From Styela clava (lineage: Eukaryota; Chordata; Ascidiacea; Stolidobranchia; Styelidae), in assembly GCF_964204865.1 (NCBI RefSeq), contig NC_135255.1:7283135-7347134 (forward strand): a DNA stretch of 64,000 nucleotides, read 5' to 3'. Below are positions 1 through 64,000 of the stretch, piece after piece (position 1 is the stretch's first letter; each line of letters starts with the position of its first letter). The notes beneath the pieces are model-generated. The model was given only the letters and a program-made list of their open reading frames with translations. It did not search any database and was not told the origin of the DNA. The position numbers and the translations under genes are program-made.

Positions 1-1496
1 TTGAATAATTTTGCCATGTATTTATTGATTGTATGAATCAACTATTCGTAAATTATAACTTTTTCATTCATTTTCTTTTTTTTGGTTCATCAATGAATTG
101 AATAATTTTTCCATGTATTTATTGATTGTATGAATCAACTATTCGTAAATTATAGAGTGTAATTGGAAAAGAACGAAAGAAAGTTAAATGCTAGAAAATA
201 GAATCTGTCCGAAAATGATTTAGTAAAAGTTTGATTTCGCCAAAGGATGATCTTTGCAAAAAACTTGAAGTTAACTTAGACTTAATAGTAGATTGCTGAG
301 ATGATATTTGAGTAAGTTACGATTATTAAACCAGTTAGCAGATTTCGGATCAGCTCGCAACATCGACATTCACATTTTGGTATAAAATTATCTCATCAAA
401 CAAATTTTCATTTATCAAATTTCACAAGCTATCTCTAAGCCTTACTTCATACAAAGCAACCGAACAGCCAAAGGAGACTCGCTCTTAAGAAAGTCAGCTT
501 CAATCCCAGTACATTTGCACCCACCGACATGTTCACCACGTACATATCCATCCATGTACATTTACATGAGTTTGTTGTCTTGGAACAAATTGAAACGTTG
601 TTTTGAATTATTGCACATTATAAAGTTGTCAGAAATCAACATGTAACAAACTAATGCATAAATAATCTTCAATGAGGAGAGTTTGTTGTCTTGGCAAGAC
701 TCTCGAGTGGAGAGAGTTCAGGATTTTTGGGAAATCTAATGAGCAAATGAAGAACGAGGGTTTAATTAAAGTATATGAATGAAAAATATAAATAACTCAA
801 AGTGTAAATTGTTATCAATATATTTTTTTGAAGCAGTCATTAAATGTTTTTTATATTTAATACGTCAGTTAGTATCTTAATATTGATAAAAAAATATTAT
901 TTTATTAACCTTGAATTAATAATAAAGCTTTCCGGAACCGACAAATTTTCCATTCATCCACTTCACCCAATGAATTTTTGAACCTGGTTAGAGCATATAT
1001 TAGAATTGGATAATAATAATAAAAAAGTTATTAAAATTATAAATTTTGACGCGGAATATCATAATTCATATTTTCTTGCATGGCATTTTTGAGTTGAAAG
1101 TATCGACAAGATTATTCCAAACCGATATGCTTGAAAATTTTTGTTTCCTTTTCAAAGTTTGATGACATTGTCGTATACCAAAAACCGAATCACCGAATCA
1201 CATAAAGCCCACAAAAACTGTTGTTGTTATTCTTTTCAAGTACTGAGCCAATTGCTTTTTCAAAGATTAAAGATTGTTGTCGCTAGAAGACTATCACATG
1301 TATTTTTAATATACCTGTTGGCACTATAAAATTCGTTTTGATTTTGAAGTTTTATATGATAACGTCATCAAAATCAGACATTCCGCACCGCGCGGTGGTC
1401 CAGCTATTGCATGCTAGTCGGGGAATTTTCTGATAAGGTAGAATAACGCAGGTTACTGTAAATGATTTGCGACTACTTCGTTTTACTATACTCTAG

Positions 1497-1967
1497 AATG
1501 AATTTTATCTTTTTCAAATCTGAAAAATGATAAGTGGCATTTAAATTGTCAATTACTTGAAAATTCAAAAATTTGTCGAGAGCCGCATAAAATGTTCTAG
1601 CGTGCCGCATGTCAAATACTAATAGAAGCTTGGTACCATCTGTGCTCTCATTTTAAATTGATGTCTTGTTAGTCCCACGTTTGATTTGGATAGGCACATT
1701 TCAGCAAATTTTCTCTCCAGGCATTCTGGTTCATCGCGAGATTCGGTAGGAATGTCACCTTCAGCTTCCTCATATGTAAAAGATTTTTTCTCCGCTCTTT
1801 TCCCCAATCAAATTATGCAATAGGCAAGCTTTATATTTTTGTCATATTCATGGCTATGCAGTGCTCCGATGACAATATAAAATTTACTAACAAATATTTT
1901 CCAGCGTTCAGCAACATTTCCATCAAAAAATCAGAGAATCTGGTCTGTTCAATGATAAATCAGCCAT
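1497..1967 (-). pseudogene. Ty3/gypsy-type gag remnant, unit 1
   Basis: The - strand from ATG at 1967 begins MADLSLNRPDSLIF, the start of a retrotransposon gag capsid domain of the PDPLIFDGNVAE type. It is broken by a one-base insertion (about 1926-1931) and by loss of seven bases near 1640. A segment resembling the later gag pattern (PECLERKF, then C and a basic RHQFKMR) follows. Only the N-terminal half of gag is present, and no pol was found in the unit. Non-functional. Confidence 0.6.
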
Positions 1968-2865
1968 CTCCAAATTAATTTCTCACTGACGCGATTTTTT
2001 GAATTCTTCAAGCAGCTTTAAATCAATCCCGATTCTGACACCATGTTTTTTTGTGGGTAAACACACAACTGTTCATGATTCTTGAGTAAATTATGGATAT
2101 TTACATAACCAACTGTACAGAAAAAATGGGGTTCTTGTAATGTTTTAATGTATTTTCATTGTGTGTGTGTTTAAAAAACTATTCGCTTTGTCTTTACACT
2201 CTGACATGTCACAGCAGATTCATCTCTGATCTACACGTTGCTTTTTCCGAGATCATCACTAGTTCGAATATTTTTCCAAGTTTTAATTAGCGAGCGTAAT
2301 ATAGTGAGGTATATAATACAATTGGATCAAGCATCTGCATCAAATTGGTATATTGCATTGTGAATACACATCACAGAAATTACTTTTGACGATGAGAAAA
2401 TAATTAGTTAATTAAGTTAAAGTGCAATATTTTATTGGGAACATATGCAAAATCATTGACGAATGTTGTGTGAAGATTACATAGAACTGACGTCCATTGT
2501 GTTGATTAATTAGATAGATGAGCTCTAAACCAACAGCAGAAATATGATGCATAATTTTGAATTTCTCCTTCAATGAGTGCTGTACTTAATTATTATTATT
2601 CTAATTGTACATATTGGACTATATCTTCTGATAAATTTTCGTTGAATTTCATTTCGCTGACGTTGTTTTGCTCATTAGTAATATTACCTGCGTATGACAT
2701 GAGTCGTTTAGTGGCGGAGGCAATATTTAAATGCGCTGGTATTGCAGCACTCGGGATAGAGATCAAAACATTTTGAGGGAATCACATCTTATTCTTGTTT
2801 TTGAAGCTGAAACTTTCACAAACTTGGTAAAGGTAAAAGGTTTTTTTACCATCTACATCGTTCAA

Positions 2866-4211
2866 ATGGCCATGGAAACATATACTGAAGATCAAGATTA
2901 CAAAAACTGCTCAGTCAAAAACAGAAAATCAGAAAACAAAGCTTTCAAAGCGACAAAAACCTGGAACACATTTGTCAAATCGTTTGGGTCACAAATATGT
3001 TGCTGCCGCAATCGGAAAAATCTTAAGATTTACAAAGAATGCTTCACCGGTTCATCAGCTGTTACCACAATGCATAAAATCCTGAAAGAAATGGGAAACT
3101 ATGAGAATGTGTCAAGATCTCAGGTAAGAAATGCTGAACATGTGTTGTACACAATTTTAGTGTAAATTGATTTTATCGAAAATGCACGAGGTATTTGAAA
3201 TATTGCTGCAATTCCAACTGAAGTATTTTAATATTTCATTCCTAAAGGGTATAAAACTGCTACAGAAATTCATGGATCAACATATTATAGAAGATATTAA
3301 TGGAAAATGGTTATCGGAAGAATTCAAAGATTCGGGAAAATTATATAGGTATAATTAGTCCATATTTTTTTTATTCCGAATGTCATATGTTATAAAGTAT
3401 GAGTTTTGCATTGTGATATATAATGCCTTTCATCTTTGATTAAATTGCTTACGATATACAGTGATACCTCGGTAATCAAAAGACTCAACACTCGAACGAT
3501 TGGGTGGTCGCCCAGGAAATTAGAGTCGAAATTTATCACTGTTCCTTATGGCAAAAAAGTTCCGGTACTCGCACAAATCGATAGTCGAACACCATTCCCG
3601 AGCGAATTATGTTCGACTACCGAGGTATGACTCAGATGCTAATATATATATTTTAAACATATTGTTTTTTTTTTATAGATTGGCCGAACGCGAATGTTCG
3701 AATGCCAGCAAGAAATGGATCGAAAATCGATCACAGAATCGAAGTAATTCAATTCATGCATTAGTTGGAAGAAAAGGTGTGTAACCTACGTGATGGATAT
3801 ATATCTAGTTGTCGCGAATAGTTTTAGTTTGAAATTCAAGGATAAAACAAAATGTTATTTGAGACAGTTGTAATATTTGATATTTATATATAATAGTAAC
3901 TGACAAATCATAAAAGAATATCTCATTCAGCCTATTTAAAAATTGAAATTTAAGTTTAGCTTAAAATAGTACTTTTTGTATGTTGCTGTTATTACGCCGA
4001 ATAAAATGAGTTCTTTTCGCTTTTAGTTTCCGTCCAGATAGACAAAACTCAAGCACATTTTCGAAAAAGTGCAAAAAGATTTTCAACCTCTTCTGTAGCA
4101 CGATGGAATGGACGAATAAATTTGAAGAATATAAACACAGGGCAAAAAACATTATCTTTGAACTCAAAGCAGTCCAACGCAACAGTTCTTTTATCTTTTT
4201 CAGCAGAATGA
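2866..4211 (+). CDS. DEP-domain mini-gene, copy 1 (DEPDC1-like DEP domain)
   Basis: Spliced model: exons 2866-3123, 3248-3348, 3679-3776 and 4027-4211, all with GT-AG borders and matching phases, giving 213 aa with a stop at 4209-4211. Residues ~30-125 form a DEP domain: the pattern KATKTWNTFVKSF, then KIYKECFTGSSAV, then LLQKFMDQHIIEDINGKW and KLYR closely follows the DEP domain of DEPDC1. DEP domains usually mediate membrane or GPCR/G-protein-linked targeting. The RhoGAP-like part of DEPDC1 is absent. Exon 3 and especially exon 4 are ab initio: residues past about 175 differ between copies, so the true 3' end is uncertain. Start chosen at the first ATG of ATGGCCATGG. It may be a functional small gene or an amplified gene fragment; the frame is open in all four exons. 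Confidence 0.6.
3459..3634. mobile_element. pogo/Tc1-like MITE in DEP intron 2, copy 1
   Basis: About 175 bp with imperfect terminal inverted repeats: CAGTGATACCTCGGTAATC at the left and ATGTTCGACTACCGAGGTAT near the right, next to a TA dinucleotide. Ends beginning CAGTGATACCTC are typical of pogo/Tigger-type elements. It has no coding capacity. The same element is in the same place in units 1, 2 and 4, so it inserted before the array was amplified. Confidence 0.65.
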
Positions 4212-5769
4212 AATACTTAATTTTTTTTTCTGATTTCTCTTTTTCACTTTCCTACGAACATACTTTTTCATTTATTTTTTTTTATTCTTTCATCAATGAG
4301 TTGCATAATTTTGCCATGTATTTATTGATTGTTTGAATCAACTATTCGTAAATTATAACTTTTTCATTCATTTTCGTTTTATTGGCTCATCAATGAATTG
4401 AATAATTTTTCCATGTATTTATTGATTGTATGAATCAACTATTCGTAAATTATAGAGTGTAATTGGAAAAGAACGAAAGAAAGTTAAATGCTAGAAAGTA
4501 GAATCTGTCCGAAAATGATTTAGTAAAAGTTTGATTTTGCCAAAGGATGATCTTTGCAAAAAACTTGAAGTTAACTTAGACTCAATAGTAGATTGCTGAG
4601 ATGATAATTGAGTAAGTTACGATTAGTAAACCAGTTAGCAGATTTCGGATCAGCTCGCAACATCGACATTCACATTCTGGTATAAAATTATCTCATCAAA
4701 CAAATTTTCATTTATCAAATTTCACAAGCTATCTCTAAGCCTTACTTCATACAAAGCAACCGAACAGCCAAAGGAGACTCGCTCTTAAGAAAGTCAGCTT
4801 CAATCCCAGTACATTTGCACCCACCGACATGTTCACCACGTACATATCCACCCATGTACATTTACACGAGTTTGTTGTCTTGAAACTAATTGAAACGTTG
4901 TTTTGAATTATTGCACAGTATAAAGTTGTCAGAAATCAACATGTAACAAACTAATGCATAAATTATCTTCAATGAGGAGAGTTTGTTGTCTCGGCAAGAC
5001 TCTCGAGTGGAGAGAGTTCAGGAATTTTGGGAAATCTAATGAGCAAATGAGGAACGAGGGTTTAATTAAAGTATATGAATGAAAAATATAAATAACTCAA
5101 AGTGTAAATTGTTATTAATATATTTTTTTGAAGCAGTCATTAAATGTTTTTTATATTTAATACGTCAGTTATTATCTTAATATTGATAAAAAAATATTAT
5201 TTTATTAACCTTGAATTAATAATAAAGCTTTCCGGAACCGACAAATTTTTCGTTCATCCACTTCACCCAATGAATTTTGGAACCTGGTTAGAGCATATAT
5301 TAGAATTGGATAATAATAATAAATAGGTTATTAAAATTGTAAATTTTGACGTGGAATATCATAATTCCTATTTTCTTGCATTGCATTTTTGAGTTGAAAG
5401 GATCGACAAGATTATTCCAAACCAATATGCTTTAAAATTTTTGTTTTGTTTTCAAAGTTTGATGACATTGTCGTATACCAAAAACCGAATCACCGAATCG
5501 CATAAAGCCCACAAAAACTGTTGTTGTTATTTTTTTCAAGTACTGAGCCAATTGCTTTTTTAAAGATTAAAGATTGTTGTCGCTAGAAGACTATCACATG
5601 TATTTTTAATATTCCTGTTGGCACTATAAAATTCGTTTTGATTTTGAAGTTTTGTATGAAAACGTCATCAAAATCAGACATTCCGCACCGCGCGGTGGTC
5701 CAGCTATTGCATTCTAGTCGAGGAATTTTCTGATAAGGTAGAATAACGCAGGTTACTGTAAATGATTTG

Positions 5770-6277
5770 CGACTACTTCGTTTTACTAGACTCTAGAATG
5801 AATTTTTCCTTTTTCAAATCTGAAAAATGATAAGTGGCACTTAAATTGTCAATTACTTGAAAATTCAAAAATTTGTCGAGAGCCGCATAAAATGTTCTAG
5901 CGTGCCGCATGCCAAATACTAATAGAAGCTTGGTACCATCTGGCATCTGTGCTCTCATTTTAAATTGATGTCATGTTAGTCCCACGTTTGATTTGGATAG
6001 GCACATTTCAGCAAATTTTCTCTCCAGGCATTCTGGATCATCGCGAGATTCGGTAGGAATGTCACCTTCAGCTTCCTCATATGTAAAAGATTCTTCTTTT
6101 CTCCGCTCTTTTCCCCAATCAAATTATGCAATAGGCAAGCTTTATATTTTTGTCATATTCATGGCTATGCAGTGCTCCGATGACAATATAAAATTTACTA
6201 ACAAATATTTTCCAGCGTTCAGCAACATTTCCATCAAAAATCAGAGGATCTGGTCTGTTCAATGACAAATCAGCCAT
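5770..6277 (-). pseudogene. Ty3/gypsy-type gag remnant, unit 2
   Basis: Same remnant as in unit 1. It starts at 6277 and reads through FDGNVAERWKIFVSKFDI, then meets the TGA shared by all units, a four-base frame change near 6095 and an extra TGA replacing the Arg of LTRHQF. The lesions differ from those of units 1 and 3, as expected for neutral decay after duplication. Confidence 0.6.
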
Positions 6278-7151
6278 CTCCAAATTAATTTCTCACTGAC
6301 GCGATTTTTTGAATTCTTCAAGCAGCTTTAAATCAATCCCGATTCTGACATCATGTTTTTTTGTGGGTAAACACACAAGTGTTCATGATTCTTGAGTAAA
6401 TTATGGATATTTACATAACCAACTGTACAGAAAAAATGGGATTCTTATAATTTTTTAATGTATTTTCATTGTTGGTGTGTTTAAAAAACTATCCGCTTTG
6501 TCTTTACACTCTGACTTGTCACAGCAGATTCATCTCTGATCTACACGTTGCGTTTTCCGAGATCATCACTAGTTCAAATATTTTTCAAAGTTTTAATTAG
6601 CGAGCGTAATATAGTGAGGTATATAATACAATTGGATCAAGCATCTGCATCAAATTGGTATATTGCATTGTGAATACACATCACAGAAATTACTTTTGAC
6701 GATGAGAAAATAATTAGTTAATTGAAGTGCAATATTTTATTGGGAACATATGCAAAATCATTGACGAATGTTGTGTGAAGATTACATAGAACTGACGTCC
6801 ATTGTGTTGATTAATTAGATAGATGATCTCTATACCAACAACAGAAATATGATGCATAATTTTGAATTTACTTAATTATTATTATTGTAATTGTACATAT
6901 TGGACTATATCTTCTGATAAATTTTCGTTGAATTTCATTTCGCTGACGTTGTTTTGCTCATTAGTAATATTACCTGAGTATGACATGAGCCGTTTAGTGG
7001 CGGAGGCAATATTTAAATGCGCTGGTATTGCAGCACTCGGGATGGAGATCAAAACATTTTGAGGGAATCACATCTTATTCTTGTTTTTGAAGCTGAAACT
7101 TTCACAAACTTGGTAAAGGTAAAAGTTTTTTTTACCATCTACATCGTTCAA

Positions 7152-8409
7152 ATGGCCATGGAAACATATACTGAAGATCAAGATTACAAAAACTGCTCAG
7201 TCAAAAACAGAAAATCAGAAAACAAAGCTTTCAAAGCGACAAAAACCTGGAACACATTTGTCAAATCGTTTGAGTTACAAATATGTTGCTGCCGCAATCG
7301 GAAAAATCTTAAGATTTACAAAGAATGCTTCACCGGTTCATCAGCTGTTACCACAATGCATAAAATCCTGAAAGAAATGGGAAACTATGAGAATGTGTCA
7401 AGATCTCAGGTAAGAAATGCTGAACATGTGTTGTACACAATTTTAGTGTAAATTGATTTTATCGAAAATGCACGAGGTATTTGAAATATTGCTGCAATTC
7501 CAACTAAAGTATTTTTATATTTCATTCCTAAAGGGTATAAAACTGCTACAGAATTTCATGGATCAACATATTATAGAAGATATTAATGAAAAATGGTTAT
7601 CGGAAGAATTCAAAGATTCGGGAAAATTATATAGGTATAATTAGTCCATATTTTTTTTATTCCGAATGTCATTTGTTAAAGTATGAGTTTTGCATTGTGA
7701 TATATAATTCCTTTCATCTTTGATTAAATTGCTTACGATATACAGTGATATCTCGGTAATCAAAAGACTCAACACTCGAACGATTGGGTGGTCGCCCAGG
7801 AAATTAGAGTCAAAATTTATCATTGTTCCTTATGGCAAAAAAGTTCCGGTACTTGCACAAATCGATAGTCGAACACCATTCCCGAGCGAATTATGTTCGA
7901 CTACCGAGGTATGACTCAGATGCTAATATATATATTTTAAACATATTGTTTTTTTTTATAGATTGGCCGAACGCGAATGTTCGAATGCCAGCAAGAAATG
8001 GATCGAAAATCGATCACAGAATCGAAGTAATTCAATTCATGCATTAGTTGGAAGAAAAGGTGTGTAACCTACATGATGGATATATATCTAGTTGTCGCGA
8101 CTAGTTTTAGTTTGAAATTCAAGGATAAAACAAAATGTTATTTGAGACAGTTGTAATATTTGATATTTATATATAATAGTAACTGACAAATTATAAAAGA
8201 ATATCTCATTCAGCCTATTTAAAAATTGAAATTTAAGTTTAGTCTAAAATAGTACTTTTTGTATGTTGCTGTTATTACGCCGAATAAATGAGTTCTTTTC
8301 GCTTTTAGTTTCCGTCCAGATAGACAAAACTCAAGCACATTTTCGAAAAAGTGCAAAAAGATTTTCAATCTCTTCTGTAGCACGATGGAATGGACGAATA
8401 AAGATTTGA
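7152..8409 (+). CDS. DEP-domain mini-gene, copy 2
   Basis: Exons 7152-7409, 7534-7634, 7962-8059 and 8309-8409; 185 aa. The DEP domain is intact with the same splice sites as copy 1. Exon 1 differs from copy 1 by two bases, and both change the amino acid (G to E and S to L in KSFGSQICCC); exon 2 has K to N and G to E. A two-base insertion near 8402 shifts the tail to an earlier stop (8407-8409). It is unknown whether it is expressed. Confidence 0.58.
7743..7918. mobile_element. pogo/Tc1-like MITE in DEP intron 2, copy 2
   Basis: Same element and position as in unit 1, nearly identical in sequence; carried along by the tandem duplication rather than inserted independently. Confidence 0.65.
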
Positions 8410-10054
8410 AGAATATAAACACAGGGCAAAAAAAATTATCTTTGAACTCAAAGCAGTCCAACGCAACAGTTCTTTTATCTTTTTCAGCAGAATGAAATAC
8501 TTAATTTATTTTTCTGATTTCTCATTTTCACTTTCCTACGAACATACTTTTTCATTTATTTTTTTTATTCTTTCATCAATGAGTTGTATAATTTTGCCAT
8601 GTATTTATTGATTGTTTGAATCAACTATTCGTAAATTATAACTTTTTCATTCATTTTCTTTTTATTGGTTCATCAATGAATTGAATAATTTTTCCATGTA
8701 TTTATTGATTGTATGAATCAACTATTCGTAAATTATAGAGTGTAATTGGAAAAGAACGAAAGAAAGTTAAATGCGAGAAAATAGAATCTGTCCGAAAATG
8801 ATTTAGTGAAAGTTTGATTTCACCAAAGGATGATCTTTGCAAAAAACTTGAAGTTAACTTAGACTTAATAGTAGATTGCTGAGATGATATTTGAGTAAGT
8901 TACGATTATTAAACCAGTTAGCAGATTTTGGATCAGCTCGCAACATCGACATTCACATTCTGGTATAAAATTATCTCATCAAACAAATTTTCATTTATCA
9001 AATTTCACAAGCTATCTCTAAGCCTTACTTCATACAAAGCAACCGAACAGCCAAAGGAGACTCGCTCTTAAGAAAGTCAGCTTCAATCCCAGTACATTTG
9101 CACCCACCGACATGTTCACCACGTACATATCCACCCATGTACATTTACATGAGTTTGTTGTCTTGAAACAAATTGAAACGTTGTTTTGAATTATTGCACA
9201 GTATAAAGTTGTCAGAAATCAACATATAACAAACTAATGCATAAATAATCTTCAATGAGGAGAGTTTGTTGTCTTGGCAAGACTCTCGAGTGGAGAGAGT
9301 TCAGGATTTTTGGGAAATCTAATGAGCAAATGAAGAACGAGGGTTTAATTAAAGTATATGAATGAAAAATATAAATAACTCAAAGTGTAAATTGTTATCA
9401 ATATATTTTATTGAAGCATTCATTAAATGTTTTTTATATTTAATACGTCAGTTAGTATCTTAATATTGATAAAAAAATATTATTTTATTAACCTTGAATT
9501 AATAATAAAGCTTTCCGGAACCGACAAATTTTTCGTTCATCCACTTCACCCAATGAATTTTTGAACTTGGTTAGAGCATATATTAGAATTGAATAATAAT
9601 AATGAAAAAGGTATTAAAATTATAAATTTTGACGCGGAATATCATAATTCATATTTTCTTGCATTGCATTTTTGAGTTGAAAGTATCGACAAGGTTATTC
9701 CGAACCGATATGCTTGAAAATTTTTGTTTTGTTTTCAAAGTTTGATGATATTGTCGTATACCAAAAACCGAATCACCGAATCACATAAAGCCCACAAAAA
9801 CTGTTGTTGTTATTCTTTTCAAGTACTGAGCCAATTTCTTTTTTAAGAATAAAGATTGTTGTCGCTAGAAGACTATCACATGTATTTTTAATATACCTGT
9901 TGGCACTATAAAATTTGTTTTGATTTTGAAGTTTTGTATGATAACGTCATCAAAATCAGACATTCCGCACCGCGCGGTGGTCCAGCTATTGCATTCTAGT
10001 CGGGGAATTTTCTGATAAGGTAGAATAACGCAGGTTACTGTAAATGATTTGCGA

Positions 10055-10555
10055 CTACTTCGTTTTACTATACTCTAGAATGAATTTTATCTTTTTCAAA
10101 TCTGAAAAATGATAAGTGGCATTTAAATTGTCAATTACTTGAAAATTCAAAAATTTGTCGAGAGCCGCATAAAATGTTCTAGCGTGCCGCATGTCAAATA
10201 CTAATAGAAGCTTGGTACCATCTGGCATCTGTGCTCTCATTTTAAATTGATGTCTTGTTAGTCCCACGTTTGATTTGGATAGGCACATTTCAGCAAATTT
10301 TCTCTCCAGGCATTCTGGATCATCGCGAGATTCGGTAGGAATGTCACCTTCAGCTTCCTCATATGTAAAAGATTTTTTCTCCGCTCTTTTCCCCAATCAA
10401 ATTATGCAATAGGCAAGCTTTATATTTTTGTCATATTCATGGCTATGCAGTGCTCCGATGACAATATCAAATTTACTAACAAATATTTTCCAGCATTCAG
10501 CAACATTTCCATCAAAAATCAGAGGATCTGGTCTGTTCAATGACAAATCAGCCAT
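10055..10555 (-). pseudogene. Ty3/gypsy-type gag remnant, unit 3 (best preserved)
   Basis: From ATG at 10555 the frame reads about 54 codons to a single TGA (just before 10396) and then stays open to 10055 in the same frame. Motifs in order: RPDPLIFDGNVAE, WKIFVSKFDI, KLAYCI, stop, FTYEEAEGD, PECLERKFAEMC, RHQFKMRAQ. This order matches the N-terminal capsid region of Ty3/gypsy gag, which packages element RNA. The sequence after about residue 125 does not resemble gag. Confidence 0.65.
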
Positions 10556-10615
10556 CTCCAAATTAATTTCTCACTGACGCGATTTTTTGAATTCTTCAAG
10601 CAGCTTTAAATCAAT

Positions 10616-10631
10616 CCCGATTCTGACACCA
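10616..10631 (-). other. LTR-retrotransposon primer-binding-site-like sequence
   Basis: TGGTGTCAGAATCGGG on the - strand lies 60 bp upstream of the gag ATG and directly after a sequence ending in ACA, the usual LTR/PBS layout. Sequences of the TGGTGTCAGAA type are common at this place in gypsy-type elements. Equivalent sites: 2028-2043 in unit 1 and the matching positions in units 2 and 4. An LTR remnant would extend from about 10,632 to 10,800, but no second LTR was found to confirm it. Confidence 0.45.
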
Positions 10632-11447
10632 TGTTTTTTGTGGGTAAACACACAAGTGTTCATGATTCTTGAGTAAATTATGGATATTTACATAACCAAC
10701 TGTACAGAAAAAATGGGGTTCTTATAATTTTTTAATGTATTTTCATTGTTGGTGTGTTTAAAAAACTATCCGCTTTGTCTTTACACTCTGACTTGTCACA
10801 GCAGATTCATCTCTGATCTACACGTTGCTTTTTCCGAGATCATCACTAGTTCGAATATTTTTCCAAGTTTTAATTAGCGAGCGTAATATAGTGAGGTATA
10901 TAATACAATTGGATCAAGCATCTGCATCAAATTGGTATATTGCATTGTGAATACACATCACAGAAATTACTTTTGACGATGAGAAAATAATTAGTTAATT
11001 AAAGTGCAATATTTTATTGGGAACATATGCAAAATCATTGACGAATGTTGTGTGAAGATTACATAGAACTGACGTCCATTGTGTTGATTATTTAGATAGA
11101 TGAGCTCTAAACCAACAACAGAAATATGATGCATAATTTTGAATTTCTCCTTCAATGAGTGCTGTACTTAATTATTATTATTCCAATTGTACATATTGGA
11201 CTATGTCTTCTGATAAATTTTTGTTGAATTTCATTTCGCTGACGTTGTTTTGCTCATTAGTAATATTACCTGCGTATGACATGAGTCGTTTAGTGGCGGA
11301 GGCAATATTTAAATGCGCTGGTATTGCAGCACTCGGGATAGAGATCAAAACATTTTGAGGGAATCACATCTTATTCTTGTTTTTGAAGCTGAAACTTTCA
11401 CAAACTTGGTAAAGGTAAAAGGTTTTTCTACCATCTACATCGTTCAA

Positions 11448-11645
11448 ATGGCCATGGAAACATATACTGAAGATCAAGATTACAAAAACTGCTCAGTCAA
11501 AAACAGAAAATCAGAAAACAAAGCTTTCGAAGCGACAAAAACCTGGAACACATTTGTCAAATCGTTTGAGTCACAAATATGTTGCTGCCGCAATCGGAAA
11601 AATCTTAAGATTTACAATGAATGCTTCACCGGTTCATCAGCTGTT
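11448..11645 (+). pseudogene. DEP-domain mini-gene, copy 3, truncated
   Basis: Only the first ~66 codons of exon 1 remain, up to FTGSSAV; the array junction then runs the frame into repeat DNA, where it reads on to 11,768 without homology. It has lost the second half of the DEP fold and all introns. Base changes relative to copy 1 are again amino-acid changing (for example FKATK to FEATK, YKE to YNE). Product, if any, would not be a folded DEP domain. Confidence 0.7.
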
Positions 11646-13029
11646 TGCCATGTATTTATTGATTGTTTGAATCAACTATTCGTAAATTATAACTTTTTCA
11701 TTCATTTTGTTTTTTTTTGGCTCATCAATGAATTGAATAATTTTTCCATGTATTTATTGATTGTATGAATCAACTATTCGTAAATTATAGAGTGTAATTG
11801 GAAAAGAACGAAAGAAAGTTAAATGCTAGAAAATAGAATCTGTCCGAAAATGATTTAGTAAAAGTTTGATTTCGCCAAAGGATGATCTTTGCAAAAAACT
11901 TGAAGTTAACTTAGACTTAATAGTAGATTGCTGAGATGATATTTGAGTAAGTTACGATTATTAAACCAGTTAGCAGATTTCGGATCAGCTCGCAACATCG
12001 ACATTCACATTCAGGTATAAAATTATATCATCAAACAAATTTTCATTTATCAAATTTCACAAGCGATCTCTAAGCCTTACTTCATACAAAGCAACCGAAC
12101 AGCCATAGGAACCTCGCTCTTAAGAAAGTCAGCTTCAATCCCAGTACATTTGCACCCACCGACATGTTCACCACGTACATATCCACCCATGTACATTTAC
12201 ATGAGTTTGTTGTCTTGAAACAAATTGAAACGTTGTTTTGAATTATTGCACAGTATCAAGTTGTCAGAAATCAACATGTAACAAACTAATGCATAAATAA
12301 TCTTCAATGAGGAAAGTTTGTTGTCTTGGCAAGACTCTCGAGTGGAGAGAGTTCAGGATCTTTGGGAAACCTAATGAGCAAATGAAGAACGAGTGTTATA
12401 TTTAATACGTCAGTTAGTATCTCAATATTGATAAAAAAATATTATTTTATCAACCTTGAATTAATAATAAAGCTTTCCGGAACCGACAAATTTTCGTTCA
12501 TCCACTTCACCCAATGAATTTTTGAACCTGGTTAGAGCATATATTAGAATTGGATAATAATAATAAAAAAGGTATTAAAATTATAAATTTTGACGTGGAA
12601 TATCATAATTCCTATTTTCTTGCATTGCATTTTTGAGTTGAAAGGATCGACAAGATTATTCCAAACCAATATGCTTGAAAATTTTTGTTTTGTTTTCAAA
12701 GTTTGATGACATTGTCGTATACCAAAAACCGAATCACCGAATCACATAAAGCCCACAAAAACTGTTGTTGTTATTCTTTTCAAGTACTGAGCCAATTGCT
12801 TTTTTAAAGATTAAAGATTGCTGTCGCTAAAAGACTATCACTTTTATTTCTAATATTCCTGTTGGCACTATAAAATTCGTTTTGATTTTGAAGTTTTGTA
12901 TGATAACGTCATCAAAATCAGACATTCCGCACCGCGCGGTGGTCCAGCGATTGCATTATAGTCGGGAAATTTTCTGATAAGGTAGAATAACGCAGGTTAC
13001 TGTAAATTATTTCAGACTACCTCCTTTTA

Positions 13030-13519
13030 CTAGACTCTAGAATGAATTTTATCTTTTTCAAATCTGAAAAATGATAAGTGGCACTTTAATTGTCAATTAC
13101 TTGAAAATTCAAAAATTTGTCGAGAGCCGCATAAAATGTTCTAGCGTGCCGCATACCAAATACTCTTAGAAGCTTGGTACCATCTGGCAACGGTGCTCTC
13201 ATTTAAATTGATGTCTTGTTAGTCCCACGTTTGATATGGATAGGCACATTTCAGCAAATTTTCTCTCTAGGCATTCTGGATCATCACGAGATTTGGTAGG
13301 AATGTCACCTTCAGCTTCCTCGTATGTAAACATTCTTCTTTTCTCCGCTCTTTCTTCCAATCAAATTATGCAATAGGCAAGCTTTATATTTTTGTCATAT
13401 TCATGGCTATGCAGTGCTCCGATGACAATATCAAATTTACTACCAAATATTTTCCAGCGTTCAGCAACATTTCCATCAAAAATCAGAGGATCTGGTCTGT
13501 TCAATGACAAATCAGTCAT
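13030..13519 (-). pseudogene. Ty3/gypsy-type gag remnant, unit 4
   Basis: Diverged copy starting at 13519 (MTDLSLNRPDP). The shared stop is present, with further changes around 13,330 and 13,190 that break the frame. Non-functional. Confidence 0.55.
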
Positions 13520-14273
13520 CTCCAAATTAATTTCTCACTGACGCAATTTTTTTGAATTCTCCAAGCAGCTTTAAATCAATCCCGATTCTGACACCATGTT
13601 TTTTTTTGTAGGTAAACAAACAACTGTTCATGATTCTTGAGTTAATTATGGATATGTACATAACCAACTGTACAGGAGAAATGGAGTTCTTGTAAATTTT
13701 TGATGTATTTTTATTGTTGGTGTGTTTAAAAAACTATCCGCCTTTCTTTACCCTCTGACTTGTCACAGCAGATTCATCTTCGATCAACACGTTGCTTTTT
13801 CCGAGATCATTACTAGTTCGAATATTTTTCCAAGTTTTAACTTAGCGAGCATACTATAGTGAGGTATATAATACAATTAGATCAAGACTCTGCATCAAAT
13901 TGGTATATTGCATTGTGAATACACGTCACAGAAATTACTGTTGACCATGAAAATTTTTTTACTTAATTAAAGTGCAATATTTATTGGGAACATATGCAAA
14001 ATCATTGACGAATGTTGCTGTTTGAAGATTACATAGAACTGACGTCCATTGTATCGATTAATTAGATAGATAAGCTCTATACCAACAACAGAAATATAAT
14101 GCATAATTTAGAATTACTCCTTCAATGAGTGCTGTACTTAATTATTATTATTCCAATTGTACATATTGGACTATATCTTCTGATAAATTTTCGTTGAATT
14201 TCATTTCGCTGACGTTGTTTTGCTCATTAGTAATATTACCTGCGTATGACATGAGCCGTTTAGTGGAGCAGGC

Positions 14274-14285
14274 GATATATAAATG
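14274..14285 (+). promoter_or_regulatory. Candidate TATA box of the DEP mini-genes
   Basis: GATATATAAATG lies about 145 bp upstream of the copy 4 start codon. The equivalent site in copies 1-3 (2721-2735 in copy 1) reads CAATATTTAAATG. It sits about 30 bp before a conserved CACTCGGGATAG-like stretch that could be the transcription start. Position and sequence only; no direct evidence of use. Confidence 0.3.
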
Positions 14286-14428
14286 CGCTTGCATTGCACA
14301 CTCGGGATAGAGATCAAAACATTTTGAGGGAATCACATCTTATTCTTGTTTTTGAAACTGAAACTTTCACAAACTTGGTAAAACAAAAGTTAAAAGGTTT
14401 TTCAACTTACCTCATCGTTCATTTGACC

Positions 14429-15697
14429 ATGGAAACATATACTGAAGATCAAGATTACAAAAACTGCTCAGTCAAAAACAGAAAATCAGAAAACAAAGCT
14501 TTCAAAGCTACAAAAACCTGGAACACATTTGTCCAATCGTTTGAGTCACAAATATGTTGCTGCCGCAATCGGAAAAATCTTAAGATTTACAAAGAATGCT
14601 TCACCGGTTCATCAGCTGTTACCACAATGCATAAAATCCTGAAAAAAATGGAAAACTATGAGAATGTGTCAAGATCTCAGGTAAGAAGTGTTTTTGTACA
14701 ACATGTGTTGTAGTCAATTTTAGTGTAAATTGACTTCATCTAAAATGCATGAGGTGTTTGAAATATTGCAATTTTAACTAAAGTATTTTTATATTTCATT
14801 CCTAAAGAGTATAAAACTGCTACAGAAATTCGTGGACCAACATATTATAGAAGATATCAATGGCAAATGGTTATCGGAAGAATTCAAAGATTCGGGAAAA
14901 TTATATAGGTATAATTAGTCCATATTTTTTTATTCCGAAAGTCATATATTAAAGTATGAATTTTGCATTGTGATATATAATTCCCTTCATCTTTGATTAA
15001 ATTGCTCACGATATACAGTGATACTTCTGTAATCGAAATACTCAACACTCGAACGATTCGGTAGTTGACCAAAAAATTAGAGTCAAAAATTACCACAGTT
15101 TCCACTTTTTTTATGACAAAAAAGTTTCGGTACTCGCACAAATCGTAGTCGAACACCATTCCCGAACTAATTATGTTCGACTACAGAGGTATGACCCAGA
15201 TGCTGATATATATTTTTTAAATATATTGTTGTTTTCTTATAGATTGGCCAAATGCAAATGTTTGAATGCCAGCAAGAAATGGATCGAAAATCGATCACAG
15301 AATCGAAATAATTCAATTCATGCATTAGTTGGAAGAAAAGGTGTGTAACCTACATGATGTATATATATTTAGTTGTCGCGATTAGTTTTAGTTGAAAATT
15401 CAAGGATAGAACAAAATGTTATTTGAGACATTTGGAATATTTGATATTTATAATAGTAACTGACAAATCAGAACAGAATATCTCATTCAGCATAAAATAG
15501 TACTTTTTGTATGTTGCTGTTATTACGCCGATTAAAATGAGTTCTTTTCGTTTCTAGTTTCCGTCCAGATAGACGAAACTCAAGCACATTTTCGAAAAAC
15601 TGCAAAAAGGTTTTCAACCTCTTCCTGTAGCATGATGGAATGGACGAATAAAAAGATTTTAAAAATAATACCACGGGGCAAAAAACATTATCTGTGA
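14429..15697 (+). CDS. DEP-domain mini-gene, copy 4 (diverged)
   Basis: Exons 14429-14680, 14808-14908, 15243-15340 and 15558-15697; 196 aa. All four GT-AG borders and phases match copies 1 and 2 despite clear divergence of the surrounding DNA. The upstream ATG of the other copies has been lost, so the start is the second ATG (METYTEDQDYK). The DEP domain is uninterrupted (IKLLQKFVDQHIIEDINGK), while the C-terminal tail is shifted by one extra base in exon 4. Survival of the frame in the oldest copy is the best argument that the gene is or was functional. Confidence 0.55.
15016..15198. mobile_element. pogo/Tc1-like MITE in DEP intron 2, copy 4
   Basis: Diverged version of the same insertion, with decayed ends (CAGTGATACTTCTG at the left) and a short expansion in the middle. 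Its presence here dates the insertion before the oldest duplication seen. Confidence 0.55.
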
Positions 15698-15822
15698 ACT
15701 CAAAGCAATCCGACGCAACAATTCTTTTATCATTTCCAGCAGAATGAAAAACTTAATTCATTTTTTCTTCTGATTTCACTTTCCTGCAAACATACTTTTT
15801 TATTATTATTTTTTTTTCATGA

Positions 15823-16172
15823 TTGAATAATATGATTTTCCCATATATTTATTGATTGTTTGAATCAACTATTCGTAAATTATAGAGTGTAATTAAAAAA
15901 AAAACGAAAGAAAGTTAAATGCTAGAAAATAGAATCTGTCCGAAAATGATTTGGTCACAGTTTGATTTCGCCAAAAGATGATCTTTGCAAATAATGTAAA
16001 GCTAACTTAGACTAAATAGTAGATTGCTGAGATGATATTTGAGTAAGTTACGATTATTAAATCAGTTAGCAGATTTCGGATCAGCTCGCAACATCGACAT
16101 TCACATTCCGCTCTTAGGAAAGTTAGCTTCTATCTCGAGTACATTTGCATCCACCGACATCTTCACCAACGG
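15823..16172 (+). repeat. Tandem array unit 5, 5' stub
   Basis: The right edge of the array. It matches the first ~500 bp of the unit but has only one copy of the ~95 bp internal duplication and lacks about 105 bp near 16,110 that the other units carry. Homology ends near 16,172, where a sequence not seen in the other units begins. Confidence 0.75.
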
Positions 16173-16509
16173 CTTGAAACGTGTCAATGAAAGTTGGATC
16201 TTTAAAGCGTACTCGTCGATATTTCTCATGTCCCTGCCTTAGTCACATGTAAAAATCACTGATACGTTTTTGTAAAGCGTATTGCTGTTGAATTTGAGCT
16301 ACTTGCGGACGTCTAATAAAAAAGTTAGAGTTTGAAATAGATTGCAATTGACGAGGAGCCGCGAAAAAAACTATAAAGTCATCGTGTCAGCGACACCAAA
16401 GTTGCTGTGGTCAGCAGCAGATGACGTCAAATAACTAGTATTTAACACATAACAGTGAAAATTATTATATAGTCATGAATGTAATATATTGACCTAATTT
16501 ATTAAAAGC
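16173..16509. other. Unassigned stretch between the array and the LINE
   Basis: No ORF of note and no repeat match elsewhere in the window. It may be the ancestral right flank of the array or the downstream part of the LINE. Confidence 0.4.
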
Positions 16510-16959
16510 AGATCATCTTCTGTAACTATGAGGATGGTAGTAGTAACCAGGTTCTTTTTAATGAGAACTCTACCATTATTTGTCCATAAAAACTTATACC
16601 CACAGGCTCTCTTTAAGTCTCTGGTCTTGGAAAATAAATCTTTGTTTGTATCCGTCAGATTTTGATGACAAATACCTTTGATGCCCTGGGAATTTTTGGA
16701 AAAACAGTAGACATAGAAATGATTTGAGTTTGCTCCGATTCGTTAATATTCGATCTCTTGTTTTTCTATTGATAAACTTGGCGATTATTGGTGATGGTTT
16801 CTTCTTATTATATTTTGATAATTTAGAGAAGTTTGAGATATCGAATGATTGACCACCTTCGGCCTGGTCTACCTTATCAGAAAACTTCCGACTTCGCTGA
16901 CCCATACCTAGATCGTTGAAATGCGATCGCGAAACCGCCACATAGTGCGAATAGTTCAT
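16510..16959 (-). pseudogene. Non-LTR retrotransposon ORF1 fragment (central and C-terminal part)
   Basis: The - strand frame 16959-16594 contains KKKPSPIIAKFINRKTRDRI, the conserved RPIIVKF-type motif of LINE ORF1 RNA-binding proteins. After a frame change near 16597, the sequence continues with FLWTNNGRVLIKKN and ILIVTEDDL, the typical end of the same protein (W-x-x-N-G-x-I/V-x-x-K/R). The product is normally an RNA-binding chaperone of the retrotransposition particle. Here it is broken and nothing resembling a reverse transcriptase follows within the window. Confidence 0.6.
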
Positions 16960-17432
16960 TGGTCCATTTGTTGAAGAGAAAAGAATTTTTTTTAAAACAA
17001 AAATGCAGCAACAAGGTGAATACTAGAAAGAAAAAACAACAACAATTTAAGAGAACGACTCATAGGCCCATTTCGTGTCAAATAAATAAGTATATATCAG
17101 TGTTCATTTTCAATAAAGAAGATTAATATGATACCATAAGACGAAAAATAAGCAAACATTTTGAAGTTGGAGTCGTCTGGTGAACTCGTAATATTTTAAT
17201 AAACACCTATAAACTATATAAAATTCTGCTCTAAAATTACTGTGGTGCCCCTCTTTACTTGGTGTCCTAAGCACGTGCTTATATTGTTTAATGGTCAATC
17301 CGGCGCTGTGGGTACCATTATGGACAGAGAAAGTACCTGACACACTGCTACCCCATCTATAAACATAGATTGATTACGATACGTGTACAATCAGCGACAA
17401 AAATATTTTAGGGGTTCTTCTGTTGATTAATT

Positions 17433-17572
17433 TACGAAATAGACACCAGATTTGACATATCGTCAACCTCAATAGTGTTGGTCATAGTTGCAGTATTACG
17501 CATAGGTCGATTGCTTGGACTCTTTCGCTTGGGTGGTACATGAGGAGCGCTGGATTTGCTAGGTGTATCCAT
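17433..17572 (-). pseudogene. Possible N-terminus of the same LINE ORF1
   Basis: ATG at 17572 opens 46 codons starting MDTPSKSSAPHVPPKRK, a basic Pro/Ser-rich beginning often seen in LINE ORF1, ending at TAA. It lies on the same strand about 470 bp upstream of the recognisable ORF1 block. The intervening 16,960-17,430 is out of frame and includes an unrelated-looking stretch. Assignment rests on composition and position only. Confidence 0.3.
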
Positions 17573-17639
17573 CTTTCTTTCTAACTGCACAGTCGAAGTT
17601 GACCGTCACAAAATAACGAGTAGTGTTCACATCCAAACG

Positions 17640-17828
17640 ATAGGGTTGGTAACGTGCCATACATATACTGCCAAGAATATCCATATAGCGCCAACTGAAT
17701 ATCCATATAGCGCCAACTGAATATCCATATAGCGCCAACTAAATATCCATATACAGCCAACTAATATCCAAATACAGCCATTTTGGTGATATCCATATAC
17801 AGCCAACTAATATCCAAATACAGCCAAA
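17640..17828 (+). repeat. Left terminal inverted repeat made of ~22 bp tandem repeats
   Basis: After GGGTTGGTAACGTG come repeats of the form ATATCCATATAGCGCCAACT, first with GCGCC and then with ACAGCC, split by ATTTTGGTGATATCC. The reverse complement of 30376-30566 matches it almost base for base. Such arrays may serve as multiple transposase-binding sites, as in Foldback and CACTA elements (inference). Confidence 0.85.
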
Positions 17829-17852
17829 TCAATAAATAAATAAAGTCATCAA

Positions 17853-18110
17853 GATAGGATATGATTTACATATTTATGTCGGGAGAGAGGAAAGCCGATT
17901 GTTGTTTTCGGAAGCATCCACATCATGGTGGGGGGGAAGCCATAACCGACAAGTGGCTACTTGAACCACCCTATGACAGCAACGAGTTCAGCAATCCTTT
18001 CGCACATAACCATCCCCGCATGGGATTCGAAACTACGAACCCACGCAGAGTAATCTGAGGTGCGGTGGCGAGCGTATTCCTAACGCTTAATACGATGAGC
18101 CACACCGCCG
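17853..18110 (-). mobile_element. tRNA-derived SINE, copy 1
   Basis: On the - strand it starts GGCGGTGTGGCTCATCG (A-box region) and has a B-box-like TTTCGAATCCC about 55 bp on, followed by a family-specific body and an AT-rich tail near TAAATATGTAAATC. It shares the family seen at 36.3, 49.2/50.5, 51.1, 53.3 and 56.6 kb. It lies just inside the left TIR of the large transposon, so it inserted after that element did. Confidence 0.75.
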
Positions 18111-18480
18111 AAACTACCAGCATTAATATCATAATATATACCCCAAAACAGGTGGTCGATCATTGCACAAGAAATATGCTGGCTGAAAATCTCTTTTCAG
18201 TGAACTATTCCTTGGCGAATGGCGATAAACTGTCAAACAACTAATCGAATTACCGCTTGGTGGAAAATAAAATACTGCCAACGTGCGTAGTACTTGAGAA
18301 ATATCCAAAGGCTCCAAAATATGATGTCATAATACCCCACATCTTGAATAGCGTGATAATTGTGCTCGCTGAAATACTTTTTTCGGTGAACTATTCTTTG
18401 GTTACTGGCAATAAACTGCATAGAAATTAATCAAATTAACGTTTGGCGGAAACTATCATTGCACACCTTGCAGTTTATTT
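18111..18480 (+). repeat. Subterminal module of the large transposon, two copies
   Basis: Two ~180 bp copies of one module: a variant of AAATATCCAAAGGCTCC, a variant of ATGATGTCATAATACCCCA, then TGAACTATTCTTTGG and TTAACGTTTGGCGGAAACTA. Further copies or parts lie at about 20,050-20,150, 20,870-20,960 and 21,660-21,890. A single inverted copy lies in the right arm near 29,970-30,051. Confidence 0.6.
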
Positions 18481-18639
18481 AAGTTAAGACGAATCGTCAT
18501 TGTATTTAGTATGATGAGACCACTACCACTAATACCATGTGCTAAAGTTCTATTCAGCTATATATGTTTAAAACACTTTCCTCTAATAATATTTTTTCTA
18601 TGCGACAAAATTTCTATTGAACAACCTTGAATTTGCGAG

Positions 18640-18862
18640 ATTTTGTGTCTAGTAGAGGGTTAATAATTATTCCCAATTAATTAATTTTTATTTCAACGTT
18701 TTTTTTGTGTTATTTTCCAACAGAAGACCAAAACCACTATTATAGCAAGAATGGTTTCTAGTAGATGGTTAATAATTATTCCTAATTATTTGACTTTTAT
18801 TTCAACGTTTTCTTGTGTTATTTTCCAACAGAAGACCAAAACCACTATTATAGCAAGAATGG
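18640..18862 (+). repeat. ~105 bp tandem duplication with exon-like segments
   Basis: Two adjacent copies run from CTAGTAGAGGGTTAATAATT to GCAAGAATGGTT. Each has a pyrimidine tract, then CAG, then AAGACCAAAACCACTATTA and ATGGT, so each looks like a splice acceptor followed by a short exon ending in ATG before a GT. A separate ~50 bp duplication (TTCTATTCAGCTATATATG) occurs at about 18,545 and 19,119. Confidence 0.55.
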
Positions 18863-19419
18863 TTACTCCAAAATTCATGATTGTATTTACAGAATTTTCA
18901 AGTTCAAGGCTTCAATTGGCAATTTTGATGATGTCACATCTCTAATTATCACTTCAAAGGCCCCCTCAATGCAAAAAATGTTATTTTTTCGACGGAAATG
19001 CACGTAGAAAGACGTAAACATTCTAATGCGCGACGTTGCGTGTGAAAATTACCATTAATTTTACATTTTTTTCACATTTAAAAATCCCCCAAGCGACTTT
19101 TTAATACCGTATGCTAAAAGTTCTATTCAGCTATATATGCTTAAAACACTTTCCTCTAATAAAATGTGTAAAGGACGATTTTCAAGTCGATGATATATAT
19201 AGAATTGGCATTATCAGCGAATCTGGAGTCCTTTTTTTCGTGAAATATACAACTCTACTATAGAAAATTAACTGTAAAAGACCATTATTCCCTTTTAGAG
19301 TTGGGACTAGGCATGAGTTATACTGTGCATATGCCATCCGACATAGTATGGTTTTAACTTATTCAACTGATTTTTTTTTGTTTCCTTTTTTTCTCTCTTG
19401 TGTGTTAATTTATTTTCAG

Positions 19420-19455
19420 GGCGTGTTACTTTAGCTCAATTTCGTTAACAAAATG
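19420..19455 (+). other. Candidate 36 nt 5' exon ending in a start codon (three copies)
   Basis: TTTATTTTCAG is followed by GGCGTGTTACTTTAGCTCAA, then TTTCGTTAACAAA and ATG at the 3' border, then GTAAATT (GTAAGTT in copies 2 and 3 at 20258-20293 and 21064-21099). It could supply the first codon of the transposase mRNA by splicing to a downstream exon, but the intermediate exons were not identified and the phase to 24194 does not match directly. Confidence 0.3.
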
Positions 19456-19476
19456 GTAAATTTATATTTTTTTAAA

Positions 19477-19520
19477 GGCTGTGACTGACTCGATGACCTA
19501 ACGGTCGCATCGTCACAGCC
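19477..19520. other. 44 nt perfect-ended hairpin, copy 1 of 3
   Basis: GGCTGTGAC and GTCACAGCC pair as a 9 bp outer stem; an inner CGATGACC/GGTCGCATCG pairing with a TAAC loop extends it. Identical copies lie at 20315-20358 and 21121-21164. It sits about 22 bp after the exon-like ATG|GTAA. It could be an RNA structure, a protein-binding palindrome or a relic of another small element. Confidence 0.6.
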
Positions 19521-19739
19521 TCGTCTCAAAGCCTTGAATAAAATTTTTAAATGTTGTATGTAAACTTTTTTGACATTGTTGACGAAATAAAATACTATAC
19601 TACCGTTACGCGTACAGAAACTCGAAAATAACTTCCGATTGAAATATGAGAAATGACTTGTAAAAAGCGTAAAATATAAGGAATAAAATATCATAATATG
19701 AGCATCATTAAACACCAGACATAACACTGATGGTGAGTA

Positions 19740-20050
19740 GTATTTCAGAAATATTCAATAGGCCCCAACTCAGCTCTTCAGAAATATCCAATAGGCCCCA
19801 ACTCAGTTTTTCAGAAATATCCAATAGGCCCCAACTCAGTTTTTCAGAAATATCCAATAGGCCCCAACCCAGTTCTTCAGAAATATCCAATAGGCCCCAA
19901 CTCAGTTTTTCAGAAATATCCAATAGGCGCCAACTCAGTTCTTCAGAAATATCCAATAGGCCCCAACTCAGTTTTTCAGAAATATCCAATAGGCGCCAAC
20001 TCAGTTCTTCAGAAATATCCAACAGGCCCCAACTCAGTTCTTCAAAACCA
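19740..20050. repeat. 33 bp minisatellite, block 1 (~9 repeats)
   Basis: The unit is AGAAATATCCAATAGGCCCC plus AACTCAGTTCTTC, with GGCCCC/GGCGCC and TTCTTC/TTTTTC variants. Since 33 is a multiple of 3, both strands stay open (11-residue repeats), but there is no protein-like evidence. The core ATCCAATAGGCGCCAACT resembles the ~22 bp repeat of the TIRs, so both may share an origin. Other blocks: about 20,578-20,857 (8 repeats) and 21,390-21,640 (about 7, irregular). Confidence 0.85.
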
Positions 20051-21730
20051 TGACTCAGAAATATCCAATAGGCGCCAATCTATGATGTCATAATACCCCA
20101 CAACATCTGATCGTTAATAATAGGCCTACAAGAAATGTGATGACTGAAAATCTCATATACTGTGCATATGCCATCCGACATAGTATAGTTTTAACTTATT
20201 CAATTGATTTTTTTTGTGTTTCCTTTTTTTCTCTCTTGTGTGTTAATTTATTTTCAGGGCGTGTTACTTTAGCTCAATTTCGTTAACAAAATGGTAAGTT
20301 TATATTTTTTTAAAGGCTGTGACTGACTCGATGACCTAACGGTCGCATCGTCACAGCCTCGTCTCAAAGCCTTGAAAATAATTTTTAAATGTTGTATGTA
20401 AACTTTTTTGACATTGTTGACGAAATAAAATACTATACTACCGTTACGGGTACAGAAACTCGAAAATAACTTCCGATTGAAATATGAGAAATGACTTGTA
20501 AAAAGCGTAAAATATAAAGAATAAAATATCATAATATGAGCATCATTAAACACCAGACATAACACTGATGGTGAGTAGTATTTCAGAAATATCCAATAGG
20601 CCCCAACTCAGCTCTTCAGAAATATCCAATAGGCCCCAACTCAGTTTTTCAGAAATATCCAATAGGCCCCAACTCAGTTTTTCAGAAATATCCAATAGGC
20701 CCCAACCCAGTTCTTCAGAAATATCCAATAGGCCCCAACTCAGTTTTTCAGAAATATCCAATAGGCGCCAACTCAGTTCTTCAGAAATATCCAATAGGCC
20801 CCAACTCAGTTTTTCAGAAATATCCAACAGGCCCCAACTCAGTTCTTCAAAACCATGACTCAGAAATATCCAATAGGCGCCAATCTATGATGTCATAAAA
20901 CCCCCACAACATCTGATCGTTAATAATAGGCCTACAAGAAATGTGATGACTGAAAATCTCATATACTGTGCATATGCCATCCGACATAGTATGGTTTTAA
21001 CTTATTCAATTGATTTTTTTTGTGTTTCCTTTTTTTCTCTCTTGTGTGTTAATTTATTTTCAGGGCGTGTTACTTTAGCTCAATTTTGTTAACAAAATGG
21101 TAAGTTTATATTTTTTTAAAGGCTGTGACTGACTCGATGACCTAACGGTCGCATCGTCACAGCCTCGTCTCAAAGCCTTGAAAATAATTTTTAAATGTTG
21201 TATGTAAACTTTTTTGACATTGTTATAGAAATAAAATACTACTACTACTACCGTTACGCGTACAAGAACTCGAAAATAACTTCCGATTGAAATATGAGAA
21301 ATGACTTGTAAAAAGCGTAAAATATAAGGAATAAAATATCATAATATGAGCATCATTAAACACCAGACATAAAACTGATGGTGAGTAGTATTTCAGAAAT
21401 ATCCAATAGGCCCCAACTCAGCTCTTCAGAAATATCCAATAGGCCCCGACTCAGTTCTTCAAAACCATGACTCAGAAATATCCAATAGGCCCCAACTCAG
21501 TTTTTCAGAAATATTCAATAGGCCCCAACTCAGTTTTCCAGAAATATCCAATAGGCGCAACTCAGTTCTTCAGAAATATCCAATAGGCGCCAACTCAGTT
21601 CTTCAGAAATATCCAATAGGCCCCAACTCAGTTCTTCAAAACCATGACTCAGAAATATCCAATAGGCGCCAATCTATGATGTCATAATACCCCACAACAG
21701 CTGATCGTTACTAATACAAGAAATGTGATG

Positions 21731-22637
21731 ACTGAAAATCGTATTTGAAAAAGCTATTTTTCGGCTATTGGCAATAATCTGTCTATAAAATAATCAATCA
21801 ACGTTTGGTGGAATATATGAAACCTAAAACTGCCGGTGCGCGTAGTTCCTGAAAAAAAAAATCTAATAGGCCCCATTCTATGATGTCCAATCTATGATTG
21901 GACAGTGTTCAACAATGAAAGAATAAAATCTTAATACTAGAATATTCAAAGGCTTAATGTAGTCGAAACTGTAAATCGTGTATTTGAATACATCTATGAC
22001 GCAATAAATTAATGTGAATAGGCGACATAGATAGGATTCGAGGAAACAGCAGGCTAGGAACACGAGTGTGGACTTAAGAATCATTACTTTGAAAATAGCA
22101 TATCGATTGAATGTTACTGATTCCTTGGATATAACAAATACGAAGATTGGACTTCATCGTGTACTGTTCTACTTTATTCTGAATTGAAGTGAGTATTATG
22201 CTTAAGATGCTCATACCATAATCTGCAGCAGCGTTAGTGACAATTGTAGTTCCTCGGTCAGTTAAACTATGCTTGTGGCCCATATGTCAAGTTACTTACT
22301 TCAAAAGGAATAAAAGAAAAACAAACATATCTAATAGAATACACAGATAAATTCAAATTAGTATTACACCGTTAGGAATTATTACAACACTAAAAACCAC
22401 CAAGGTATTCATGCGTATTTATATTGTGTAGGCTAAGTCTTATAGGGATCTCACTCGAAACAAGTACAGTCCAGATTATACTCATTAGGAATCAAAGGCC
22501 CTAAGAGCCCGCCAACTATAGTTTTTGAAGTCAATAACAATTCTATTTCAATATTAAAAAGGTTCAACATTAAAATGTTATCTAGAAATACTATCAACCT
22601 ACTAAAAAGTTCAATGCTTTTTCCTACAAAAATTATA
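21731..22637. other. Transposon left arm, no gene recognised
   Basis: Contains one more partial subterminal module (to about 21,890). The rest is AT-rich DNA with only short unconvincing ORFs. Confidence 0.4.
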
Positions 22638-22879
22638 GGTGTACTCCCGAAGTACTGAGCCAAGATGGCGGACACCGGAACGTAGTATATGTTCCAGGTT
22701 AGGGGTTATGCCATAATTTCAGAGACAAATACTACGGGAGTCAATTGGTTATTCCCCGAAATCGCAATAGAACTAAAATGAGAGGAAATTGAAATAAAAT
22801 TATTGCCTAAACCCTAACTTGGTACACATGCTACGTTCCGGTGTCCGCCATCTTGGTTCGCATACTTCGAGAGTACCGA
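22638..22879. mobile_element. ~240 bp MITE with ~65 bp inverted repeats
   Basis: The left arm GTACTCCCGAAGTACTGAGC, CAAGATGGCGGACACCGGAA and CGTAG is repeated inverted at 22816-22879, with GTACTCTCGAAGTATGCGAA at the outer end. The centre is about 110 bp of unique AT-rich sequence with no ORF. It is nested in the 12.9 kb transposon; no clear target duplication was read. Confidence 0.75.
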
Positions 22880-22970
22880 GTACCCTGGATGACATAGGCA
22901 TTTTTAACAAGCGAGATAACTGGTACGACAATAATTGCACAATCATGCCTGGTTTTTAACAGTCATTACT

Positions 22971-23130
22971 TATCGATCTTAAGATCGGTAAGTATGTTGA
23001 TAGGTATTTGCATGTGCATGCATCATATCTCGTACCAGAAGCCTATTGATTTTGGGTTAATTATGTCCAATAATTAGCAGGTTATTAATTAATTAATTAT
23101 CGCTCTTCAGTCTCCGACCGATATTCTCGT
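22971..23130 (+). repeat. Dispersed repeat family, copy A
   Basis: Shares TATCGATCTT, CATCATATCTCG, ACCAGAAGCCTATTGATTTT, AATAATTAGC and CTCCGACC-ATATTCTCGTT with copies at 23291-23508 and 60891-61194. This copy lacks the central GTCTGTTTG / GCGATATCTCACGA part. Confidence 0.65.
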
Positions 23131-23290
23131 TGCAAATACTAATACCAAAAGGAATCTTCAAATTAATGTGGCAATATTATTTTGTTTGAATAATGACATA
23201 ATTTCTGGGATGCACACTTCGGAAAAGTTTGTTAAGTAGGCCTATTGGCAATAGTAAACTGCGATCCAATACATATTTCTTATTACTTAT

Positions 23291-23508
23291 AATCTTAAGG
23301 TATTTGTCTGTTTGTTTGTCTGTTAGATGAACGCGATATCTCACGAAGGCGAGGTTGAATCTGCTCCAAATTTTGCATGTGCATTCATCATATCTCGGAC
23401 CAGAAGCCTATTAATTTTGGATGAATTATGTCGAATAATTAGCGAGTTAATAATTAATTAGCGATCTTCGATCGATAAGTCTTTGGTCTCCGACCAATAT
23501 TCTCGTTT
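23291..23508 (+). repeat. Dispersed repeat family, copy B
   Basis: Fuller copy with GTTTGTCTGTTAG, GCGATATCTCACGAAGGCGA, ACCAGAAGCCTATTAATTTT and CGATCGATAAGTC...CTCCGACCAATATTCTCGTT. It lies 160 bp after copy A in the same orientation. Non-coding. Confidence 0.65.
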
Positions 23509-24013
23509 GGAAATCTTATCGATAAATATTGTGGTTATTTTCAACATTGAGAATGCCAGATCGAGTTTGATAAATTTCAATTTTAAAACCAAACTTTTCA
23601 GGTACTAATACATGAATTTTTAGGAAAATAAATTCTCACAAAAGTATAGGTTTGAATTCAGTCGTTTATCTCCAAAAACCAACAAAGTTAGAGAAGTTGC
23701 CTTACCTCAAAAAAAATTGATATCGAATCTTACTCGTTCAACAAGTATGTATGTCAGTCTTCTTAATCAAGATAATAGATTTCGCGCCGCGGTTCATCGC
23801 TTCCTACATGTGAACTAATATATTCCTATTTTAAGGTTGTTTGAATATGAATCCGGGTTGAAGATTGAAGATGTCAAAAACTAGCTACGCTAAAAGGTTA
23901 TTTGGTATACTTTGCTTCCGTGATATGCTGACGTGTGTAATTATTCAAAATTCAACTTGTTGGTGTAATTTATATCGTCAAAGTCTAAAATATTCCGAAT
24001 CGAAATATTCATA

Positions 24014-24053
<40 letters not shown>

Positions 24054-24193
24054 CATTCTTCTAACTGAACAATGTAGATTTGATTTAATCTCAACCTAAA
24101 TTCAAACAAATATGCTAATATCACTGCTTCTAAGAAACAAGATTATACGCGACCATGATTTAATTATTTACAACAATTATTTTCATCATTCAG
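23509..24193. other. Region upstream of the transposase, no gene recognised
   Basis: AT-rich DNA with an (AT)n microsatellite at about 24,011-24,053. A good splice acceptor, TTATTTTCATCATTCAG, ends at 24,193 and leads into the transposase frame; an in-frame TGA lies just upstream (about 24,156). The 5' exons of the gene were not found. Confidence 0.45.
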
Positions 24194-27100
24194 AACAACT
24201 CCTTGGTTTTTTGCAAATGGTCCAGATAAAGATTCAAAAGAGGATGACACTTACGCGATTCGATTCCGACTGTGTGAAGAACCTGATTGTAGTAGGAAAC
24301 CCAATCATCATCTACACTGTTTGTTATGCAAAGCTGCAAGTGCTGGCCATGCGCATTGCAAAAGACACTTTGAGGAAGTACATGCGAGACAATCCGTCAT
24401 ATATCAGCATTATAAATGTCTGAAATGCAAACTAAATCACGGACATTCGGGGTATTTTAGACCTCATTATCATTGTCTGATATGTAACAGAACAATAATA
24501 AGGGAAAAACAGCTACATGTTCACATGGAAAATCACACGGTAAATAAAACTGGTGGCGTTAGAATGAATACTAAACCAAAAATAGAGCTGAACGACGTCT
24601 GCGAGTATACACCAGATGACCCCCCCTTAGGTAATAATGATTCCATTGAGATGAATCATAAAACAAACGTCGCCTGTGATAATGGATCCATTGAAATGAA
24701 TATCAAATCAAATACAGAGTTTAATGATGCTTGCGATTATGCACCAGAGAAAAAATCAAGGCGTGTTCTTGAAAAAATGATCACTTGTCCAGTGTGCAGG
24801 AAGGAAATGTGCTCCAGAAGTTTGCCTCGTCATTATCGAAATATTCATAACAAAGAAATAGAAAATGTCGTGTATTGCGTCGACAAAATAAGGGGTTTGT
24901 ATATGGTTTGAAGAAGCTCCAAAGGAGGAGTCTTTTATCCCATACACATAAAGAAAAATTTATCGAAAATTTCGCTCGATTTTGGTGTTGACTGTGAAGA
25001 CTCTGCCTGCCGAGATTACATGTATATGGCATGGCGCAGTGGCATGACTGGTGCAGAGTGCAGACATTTGAGGCTTGTGGGTGTTGATACAAAGTATCCA
25101 GAATCAGAGACACTAAATGACACTTATTTATCCGAACTATCGATTGACGGCAAATACAAAATTATCAAGCCTACGAATATAGAACAATGTCTAGATCTCA
25201 AAAAGATGGCATTAAATAACAAATCAAAATTGCTTTACGCAATACACGAATCAACAAGATTTATCATGTTTTCGTTATAATTTGGTAGAATTATCCTCAC
25301 AGCCGATATTCAAGAAGGTAACCTGGATTGTAGATGCTGCAAAAGAAAGCATTCGTGCGTACACAAATGTGTTTGTATGTGGTATTTAGTTCAAAATAAC
25401 TTATTTGAAGGTTTTAGAGAACCTAGAATCGAAGATAATGATGAAACAGTCAATGTTCAGCACCAAAACATTTCTCTAAAGTATTATCCACCCATCGATA
25501 CACAAATTCTAGAAAAAATGTGCCAGTATTTAAAAGAACAAAAACGTATACCACATTCGGCCAACAATCGTGCATCCAGAACGATATATACCACGACGTA
25601 TATTCCAGTCGAAGTCAAATGCTTTTATTGTGATTCAGATTTACAAAAACCGATTTTGATCTCAAAACATGCAAAAATATTAACAATGACTGAACTTCTT
25701 GGTGATATATCAACTTATTACAAAGATTGCCCAAAATGCAAAGTGTGTTATCGCTACCAAGAATTTACTGACGGATTGCATAATTTCAATGATATTTTCT
25801 TTATGTCACTTGAAATTTGCTATTTTATCAAAGAGTTTCTCATGCAGCATTTGCCCATTGGAAGTTTTGTTAACGCTCTTTCTTCGCGAATCGGGACTGA
25901 ATTAAATTCTCAAAAAATTGTGAATGCTTTTTTGCATTTTGATAGCCTGAATAGTGACCACTTGTATTTGCTCCACTGTGGTATTTGTGGGTACCATCCC
26001 ACATTAGTAGTCATGGATCGTAACAAAAAAGTAAATTTGTCCAGCCACGTCGTTATCTGTGCCCGATCAATACGACGAAGACAAGGCCGACACTGTCAAT
26101 TGTCAAAGTTTCTGGGAAAATGTGGAGATGAATATGCTTATTCGAGGATTTTATCCGAGGAATATACCAAGTATTCAAATAACTCCTAATTTGCTTGAAT
26201 GGGCGCCATTTATCGGAAAATACACTAGAACAGTGGTGGAAATATTGAATACGGAACATCGGAAGGTTTCAAAGAAAAATGGTTTAATGGAGAGCGATTG
26301 TAGGGATATAACGGAAGAAAGACTTTTAGAAATATTACATAGCTACTCGTCAAAAGACGTATTCAAATTTGGTAAACATTTACTTGGAAATGTCCCAAAG
26401 GGCGGTAAGCTGGACATAATTTTAGCCATACGAGATCGAATTGCAAAAGACCATGAAGAATTTAAAAAAGATTTTTCCAAGCTTTGGGGCTGTTCTGGTG
26501 GCTGGGTTTCTTGTACTTGCGCTCATGGAGTTGTTTATGCTCTTAAGTTTGTTATGCGCGCCGAAAGTCCTCGCGACTTTGTTGATATACTTTTGTCATT
26601 CAAATATCAACCGAATATTGTCATAATTGATATGGCAAATATGGTGGTTGCGCATGGTAACAAACGAAAGATATCTATGTTTTCACCACACGATGGAATG
26701 CTATGTAAGCCAACTCAAGAAAACATAAAAGCTGCCGAAGATAAACGTCTTTCCATCTCAATGCCTTGGATTTTTGAAACAAGTGCACAAAAAGAGCAAT
26801 ATACCAAAGGAGTGCACCCTGTTAGTGGTAAATCTCTTTATATGTGTTTATATGACAGACTGCACGAAAAAAATGTAACCAAGAAAAAAGAAATACTACG
26901 TAGAATAACCTTCGTCCCGGAACTGAATGGTTTCCTTAATACACAAGTTGTGGAACAATTAAATGCAATATTTAATAAGGATAATAGATTTTTAAATCAA
27001 ATGGAGCCGGTGAATCATATTTATCTGTTCCGTTCGATAATTGATAACCATAATCATTTGATAAATATGAAATTGGCCAACAGCTTGGAAAAACACAGCA

Positions 27101-28892
27101 ATAGTGATTTGCATGTGGATAGTCTGGGTAGATGGTATCTCCAGACTGTCGATACATATGAAAGCAGTAAAACGAAAACGAAAATAAAAAAAGATGACAC
27201 ATGCCCATTTAGAAGTGATTACATTACATCAACTCAGGCTGGAATTGAACAAGAATTGCAAAGTGACGGAAAAAAAATTTCGACTGAAGCCAAAGAGGAA
27301 AAAATATTACAAAATGTATGTAGACTGAATAAAGCAAATTTGACACAATCTATGGATAACACAACGGAGGATTTTTCGTTGAAACAAAATAAAAATGACC
27401 TACTTAACGAAGTATATTTGAACGTTGCAGTAGGAAAACAACTTTCACGGGAGAAGACAAACAGTGTATTCGATGTGTCTACAACCGAGCAAGAAAATGA
27501 CGAACTTGAAAACAACACAAAAATGTACTCAACAGACGAAGATAGTCTTTTGGGTGAAACTAAACAAATAGAAAGACCAATTGGAAAACATTTATTAGAT
27601 TTTATTGATAACGGATTTGACCGCACAAAATTCGATAAACCCCCAGAGGATTCTCTGTTGGAAATAAATCCATTTCTTAGCAATCATTGGTTGGAATGTC
27701 TTCATTTGGATTTGATTGACCAACAAATTATACGGGATAAATTATTTTTAAATGATAGAATTATAAATGCAGCAATGGCGTTAATGAAAATAAAATATCG
27801 TCATTTATCAGGACTGAAGGATGTAATAATATCGACAGTGGAAGGATTCCCGATAAAATCCTGTAATACCTTTGTTCAAATAATAAACATCAGAAAAAAT
27901 CATTGGATAACTATTTCGGACCAGTTTTCTGAAAAAATCATGCATCAGTGTATGACAGTCTTTTATCGAGTAATTATCCTGAAATCGTGCAAACAGCAGT
28001 TTGTCAGCTCTGTGGGACCAATAGTGACAGCATCACAATTGAAGTGATGGCTGTTCAACAGCAGCGAGCAAATGAATGTGGGTATTTCGCTATAGCCAAC
28101 GCACTAGCGATTTGCAAAAATGTGGATCCCTGTTTACTGACGTATAGCAATAAATTTAATGAAGGGCTCGAAATGGCATTTATTCAAAATGATATCGACG
28201 TTTTTTGGAGTCACATTAAACCTGAAATACATTCTACCCGAGTACCCAAAACATCCCTTCGGTGGACTTGCAAAGTATTTTGCCATTGCAGGATGCCTTG
28301 TGATGGATCTGGAACATTAGAGTGCACAGTGTGTGAGAAAATGTTTCATAAAAAATGCGAAACTGACGAATTCCGGAACCAGAACTGGAAATGTCGGAAT
28401 TGTCGTAGTTATTCAGTTGAAGATTCAAAAAAAATGGAGGATTTGAAAACTTGGCAAGATGCCATATCATCCCACCATGACACGCCGTTGGTAGTGTCAA
28501 TCTACAATAGCATCCGTGACCTATTTCCATATACAGCCTTGCCCACTGGTGACAACAAAATTGGATGTGTTTCCAACGAAACATATAGCAAATTAAGTGG
28601 CAACAACTCCAAAATTTCGACAGGCGTTACATATAAAATCGACCTGGACAAATTCATAATTTTAATTTTGGAGCCGGATAAGCTTGATATTTCAGTAATC
28701 TTTCACACGATTATGCATGAAATGGCCCATGTCATGGTGCCGGTAACAATAGCCAGCCAAGCACATGCAAAAGAATTCAAAAAATATGGGAGATTCATTC
28801 TAAGGAATGTTAAATTGAATCGAAAACTGTTACCCGAGCAGTGGCAGTGTTTTCCAATAATTGACAAGTTAGTTCTTAATAAGTCAGTATGA
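24194..28892 (+). pseudogene. KDZ/HMGXB3-like transposase with Ulp1, PHD and SprT-like domains (four lesions)
   Basis: One nearly continuous coding path of about 1,565 codons. In order: zinc fingers (CLICNRT...HVHMENH near 24,480; CPVCRKEM...HYRNIH near 24,786), a SWIM finger CRCCKRKHSCVH (25327-25362), cysteine clusters with YRYQEFTDGLHNFND (about 25,620-25,995), the core WGCSGGWVSCTCAHGVVYAL, RAESPRD and IVIIDMANMV (about 26,484-26,650), an Ulp1-like cysteine protease (27,650-28,200; His 27901, Asp 27954, Gln ~28,059, Cys 28077), a PHD finger (28269-28405), and a SprT-like metallopeptidase with HEMAH (28716-28730) and a third His at 28764. This order up to the core matches the KDZ-associated proteins related to HMGXB3. 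Lesions: TGA at 24909 (probably CGA originally), TAA at 25278, an extra base near 26,055 and a missing base near 27,945. The start is set at a splice acceptor; upstream exons are unknown. Confidence 0.75.
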
Positions 28893-30375
28893 TTGTACAT
28901 TTAATATTTTCACATGTAATGAAAATAACTTTCTCGAAATCAAGTTGCAAGTACAAGCTAACAATTAAATTGTGTAATTATCAAATCTTGCCGTCATTTA
29001 TTTCGTAGACTAATGTTGTGTCATTTTAATGCTTTAAATTATTGTCCTATTTCTTTACAGCAGGAGTTTTCGAATGGTGCGACACGGCGCACTGACAAGT
29101 CATTTTAATTTTACGTCGCACAAATATTCAATTCGCAATTCATACTCTACTGACTGTATGAGTATTTAAATAAACTATTACACAACTGTAATCAATAATT
29201 ACTGATAAAATCAAACCACAATGTTACTTTCCGAGTTCACTGTAAGATAAGTTCAATTAAGCTGAAATTTTTGTGAATTTTCCTGAATAACGAATATTCA
29301 GCTTGTACTGAAAACGATACAAACGGTTTATCTAAGAGATATATCATAACATCGTTAAGTCCTCACGTCTAATAAAGCTAACCGAACTCGATTTTCAGTG
29401 TTTCTATCATTTCGTTTTCAAATATTTTCTCACTACTGCGTCGCATGCACGGAGAGTTTTTACAAAAGGCATCTCATCACATTAAGAACCGCTGCTTTAC
29501 GGCATCTAAATTGCTATTCTTTTTATTGGTTAGGATTGTTCCATATATACCCTTTTTCAGCATTACTACCGTTTCATTCTCTTGTCAATGACATTTCCAT
29601 ATTTTTCTGGTCTTTGCATATAATAAATGACATTTTCAGTTGAATCGTTTATTATTTAACTAACTGATAGCTTAACATTTATTTTTAATTTTTTCTTTCT
29701 CTTATGCACTGGCGACTTTATGTCTTATTTTGCACAGGCAAAATGTAAAGGCTTACCGGTGAATGATGTTTATATCATGGAATGATGTTCATATCATTAT
29801 TATATCTACTTTCTGCTGGTTGCAAGTCATTTTTTATATTCCATCAATAGCCGTCGTGGAGTTTCTGTAGGCGTACGCACACTACTTCAATGCGTCAACG
29901 AGTATGGATGGTCTCATCTTATAAACATCATCTGGCGATGCTTTCTCGAATAATCAATATGTAACGTACTGTAATGATAGTTTGCACCAAACTTTAATTT
30001 GACTAGTTCGTTATAAAAATAACCAAAGAATAGTTCACTGATAAGAGATTTTCAATGTCGTCGTTGGCAGCAACACATTTCGCATGTTATCACAATAAAC
30101 TGTTGTGGAGCTCTATCTTGGGGCATTATGGATTGCAAGCTGTAGTATGTAGGCTATTCATGCACCACGAGAGGCTGACATTGTACGCTTCGAACAAATA
30201 ACATGTAGAGACTCACTTGTCACAATAGAGACTAAATGATGCTAATATCACAATAATTTATTACATATATTTTACACATATATAAGTAACTTCGTCAAAA
30301 AGCCGTTTTGGAGTTTCTGAGAGTTATTTTTAAAACCCTTACCCTAACACACTTATTATATTATATGTGTATCTA
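28893..30375. other. Right arm of the transposon, non-coding
   Basis: The 3' flank of the transposase. ATTAAA near 28,965 and AATAAA near 29,170 could be poly(A) signals. An inverted copy of the subterminal module lies at about 29,970-30,051. No convincing ORF otherwise. Confidence 0.5.
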
Positions 30376-30566
30376 ATTGGCTGTATTTGGATATTAGTTG
30401 GCTGTATATGGATATCACCAAAATGGCTGTATTCGGATATTAGTTGGCTGTATATGGATATTTAGTTGGCGCTATATGGATATTTAGTTGGCGCTATATG
30501 GATATTTAGTTGGCGCTATATGGATATTTTTGGCTGTATATGGATATCACGTTACCAACCCCACTC
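30376..30566 (-). repeat. Right terminal inverted repeat made of ~22 bp tandem repeats
   Basis: Inverted partner of 17640-17828: the same order of ACAGCC-type and GCGCC-type repeats and the same terminal CACGTTACCAACCC. Differences are a few substitutions and one repeat-type change next to the tip. Confidence 0.85.
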
Positions 30567-30611
30567 CATCCAAACGGCAGTTAAGCATTGCCAATGTTAA
30601 ATAATATTTAC

Positions 30612-30883
30612 CTAGCTATCATCTGCAAAACAATAGCGAATAATGAGATGTAAGACACCACATTACTTCTCTCAGCGTTTTTAACCTCGGGCCTAGGGTG
30701 TAGAGGCCTTCGAGGTGCCAGAATGGACTCTTCCATGCTGTAGTGTAGATCGTTAAAAGTTTTCGGAATAGACATGCGTGTCATTTCAATTTTACGCCTG
30801 TCTATATCATATATATATCCCAGACCGTGTTTATGCAAACTGAATGGATGTAAGCAAGCTGCGAATGTTGACATCGGGATCTG
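30612..30883 (-). CDS. Candidate internal exon of an unknown gene
   Basis: Bordered by a good acceptor (TTTTTTCGCTACAG) and donor (AG|GTAAAT), with an open frame of about 90 residues. It contains HKHGLGYIYDIDRRKIEMT, EESILAPRRPLHPRPEVKN and a hydrophobic end, SYISLFAIVLQMI, that could be part of a membrane segment. I do not recognise the family. It lies 36 bp outside the right target duplication of the large transposon, so that element may have inserted into an intron of this gene. Confidence 0.3.
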
Positions 30884-33800
30884 CTGTAGCGAAAAAACTA
30901 CGGTTAAAATACAAATTAAAGTAGGGATTTCAGTTAGGCCATAATATAGCACCAGATTGGTAGCAAAGATAGTATTTGTGTTGTATCAAAGACCCTGGGA
31001 AAGATGCGGCAGGGCAAAGATGTGTGGGCCATTTTGAATGCAAGATCTACATCATTGTTGAATTGAAAACTCGACAAAGATGCGGTTGTGCTGAGATGCT
31101 CAGGAAATAGTACAGGCGATATTACTTTCATGTCATTTCCACGGTCATTTATTTTCCAGATAGGTGGCTTTTTGTTTCTTTATTATATCCAAAAAATTTT
31201 TTCGTCATGTCAGTCAGTTTGACGAGGTGAACAGCAGTTTTTATTTCTTATTTCTTTTATTTGTTTTGTCCATCTATATTCTAACGTTTTTCTTTTAAAC
31301 CCCGCTTTTCTAAGTCTTTACAGCTTTACTAATGCAGTTAGACCTAAGTTCAGGTCTACAACTGTTGATTAAAAATGTCTACGAAGTGGACGTGTTGACG
31401 TGAAACGAAAACGAAAGTTACCATGACTATCAGCTAAATTTAAACTAAATAATATTACAGTTAGGCCATAACATAGTATTAATGCGACGATTGTTGTCAA
31501 ATTCATAAATCGAAGACTCGCGGGAGACGATCAAGGAGTAATAAGGTAGCTGTTAATTTATTTACAGCCATAGGTGCTGTACGTTATACAACTTTGAAAG
31601 TTTTATGATTACGTAAATGTCATTATATTATCTTATCTTATTACCCTTAACATGAATCTGATTACATATAAAGGTTTTATATTAATGAACTCTTGTGCTG
31701 CGAAACGTAGGCCAGACCCAATTTTATGTCTCAATAGCGATTGGAATTGCGAAATTGTCCACACTAAATAATTACCCTTCAATTTTATGTTGTATTAATA
31801 TGCATGTGCAGACGGAAGTGGATAGGAGGTGAATCTTCAGCATAACTGGATTCTAACATATATACAGAACATTTTAACTGAAAGTAAGTTTTTATCAACA
31901 CAATCATTTTCTTTCCTGTAAGACTTTTTTGCCGTTGTTCACCGCCATATTATAACGATCTTTTAGTTTGTATTTTATAAATTTAAAATTGGCGATTAAA
32001 TTCATTTGATAGAAAGAACCGTTTTTATTTCCGATGTTTGTGTTACAGAAATTGTCGGGGTTTGAGATTTGTCTTTGAATTTATTCATTGGAAGCTGATT
32101 ATGAAATAAATGTAGGACGTCCGCTACGTCTGAGTCAAACATGTAAGTTATCAAACAAATTACAACAGACGATCCAATGAAGACGGAACAATAAAGTAGT
32201 TCCCATGCATAGTGAGGAACTGAGGAAGAAATAAAGAGTTCCAAAATAGGAATAAATTTAGCGAAAATGATTAGGTACCACTACCCCGAAATTACTCTTG
32301 TTGGGGTTGGGAAGTGAAATTGAATTGAATTCGCACCAAAATTAATTCGCGTACCGTTTATCTTAAGGAAGGGCAGGAATCGGGTCTGGTTGAAATCAGA
32401 AATCCGTGCCGCTATATATTCATTATAAAGAGATGTTCCACGGTGGTACTGTTTGCTTAAATTCCGCAATTTGTTTTGATTAGGGAACCCCAGAATAATT
32501 GCTTTTGCACTTCGTCGGACACTCCTTTGATGCTAATCCTGGTTGCGAGCTTTGTCGATGGAAAGAAGCGTATGTTTACCCGGGGTGTCGATAGTATTTC
32601 AATGTTATTCAGTCACGGTGTTAAAAGTATGGGAATCAAAGTACAACTACGAAAAAGTCAAAGAAAGCTAAAGAGAAAGCAGGCATGCCAAATGAGTTTG
32701 AAGAACAGTCTTTAAAAGAAAAGAAAGCGGTATAAAGAAAAGCAACTCGACATCCAAATTATTTGCTGTTTTGAACTGTACACAGGGACCTATGAATCGT
32801 TTTGGTGATTTTGATGATGTCATTTTGTATTTTTTTCTTGTGAAAAATCTCCTTATTAAATATTAGACCAATTGCTATAAAAAAAGTTTAATGACCAAAG
32901 GTTGTTCTTGTCTCTAGAAGGCTATTACTTTTCGTGGGATTCGTTTTTCAATTCGACATATTGTTTTGTCACATCAACAAAATTAAAAATTAAATTAATT
33001 GTATTGGTTCAAGAGCGCATGTCAGCGGACCTCGTGAGTTGAGCGAACGTCGGAACTCTGAAACCTTTTTTTTTTTTGGGGTACGGTATATAATATATAT
33101 ACTACTGTGATGGTAAGTTACCGCATCTATTCGCTGTTCCACAGTACCAGGTTCGCTCAAGATATGATTTTCCGAATTGTTGGTTAAAGTTTTCCCCTTG
33201 GTCACCGTTTCCATATATTTGAGCATTGCATTCTTGTGATTGATTGACGTGAAATGAGGGAGAACCAGGTAAATGTCGACTCAAGCCGACAGATGCGATA
33301 AGAATCCCCGAAATTGTTTGCACGCGTTTGTTGTCGAGATAACACAACTCACAACAATATAGGTTAGAATCAAGTTGTTGAACGGAATGACCGCGGCTAA
33401 CTTAAAACAATTTTGAACTAACACTAGCGTCCCAGACCAATATTAGATGTATAGCGCGATATAGCCCTGCGATATATAGCAAGAATAAAAGTTTGGGTAA
33501 AGTCATATCAATATTAGGAGGATGCGACAATTGCATATTTGTTACGATCCTCGGCGTGCTAAGCCGAATAAAGGCTACAACAATTGTCTACCATACAAGT
33601 CTTGGCTGCAACAAGAATGCTGGTCAATGGTAACAACAAGCGTCAAAGTACATCAACAGAGTGGTACAGCGCACGGTGTCCAAGAGAACACTTCAGCGGA
33701 CAGAACGAGGCACCAGGTATCCTATGTAGGGCAATTCTGGCCGTGCTTTTCAGGAAGCACTGATCAGGCCTAATCGGAGTTCCAGGGTCGCCCGGCACCG

Positions 33801-36065
33801 AGGATATTGGACATAGCTCGTTGCCTTCTGAAAAGCAAAAAGAACCTGGGTGCAGTAGACGAAGCAGCAGGCAGACACTGGAGGCAATCGATCTAGCATG
33901 GATAATAGCCTGAAAATCGTGTTTATATATTTGATATATATATTTGTTTTTTTATTGATCTCTCATTGTACAGTTATACTCGACTGGCTGTAAGTTTTAG
34001 ATCCGTTTACTGTCTTGTACCTACCAAACAAAAAAAAGTCCCTCAAATTTTTTTCCCAAGAACTTTAGTTACGTAGAATTTACTATATTGTAGCTATTTC
34101 TCAGATTTAATGAACGAACTACTTCAAGTTTCTTGTCAATCGGCACTATATTTGCACCCAGGACATTCAGGTATACTGTTGCACTCACAGAATTTTGCAC
34201 ACGCTTATAGATTGCACCAGTGGACATTTGTACGCATAGGCATTTGCAACCACGAGTACAGTCCAAAGAGTGGTGAGGTACGGTTATTTTCAATTTTTAT
34301 GATATTTGCAAATGGTTATGGCGCTCGACATACTTTTGTACATTTGGTTTTTTTAATCATATGAAACTAAACTTAAATTATTCCCAAGCAAGCGATATTA
34401 AGAATAATTCGATTGCTAATATCGTTCCATTTCCGCTTACTCACCGAAGTGATTTTTTCAATCATGGATTGCATGATATCGACGCAACGAAACTCAAGCT
34501 TCTGGCAGTTTCGATCTGGCGAAAGGATGTGTGTTGTTTTTAGGTTCACACTGATTTCAATGTAATTGTTACATGTCACAAATACGATCAATTTGACAAT
34601 TAGCAACGCGTCGCTTTGACCAACGGGAAACTTTGAAAACCGGAAGTCTCACGACCCATCTGACGGGAAGCACTGAACAAAAGATGTACTCAATTCCCAT
34701 TATCGCAACTGTTTCATCATAAAGTGGCGAATAAGATAAAACATTGGCGAAGAAATCATGCCCACACGGAATACGCAGCCATCGCTGCTGCAGTATTTCA
34801 GTGCCCGCAAAACAGGCCTTCAATGATGGTGAATAGTCCGGCAAAAGAGGTGATTAAGGTAGTAGGTAATACAGAGAAAAATTACAGAGAAAAATTACTC
34901 CCTCCACAATCACCTCACGATGAGTTATTCTTTTCCAAAGTAGGCATGTGGAAACGTTCACTTCAACTGTCGTGCCCTAAGCACTTGGTTCTCGCGTTGG
35001 AACAGCTGCCTTCGAACTACACCCATGGATTTCGATCAGAATATCATCTTCCAGATTTATGAACGCCGCCACGCCGAACTACGATTCCCAAAATATTTCC
35101 ACGCGTGAAGCGTTCGGATATCGCCCTATTCTCAAACGGGGAGACAAACATGCAAAAATCCGGGTATTTATTCCGCTAAATACTGCTTCAGAAACGCATC
35201 ACGATTGTAGACATGGTTATCTTAACATATAACATTAGTGCATTTAACAGTTTGAGAAAACGTTATGATGTATTCATAATTCTCAACGTGATGGTTACAT
35301 ATCATATATTTATAATGCCACCAAGGGGTTAACCAAAAAAATAATGATTCACTCATCATGGTGGAGTGAAGCAATTTTAAATGAATCGGTAATTGAATAA
35401 CATAATGCAATATATAGCGATTGACAAATTAGTGTATTTAAACCAAAATATTTCTACAGATTTTATCAAGTATCATTGATAGGAGAAGCGTTTGATATTA
35501 TGGTGGCAAGTGTTACAAAGGAAGATATACACCAATTTAGTTTGCAATATTAAAATGGTTTACTACAACGACTAGTGGTAAATGAGATAAAAATGATTGA
35601 GAACAAAGTATACAATAAATATTCTACATTTATCGATGGTTTGTGTAATTTTGAGAAAAATTTCAACATTTTCGAGAATTGTATTTAAGCTTTTCAACAT
35701 TTATTAGTACAGGTTGACAACGTGATTATAGTAATAGAAACAGAAGAGCATAGGGACATATATCCAGTTTAAAATGCCATCATTCTCAGTAAAGCATCAA
35801 ATAGTTAAATGATGTGTTTTGGCGAACAATGGGTAAATAACGTCTTCGAGGCGGATTTCCCGCCGTACTGGGCCTCTTATAAACATAAAATATTTCTAAA
35901 CTGAGTGTAAAGTAGCATGGTTTTTGGTCGTTCAAGAATAAGGTATAGAAAAAAAAACTTCACAAATATAACATTCAATCCCTACTGAGAGGAAATTTTT
36001 TCTGAATGGCCTTTTCGCCCAATGCAGTCTTTCAATATTATTGTTATTGCTTTTTACTGATCGAG
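30884..36065. other. Largely unrecognised DNA
   Basis: Apart from the candidate exon at 32,002-32,219 there is no confident gene. The stretch 33,480-33,910 is richer in GC and has an 83-codon + strand ORF without recognisable motifs; 34,724-35,062 has a 112-codon + strand ORF, also without family resemblance. The 3' UTR of the 14-3-3 gene probably occupies about 35,700-36,065 (AATAAA on the - strand near 35,700). Confidence 0.4.
32002..32219 (-). CDS. Candidate last exon of an unknown membrane protein
   Basis: The acceptor TTTATTTCTTCCTCAG precedes about 72 codons ending in TGA at 32002. The frame begins PHYAWELLYC and has one clear membrane segment (LLYCSVFIGSSVVICLITYMF), then a hydrophilic Ser/Thr-rich tail (SQTPTISVTQTSEIKTVL). 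No family recognised and no upstream exon identified, so this is a weak call. Confidence 0.25.
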
Positions 36066-39000
36066 TTATCCTTCCATATCACCATCGCCGTCTTCTTGCT
36101 CCGAAGCAGACCACAACTATAAGAAATATTGGATAACAATTAGTTGAAAGTATTATACCCAACATGCAGAAGTGAACATCTTGGTATTTTCACGATTTGA
36201 TAATATTAAATTTCACTTTACTTTGAATCGCTGTGATGCTTGCGATGAAGAAGATTTTCACATTTATCGAGGCAGAGAGGAAGTCAATAATTTATGGCGA
36301 TTAATTTATGGCGAAACATGGCCTCTTGGCCGATTACAAGTACATGTCGAGTACAGGAATAGATAGTCAGTTAATGGGTTTTGAAAGTTCAGCAACCTGC
36401 GGTTACATGAACCGCCATACGATTGCAAGGAGTCCAACAATCCTTTCGCACATAATTATCCCCAACGGCATTCGAACCTGCCACCCGCTAGGGGAAATCA
36501 GAGGCGCGATGGCACACTTAGCTCGATGCTTCTCGATCCTCGCGCTTCTTCGCCTCATTCTGGACAAATTCTCAGTAGGCACATCATGGTTACAAATTCT
36601 ATTAACGTAATGATATTTAATACATATGCAAACAACTCACAGAAAGATTGTCACGTAGAAGCTGCATGATTAAGGTGCTATCCTTGACCTTCTTATCATC
36701 GGTTTCACTATTCTCTATTACTTTCATCGCTTCGTCAAATGCCTGTAGAAATGCGATGATATAAAAATTAGTAGGAATGATTTCTTCTCTGGGTTCTAGT
36801 CGTGCATTGGCTTATATGCAAACTTGACCTTCTTCAAGCAAAGGACCAAGCAAACATATCATGCAGATTTTGGAGAAGATTTGGTTGAACCACTATCCAA
36901 ACTGATTGTTGAAATTAAAACTACAGACGATTAAACCGACGAGGCCGAGGTCTAATTTCTCTCACACCGATAACTATGATATAATAATTGTGCAAAGACA
37001 AAAGTCCATGTCTGACAAATCGGTATTTCAGACGCGTAAAGTGACTCAACTATCGAACCGACAGCCTCCTGGGACATTGTTAATTGTGCAATGAGAGACA
37101 ATTTTCGACTTTCATCTACATTTGGAGTGAAAATTAAAACAAATAGAAACTGATAAGTTGAAACAGATAAATTGTAAAATACCAGAAGAGAATAGAAATT
37201 TTCAGAAATTTCAATGGAATTTGTTGAAATCAAGGTCACCCGCACTCAATCAGAATTAAAGCAGATATCTTCTTCACCGAAACGGAATTTTCATATGTTT
37301 GCCAACACCTAAGTTTGCAGGGCCGAATTTTGTATATCCAAAATTGGATTCTGAAGTTGTAGTTTGACCAAAAAGATCAATTGTTTACCAACCCGAATTA
37401 GATTTCGAAAAGCCCATATTTATTTGCAGTGTCTGAAGAGAGTAACATTTTAACAAATTCTTATTAAGCGATGATTTACGATTTTTTTTTTTAAATAATT
37501 TTTGTCATTCCGTGTTCTAAGTATTTGTTCAGTTATCATATTCATCTAATGTAGCATATTTCCTTCATGGATCTGATGATCAGCGTATTACTTCAAATTG
37601 ATCTTCAGCACAAATAGTAGCAACAATGTTTCTAAATCAATGGTGTGTGGTATACTGTTACAACTAATCCTTGGCAGAAAGTCTTAAAAATGCTGTCAAA
37701 GCACAAATATACTTTTCAGACTTTTATACATCGTTGCGGCGGTAGAGATCGAGAAATGTTTGCCGCTTGTACTGTTATTTCATAAATATTGTTATTGCGT
37801 TACCCTACGTTGGGGGTAGGGTTACTGGCGAACGTGTCAGTTCTCCAAGAATAAAAGCACAAGTCAAAAATTACGCCAAGGGCTAGTTATTAATTCACCA
37901 TTCTTCTATTATTAGGTAATTTTTTGTATTAACAAATACAGATTTTGGGCTAAGAATAGTTTTCTGTATCGCAACGTTTCACCAGGGTTTATCACATGCT
38001 TGTACCATACCGGTAGTTGCCAGAACCCTCTTTCACATAAAAAAAATCGCGTTGTTATTGCCATACAAGGTACATTTTAACAATTCGTTTATGAATTACA
38101 GTTGGATATAAATATTTTCACTTAGGCATCGCGAAATGTCACCAAATGAAAATGTTATTACGATAATTCTAACGGGTGAATTAATGACGCGGGTTATCGA
38201 GTCACGTTGGATGTTTGCGGGCGAACCATCCCTGTGGTAAGGAGTCCTTTCGCAGAGAACAAGAATTCAATAACAGCTAATCTATGAAAATAGTTGAAAT
38301 AGTTGAATTTTGTTTTGGTAGTTCAAGTTCAATTCTATTTCTACCATCGTAAATATTAAAATTACGCGCCAATCACAATTAGAATATGTACTCTATCACT
38401 ATATAAAATGAAGTTGAGACGAAACTATTTACTACGAGACATATTTTGCATCAGTAATATTGGCTTGATGAACTTGGGTTATTTTTCAATATTCTGAACA
38501 TCTAGTTGAGTTTGCTTTGAACAATTAATTAAATCCATGGTACGCAAACAACTTAATGTAACAGTATCAGTGAATTATGTGGGGAACCGTTCCAAAACAA
38601 TAAAATGGATTGTCTGAAAATATTAACATTCACATATTTTATCACCAAACATATAAAAATCCAATCTCACCTCTTTGGCAATTGCTTGGGCGCGTTCGGG
38701 ATCAGCTTGTATTTCATAGAAAAATACCGAGAAGTTGAGAGCCAGACCGAGCCTGATTGGATGAGCAGCATGCATTTGTTCTTTGCAAATTTTGTAAGCT
38801 TCTTCATATGCACCAAGAGCACTGTCTGAGTTGGCTGAAATGAATAAATAATAACTGTAATAATAAAAGGCACCTCAAGGGTATACTGTATACAATATTC
38901 AAAAAGCAGTCCGTGAATATGCAAACGATGATTGAGTAAAATATCCTCTCCCAAAAGCGACAACGATTTGAATAGCTGAAACATCACCGTGTTATTTTAG

Positions 39001-42000
39001 AAGGTGCCTCTATCGAATACACCCTAGTTCAGTCGCGAACTAAAATCGCATTTATACCGACATGAACAAATCATACCCGGTGTGAGCACTCAATTGGAGC
39101 TCGGTTAATGTCGATAAAATAAAATCGATACGAACTGAAATGCGTACACAATAGTAAGATGTAGGTATGTATGGATATATGGTCCCAATTTTTGAATTGC
39201 CTTCGCAAAGAGAGTTTGATTTAGAACTACATGAAGAGATCCACGAAGAAGCATTTGCATTTTAAACAATACACGTTTGTAATTTACGTTTTATTTTTGA
39301 TCATAAACACATGCATGTGGTGTCGTCGTAACAATATATACCGGTACTTACTTTTTTGTTCGTCTGTATCCAGCACTTCGGCGACATATCGATAGTAGTC
39401 TCCTTTCATTTTTAAATAAAACGTTACGCTCTCGTGATCCTCCTTGTCTTTGATGCTTTTCAAAAGATATTGGTCAACAAGTTCCTAAATTGGAGGAAAT
39501 ATGAAAACTAATTTATTAGCATGGGGATTTGAAGATATCTGAGAAACTTGTTTTCAAAGAAATCTAAACCTAATGAAATTTAGAAAAAACGATTTTCGAA
39601 GAAGAATTTAGAAAATTTTCTCAGAAAGTATTTTTCACTGAAACTTCCATTTTCGCAGTAAAAATGACGATATTAAGAAACAATATTGCTTTTAATTCTA
39701 TATAGATACATTGACAGCAACAAATTTGAAATTAATTGCAGGTTCCATTACATTTGAACCCACGACAATTGCACCTGCATACTATTGCACCTATGGAATT
39801 TTTATTTTATTTTACGGATATTTGAACCCATACTAACCCTAACCCATGGAATCCGCATGTAGATTGAACCCGCGGATAAACACATGGGTTCGAATGTACG
39901 TGGGTTCAAATGTACGGTCACTTTAATTGCAATATCAAAATTCTAAAAACTATTGTAAACGATTAAACCATAAACCGACATGAAATCTTAAATACATACC
40001 ACGACTTCAGCGCATATTCCTTCAATCTCACTGGCAATCTGTTTAATGTATTCTGCGGCTTGGGTAATCTTCATTTCATCCGATCCTCTTTCTTCCTCTC
40101 GTTGTCTTATACTGGTTAAGACTCTCCACGCTGATCTTCGAGCTCCTACTACATTCTTGTAAGCAACGGAAAAGAGATTTCTTTCCTGAAATAAAATACA
40201 ATTTGATTCAAGTTGGCGTTTTATAAAATGAAAAGACAAATCTAGTAATTTCGAAGTGTTAGTGCACCCATATCAAGATTGAAGTGTGATACCGTGTTGC
40301 AGAACTCTGTTTGATTTGAGGACTTTGGTTTTTCTGGGACAGAGATATGTTATTGACAAATGTTTATTGGTGGTGGTCTAACTTCAATGAAAATGTCCTC
40401 ATTGAGGGGTTTCCATTGCCCAATTGTCGTAGAAGTATATCAAATCAATATGCGACCACGAACTGATGGGATTACAGTAAACGTCGAAATAGGATTTCAT
40501 ATTATTTAATTCATCGAATTAGGATATCCAATATACAAAACAATTGAAGTAAAGCCATTTCACACGATAATGGTTCAGACATCTCAATCATGATTTAGGA
40601 TTGTTTCTAATTTGGAAACTTTTTGTTCAAATTTTTTTATGTGAATAATGACATGAATAATCCATATCTACTGCCTATGCATATAAATAATCAATACCTA
40701 CTGCCTATGTAAACAGAGATGCAGATGAGCTAAAACTTGTTTACGTTCATGGAGAATATAGATTAATAAAGACGCGAGAAAGAAATGTTTAAGATTTTAT
40801 TTTATTTTGCTTACAGATATACACGATACTTCAAAGGTCAGATATATTCATTGCGCATTCGTTAAGATGAATTATTCGGTTTCAAGAGAGCTGGATAAAG
40901 TACCGGTAACATTTCCAACGACTTGAAACACTCGGTGACAACGTCCTTTCCAGTCATTTAATTTCGTACTATATTACTTTGTTACACGCAAACAAGGATG
41001 GGCCGAAGAAATTGAGCCAGAAAATTTGACTGGAAGCATATCAGACCACGTGTGTGACACACTGCTTAGATTTCGATACAGCCAGGATGTGACGTCACAG
41101 AGATGCTTCCGAAGCGCGCGCAACCATTCAACGCACACACATAAGTTAAACGACATTGCATCGATTGCAGATGCCACGAATAGTCAAAGGCAGTCGATTT
41201 AAATCGATGAATAATAACATTAATTAATATATATACAAAGACAGTTTCCGTTAGATCATATATTTAGTCTGAAAATAGATGATTTCAACTTGTTCTATGT
41301 CATATTACCGCGACGTAACAGAGAATTTAGAAACATAAAACTAAACATATATATAACGTTGTTTGTGTGTAAAACAAGATGATTGAAATACCACTTTATA
41401 GCCGAAAAATGAAGTAATGTATAACAAAACCACGGACAAGACTATACTTTACCAACAATATCTTCTATTTCTCTCACCCTAATTATGTCTACACAGACAC
41501 AATCTAATTAATCTTGGCCTTCATCAGTGTCGTCGCAAATTAGAAGAAAAAAAACAATCTATTTCTATATGAAAATTTTTGATGATAATTCCAAAAACAG
41601 GTCGTTTCTTTGACAACGTAAGCAAAACAGATTCAAGTCATGCACTGACTCCAACTGAGTGTGGCCTTGTCTGGGTCAGGTTTATAAAAGAAAGGAAAGG
41701 ATTGTATTTGATATTTTTAATCTTTGCGACTGAATGAACGCTCAGCTAGCTTGGCCTTAAGTTCCTACAATATACATCACCCTAAAATTAATCAAAGAGT
41801 AGTTTTTGTTCATACACCCAGTCATAATTTGACTTGACTTTTTTTTATATGTTTTCATATCCTCTGATTAGCAATTGTAATCAACCAGATCAGTTCAATC
41901 ATTGGCTGGTTTCTGGAAAAAGTTCCAAAAATAGAGAGCGATTGATAAAATGTCTCGTTATATTACGTTTAGAATGCACATTGGTCAGTAAGTTTAGTGA

Positions 42001-43820
42001 TCAATAAAACATTTGACTTCAATATGAAATAGCATTTGTGTCATATTAGCAATACAATACAAATACCACTCCGTTTTCAGGATCGGTGCCGCTCATATAT
42101 ATACATACTTTCGTCTTCACATTTTGTGTACGCTTTCTCAACCTTGTCAAAAATTCAGTGATAAGGTATTATTATAGCAAGGCTTGATATTGAGTCTTAA
42201 AATGAGTAGTCGAAGGGGTTATTACCTGGATACAGTCTTTACGGTAAAACTATAGAACTGATTTCACAAGAAACGATATTCACACATACGGATGTAATCA
42301 TTCTTGTGTTTCCGCAGTGCTGAATTCTGCTCAGTACTACACAATGAGACACACTCATAATTTCAGTATGGCTTTGAGTGAGAATAAAATACTGCACCAC
42401 TACTAATTTCCTCCCACAATACCGATGTTTATTAAATGGTTACCGCAATAAATCGGTCTAGCTACATTCTTTTAGGTTTTTTTTGCATTTGCAAATGGAC
42501 ATGCTTCAAATCGGTCGACGGCTGAAATATCGCTGGCCGAGACGGTTAGAATTTTATTACCAGGTAATCAATCATTACTGATATTTCTCCCGGGTGCTTG
42601 GATGACGGAAAGGAAAATTGACATGGCGAGAAAGGTACTGCACGAAGAGGTATCAAATTAAACGCAGTATTTACAATAAATACCAAACCCGCATCTAATT
42701 GAATAAACAAAAAAAAGCTTGGAAGACTGAAAATACTCGAACCGTAATGCTCCCCCAGCAATAGAACAAATACGCGGAAAATTTAGAAAATAGGCCACCA
42801 GCTAATGGCATTGCGATAAATGTAAATGATACACTTGCGGTCAGGGGGTTGGGATTTTCAAATTTTCGAATGTAGTAGCCTATTTGGCAAGGTGAAATAC
42901 CGAAAGGCATATTTGATAAAACATTGGGTAATAAATACCAGTAGCAGGTGAATATATATAACAGGTTATTACTGCAACTAACGTTGCCAGTGCGTAGTTC
43001 TGATTAGCCCCGAAGCTATGTGTTGACGAAGAACCGAACTAGAATATTATTATAAACAGTTAACCCATGTACGTGTTTCAAATGTGAAATACTTATAGAA
43101 TATTATATGAGAAACAGCTCGAATGCAAAATCAATTTCGTCACTCAGCCATTGCACTCACCTCGGAAGACAGCGGGTCCCCTAATTTTGCCAGTTCCTTC
43201 ATTTGTTTCATCATGTCATCGTACCTTTCAGCTTGTTCAGAAAGTCTGGCCATGATGACCAAATCTTCTTTCGATGATTCTGTAATGAAAATTAAATTTG
43301 TGCAATTCAAATTTATTAGCAGTGGGGAACACCCGATGTAGCCTGTCAAACAAAAACGCAAATTTAGGTTTGCCAACAGCATTGTTGGGGTCTTTCATCT
43401 CGATTTTTTATGGAAGAAATATTTTCAAAAATTCACATTCTTGATTATTATAACCTTGTGCTGTGATGATTAAAAAACAAGCGTTGAAAGGCTTGTGTAT
43501 TTAAAAGATGTACATATCACTTTGTGTGGCATAAAGTTTTGTGAAAACTGGCATCGTGTAATATGACTCATGTAATAATTATTACTTTGTTACGGCCACG
43601 CCCAGTTTTACCAAAAAGCCTTATTGGTCAAACTTCAAACGCCAAAACTATGCAATTAAAATACATCATGGGCTCCGCAAAATGCGGTGTCATTTCACCA
43701 AAAGGGGAAATAAATTAAATTAATACGAAGACAACAACACATATAAATCGTAGTTGGAATATCCTACTCAAGATTATGAAACCCACCACAATGATAAATA
43801 TACTTACTAGAATCAGCCAT
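36066..43820 (-). CDS. 14-3-3 protein (complete, seven coding exons)
   Basis: Exons in transcript order: 43808-43820, 43161-43279, 40000-40185, 39352-39484, 38671-38834, 36641-36742, 36066-36116; all GT-AG, phases agree, 255 aa. 14-3-3 dimers bind phosphoserine/phosphothreonine motifs on client proteins in the cytosol. Diagnostic stretches: [16 protein letters not shown] (dimer helices), [20 protein letters not shown] (Lys and Arg of the phosphate pocket), [14 protein letters not shown] (Arg-Tyr pair), [18 protein letters not shown] and [16 protein letters not shown]. The last coding exon is short and ends in an acidic tail, [10 protein letters not shown]. It is closer to the zeta/beta than the epsilon group, but diverged (for example [20 protein letters not shown]), so no paralogue symbol is given. 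The first exon carries only four codons (MADS). A 43-base intron start GTAAGT follows it. Confidence 0.93.
36251..36527 (-). mobile_element. tRNA-derived SINE, copy 2
   Basis: In - orientation: B box GGTTCGAATGC and GTGCGAAAGGATTGTTGGAC, then the family body and a tail near CACATTTATCGAGGCAGAGA. Diverged. It lies in the last intron of the 14-3-3 gene. Confidence 0.65.
39741..39922. mobile_element. 182 bp MITE in a 14-3-3 intron
   Basis: Inverted ends CATTACATTTGAACCCAC and GTGGGTTCAAATGTACGG, flanked by the 9 bp direct repeat TTAATTGCA (39732-39740 and 39923-39931). The interior repeats the GGTTCGAATGTAC-type motif. Non-coding. Confidence 0.75.
40186..43160. other. Long 14-3-3 intron, nothing recognised
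   Basis: About 3 kb between coding exons 2 and 3. It holds only short ORFs that look random; no repeat matching another part of the window was seen. Confidence 0.5.
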
Positions 43821-46800
43821 TGCGTTAGTTGAGAAGTATTATCTATATAAGGTTATAAAATTAGCTGGAGATCGAGACTTCTACGCAGTGACGTTATTGT
43901 CCAAGTGGGCGCAAAAGACTTCCTTCCACAATGGCGTTCTCTATATTGAACAGTGCAGTATTTCTAAATAACTGACTTCAGTAATATATTTTCTGTATAA
44001 ATATAAAACAATAATTAGTGTGGGTGTAATGACTGCTGATTAGAAACAGTAGGCGTTAAGCTTTTCAACACTTTTGACTGATATGTAAAAGAGGAAGAAG
44101 CAGGGTCCCGAAAATAGTGAAAATTTTACCATACATTGTCCTAAACACTTAATAGCGATCTATGCCTAGACAAATAATATTTTGCAACTAAAATATTACA
44201 TCAGGTTGTGCTGAAGAGCGTTCTTAGTCCAATAAATAATTCAAGAGATATTTGCGGTAATGGTGCTGCTTTTGCGCAGACAGTCCCATACGAGGTCGCC
44301 ACGTGCAACGTTCAGCACGATGATAAACATCTGGTTCATAATGTGCAGTTTATTAGAAAAATTCAACTAATTTATTTCCCGTTACCAAGGAGTGCGTTTG
44401 AGATATGAACGCGCTGTTTTGTATAAGAGAACTAATATAAATAAATGACTATGTATAACCCCATGCCCAATTAGAAATAAAAGAAAATAGGAATCTTGTC
44501 TCGATACTAATATTTATTCTCCTAACCTTTTTGTTATAGAAATGGTAGGTATAACATTCAACAAATAAAATGTTTGTATAGATGTGTTGCAAAAGAAGCT
44601 ATGCCGATTTACAGAAAATCGAAATTATTCTTTGTCCTGAAGGAGCAAATCATGGATTGTGGCTAGGTGAAATAGATTATTAAATCGAGAGTTGAGGCAT
44701 AAAGTAAAACTTAAAACTACGTTTTTCCATTTGCAAACAACAATTGAAAAAAGCCTACATGCAGGAATTCATCTCCCGAACGGTCACATATTTACAGAAT
44801 CAGCTTACTGACTATACTTTAGTAATGATCGTTTTTTTATTGACTTTCTTCCTACATGTTTCATGCTTTGTGGATACGGCAAAAAATAATTATCACCAGC
44901 TCAAACCTACTTTAAATTACCTTACAAACTCTACTCTATTTTAGATTACTTTCCTGGATTACCTAAACAGGAGTTGAAAATTATTCGCACACTGAGTTTT
45001 GTTTTACTAAGCTAAGCGCTTGCTTCGCATTACCATTAATGGTGAAGTTAGACGCCTGATTTCAACCACGACTAAAAAGCTACGTAATAAATTCGCCTAA
45101 AATACTGGTTTGTTCTATCAACAGCGTTTAGGCCTTACCTTTGCCAATCGGTTAATTCAGCCTGAGGGCATGATACTACCGGGCCTGTAACGTCAGACTG
45201 GAATGTATCGAATAGATGCATGAGCAAAACTGAAATTTCAATCTGAACCAAAGTAAGAAATTTACATTTGAACACTACGTGGGCGAGGGATGTCGAGAAA
45301 TATTATGCGCGGCTTACGCTGAGAACACACATGATGAATGAAACAGTGCGTTCAAATTTTTGAATGGAAAACAGATGCATTCGCGTCGCTGAAAATCAAT
45401 CGCATTCGCGTTTCATTAAACCGGAGGGGGGGGGCAGTTTTACTCCTATCGCACAAGGATCGAAGATACTCCGAGCGGAAATACAGTCGTATATATCTCT
45501 CGAGGATAGTCATGTTCAAAAAAGAAATTGAATTTTCAAAAGTGTGATGGATGAGTATTGACTGCATAAAGTGGATTATCGCTCCCAATTGGCCAATCTT
45601 CCACACATCGAGATGATTTCTACTAAGCCTTAATGAAAACTGGAAGACTTCATCTTACAAAATTGATTACATTTCTAATGAATATGCAATCTTATGCCAA
45701 ATAACAATAAAAACCTTTCAATAAAGGTGGATGCTAATTTTTGATTTTGTAGGATTAATCGAAATCATCAATTTCCGAATGAAATATTTCTGTTTCCAGC
45801 GAATCAATAATACGGAGTAAATGATACTGTTTACCTAAACGCCTAATTGAATAATCCGGCCGAGAGAAAATCTTGAACGGAATACAATACCTCTTCTGCC
45901 AAAGGTGTTCCGAATTATACTGCGTTACAGCAAACAAATCATATCTTGTGATTTTTACCGTACGTGCTGTAATTTAGAAGGGGGAAAACTCAATTCAAAG
46001 TAAAATCATTAGCGACCACTGTCAACAAAGGAACTATTTTAAATAAATTATCAGGGCCCTCCCGCAAACGCTCAACCATGCCGCTTCTATATATATCTTA
46101 AAAATCGACATGGCCAGGAAACAGTTTGGTTGCAAGGAATTCTGCACTACCTGACATTTTCAGGAAGAGAATAGAAAAATTTCGTTGACAAGGGGATATA
46201 ATCATTACGCCTGGATGAATCGAGTGCGAAAACTTATAAATATTTTCTGGCTGAAGCAGGACCGGCTTAATTAATATGGTAATATCATTACCAGTGAAGT
46301 CATACTAAACAGAGACTGCTTTCATCCTAACTATCCGAGATTTTCAATCGCGACTATCGATTGGCTGCGAACTCCCATTAGTTATCGGCCATTGTACCGC
46401 AAACGAGAAATGTCTTCCGAAACTTTTGTCACCTGGAATTATCCACCGGCGCTTCTAGCAGTGTTAATTTGAATATATCCATAGCACGCCCCAGTCAATC
46501 GGGCGTTTTCCAGCTCTGTCTGGAATAAATTGAAGCCTGGAGCTTGGTTTTTATTCGTGAATAAAATACTGACGGAGTTATAAAAATTGAATAATTATGG
46601 ACGAGGCGGGCTTATGCTATGTGAGCAGAGGATACCTCGGATTCAATTAAACAAGGTTAAAAGATTGGGAATCGCGTAAAGTAGAACGAACTGAACACGT
46701 CATATGTGCACTTGTGCAGTCATAGACGTCAGATAATGCTTCCGGCTTCCGCGATCCTCACATCGACTAATCATATACCTATAGAGCTTACTACTTACTG

Positions 46801-49203
46801 CAGTTGTATAAAAAAGCATTTCGCCATTTAGGCGCATTCCATATCCAAACCTACTTATCCGAAGGTTATTCCACTGCAGCAAACAATTCAAACAGTTAAA
46901 TTAATGGGCTACAGGAAAAGATCAATGATCAAAGTGGATCAATAACATTATCACGAAACAACGCAGTATGCGCTTTATCTATCGGGAACTTAATCCATCT
47001 TATTCAGTCATTTTTGACATTTGATGAAATATACTGGGCTTGCTACTGCAGTACTATGAGATTCGAAAACTCATTCATTTCAAACCCGTACAATACTATC
47101 GTAATACTCGAAGAAAAAATATTCACAGGCTGATACAGTTAAACCTGTGATATCAATCTCCTGATATCATAATGTCTGAATGAGGAAACCGGAGAGAGTT
47201 GGCACAATTTGATGAGATATAGGCTATGTCTGTATGTGTAAAATTCAGACACGACAACTCAACGCTCCATTCCAATTCCCATCTATACTTCCTCATTTGT
47301 TCTGAACAATTCTCGGTACATTTGAAACCGCGTTTACTGAATTCGTTTAAAAACGCATACCCATGGACAAATGAAAATATAGTATTTACACCGAACACCG
47401 ATAAGGTACAACATACCAGTACATCAACAGAACACTGCTCCTAACACGGTCAATTATGCGTGACGATCCACTCACTTTACAGCCCTTTCATTCATTGATA
47501 ACGCAACCGATCACTATTTTGTTACTACAATAAGACGGCCGAAAGACTCAGCAGCCGGTATCATAACGGCTAACAACAAATTATTAAAAAAGAATATCAC
47601 GGATATAATACAGTGGCAACTTCTGCGACTGAATTCATGCCTGAAGCTATATCATTGATATCTGTTTAAGCACCTCGCAAACTATTGGCTTTACTTGGTA
47701 TAATCAATCTGACTGAATATTTCAGCTAATTCAACTTCAGCCAAAGCTAAAAAAACGCGTGAAAATGTGAGCTTACTACGGAAGAATAATACTTTTAATA
47801 AATTTGTAGCTGTGCTATTATTTAATAAAGCGTACATTAACCGCACAAGTTAAACAAACACAGAGCGTCGAGTCGGCCTTAGGATATCGCACAGCCTCAT
47901 TTGGGTGTTGGCAGTCATGAGTGACGTCACGAAGTTTTCCTCTTGGCTCATTTATCGCCACGGTCTGATACATTCACTCTTCTACATAAGAGAGATTAAA
48001 GTTTGCTCTTTGGAGGAGCACGTGAGCACGAGCTATCATAGTGCACGCACCGTGCATTCTTTCATGGGATATTTTTGCCGCCAAAAATCTCGAATTTCAG
48101 TATTTTTAAAGATGCCGTTTCTGACCATATATTTCCAGTACTAATCGTGTTAGATATATAAAGATTTTTCAAAAGATGTGTAAAAGAGAACCCCGTTCTC
48201 GAGATATACAAAAAAATTTCATATAAATATAACGTATTTTATAATAAGCGAGATATTCCCGGTATTTTCCAAATTAAAATTGCTAAGCTTGCTTTCGATC
48301 CATAATACGTAATACCCAATTCAAAATGTTGAGCTCATAACATGTATGTCTTCGTTTGCTGATAATTCAACACAAGAATTCTACTTTTCCAGCCAGAATT
48401 TGCAAATATGAAAAATATTTAAAAAAAACACGCAAAATTTGTAGCCGATTTAATTTCGTGCCAAGCTTCAAATTACTGACTTAATTGCCGCACATCTGGC
48501 AATTTTTGGAACAGATAATGACATTCATTAGATCGGGTAAGAATATACTGGAAGGTTAAAACGAATCTGGGAAATAACATTGGCCAAATCTTGGCATCAG
48601 TTGAAAGCCAGTTAGATGTAGGGATTGTTTATATGGCGTCAATCGCCATTCGAATGACCTCCACGTAAAGGGTATATTGGGCTGTTATTTGAAAGGAGTT
48701 TGATTCAAGGGCAGCTACACAAGATGTGGAGGCCTACCGCTGATCAAGTGCAATGTAATACTTTTGTTATCAACGGATTCACAATGTCTCTAGCCTAATA
48801 AAATGTGCCATGGTGATTATTGTCAGGTGTATAGGAATGTTAATATAATTGAAAAATAAAGAGAAAAGGGGTTGATGAATTTAGAGAAAACAGACTTACC
48901 GACTGTCAAGGAGAGCAGTAACTAGGCGTCCCAAGTTATCTACTATATATATTCAGGTTGTATTGGCTTGAGCCGAGAAATTCGTGGATGTCGGTTGCTC
49001 TGGTTGGTGCGATCAAACTATTCGATAGAAATCCCCGGAGTTATGTGCAGCCTCGTGTAATTGTTATAACATCACCAACAAGAATACAAGTGAGAGTCAC
49101 TAGCGTTCTACCTAAATATCAGATATATCCTCGAGATATTTAGCTATATGGCAGGGAAAGGAATTCCGCTCAAGTTACACGACTTTGCTGCAACATAGGG
49201 ATA
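43821..49203. other. Intergenic DNA upstream of 14-3-3, no gene recognised
   Basis: Presumably includes the 14-3-3 promoter and 5' UTR next to 43,821. No ORF over about 85 codons and none with family motifs; no exon pair with matching phases found. A G-run lies at 45,425-45,434. Confidence 0.45.
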
Positions 49204-49263
49204 GGATAGGATTTACATATTTATCCCGGGGGAGAGGGAAGAGATAAGACGGCTTATCCATAT
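49204..49263 (-). mobile_element. tRNA-derived SINE, copy 3, tail part (split by an insertion)
   Basis: GATAGGATTTACATATTTAT and the CCCGGGGGAGAGGGAAG tail of the SINE family, in - orientation, ending at the 8 bp ATCCATAT (49256-49263). It continues after the hAT-type insertion at 50508. Confidence 0.85.
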
Positions 49264-50507
49264 TAGATATGTACCGATACCACTTTTTTCGCCGATACCG
49301 ATACCGATCCGATACCAGCTAAAAACGCCGATACCGATACCGATACGCCGATACTACAAAAAGGCCGATACTATCGATATTCCGATACCGATACTATGTA
49401 ATTATTACTTAATTAGGTGTACTGTGTCGGGCAGACGGGTTAAAACAATGGTCTTTGAGCGTTGTTCATAGCACACATTATTTCAGATCGAAAAGAGATC
49501 TATCACATAATATGAAATTGATGTTTGGCATCCAGATGCTTTAACTGATTAAGATACACGTTAGTAATCTCGGTGTTCAATTAGAAAAATCCTGAGCCGG
49601 GATGTCCAATTCGAATTTATTGTTAATATCGCGACTTTCGAATATCGTTATTTATGTTTAAAAGAATATCGCCCACACATTCTAGCGCCGCCGTCCTACG
49701 TTCAAATTAAAAGCATTTTACAAATATTTTATTTTGTGGTTAATCGTAATCATCGCCGCAATAAAACAAAGCCAACATGAAAGAATATCAATCAGCACCG
49801 ACGAGAAGAAGGCCTACCCATAACCGTCGAGGAGGTTTTTTTACTTTACTATTTTATAATATTTCACAATTGCTATCATATATTTTGAGACAATCTAGTC
49901 TAACTCTAGGCGGTCATGTCAAAATATCTATAAAGAAATTGTGTAGTTAAACAAAATTAAAATTAATACCTGCGTAGACTGATAATTGTGTCGGAATTTA
50001 GTTTATCGATGTCGACGGACTAAAATGATAATAAATGATAGTCGTAATTGACGACAAACAGTCAGAATTTATATCCGTGCCAAAAGTGCATGTGCCGTTA
50101 TTCAGGACCCCAATTCCACTGTATGATTTAAAACTGGGCGCCTACTTGCTTTTTGTTATGTGCTGTGTTGATATATTTCTTCATAATTACTATGTAATAT
50201 CAAAAATGTCAATATAAAAATTTGACAGCAAAAATAGCCAAATTAGTTGAGCTAGTTTGGCTGATGAATAGCTAAAAACAGGTGAATCCTATTCCCCCGC
50301 GGGGGTGGGGACAAGTATGGCTCATAGCTCACGATCTCTCCAGACAAAAAATAAATTGAAAAGTAGTATTCCAACTTATCTTTTAAAACATTCTGGACCA
50401 AATCAAAAAGGTAAATATATCGGAAATATCGGCCTTAATCTAACCGATACCGATATATGGCCGACACCGAAAAAATGACCGATATTGCCGACACCGATAC
50501 ATCTCTA
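49264..50507. mobile_element. 1,244 bp hAT-type non-autonomous element nested in a SINE
   Basis: The ends TAGATATGTACCGAT and ATCGGTGT...ATCTCTA are inverted (about 14 of 16 bases), of the TAGAGATGTACCGATACC kind seen in hAT elements. They are flanked by a perfect 8 bp duplication, ATCCATAT. Both subterminal regions are packed with CCGATA hexamer repeats (49,270-49,400 and 50,410-50,505). The interior has no transposase frame (best ORF about 60 codons). Confidence 0.88.
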
Positions 50508-50783
50508 ATCCATATGGCGAACCACGGCCTATCGTCCGGTTACTATTCCAAGTCGGGTATGGGATTAGTTATATTGTTTGTTTTCGGAACAAGGACTTGG
50601 TGGTGGAGGAAGCCGTAACCGACCAGCGGTTACGTGAACCACCCAACGACGGCGAGGAGTCCAGCAATCCTCTCGCACATAACCATACCTGCATGAGATT
50701 CGAACCTGCGAACCCACGCAGAGTAATTAGAGGTGCGGTGGCGAGCGTATTCCTAACGCTTAGCCCGTTGAGCCACACCGCCG
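50508..50783 (-). mobile_element. tRNA-derived SINE, copy 3, head part
   Basis: Second part of the split SINE, starting with the duplicated ATCCATAT. On the - strand: GGCGGTGTGGCTCAACGGGC (A box), then GCAGGTTCGAATCTC (B box), then the family body. Joined with 49204-49263 it forms one complete element of about 330 bp. Confidence 0.85.
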
Positions 50784-51099
50784 CGCCTAAACGCTAAGCA
50801 ATATATAATGAACGTCCAACTGAACCGACAAAGTGGTGCAACGCTCAAGGTCTAATTACGGCATCCTTCTCGAATTGTGGTCTTCTTGCGCACTGACCCT
50901 AAATTTGAAAAACTGCTAATTTCTTCCAATCGCTCCCTGAAGGTTATAAATATGTCATAACCAGCATTGAGTTATAAAAGTGATGCAGCCAGACTCTGCC
51001 ATCATCAACTAACATCAACATCAACTAACATCATCAACTAAACTTGAAATGAATGTTATCTAGAAGCCCTTTGAGGGGATAAATTGAATGTCCATGGCA

Positions 51100-51294
51100 A
51101 ACTCCTCGTCGCCGTAGGATGGTTCACGTACACGCTGGTCGGTTACTGCTTCCTCCACCATCAAGTCCAAGCATTTGAAAACTGTCTAACTAATCCCAAG
51201 CGAGATATGGTGTGGTAACCGGACAAGAGGCCGTGGTTCGCCATATGATTATCGGTTTTCCTCTCCCCTGGGATAAATATGTAAATCCTATCCC
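51100..51294 (+). mobile_element. tRNA-derived SINE, copy 4, head missing
   Basis: Body and tail of the family on the + strand, from ACTCCTCGTCGCCG to GATAAATATGTAAATCCTAT. The tRNA-like head is absent, so it is 5' truncated. It lies about 320 bp from copy 3 in the opposite orientation. Confidence 0.75.
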
Positions 51295-52085
51295 AAAACT
51301 ATGCTGGTAAATTTTGTGCACGGACACTCATAAAAACAATTATCAGGTAAATACTAATCACAAGTTAACAGGTCTGTAATTGATGAGGCCGATATTCTTG
51401 CAATATGCACACAAAACAAAAACAGTAATACGCCAGTTAATGAATGTTTAAAAAGGTTGGTAATTGGCATGGTCATATCATTTTACATAACAAACTGTCA
51501 AACTGTACTGGTCAAGGAAGATTAGCTAAAATGAGTTTCATTCAGTTCTTCACCAAACTTTTCTCTTCGACCTTCGTCTGAATAAAATCCAAAAATTAAA
51601 TCTCCAGATACAAGCAACGAAATTTAAAATACAGCTGTTTATTATACCAAATATACACAAAAACATAAATATATACCAAAAAACGTATCTATCTGTACAG
51701 TTGGAGATATCTCATTTACAGTGATCATTGTATTTGCTGATGTGAAGACTAAATGGAACTAAGAAAAAACCGGAAAGTACAAAAACTAGGAAGGTGTCAA
51801 AAATATGTCCCATATACAATGGCTCATACATGAAATGCAAAGCTCACCCCAAGCTCAAGGCAGAGTGTAACCTACGGCTGGGAGCGCTAAATGGATATAA
51901 GAATAAACTTCAAACATTGGAAAAACAAATAACCAAACATAAACCAAGTATAAAACCATATCAAACACGGGGTATATATAATTGATATTTAACAATCTAA
52001 TTTATCTACAGATTATACTTGATCATAACTAATTACAACTAATTTTAATTTCAAAATATATACAGCAAAAGTAACCAAAAACATA
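51295..52085. other. Region downstream of the dynein gene
   Basis: Likely includes the dynein 3' UTR; an AATAAA on the - strand near 51,632 would give a UTR of about 450 nt. No other gene recognised; the short ORF at 51,794-51,985 looks random. Confidence 0.45.
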
Positions 52086-55000
52086 CTAATAATCTAAAGC
52101 GCAAATCATGGCGACTCCACGTTTTATCCAGTGCTTCTGCGATTTTTCAGTTGGTACTTCAACAGCGATGACATAGTTGGTAGAATGTCCAGTGGTCGAC
52201 AGAGTTCCAGCTCTTGTTAGAGTTTTGTAGATTGGGCATAAGTAGATTCCTGATGTTGGTGTTACTCTGCAAAAGAAGGCAATGACATTCAGATACTATC
52301 TAATACTCTGAAACATATTTCTCGAATTGCAACGTGAGGGATAGTTGATGAAAATCCAGCAAAAACCCAAAGTGTACGTCAGAATTTGTTTAAACAAAAC
52401 AAATCATAATCCTTAAAAAGTGGTCATTACTGCAATTAGGTTTATTTTGGTAAAATGATTTGATATTAAAATTAATAATTGCACAATCCTAGAATGCCAT
52501 GCTACAGTACCGGTATAGGATGTGTAAGCAATCAGAATATGATTTCCATCCCAAAACGCGTTATGCTTCGGCTTACTATATTTACATATGCTGAGACTAT
52601 GTAATTCTCTAAATAATTGCTTAATTACTTCTATGAAAATGAAGAAAATACATTTAACATCTGAACTTCTGTTTGTGTATGATTGTACCCAAAAGTTTCA
52701 GTAATTTAGGATGAAAGTTATGTTCTCTCTAGAATATGTTGTTCCAAATAACATGGGTTCTCTGTTTTTTGGGGTCATCACCTCATACTTGAATTTAAAT
52801 GCTATTTTGACAGCTTAGTGTTTGCTATATATCAATAAGCTTCCATTGGATAAATCTTCGATAAGACAAATGGAAATATTTTACATATGGGAATATAGTT
52901 TGTAAAGACTTATCAAGCACATAAAGTAGAGATTGAAAACACTCGAATATAGTAAGTATTATTGATCAAAAGAATTGTGCCAAATCATACCGATTTGCAG
53001 CAGGAACAAGCCACATGATAGCCATATCTGTATATAGTTCTTTTGCTTTGGATTCTGCTAACATACCAGTGGTACCATCCCATCTACAACCTTCCAGAAA
53101 TAGACCACTGATATAACATCCATCTGGTGGTCGAGATTTCAATTCATCTTTAGATTCTTTCATCACCTGTTATTTAACAACAAAGATGTGAAAAGACCCA
53201 CACATTTCTTCTTCCATTTTTCTTCGAAGTAATCAGTAAATAAAAAGCTAGATTGCTTGCTAGTGAAACTATTTGTTTCTACAATAACTTGATCCATAAA
53301 TCAGCTCGGTGGTGTAGTGCATAGTGCTAACCTCTGATAACCTTGCATGGGTTCGCAGATTCGATCCCATACTGGCTCACTAATCCCCTACCCCAAATGG
53401 ACTTGTAACCGGACGAGAGGCCATGGTTTGCTATAGGATTGAGCCGTCTTATCGCCTTTTCTCTCCCCCAGAATAAATATGTAAATCCTATCATATCTTA
53501 AATTGTACTGAACTGACTAAATTTGACATACATATCGAATTCATAGGATTTCACATTTCATGGAATAAACCAGATAAATTATATATTAGAATTGAGCTTG
53601 AATAAAAAGGGTAATAGTCTGAATAATGATATATTTCTGAGAAAATGCTTTTATGAACAACATTGACATTAAAATTAAAGTAAACAAAAGAGGAACAAGT
53701 CAGAATGTATTAATATGGAATTTTGAGCAACTAAAGAACTCACTTTGAAATCAAATGAAACAGTATCAATGGATACAACTTCTTTTCTTGCATAATTCTG
53801 CAAAGTACCAGTCAGAAAAGCCTGAAAAATAAAAGTAATGCACATATTTTTCAATCATTTTCAATGCATTTTCATCTGAGATAGAGGTGTTTAAGCAACA
53901 GATATCAGACTGCTGTTTCGACACAGCAAATAAAGCCTATATTAAAAAACATAGTATAAAATGTGAACCTGAGGAAAGAAGAATCCAGATATCCAGAAAA
54001 CAGTAGGTACACCATGATCAATCCAATGCTGAATAAACTTCATTCTTGCAAGAAGATCTTCAGTCCAAGATGCAAGGGGTTTTAATGATGGATATGCCTG
54101 AAATGCAACAAAGGTTTTAAATATCTTATAAATATAATAATGTTATAAAAAATCGCAATAAGAATTGAAAATTTACACAAGAAAATATTAATCATATAAA
54201 TTTTCAGAAACTACTTTCAGATTTCTTTTCCAATTGTTGATAATTAGGGTCTAGTTCCCTGAAAGCTGTCAAGGACTTCTAGTTGGCGTGGCATAACCAT
54301 TTTTGCATATGTCATTTCTAACCCTCACCTGATTACGTCATAAAAAAATTACGTCACTACAACGTCACAGGGACAAAATAAGGCCTGTTAAAGTATACGG
54401 TTTTTCGTCTAAAATGCGCAGACGATCAACCGAAATCAATCAAGCTATTTCTCTCGTTTTCTCGCCGTACCGATCCCGATATGAGAGAGAATGCTGGCGT
54501 TAGCGAGTTCGTTATTGTCGGCGGAGATGCCATTTCAGACGATCGTAGCTTTTCTTTGGAAAGCTCCATGGCGTGATTGTGACGTAATTTTCGGATGACA
54601 TAGTCAGGTGGGGGTTGGGAATACTAAATGTAAAAATGTTTGTGCCACGCCAACTAGAAGTACTGACAACGTTTAGTGAACATGCACCGATAATTATGTA
54701 GATCAGGGGTGGGCACTTCATTGTTTGAGTGGGCCAAATCCAGATAATAACCTCAAAAATCATCGTCAGTGGACAAGAAAAAGCTAGGACAGTCAGGGTC
54801 GTAATTCAGCAGGCACAATATTGGGCCGGATGAAACAGTTCAGTGGGCCGGATCTAGCCCATGGGTCATAATTTGCCCACCCCTGATGTAGATGATTTAC
54901 ACTGAGTTCTTTGAATAAAGGTAAATTATACAGGTAAAATACTAATAATACCAATATATAATGAACCACAGAAAATGCTTCAAACAAACCTTTCCAGCCC

Positions 55001-58000
55001 ACATTTCAGGAACAGCATTGATGTATAAACTGTTGAACATTTTTTCCAGAGATTCTGACATTACAACAAGACCTTTGATTGCTTTCAATAAATCTTGAGA
55101 CGAAGAAATGATGGTTTTCAGCAATCGATTGTATCTGAAATGTCATAAAATATTCTAGAAATCTTTCTCAACTCATCCAAAATGGGAAAAAAGTCATATC
55201 TGTATGAGTGAGAATTTTAGAATCAGAAGATACCATATTGATAAAGGTTTAAGTAGCAATTGGTATTCAGTGATTATTAGTAACCTTGCTCAGAATTATG
55301 TCTGACAAGTTACGCGCACCTCAGTTCAAAAAATTTTCCCATAAAAATGGTACGAGCTACTAATCACTACCATTCTCCTACAAACTGTTTCGGGTCAACC
55401 TGTCACTATGATGTTCCGAGTCCGACCTAGTTAAGTTTAAAACAAAAACTGGTGTTTTTCAATCCACAATATCAGATTTATTAAAATATGGAAGAAATGT
55501 GAGTAATGTACCAATCAGGGTCCAAACTGAAACCCTGATCAATGATTAAAGCTTAATTGGGCAAATTTACTATATGTTAACTTATAACACTTAACAAAAT
55601 ATAATATGAATACCTAATTTAAGTGAAATTATATGGAAAAAAGGAAACATTGTGACCAAAATAAATTGATTATGGCAATGAAATGTTACGATATATCTTG
55701 TGGCTAATCGATGCAGAACAGCATTCATAAATATCTTGGAATGCAATTTTAGTAGAAAGTTTAATTTTTGTTTCTGCTTGGTGTAGCCATCCATATATGG
55801 CATTAATGTTACGGATAATGAATAAATTTTTTGAAGAAAGCATATTCAATAACCATTAAATATAGTCACAATCGACCGACCTGATGACTTCTTGCACTAC
55901 AACTGTGTTCATTGACTCTTCGTACAAAACAGGATATTTTTTCATCACCATTTCAATATCAACAGGTTGTGGGACACTTTCCAAAATATTCTTTGCAATT
56001 TCTTCCACCATCTGTAGTAATAGAATCAGAAGTCAGAGAACAAAAATCAGTAAAAACAATATAAATTTCAAATAGGGTTAAGTGTTTTCATGATGCAATG
56101 GCTAATTAATTAACAAACAGTTTCATTCCAATTTCCTTGCCTTCGTGCAGCATTACTCGCACGAATACTTGAATTTGATGCTTGATTGTAACACATCCTG
56201 GCTTTATATGCAAATCACTTTTAATACAGGATCACCCAACTTGTGATAACCAAATGTCAACAGAATTTTACAACTTTTACAAATTGAAGTATATACAACT
56301 GTTCTGAACAATAATTTATTTAATCATCCAATCTACACTAAATCTGGTAAATTATAATTGTATATTGTAACACAAAGGCATTATTAAAGTATCAGCTAGC
56401 ATATTTTCATGAAAGTGAGAAATACTGATGAGTCTGTAAGTGAGTTTGTAATTACGTCTCAAATTAGATGACCAGAACTAATGTATTTTTTTGCCACAAA
56501 CAATCTCAATGGTTCAATGAATACTAATTTGAGTTATGTATTATCTGTTTTTCATTTTTTCCCCCTCGGCACACAAAATAAAGATTTTTCATATTTATAC
56601 AGAGAAAAGAAAAGTCCATTAAGATGGCTCTAGGTTTGGTGAACCACGGTTTTGCATCTGGTCACCAGTCCAAGGTACGAGAATAGTTTACTATTCATTC
56701 ATTTCAGATGCTTGGTGGACATGGTGCTGATCGAAGCCATAAGTGTAAGGTAATCCACCAGCGATTAATCTGGCCCATACTATGCTGAAAAAGAGTCTAG
56801 CAATCCATCAGACAAAATTATTCCTCACTAAATTACAAACTTTGAACTCGCACTAGATAATAACATGCTGTGATGGCAAGTGTTTTTTTCTACACTCTCC
56901 AAATGTTGAGCCACATTTTTACACAATCTCATCTTCGAAACTATAAATACATTACATCAATAATCCTAATTGACACAATTGAATAACAGAAAAAATGGAG
57001 AATTATGCAAATCAGACCTCTTCACTTGATCTTCCACCACCAGAGGTTGATCTGGGTTGAAGCATAAGTAAAGCATTGAGAGCAGAGAATGATTCATTCT
57101 GAGCAAATGTAATGTTGGCATTGTCGTGCATTCCAAATATCTCTGGCGTATCATTAATCGGAAGACTTCGAATATATTGAATGTATCCCTACAAACAAAG
57201 AATACATAAATAACATGCAAGGTACGAATTAGCGCAAACTAACGTTCATAAGGTTAAAAAAGTTACTTAATTGAAATTTTCAAAAGTCAAAAAACCTAGC
57301 TAATATCAATTGTGATAAAAACAAAAAAATAATTATTATTCAATTTGAAACGTTTTTCAAAATGTTGTATGGCTCTTTCATTGTCATAAAAATGAAAACA
57401 GTCAAAAATGTCACCCAAGTCAACTTAAATATCATGGTTATTTATTCGGAGCCTTATAAATTCTCAGTTGATAACATTATTAACTTGAGCCAGTAACTGA
57501 ACTGAAGTTAATGTTTTCTTATACTGTATTAGTATATTGTTTTGCACCCTAATATGATGTTCGGCGTAGGTTGTAAGTATTGACTATTTGGGGTCATCAA
57601 ACATTTTGTTATATAAATAGTGGCAATGAGTCGTAAAATGCCCTAGAATAGCAATTAGTGATGTGATACATAAATAAGAACAACAAAAACATTTTACTAT
57701 GAGCCCATCGCTTTGAGGCTTGCTTAACACAAGTCACTTCAAAATACACAAATAAAACGTGGCCAAATTTCCTCCTTTGAGCTAATTTGATAATTTTAGA
57801 TTTGTATCGAGCCATTTCAAGCCAAACTTACATTGTTATCTAAATCAGTGTCAATCTGTTTATAAATTCCACTTTCAGAGTAAACATGATCTGGTTTGAG
57901 TACGTCCATACTATAAAAATCAGATAATATATTCATCAGACATCTACGATCCCAATCATCTGTCACTCTACCACCATAATTGATATGACCAGCGGTGTAC

Positions 58001-61000
58001 GTCAAGACCTGAAAAGATAGATGAGAGAGTTATGGGCATGGTATGCTACAAAAAAATGTACGGTATATTGGATACCAATCATTTACTTTCCTAACCAAGC
58101 AAATGGGTACTCCCGTAGGATTAGGCCATAGTTTTATTCCGATTTTCCTCATTTTAGTTCTATTACGACTACGAGTTTGAGGAATGTCTGTGTTAGCCAA
58201 GTGGACATACCTTCTGCTCATAGGTTTCAGTCCTTTTACACAACTTGACGTAAAGTAGGCAAACAAAATTTGTTACCTCCATATTGATACATAGGCTTCT
58301 GGCCGCCAACAAATGTACATACCGGTGTACCAAATATGGAGAATATGAAAATTGTTTACTAGTTTTGTGTTTGTCACCGTAGCTGACAAATTTCCTAATA
58401 ATACCCTTCAAACTAGATATGAAGTGTCAGTGTTTGTAACTAATTTCCAAAAATGATGAATGTGTACTATCTGTAAGCACAACAATTTTATAATAGCTTT
58501 CAATTAAACTGTTATTCACAATTTATTTATATATTTAGTGTTGTTCATTGAAATAAAATTTAATGTCATTATTTTTTCAGTCTGATTTAGAGAAACATGC
58601 AAACATCAAACATGCACTTCATGCATGGAGCAATCAATTACAGCGCAAGTGGTTTTTTGATAAATGACAAGGTTTAATAAATTACTAACCTTGGAAGGTA
58701 TGTCATCATATTCATCCAAGAACATTTTCAACTGAGAAATACAAATTCTCAAATCTCCAGTTGTAAATTCATATGGAATATTGAATCCCAATGCTCCAAA
58801 TTTTCTTCTTTCTAAAGCAACTCCGTGGAACAAACAAAGGGAGAGGAGAAGAGACTTGAACTCACTCACCTATAACAATTTAGTGATTTTAAAATTGAAA
58901 GAAAAATAGAAATACCAATGCAAAATGTTCAAATGCATTAAGATGAGAAAAATCAGGCAGCTAATAAAACAGACAATATTCTGATTATTTCTATTATTGG
59001 CAACAAGTCTACAAGTGACTGAACTCAAATCACTGAATATTGAGACAGAATTTTCATGTTTATCTCAATGTAGAAAAAAGGCTTATCATACCCTGAACTA
59101 TGACCTCTGATTCAGTTAGGCCCAAATCTGGTACATGATTGGTTTGAAAAGTTAAACATTACAGCGGTTGGAGGCTTTAGAAAGCTGTACCTGACCACTG
59201 AATACATGAACCATCCAGTGATACCGTGGAATTCCGACATGCTTATTTTATTAAGGGCTTTAAGGACATTAAATAAGTTCTTTCTTTTGCAGTCAAATTG
59301 GTTGTCAAATCAAAAAACAATGGCCTGTTATAACATCATTGTTCACATACCGGTAAGTTTTCACTTGACAAAGCTAGCAGTACAAATTTAATGTAAAATA
59401 GGAAATCGTCAACCAAAAAAACAGCCTAGCACCTTGCTGCAAGAATTCAAGAAATCATCATTTTGAGACATGTAAGCTCGTAACAAATTAGCTTTGATTC
59501 CTTTCGGAGGTTCGATTGTCATCTTACTACCATTCTGTAGAATTGAAACTGGAAACCGGTTGCTTGGCATAGATGTCAACCACAGTCTAAAGTCACGATG
59601 GACCTAAAACAAAGCGATTCAAAAATATAGAAAAATTTATATTAAATGGCAAGTTATTACCAAAGATTGCACACGCATGCCTAGATTTGACCAAGTTTAA
59701 AATAGGTTTCGACAAAATAGTCACTTTTATAGAAAGAAACAAATACTTGTATGACGAAAAAGACATACAGAATTGTTTTGAAATATATGTTGTTGTTGAT
59801 TACAAAATGTCTAAAAAAGTTAGGTTGAGGATGGATAAATTTCAGAATGTACATTATTTTTTACAGGGAATCCTGATATATGTAAAATTGCAAAATATGA
59901 TCTTTTTGCATAAGTCAGATGCAGTGGTGTCATAGCATATGGGTAATAGGATACGAGAAAAAAAATAGTGAATGCCTATTGCCTATTAAAAGTAATACAA
60001 ACAATAAATGTCATACAAACAATATATTATTACTGCGGGTGATTTACCTTTTCTGGATCAATACTTTCAATCAATCTTTCCAGGGAAGGCATCCAACTTG
60101 GTGACAAATGGCAATTTTGGAAGAAAACCCATTTACCACGATCCATCGCACTTCGTAACAATGCTTCTGCTCTAGGACCCTAAAAAGTAGTAAAATACTT
60201 TGCTGAATGAATTGAAAAAGTTGAGAAGAACAGGGAATAAGATACGCCCAATTCATATCATTGTATGATTTGCTCAAGCTAAATTTCAAACTTGAGTTTT
60301 AGTGTACTGAATTCAAAGTACCTTCAAAAACTTCAGCCTTGAAAAAATATCTTCATGGATCAACCTGGAAAAATTTGATAATCTTTATAACACTTACCTG
60401 TCCCTGTCCGAGTGATATAGCAGATAACTTTTTGGAAAATCTCATTTCTTCGGCAAATTTGTACAAATCTGCTGCAGGGTCAGTTCCAGATGAAAGCACA
60501 AAAATGAGAGGAGTGATTGCAGATGATTCTTTGAATACAACTGCTAAATCACTGGTCTGAGGCTCGATGAAACGTTGCCCAAGGTATTTTGCAACATAGT
60601 CTTGCATTGCGTTGGTAACCTGAGTGATTATAGATAGGAGTTTACAATTAAAGTTGTTTCATCAGAAATGCTAAATTTCAAGATTATTCTTTAGCCTACT
60701 AACTTAAAAGTATAGCTGGTTAACAGAGGCTAAAATCACATATTATGGATGAGGCAATTCCATAATAAAAATTCTAGAAACTATATACGCAGTTAAATCT
60801 GTTGCAGTACTGAAAAGTCTCTCGCATTTCTCAAAGTGTGAACATGTAATTTATCTTCAAAATTGGTATGTTATAGCGATGACAACTTTATTACTCATCG
60901 ATCTTGATCGGTAATTATGTTGATAGATATTTGTCTGTTTGTTTGTTTGTCTGTCTGTTTGTCTATTAGAAATACGCGATATCTCACGAAAGCGAGGTCG

Positions 61001-63621
61001 ATCTGCTCCAAATTTCGCATGTGTCTTCATCATATCTTTGACCAGAAGCCTATTGATTTTGGATGAATTATGTCGTATAATTAGCGAGTTATTAATTAAT
61101 TAGCAGTGGGACACGCGGTGGCGCTTTCGAGTCAAAGCAAAGAATACATGCCGCTACATCGATAAGTCGGTGGTCTCCGATCACTATCTCGTTTCAGTAT
61201 TAGCTATAATGCGACATTGGAATTTTCCATAGTTCACCTCCTCAGATTATATAGGTTAAATTGTATACGGTACATAACCAATATGGTTGAAGTTTAGACA
61301 ACAGTTTTCCTTATATTTCCAGAACATTTTATTCACTCAGTGTGACTCTTTTCGATTATTATTGCCAAAGCTTGACCAACAAGGGGTACTGATACAGAAT
61401 TGTGAACATCAATTTATTTAAGCCATATCTCCCTACTGTACAATACTTGACCATACAAAAAGTGATCTGTGCAAAATTACTATACCTTGTCAGCTCTTAG
61501 GCATCTAAGCACAATAATTTTTTGGAAATCGTCAAGATCTTCTTGCCATTTACCAGGCAATGGTTCACGATGAGGTTCGACTGAATCAAAGATGTTTCTG
61601 AATCCATCAATGTGATTTTGGAAGTCTTTTGCAAATTCGGAAAATTTAGGCTGCAACAGGTAAAATTAAGATATAATATTAATAGACAAGTAAAGCTGCA
61701 TTTTACGAAGTATTAAAAAGTAAGTAAATCTGTATCATAATGTATTTTGGTTCTTGCGAACGTTGGTCATTGAAGCCACAAATTCAATATTATTATAGAT
61801 AGACTCAAGTATGCTCGTATGCTTTCTTATAGCAGAGCCTACATAAATCGTTTCCAGAAAATTCGCCGCAGGAAATGCTGCAAAAGAATTTTGCGGTAAA
61901 ACAAGTATTTGTGATAAAAACAGTTAGGTTTATAGGGTTTGGGTATGCTCTTAAATAACGAATCTTCTTTAAATAAAAAGGTAGGCTACTTTAAAAACCT
62001 AACTGCTTTTATCACAAATACTTGTTTTACAGCAAAATGCTCTTGCAGCGATTCTTCCTATTCGACGAAATTTCCTGTGGCGAGATTTCCTACGGTGAAA
62101 TTTACTGCGACCAATTTTCCTAGAACCTACATAAATTAGTGCATGGGTTTCGAATGACTAACTGTAAAGAGCTAGAGAGTACAATTTTTGACTAAGGTAC
62201 ACGAACAAAGTGCTACAAATCCTTATCAAAGAGTAGCTTACCAAAGCAGCCAACATCAATATGTCACCCCATGATCTGTCAGAAATCCAGTCTGGAGCAG
62301 GGTTTGATAGTTTGGCTGGTGTAACTGTTCCTCCAGCTAACAACCATCTCCATTCATCCATGTCAATTAGATTGTCATTCATTTGGATTCGAGCCTGTTT
62401 ATTTGAGAACAATATAAGCATTTTTACTGAGATAAATTTGCAGCAAATCATGGTTTTCTACAGCAATTAGATTGAATTTTACACAAAAAATACAATATTT
62501 TGAGTATTCAAGCATATATATGATTTACCAGTATTAAAATCTCCACTCCAAGATAAATTACAATACTACTAGACATGGTCAAATAATATGACTGATGTGT
62601 ATAATCAAGCTTACAAAGATAAGTTGATATGATAATTTGAATATAATGCATCATGGATAGCTCCAATTAAACTATTTATGTTTTGGATATGCCATAAACT
62701 ATACACAACCATCTTTAGGAATATCTGGATTGAAATTTACCCAGACATTCCTATTTTTGGTCAATATACCATTTGCCATATATTGTTTTTCATATTAACC
62801 TATATTTTTCTACTTGAAAATAATTTATTTTAGCTTTCTGAAAAAGAGAATCTGCTTGTCTGATCATCTACTTACACAAAGCAAGAATGCAAACATAAGC
62901 TTGTGACGTTCAAACAAAGATCTGCAGACATTGGAATAAAGACTGAACGTATTGTATTCATTGATGTTATGAATTCTTTCCTCAATTGTATCTGAAACAG
63001 AAAGAATATTCACCAAGATTATCTACAAATAGTAGTTACATAAACCCTGATTTTTGATCGTATTTAACAGACACCTTCAAGTCTTGAGTAAATTTATATA
63101 GTTTTATTCACTTTTAGAATTTTGAAGATCGTCCATAACTTTGCTCGGAGTTGAGTCTTTTGAACTTATTAAGTGCATGGGAATTAAATTTGAGCAGATT
63201 CTATAAAAAAGGATAACCACGAAATTGAGATCAAAAAGGACTAAAAACATAGAACTTTAAACTACTAGTGTGCTGATAAATACAATTTTAAAAATTCATA
63301 TGTTTGACTATGTAAATCAAAAAATATTTCAAATTCAATACCGATATGTTATTGACTAGAATAATGAATAATAGATTTTATTGATATTGGTTTGGTTTTA
63401 TCCAACAAGCAAAAAATGTACCAACCGGCTCTTGCAGCATTTGCAATGCTGTTCAAGAAAATTCCGACAAACCATTCTAATGAATACTGATACATGGGAT
63501 CAATATTAGCAAGATCAGACACACAGAAGAACAAGATCTGAGTACGAACAGCAACAGGAATATACTGAGATCTGGTTGAGTCGATGTCTTTTTCTGTCTG
63601 CTCTGCAATTTCGACTTTAGC
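52086..63621 (-). CDS. DNAH1: Axonemal dynein heavy chain, C-terminal 840 codons (probably DNAH1)
   Basis: Last 16 exons in transcript order: 63426-63621, 62876-62991, 62242-62394, 61486-61650, 60398-60619, 60048-60179, 59433-59603, 58690-58869, 57832-58008, 57018-57188, 55881-56011, 54990-55134, 53969-54097, 53744-53821, 52991-53166, 52086-52266; all GT-AG and in phase. The gene continues beyond 64,000. It encodes the end of the motor ring and the C-terminal domain of the ATP-driven ciliary motor. Markers: [124 protein letters not shown] and the ending [15 protein letters not shown]. The CALDY ending and [11 protein letters not shown] favour DNAH1 (inner-arm type), from memory of the family. 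No frame lesion was found. Confidence 0.93.
53304..53495 (+). mobile_element. tRNA-derived SINE, copy 5, in a dynein intron
   Basis: GCTCGGTGGTGTAGTGCATA (A-box region), GGGTTCGCAGATTCGATCCC (B box), then the tail CCCAGAATAAATATGTAAAT. The middle of the body is shorter than in copy 3. Orientation is opposite to the dynein gene. Confidence 0.75.
54267..54668. mobile_element. ~400 bp MITE in a dynein intron
   Basis: Outer ends TGTCAAGGACTTCTAGTTGG and CCAACTAGAAGTACTGACA are inverted. The similarity extends about 75 bp inward (GCGTGGCA, ATGTCAT, CTAACCCTCACCTGA versus CAGGTGGGGGTTGG, TGACGTAA). No ORF and no clear target duplication. Confidence 0.7.
54704..54885. mobile_element. 182 bp hAT-type MITE in the same dynein intron
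   Basis: Ends CAGGGGTGGGCA and TGCCCACCCCTG are perfect inverted repeats, flanked by the exact 8 bp duplication ATGTAGAT (54696-54703 and 54886-54893). Internal GTGGGCC/GGGCCGG motifs are typical of hAT MITEs. It lies only 36 bp from the previous MITE. Confidence 0.9.
56597..56916 (-). mobile_element. tRNA-derived SINE, copy 6, old and diverged
   Basis: Weak but collinear match in - orientation: tail CATATTTATACAGAGAAAAG, then GGTGAACCACGG, GGTCACCAGTCC, and a decayed head at TTGAGCCACA. It lies in a dynein intron. Confidence 0.45.
60891..61194 (+). repeat. Dispersed repeat family, copy C, in a dynein intron
   Basis: Full copy of the family seen at 22,971 and 23,291, with GTCTGTTTGTTTG, GCGATATCTCACGAAAGCGA, ACCAGAAGCCTATTGATTTT and GGTCTCCGATCACTATCTCG. 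It has an extra GC-richer stretch (CACGCGGTGGCGCTTTCGAG) not found in copies A and B. Confidence 0.65.
61849..62125. mobile_element. 277 bp palindromic MITE in a dynein intron
   Basis: Long inverted repeats: AACAAGTATTTGTGATAAAA plus CAGTTAGGTTT at the left and AAACCTAACTG plus TTTTATCACAAATACTTGTT at the right, with decayed outer ends around TTCCAGAAAATTCGCCGCAG. It is flanked by the 11 bp direct repeat CCTACATAAAT (61838-61848 and 62126-62136). Non-coding. Confidence 0.75.
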
Positions 63622-64000
63622 CTGCGCAAAAATGGATTGATAACAAAGGATTTAATCCAATGATTGTAACAACTTGGTGCATATATATAAAAAATGCAGT
63701 CTTTTGTATGACAACGACAACTATCCCAACTGCCCCAGGGTTACCGGTACCAAAAGAACCTTGATAAAAAGTAAAATTTTATTCCGCATTTTTTTAAAAT
63801 ATAATTTGTATGTTTTATATGAAATGAAAAATACAGCTTTTGAATCAGATGAAAGAGTTAGACATTGCACTTGTTGCACTGAATAATATTTCTCAAGAAG
63901 TTATACATGTTAAACTGAATTAAATATGTAATGAAGGAGACTTTATCACAAAAAATATATTTATATCTCATCAATGTAGTTAAATTTAAGATACTCTGGT
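63622..64000. other. Dynein intron running off the window
   Basis: Intron upstream of the first visible dynein exon. No coding similarity; the next exon is outside the window. Confidence 0.7.

Follow-up and report, generated by a model that had tools for sequence, protein, structure and literature searches.

The transposon copy in the window

The window is the whole stretch of DNA that was analysed, 64,000 nucleotides of the Styela clava genome (G000:C6:7283135-7347134), and 376.6 Mb of this genome were surveyed for related sequences. The window contains a broken copy of a DNA transposon with inverted repeats. The features of this copy are as follows (positions in the window).

17630..17637, no strand: left target-site duplication CATCCAAA, 8 bp
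17638..30566, plus strand: whole transposon copy, 12,929 bp, with the termini CGATAGGGTTGGTAACGTG...CACGTTACCAACCCCACTC; the homology with two other copies ends at these bases
17638..17843, plus strand: left terminal inverted repeat, mostly 22-bp units, 93% identical to the right one over 201 bp
19744..21638, plus strand: three arrays of 33-bp repeats within 0.8-kb direct repeats, a subterminal or promoter-like region
24159..24908, plus strand: transposase frame 1 of 5, Cys/His clusters, C2H2-like fingers
24912..25277, plus strand: transposase frame 2 of 5, open reading frame
25281..26186, plus strand: transposase frame 3 of 5, open reading frame
25596..25916, plus strand: CxC4 cysteine cluster PF18717 (2.7e-9, 37.4 bits against a cut-off of 26.9)
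26035..28044 (28047 is also given as the end), plus strand: transposase frame 4 of 5, with the remainder of the core, the linker and the start of Ulp1
27664..28106, plus strand: Ulp1-like (C48) domain across frames 4 and 5, with His 27901-27903, Asp 27954-27956 and Cys 28077-28079
27933..28892, plus strand: transposase frame 5 of 5 with its stop, 319 aa, end of Ulp1, PHD and SprT-like tail
28260..28409, plus strand: PHD finger, C4HC3, from its ligand residues and PDB profile matches
28413..28889, plus strand: SprT-like tail, with HEMAH at 28716-28730 and the third His at 28764-28766 (20.5 bits; cut-off, 25.6)
30361..30566, minus strand: right terminal inverted repeat, 93% identical to the left one over 201 bp (each about 200 bp)
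30567..30574, no strand: right target-site duplication CATCCAAA, 8 bp

Three full copies of this family, referred to as F1 hereafter, were found. They have common end bases, and all three are flanked by 8-bp target duplications, each different. One sister copy lies 0.6 Mb from the window copy (C6:7918289-7931169; target duplication AAGTTTTC), and the other is located on C19 (in L011; AGTGATTG). In the longest aligned stretches, the window copy is 98.6% identical to the C6 copy over 7,052 bp and 99.4% identical to the C19 copy over 10,019 bp; because of these identities, F1 is likely to have moved recently. The transposase of the C19 copy lies in three frames (250, 1055 and 319 aa), and the window and C19 copies have the same first break (a stop at window 24909-24911) and the same last frame change (around 27933-28047). 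These common lesions, found together with different target duplications, suggest that a defective F1 copy was moved by a transposase made elsewhere.

Some minor features were also observed in and beside the element. In the 0.8-kb repeats, a possible mini-exon occurs at 20258-20299 and 21064-21105: TTTTCAG, about 36 bp ending in AACAAAATG, and GTAAGT. These units, which are repeated with the 33-bp arrays, have an ATG directly 5' of the splice donor, and their phase does not fit an acceptor-like TTCAG near 24193. At 22657-22859, also inside the element, there is an inverted repeat, which may be a small nested element; its 63-bp arms are 87% complementary and separated by 77 bp. To the left of the element, four related open frames (MRWYCSTRD...) are found at 2731-3162, 7017-7448, 11313-11765 and 14264-14710.

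The transposase and its Ulp1, PHD and SprT-like domains

The C6 sister copy carries an unbroken transposase frame of 1588 aa (G000:C6:7924729-7929492; locus L025), in the order fingers, CxC4, putative core, long variable linker, Ulp1, PHD and SprT-like tail. Since this single frame is uninterrupted, the fusion did not arise from two genes being joined by mistake. A preliminary description of the window, made from the sequence alone, had proposed a transposase with Ulp1, PHD and SprT-like domains in one frame; L025 and the occurrence of the same tail in two further families bear this out. In the window itself, 27933-28892 is open and contains the Ulp1 Asp and Cys, the PHD finger and the HEMAH motif, as had been described. 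The frame shift noted near 27,945 does exist, since the Ulp1 His (27901-27903) is encoded by frame 26035-28047, which overlaps this one. The two further families are referred to as F2 (L013, L014, L015 and L020) and F3 (L019).

In the N-terminal part, the fingers are weak by sequence (E 0.0013 against a ZNF484 finger, the best PDB match of the intact copy). With the entire 1588-aa frame as query, hmmscan does not report CxC4; the genome search finds it there with 41 bits. As putative acidic core residues, we assigned by inspection, without a model, Asp 26016-26018 (in frame 3), Asp 26629-26631 and Glu 26953-26955. The core motifs HGVVYA, AESPRD and LNTQV-EQL presumably resemble those of HMGXB3-like proteins. 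The NCBIfam search gave no family at E up to 0.1 for L025, L013 or L019. F1 and F3 are 42% identical over the N-terminal two thirds (982 aligned residues), and the long linker before Ulp1 differs strongly between them.

The Ulp1 His, Asp and Cys, which we take to be the catalytic residues as in Ulp1, are kept in all eight aligned sequences, the intact F1 frame included, and the Gln at the catalytic position is kept in seven of them (L015 has Lys). The Pfam C48 cut-off (PF02902; 20.7 bits) is passed by L013 (28.4), L014, L017, L018 and L019; no C48 match was obtained for L025, L015, L016 or the window frames. L025 matches a ULP-protease in the PDB with E 0.013. As for the PHD finger, all eight C4HC3 ligands are present in F1 and in L013 of F2, while L015 is without one Cys, and L019 is damaged in this domain. 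The Pfam PHD cut-off (PF00628; 24 bits) is passed by L013 (26.3) and L016 (26.6); L014, L015, L017 and L018 are below it, and PF00628 is not listed for F1 or L019. The best PDB relative of the PHD frame in the window is ZMYND11 (0.0012), and those of a profile made of F2 and F1 are PHF2 (3e-6), SPP1 and BPTF.

The SprT-like tail of F1 has its metal-site histidines at residues 262, 266 and 278 of the 319-aa frame. The third His is thus located 12 residues after the second His of HExxH; the preliminary description had placed it about 33 residues on, which was incorrect. In F2 and F3 the third His is aligned at +13, and the tails of all three families have HExxH and the third His without exception. 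The host genome has two SprT-like genes separate from the transposons, which we take from their motifs to be GCNA-like (L032) and SPRTN-like (L033); here the third His is at +13 and +15, respectively.

Against the Pfam SprT-like model (PF10263; cut-off, 25.6 bits), the 319-aa frame of the window gave 19.3 bits (E = 0.001) and its tail piece gave 20.5 bits (4.4e-4), both below the cut-off. The tails were also compared with the host GCNA-like and SPRTN-like pieces, using as a reference 1000 shuffled tails in which the metal residues were kept. The F1 window tail was not above these shuffles, of which 156 were as good against the GCNA-like piece and 30 against the SPRTN-like piece; the F2 and F3 tails beat them (0 to 3 of 1000 as good). 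Positions 4-108 of PF10263 are matched by the host GCNA-like domain, whereas in all five transposon tails the N-terminal half of the profile is unmatched, with nothing before position 52 (at most about positions 57-98 of 108 are matched). The transposon tails also lack the zinc ribbon that the host gene has. The HH comparison between the tail and the host GCNA-like domain gave a probability of 93.1 over 35 columns. In the PDB profile search with the tail, Spartan (0.36) ranked below multicystatin (0.0052) and ribosomal protein S6 (0.26), and it was the sole named metalloprotease among five matches at E up to 10. Taken alone, the window tail is no more than suggestive of a SprT-like domain, and for this reason the case for such a tail in F1 comes from its relatives.

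F1 and F2 are about 28-29% identical over the Ulp1-PHD-SprT alignment. In the tail, they are 26% identical with 35 invariant columns, including the three His and the Glu; when F3 is added, 14 columns are still invariant, and these four residues again belong to them. The three domains named in the preliminary description stay under the Pfam cut-offs in the window copy, but in L013 a single 409-aa frame exceeds all of them: C48 (28.4 against 20.7), PHD (26.3 against 24) and SprT-like (25.7 against 25.6, a margin of 0.1 bit). For the other long frames of F2, the SprT-like scores are 25.5 (L014, just under the cut-off) and 27.7 (L015), and three F2 tail pieces give 27.6, 27.6 and 29.5. F3 has CxC4 (31.8 bits), C48 and a SprT piece with 26.3 bits, which lies beyond stops in the PHD-SprT linker. 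Judged from these matches and alignments, the order Ulp1, PHD and SprT-like occurs in three families of the Styela clava genome, with the F3 tail behind stops.

F2 elements have their own ends. Those in L014 are GAGAGGGGTTGGTAGCC and GGCTACCACTACTAATG, and GGGTTGGTA is common to the F2 and F1 ends. Target duplications of 8 bp were found in two of the three F2 copies with both ends visible (L014, CTGTTGCT; L015, GTTTTTTT; none in L013); the left end of L020 lies outside the stretch fetched. In both F1 and F2 elements, the SprT part is inside the terminal repeats. The preliminary description had also considered that related frames might end after Ulp1, with the SprT part belonging to a host gene. 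This is not so, as shown by the position of the SprT part and by the separate host genes.

When L013 (F2) is compared with F3, the 94-codon SprT core shows the same degree of constraint as Ulp1: pN 0.217 and pS 0.743 for the former, and pN 0.222 and pS 0.742 for the latter. The whole SprT stretch is looser (pN 0.304, pS 0.724) and PHD, where L019 is damaged, looser still (pN 0.437, pS 0.716); all these ratios are rough because the synonymous sites are saturated. In the comparison of L013 with L015, dN/dS is 0.41 for SprT and 0.44 for Ulp1; between L013 and L014, it is about 1 with few changes; and between F1 and the decayed L004, it is 0.74 for SprT, 0.31 for Ulp1 and 1.75 for PHD.

Relatives in the genome and among known systems

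In the genome search for CxC4, 13 candidates were scored and 4 exceeded the cut-off; all 4 are in SprT-tailed elements, and none is in the F2 copies. The transposase core has 55 matches in the genome. Six of them extend over 345 or more of the 406 core residues, and all six are in tailed elements; the remaining 49 matches are shorter, and a tail was looked for at one of them. A divergent core match at C3:2776 kb was considered as a host relative and rejected: it is a degraded F1-like piece (best, 57% identity over 438 aa), F1 residues after 936 have no counterpart in the 5 kb covered, and a homeobox-like frame was noticed nearby by eye. The SprT-like places over the cut-off, which do not include the F1 copies, number 14, i.e., the 2 host genes, 4 F2 elements and 8 F2-related end fragments.

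In over 20 scattered fragments, nothing but the SprT end of an F2-like element is left (e.g., L034, L037, L038, L042 and L043; these matches start at residue 327 or later). In an alignment of five SprT-end fragments, an in-frame stop falls at one common position, as though non-autonomous derivatives had kept the 3' end.

Outside this genome, protein searches gave no relatives at E up to 0.01 (397 candidates) or at 0.001 (2844 and 2468 candidates), and of the pattern stretches in viral contigs (72) and GTDB genomes (104), none was confirmed. These results are no evidence that the elements are confined to this species, because the collections appear poor in animal proteins.

Among known transposons, the element is most like the KDZ (Kyakuja-Dileera-Zisupton) group, above all Dileera and Zisupton: it has CxC4, which is described as 'associated with KDZ transposases', inverted repeats and a large transposase with Cys clusters. 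The 8-bp target duplications of F1 (3 of 3) and F2 (2 of 3) are like those reported for Zisupton and Dileera in the available part of a KDZ paper (PMC12730594). According to the same part, fungal KDZ elements carry another enzyme, a TET/JBP dioxygenase; Ulp1, protease, peptidase and PHD are absent from the text there (PMC12730594). The KDZ transposase domain is PF18758 (PMC9297572, available part), and it was unmatched in the window frames and the family frames; a genome-wide search gave 0 candidates, with the control also being without a match. For this reason, we do not file the element as KDZ. The kinship with KDZ elements suggested in the preliminary description is supported by CxC4 (2.7e-9) and the target duplication length, and not by PF18758; with regard to these two characters, the element may be called KDZ-like.

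The Ulp1-PHD part of the tail has precedents. Ginger1 transposases have a C-terminal Ulp1, followed by PHD in one family (Ginger1-9_HM), and Ulp1-PHD alignments with Mutator were presented (PMC2836005). Ginger1 and Mutator are thus alike in the C-terminal Ulp1(-PHD), and differ in that their transposases are of the Gypsy-integrase or Mutator type and that no SprT is named in the available part of that paper (PMC2836005). The Gypsy-type integrase core of Ginger1 was not found in our elements: no integrase family is among the Pfam matches of F1 or F3. As for the SprT-like part, Wss1 combines SUMO binding and a related metalloprotease in one protein (PMC4559962, available part). The element shares with Wss1 and SPRTN/GCNA the HExxH and a third His 12-13 residues on; it differs in that its SprT is joined to a transposase and Ulp1 and is without the zinc ribbon and the N-terminal half of the profile. 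No report that joins SprT to a transposon was found among the papers listed in searches of the open-licence literature, a scope to which the founding descriptions of KDZ and Zisupton do not belong.

Possible roles of the tail

The observation made in the preliminary description is confirmed and is stronger than first reported. Its interpretation is partly supported, namely with regard to a transposase that ends in these three domains; the clearing of SUMO-marked complexes that it proposed may be put as follows. We read the element as a cut-and-paste DNA transposon from a KDZ-like lineage with CxC4, whose one large transposase ends in a three-part module: Ulp1 (SUMO isopeptidase-like), PHD (histone reader-like) and the core of a SprT-like zinc metalloprotease. 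The fingers and CxC4 may hold the transposase at the terminal repeats, and the PHD finger may tie it to nucleosomes. Ulp1 would then strip SUMO from the transpososome, or from proteins that the host has placed on it, and the DNA-proximal SprT site would cut the transposase or a host protein stuck on the DNA; the transposon ends would become free for repair, or the element would be freed from repression. This can be likened to host SUMO signalling with Wss1/SPRTN, acting in cis with the transposase. We regard such a clearing of SUMO-marked or stuck protein by the module as the best explanation, and give it about an even chance of being correct; the protease activity, the substrates and the purpose of the tail are inferred.

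A more specific version, which we put forward tentatively and consider possible but doubtful, is that the tail is a transposon-borne, SUMO-directed crosslink protease: Ulp1 would edit SUMO and SprT would shred the protein left on the ends after strand transfer, as a selfish counterpart of Wss1/SPRTN. The available part of a study on DNA-protein crosslinks describes SPRTN and SUMO as acting in two routes; in frog extracts, the replication-coupled route, in which SPRTN is used, was neither stimulated nor inhibited by SUMO on the crosslinks (PMC8441304). Hence the link between Ulp1 and SprT need not be functional. For the Ulp1 and OTU tails of Ginger1, an action on repair factors, either in the course of transposition or afterwards, has been proposed (PMC2836005, available part).

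The tail may instead serve against silencing, removing SUMO and cutting host repressors, either on the element itself or at target sites, for expression and access and not for end processing. A role of SUMO in promoting silent chromatin has been reported for yeast, plants and animals (PMC8131101, available part), and the PHD finger points to chromatin. Moreover, Ulp1-PHD is also carried by L017, whose transposase part has no BLAST similarity to that of F1, which suggests that the use of the tail is not tied to one end-cutting chemistry. The fusion to the transposase, however, fits a local job in the transpososome at least as well, and we consider this alternative serious but unlikely. Both end clearing and fighting silencing are compatible with the tail; we lean to end clearing, since the tail forms part of the transposase and is not made separately. 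Another use of two protease domains would be to cut or trim the transposase itself, for maturation or level control. SPRTN cuts itself, and the linker before Ulp1, being long and strongly different between F1 and F3, would suit such a use; but no cleavage site conserved between families was noticed in the linker by eye, and self-processing seems improbable to us.

The remaining alternatives concern the nature of the tail and not its use. It could be a zinc-binding structural domain that resembles SprT at the metal site without being a protease of the SprT fold, as might be supposed from the match to the zinc-site half of the profile only, from the F1 tail alone not exceeding the shuffles, and from the non-proteases that outrank Spartan in the PDB profile search. 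Nevertheless, the Glu of HExxH, which serves catalysis and not metal binding, is invariant in the F1, F2 and F3 tails, and F2 and F3 pass the Pfam cut-off and exceed the shuffles; we give this possibility a small probability. That the tail is a host SprT gene adjoining the transposon, or joined to it by an assembly or frame error, might be suspected from the broken window copy with its interrupted frame. The unbroken sister frame, the tail in three families, the SprT part inside the terminal repeats, the target duplications and the separate host genes rule out host-gene readthrough or an assembly join, and make any such artefact hardly credible.

If the module works as proposed, a transposon may itself supply the means to remove proteins that have become stuck on DNA or chromatin. 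The element also bears on two unsettled questions, namely how the transposase comes off the DNA once the strands have been transferred, and how transposons withstand silencing based on SUMO; one transposase with deSUMOylase-like and SPRTN-like domains makes both of them testable by two point mutations.

Finally, L016 and L017/L018 belong to other transposon groups and end directly after PHD (in L016, Ulp1 was recognized by alignment only). Their intact frames of 1278 (L016), 1423 (L017) and 1230 aa (L018) end in Ulp1-PHD, and no Pfam match was obtained in the N-terminal parts of L016 and L017. The Ulp1-PHD part of F1 is 32-34% identical to those of L016, L017 and L018, and F1 is 27-31% identical to the F2 and F3 places. 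These values suggest that a Ulp1-PHD cassette has been exchanged among unrelated transposases, and the elements with a SprT-like domain suggest that the cassette is able to gain further enzymes.
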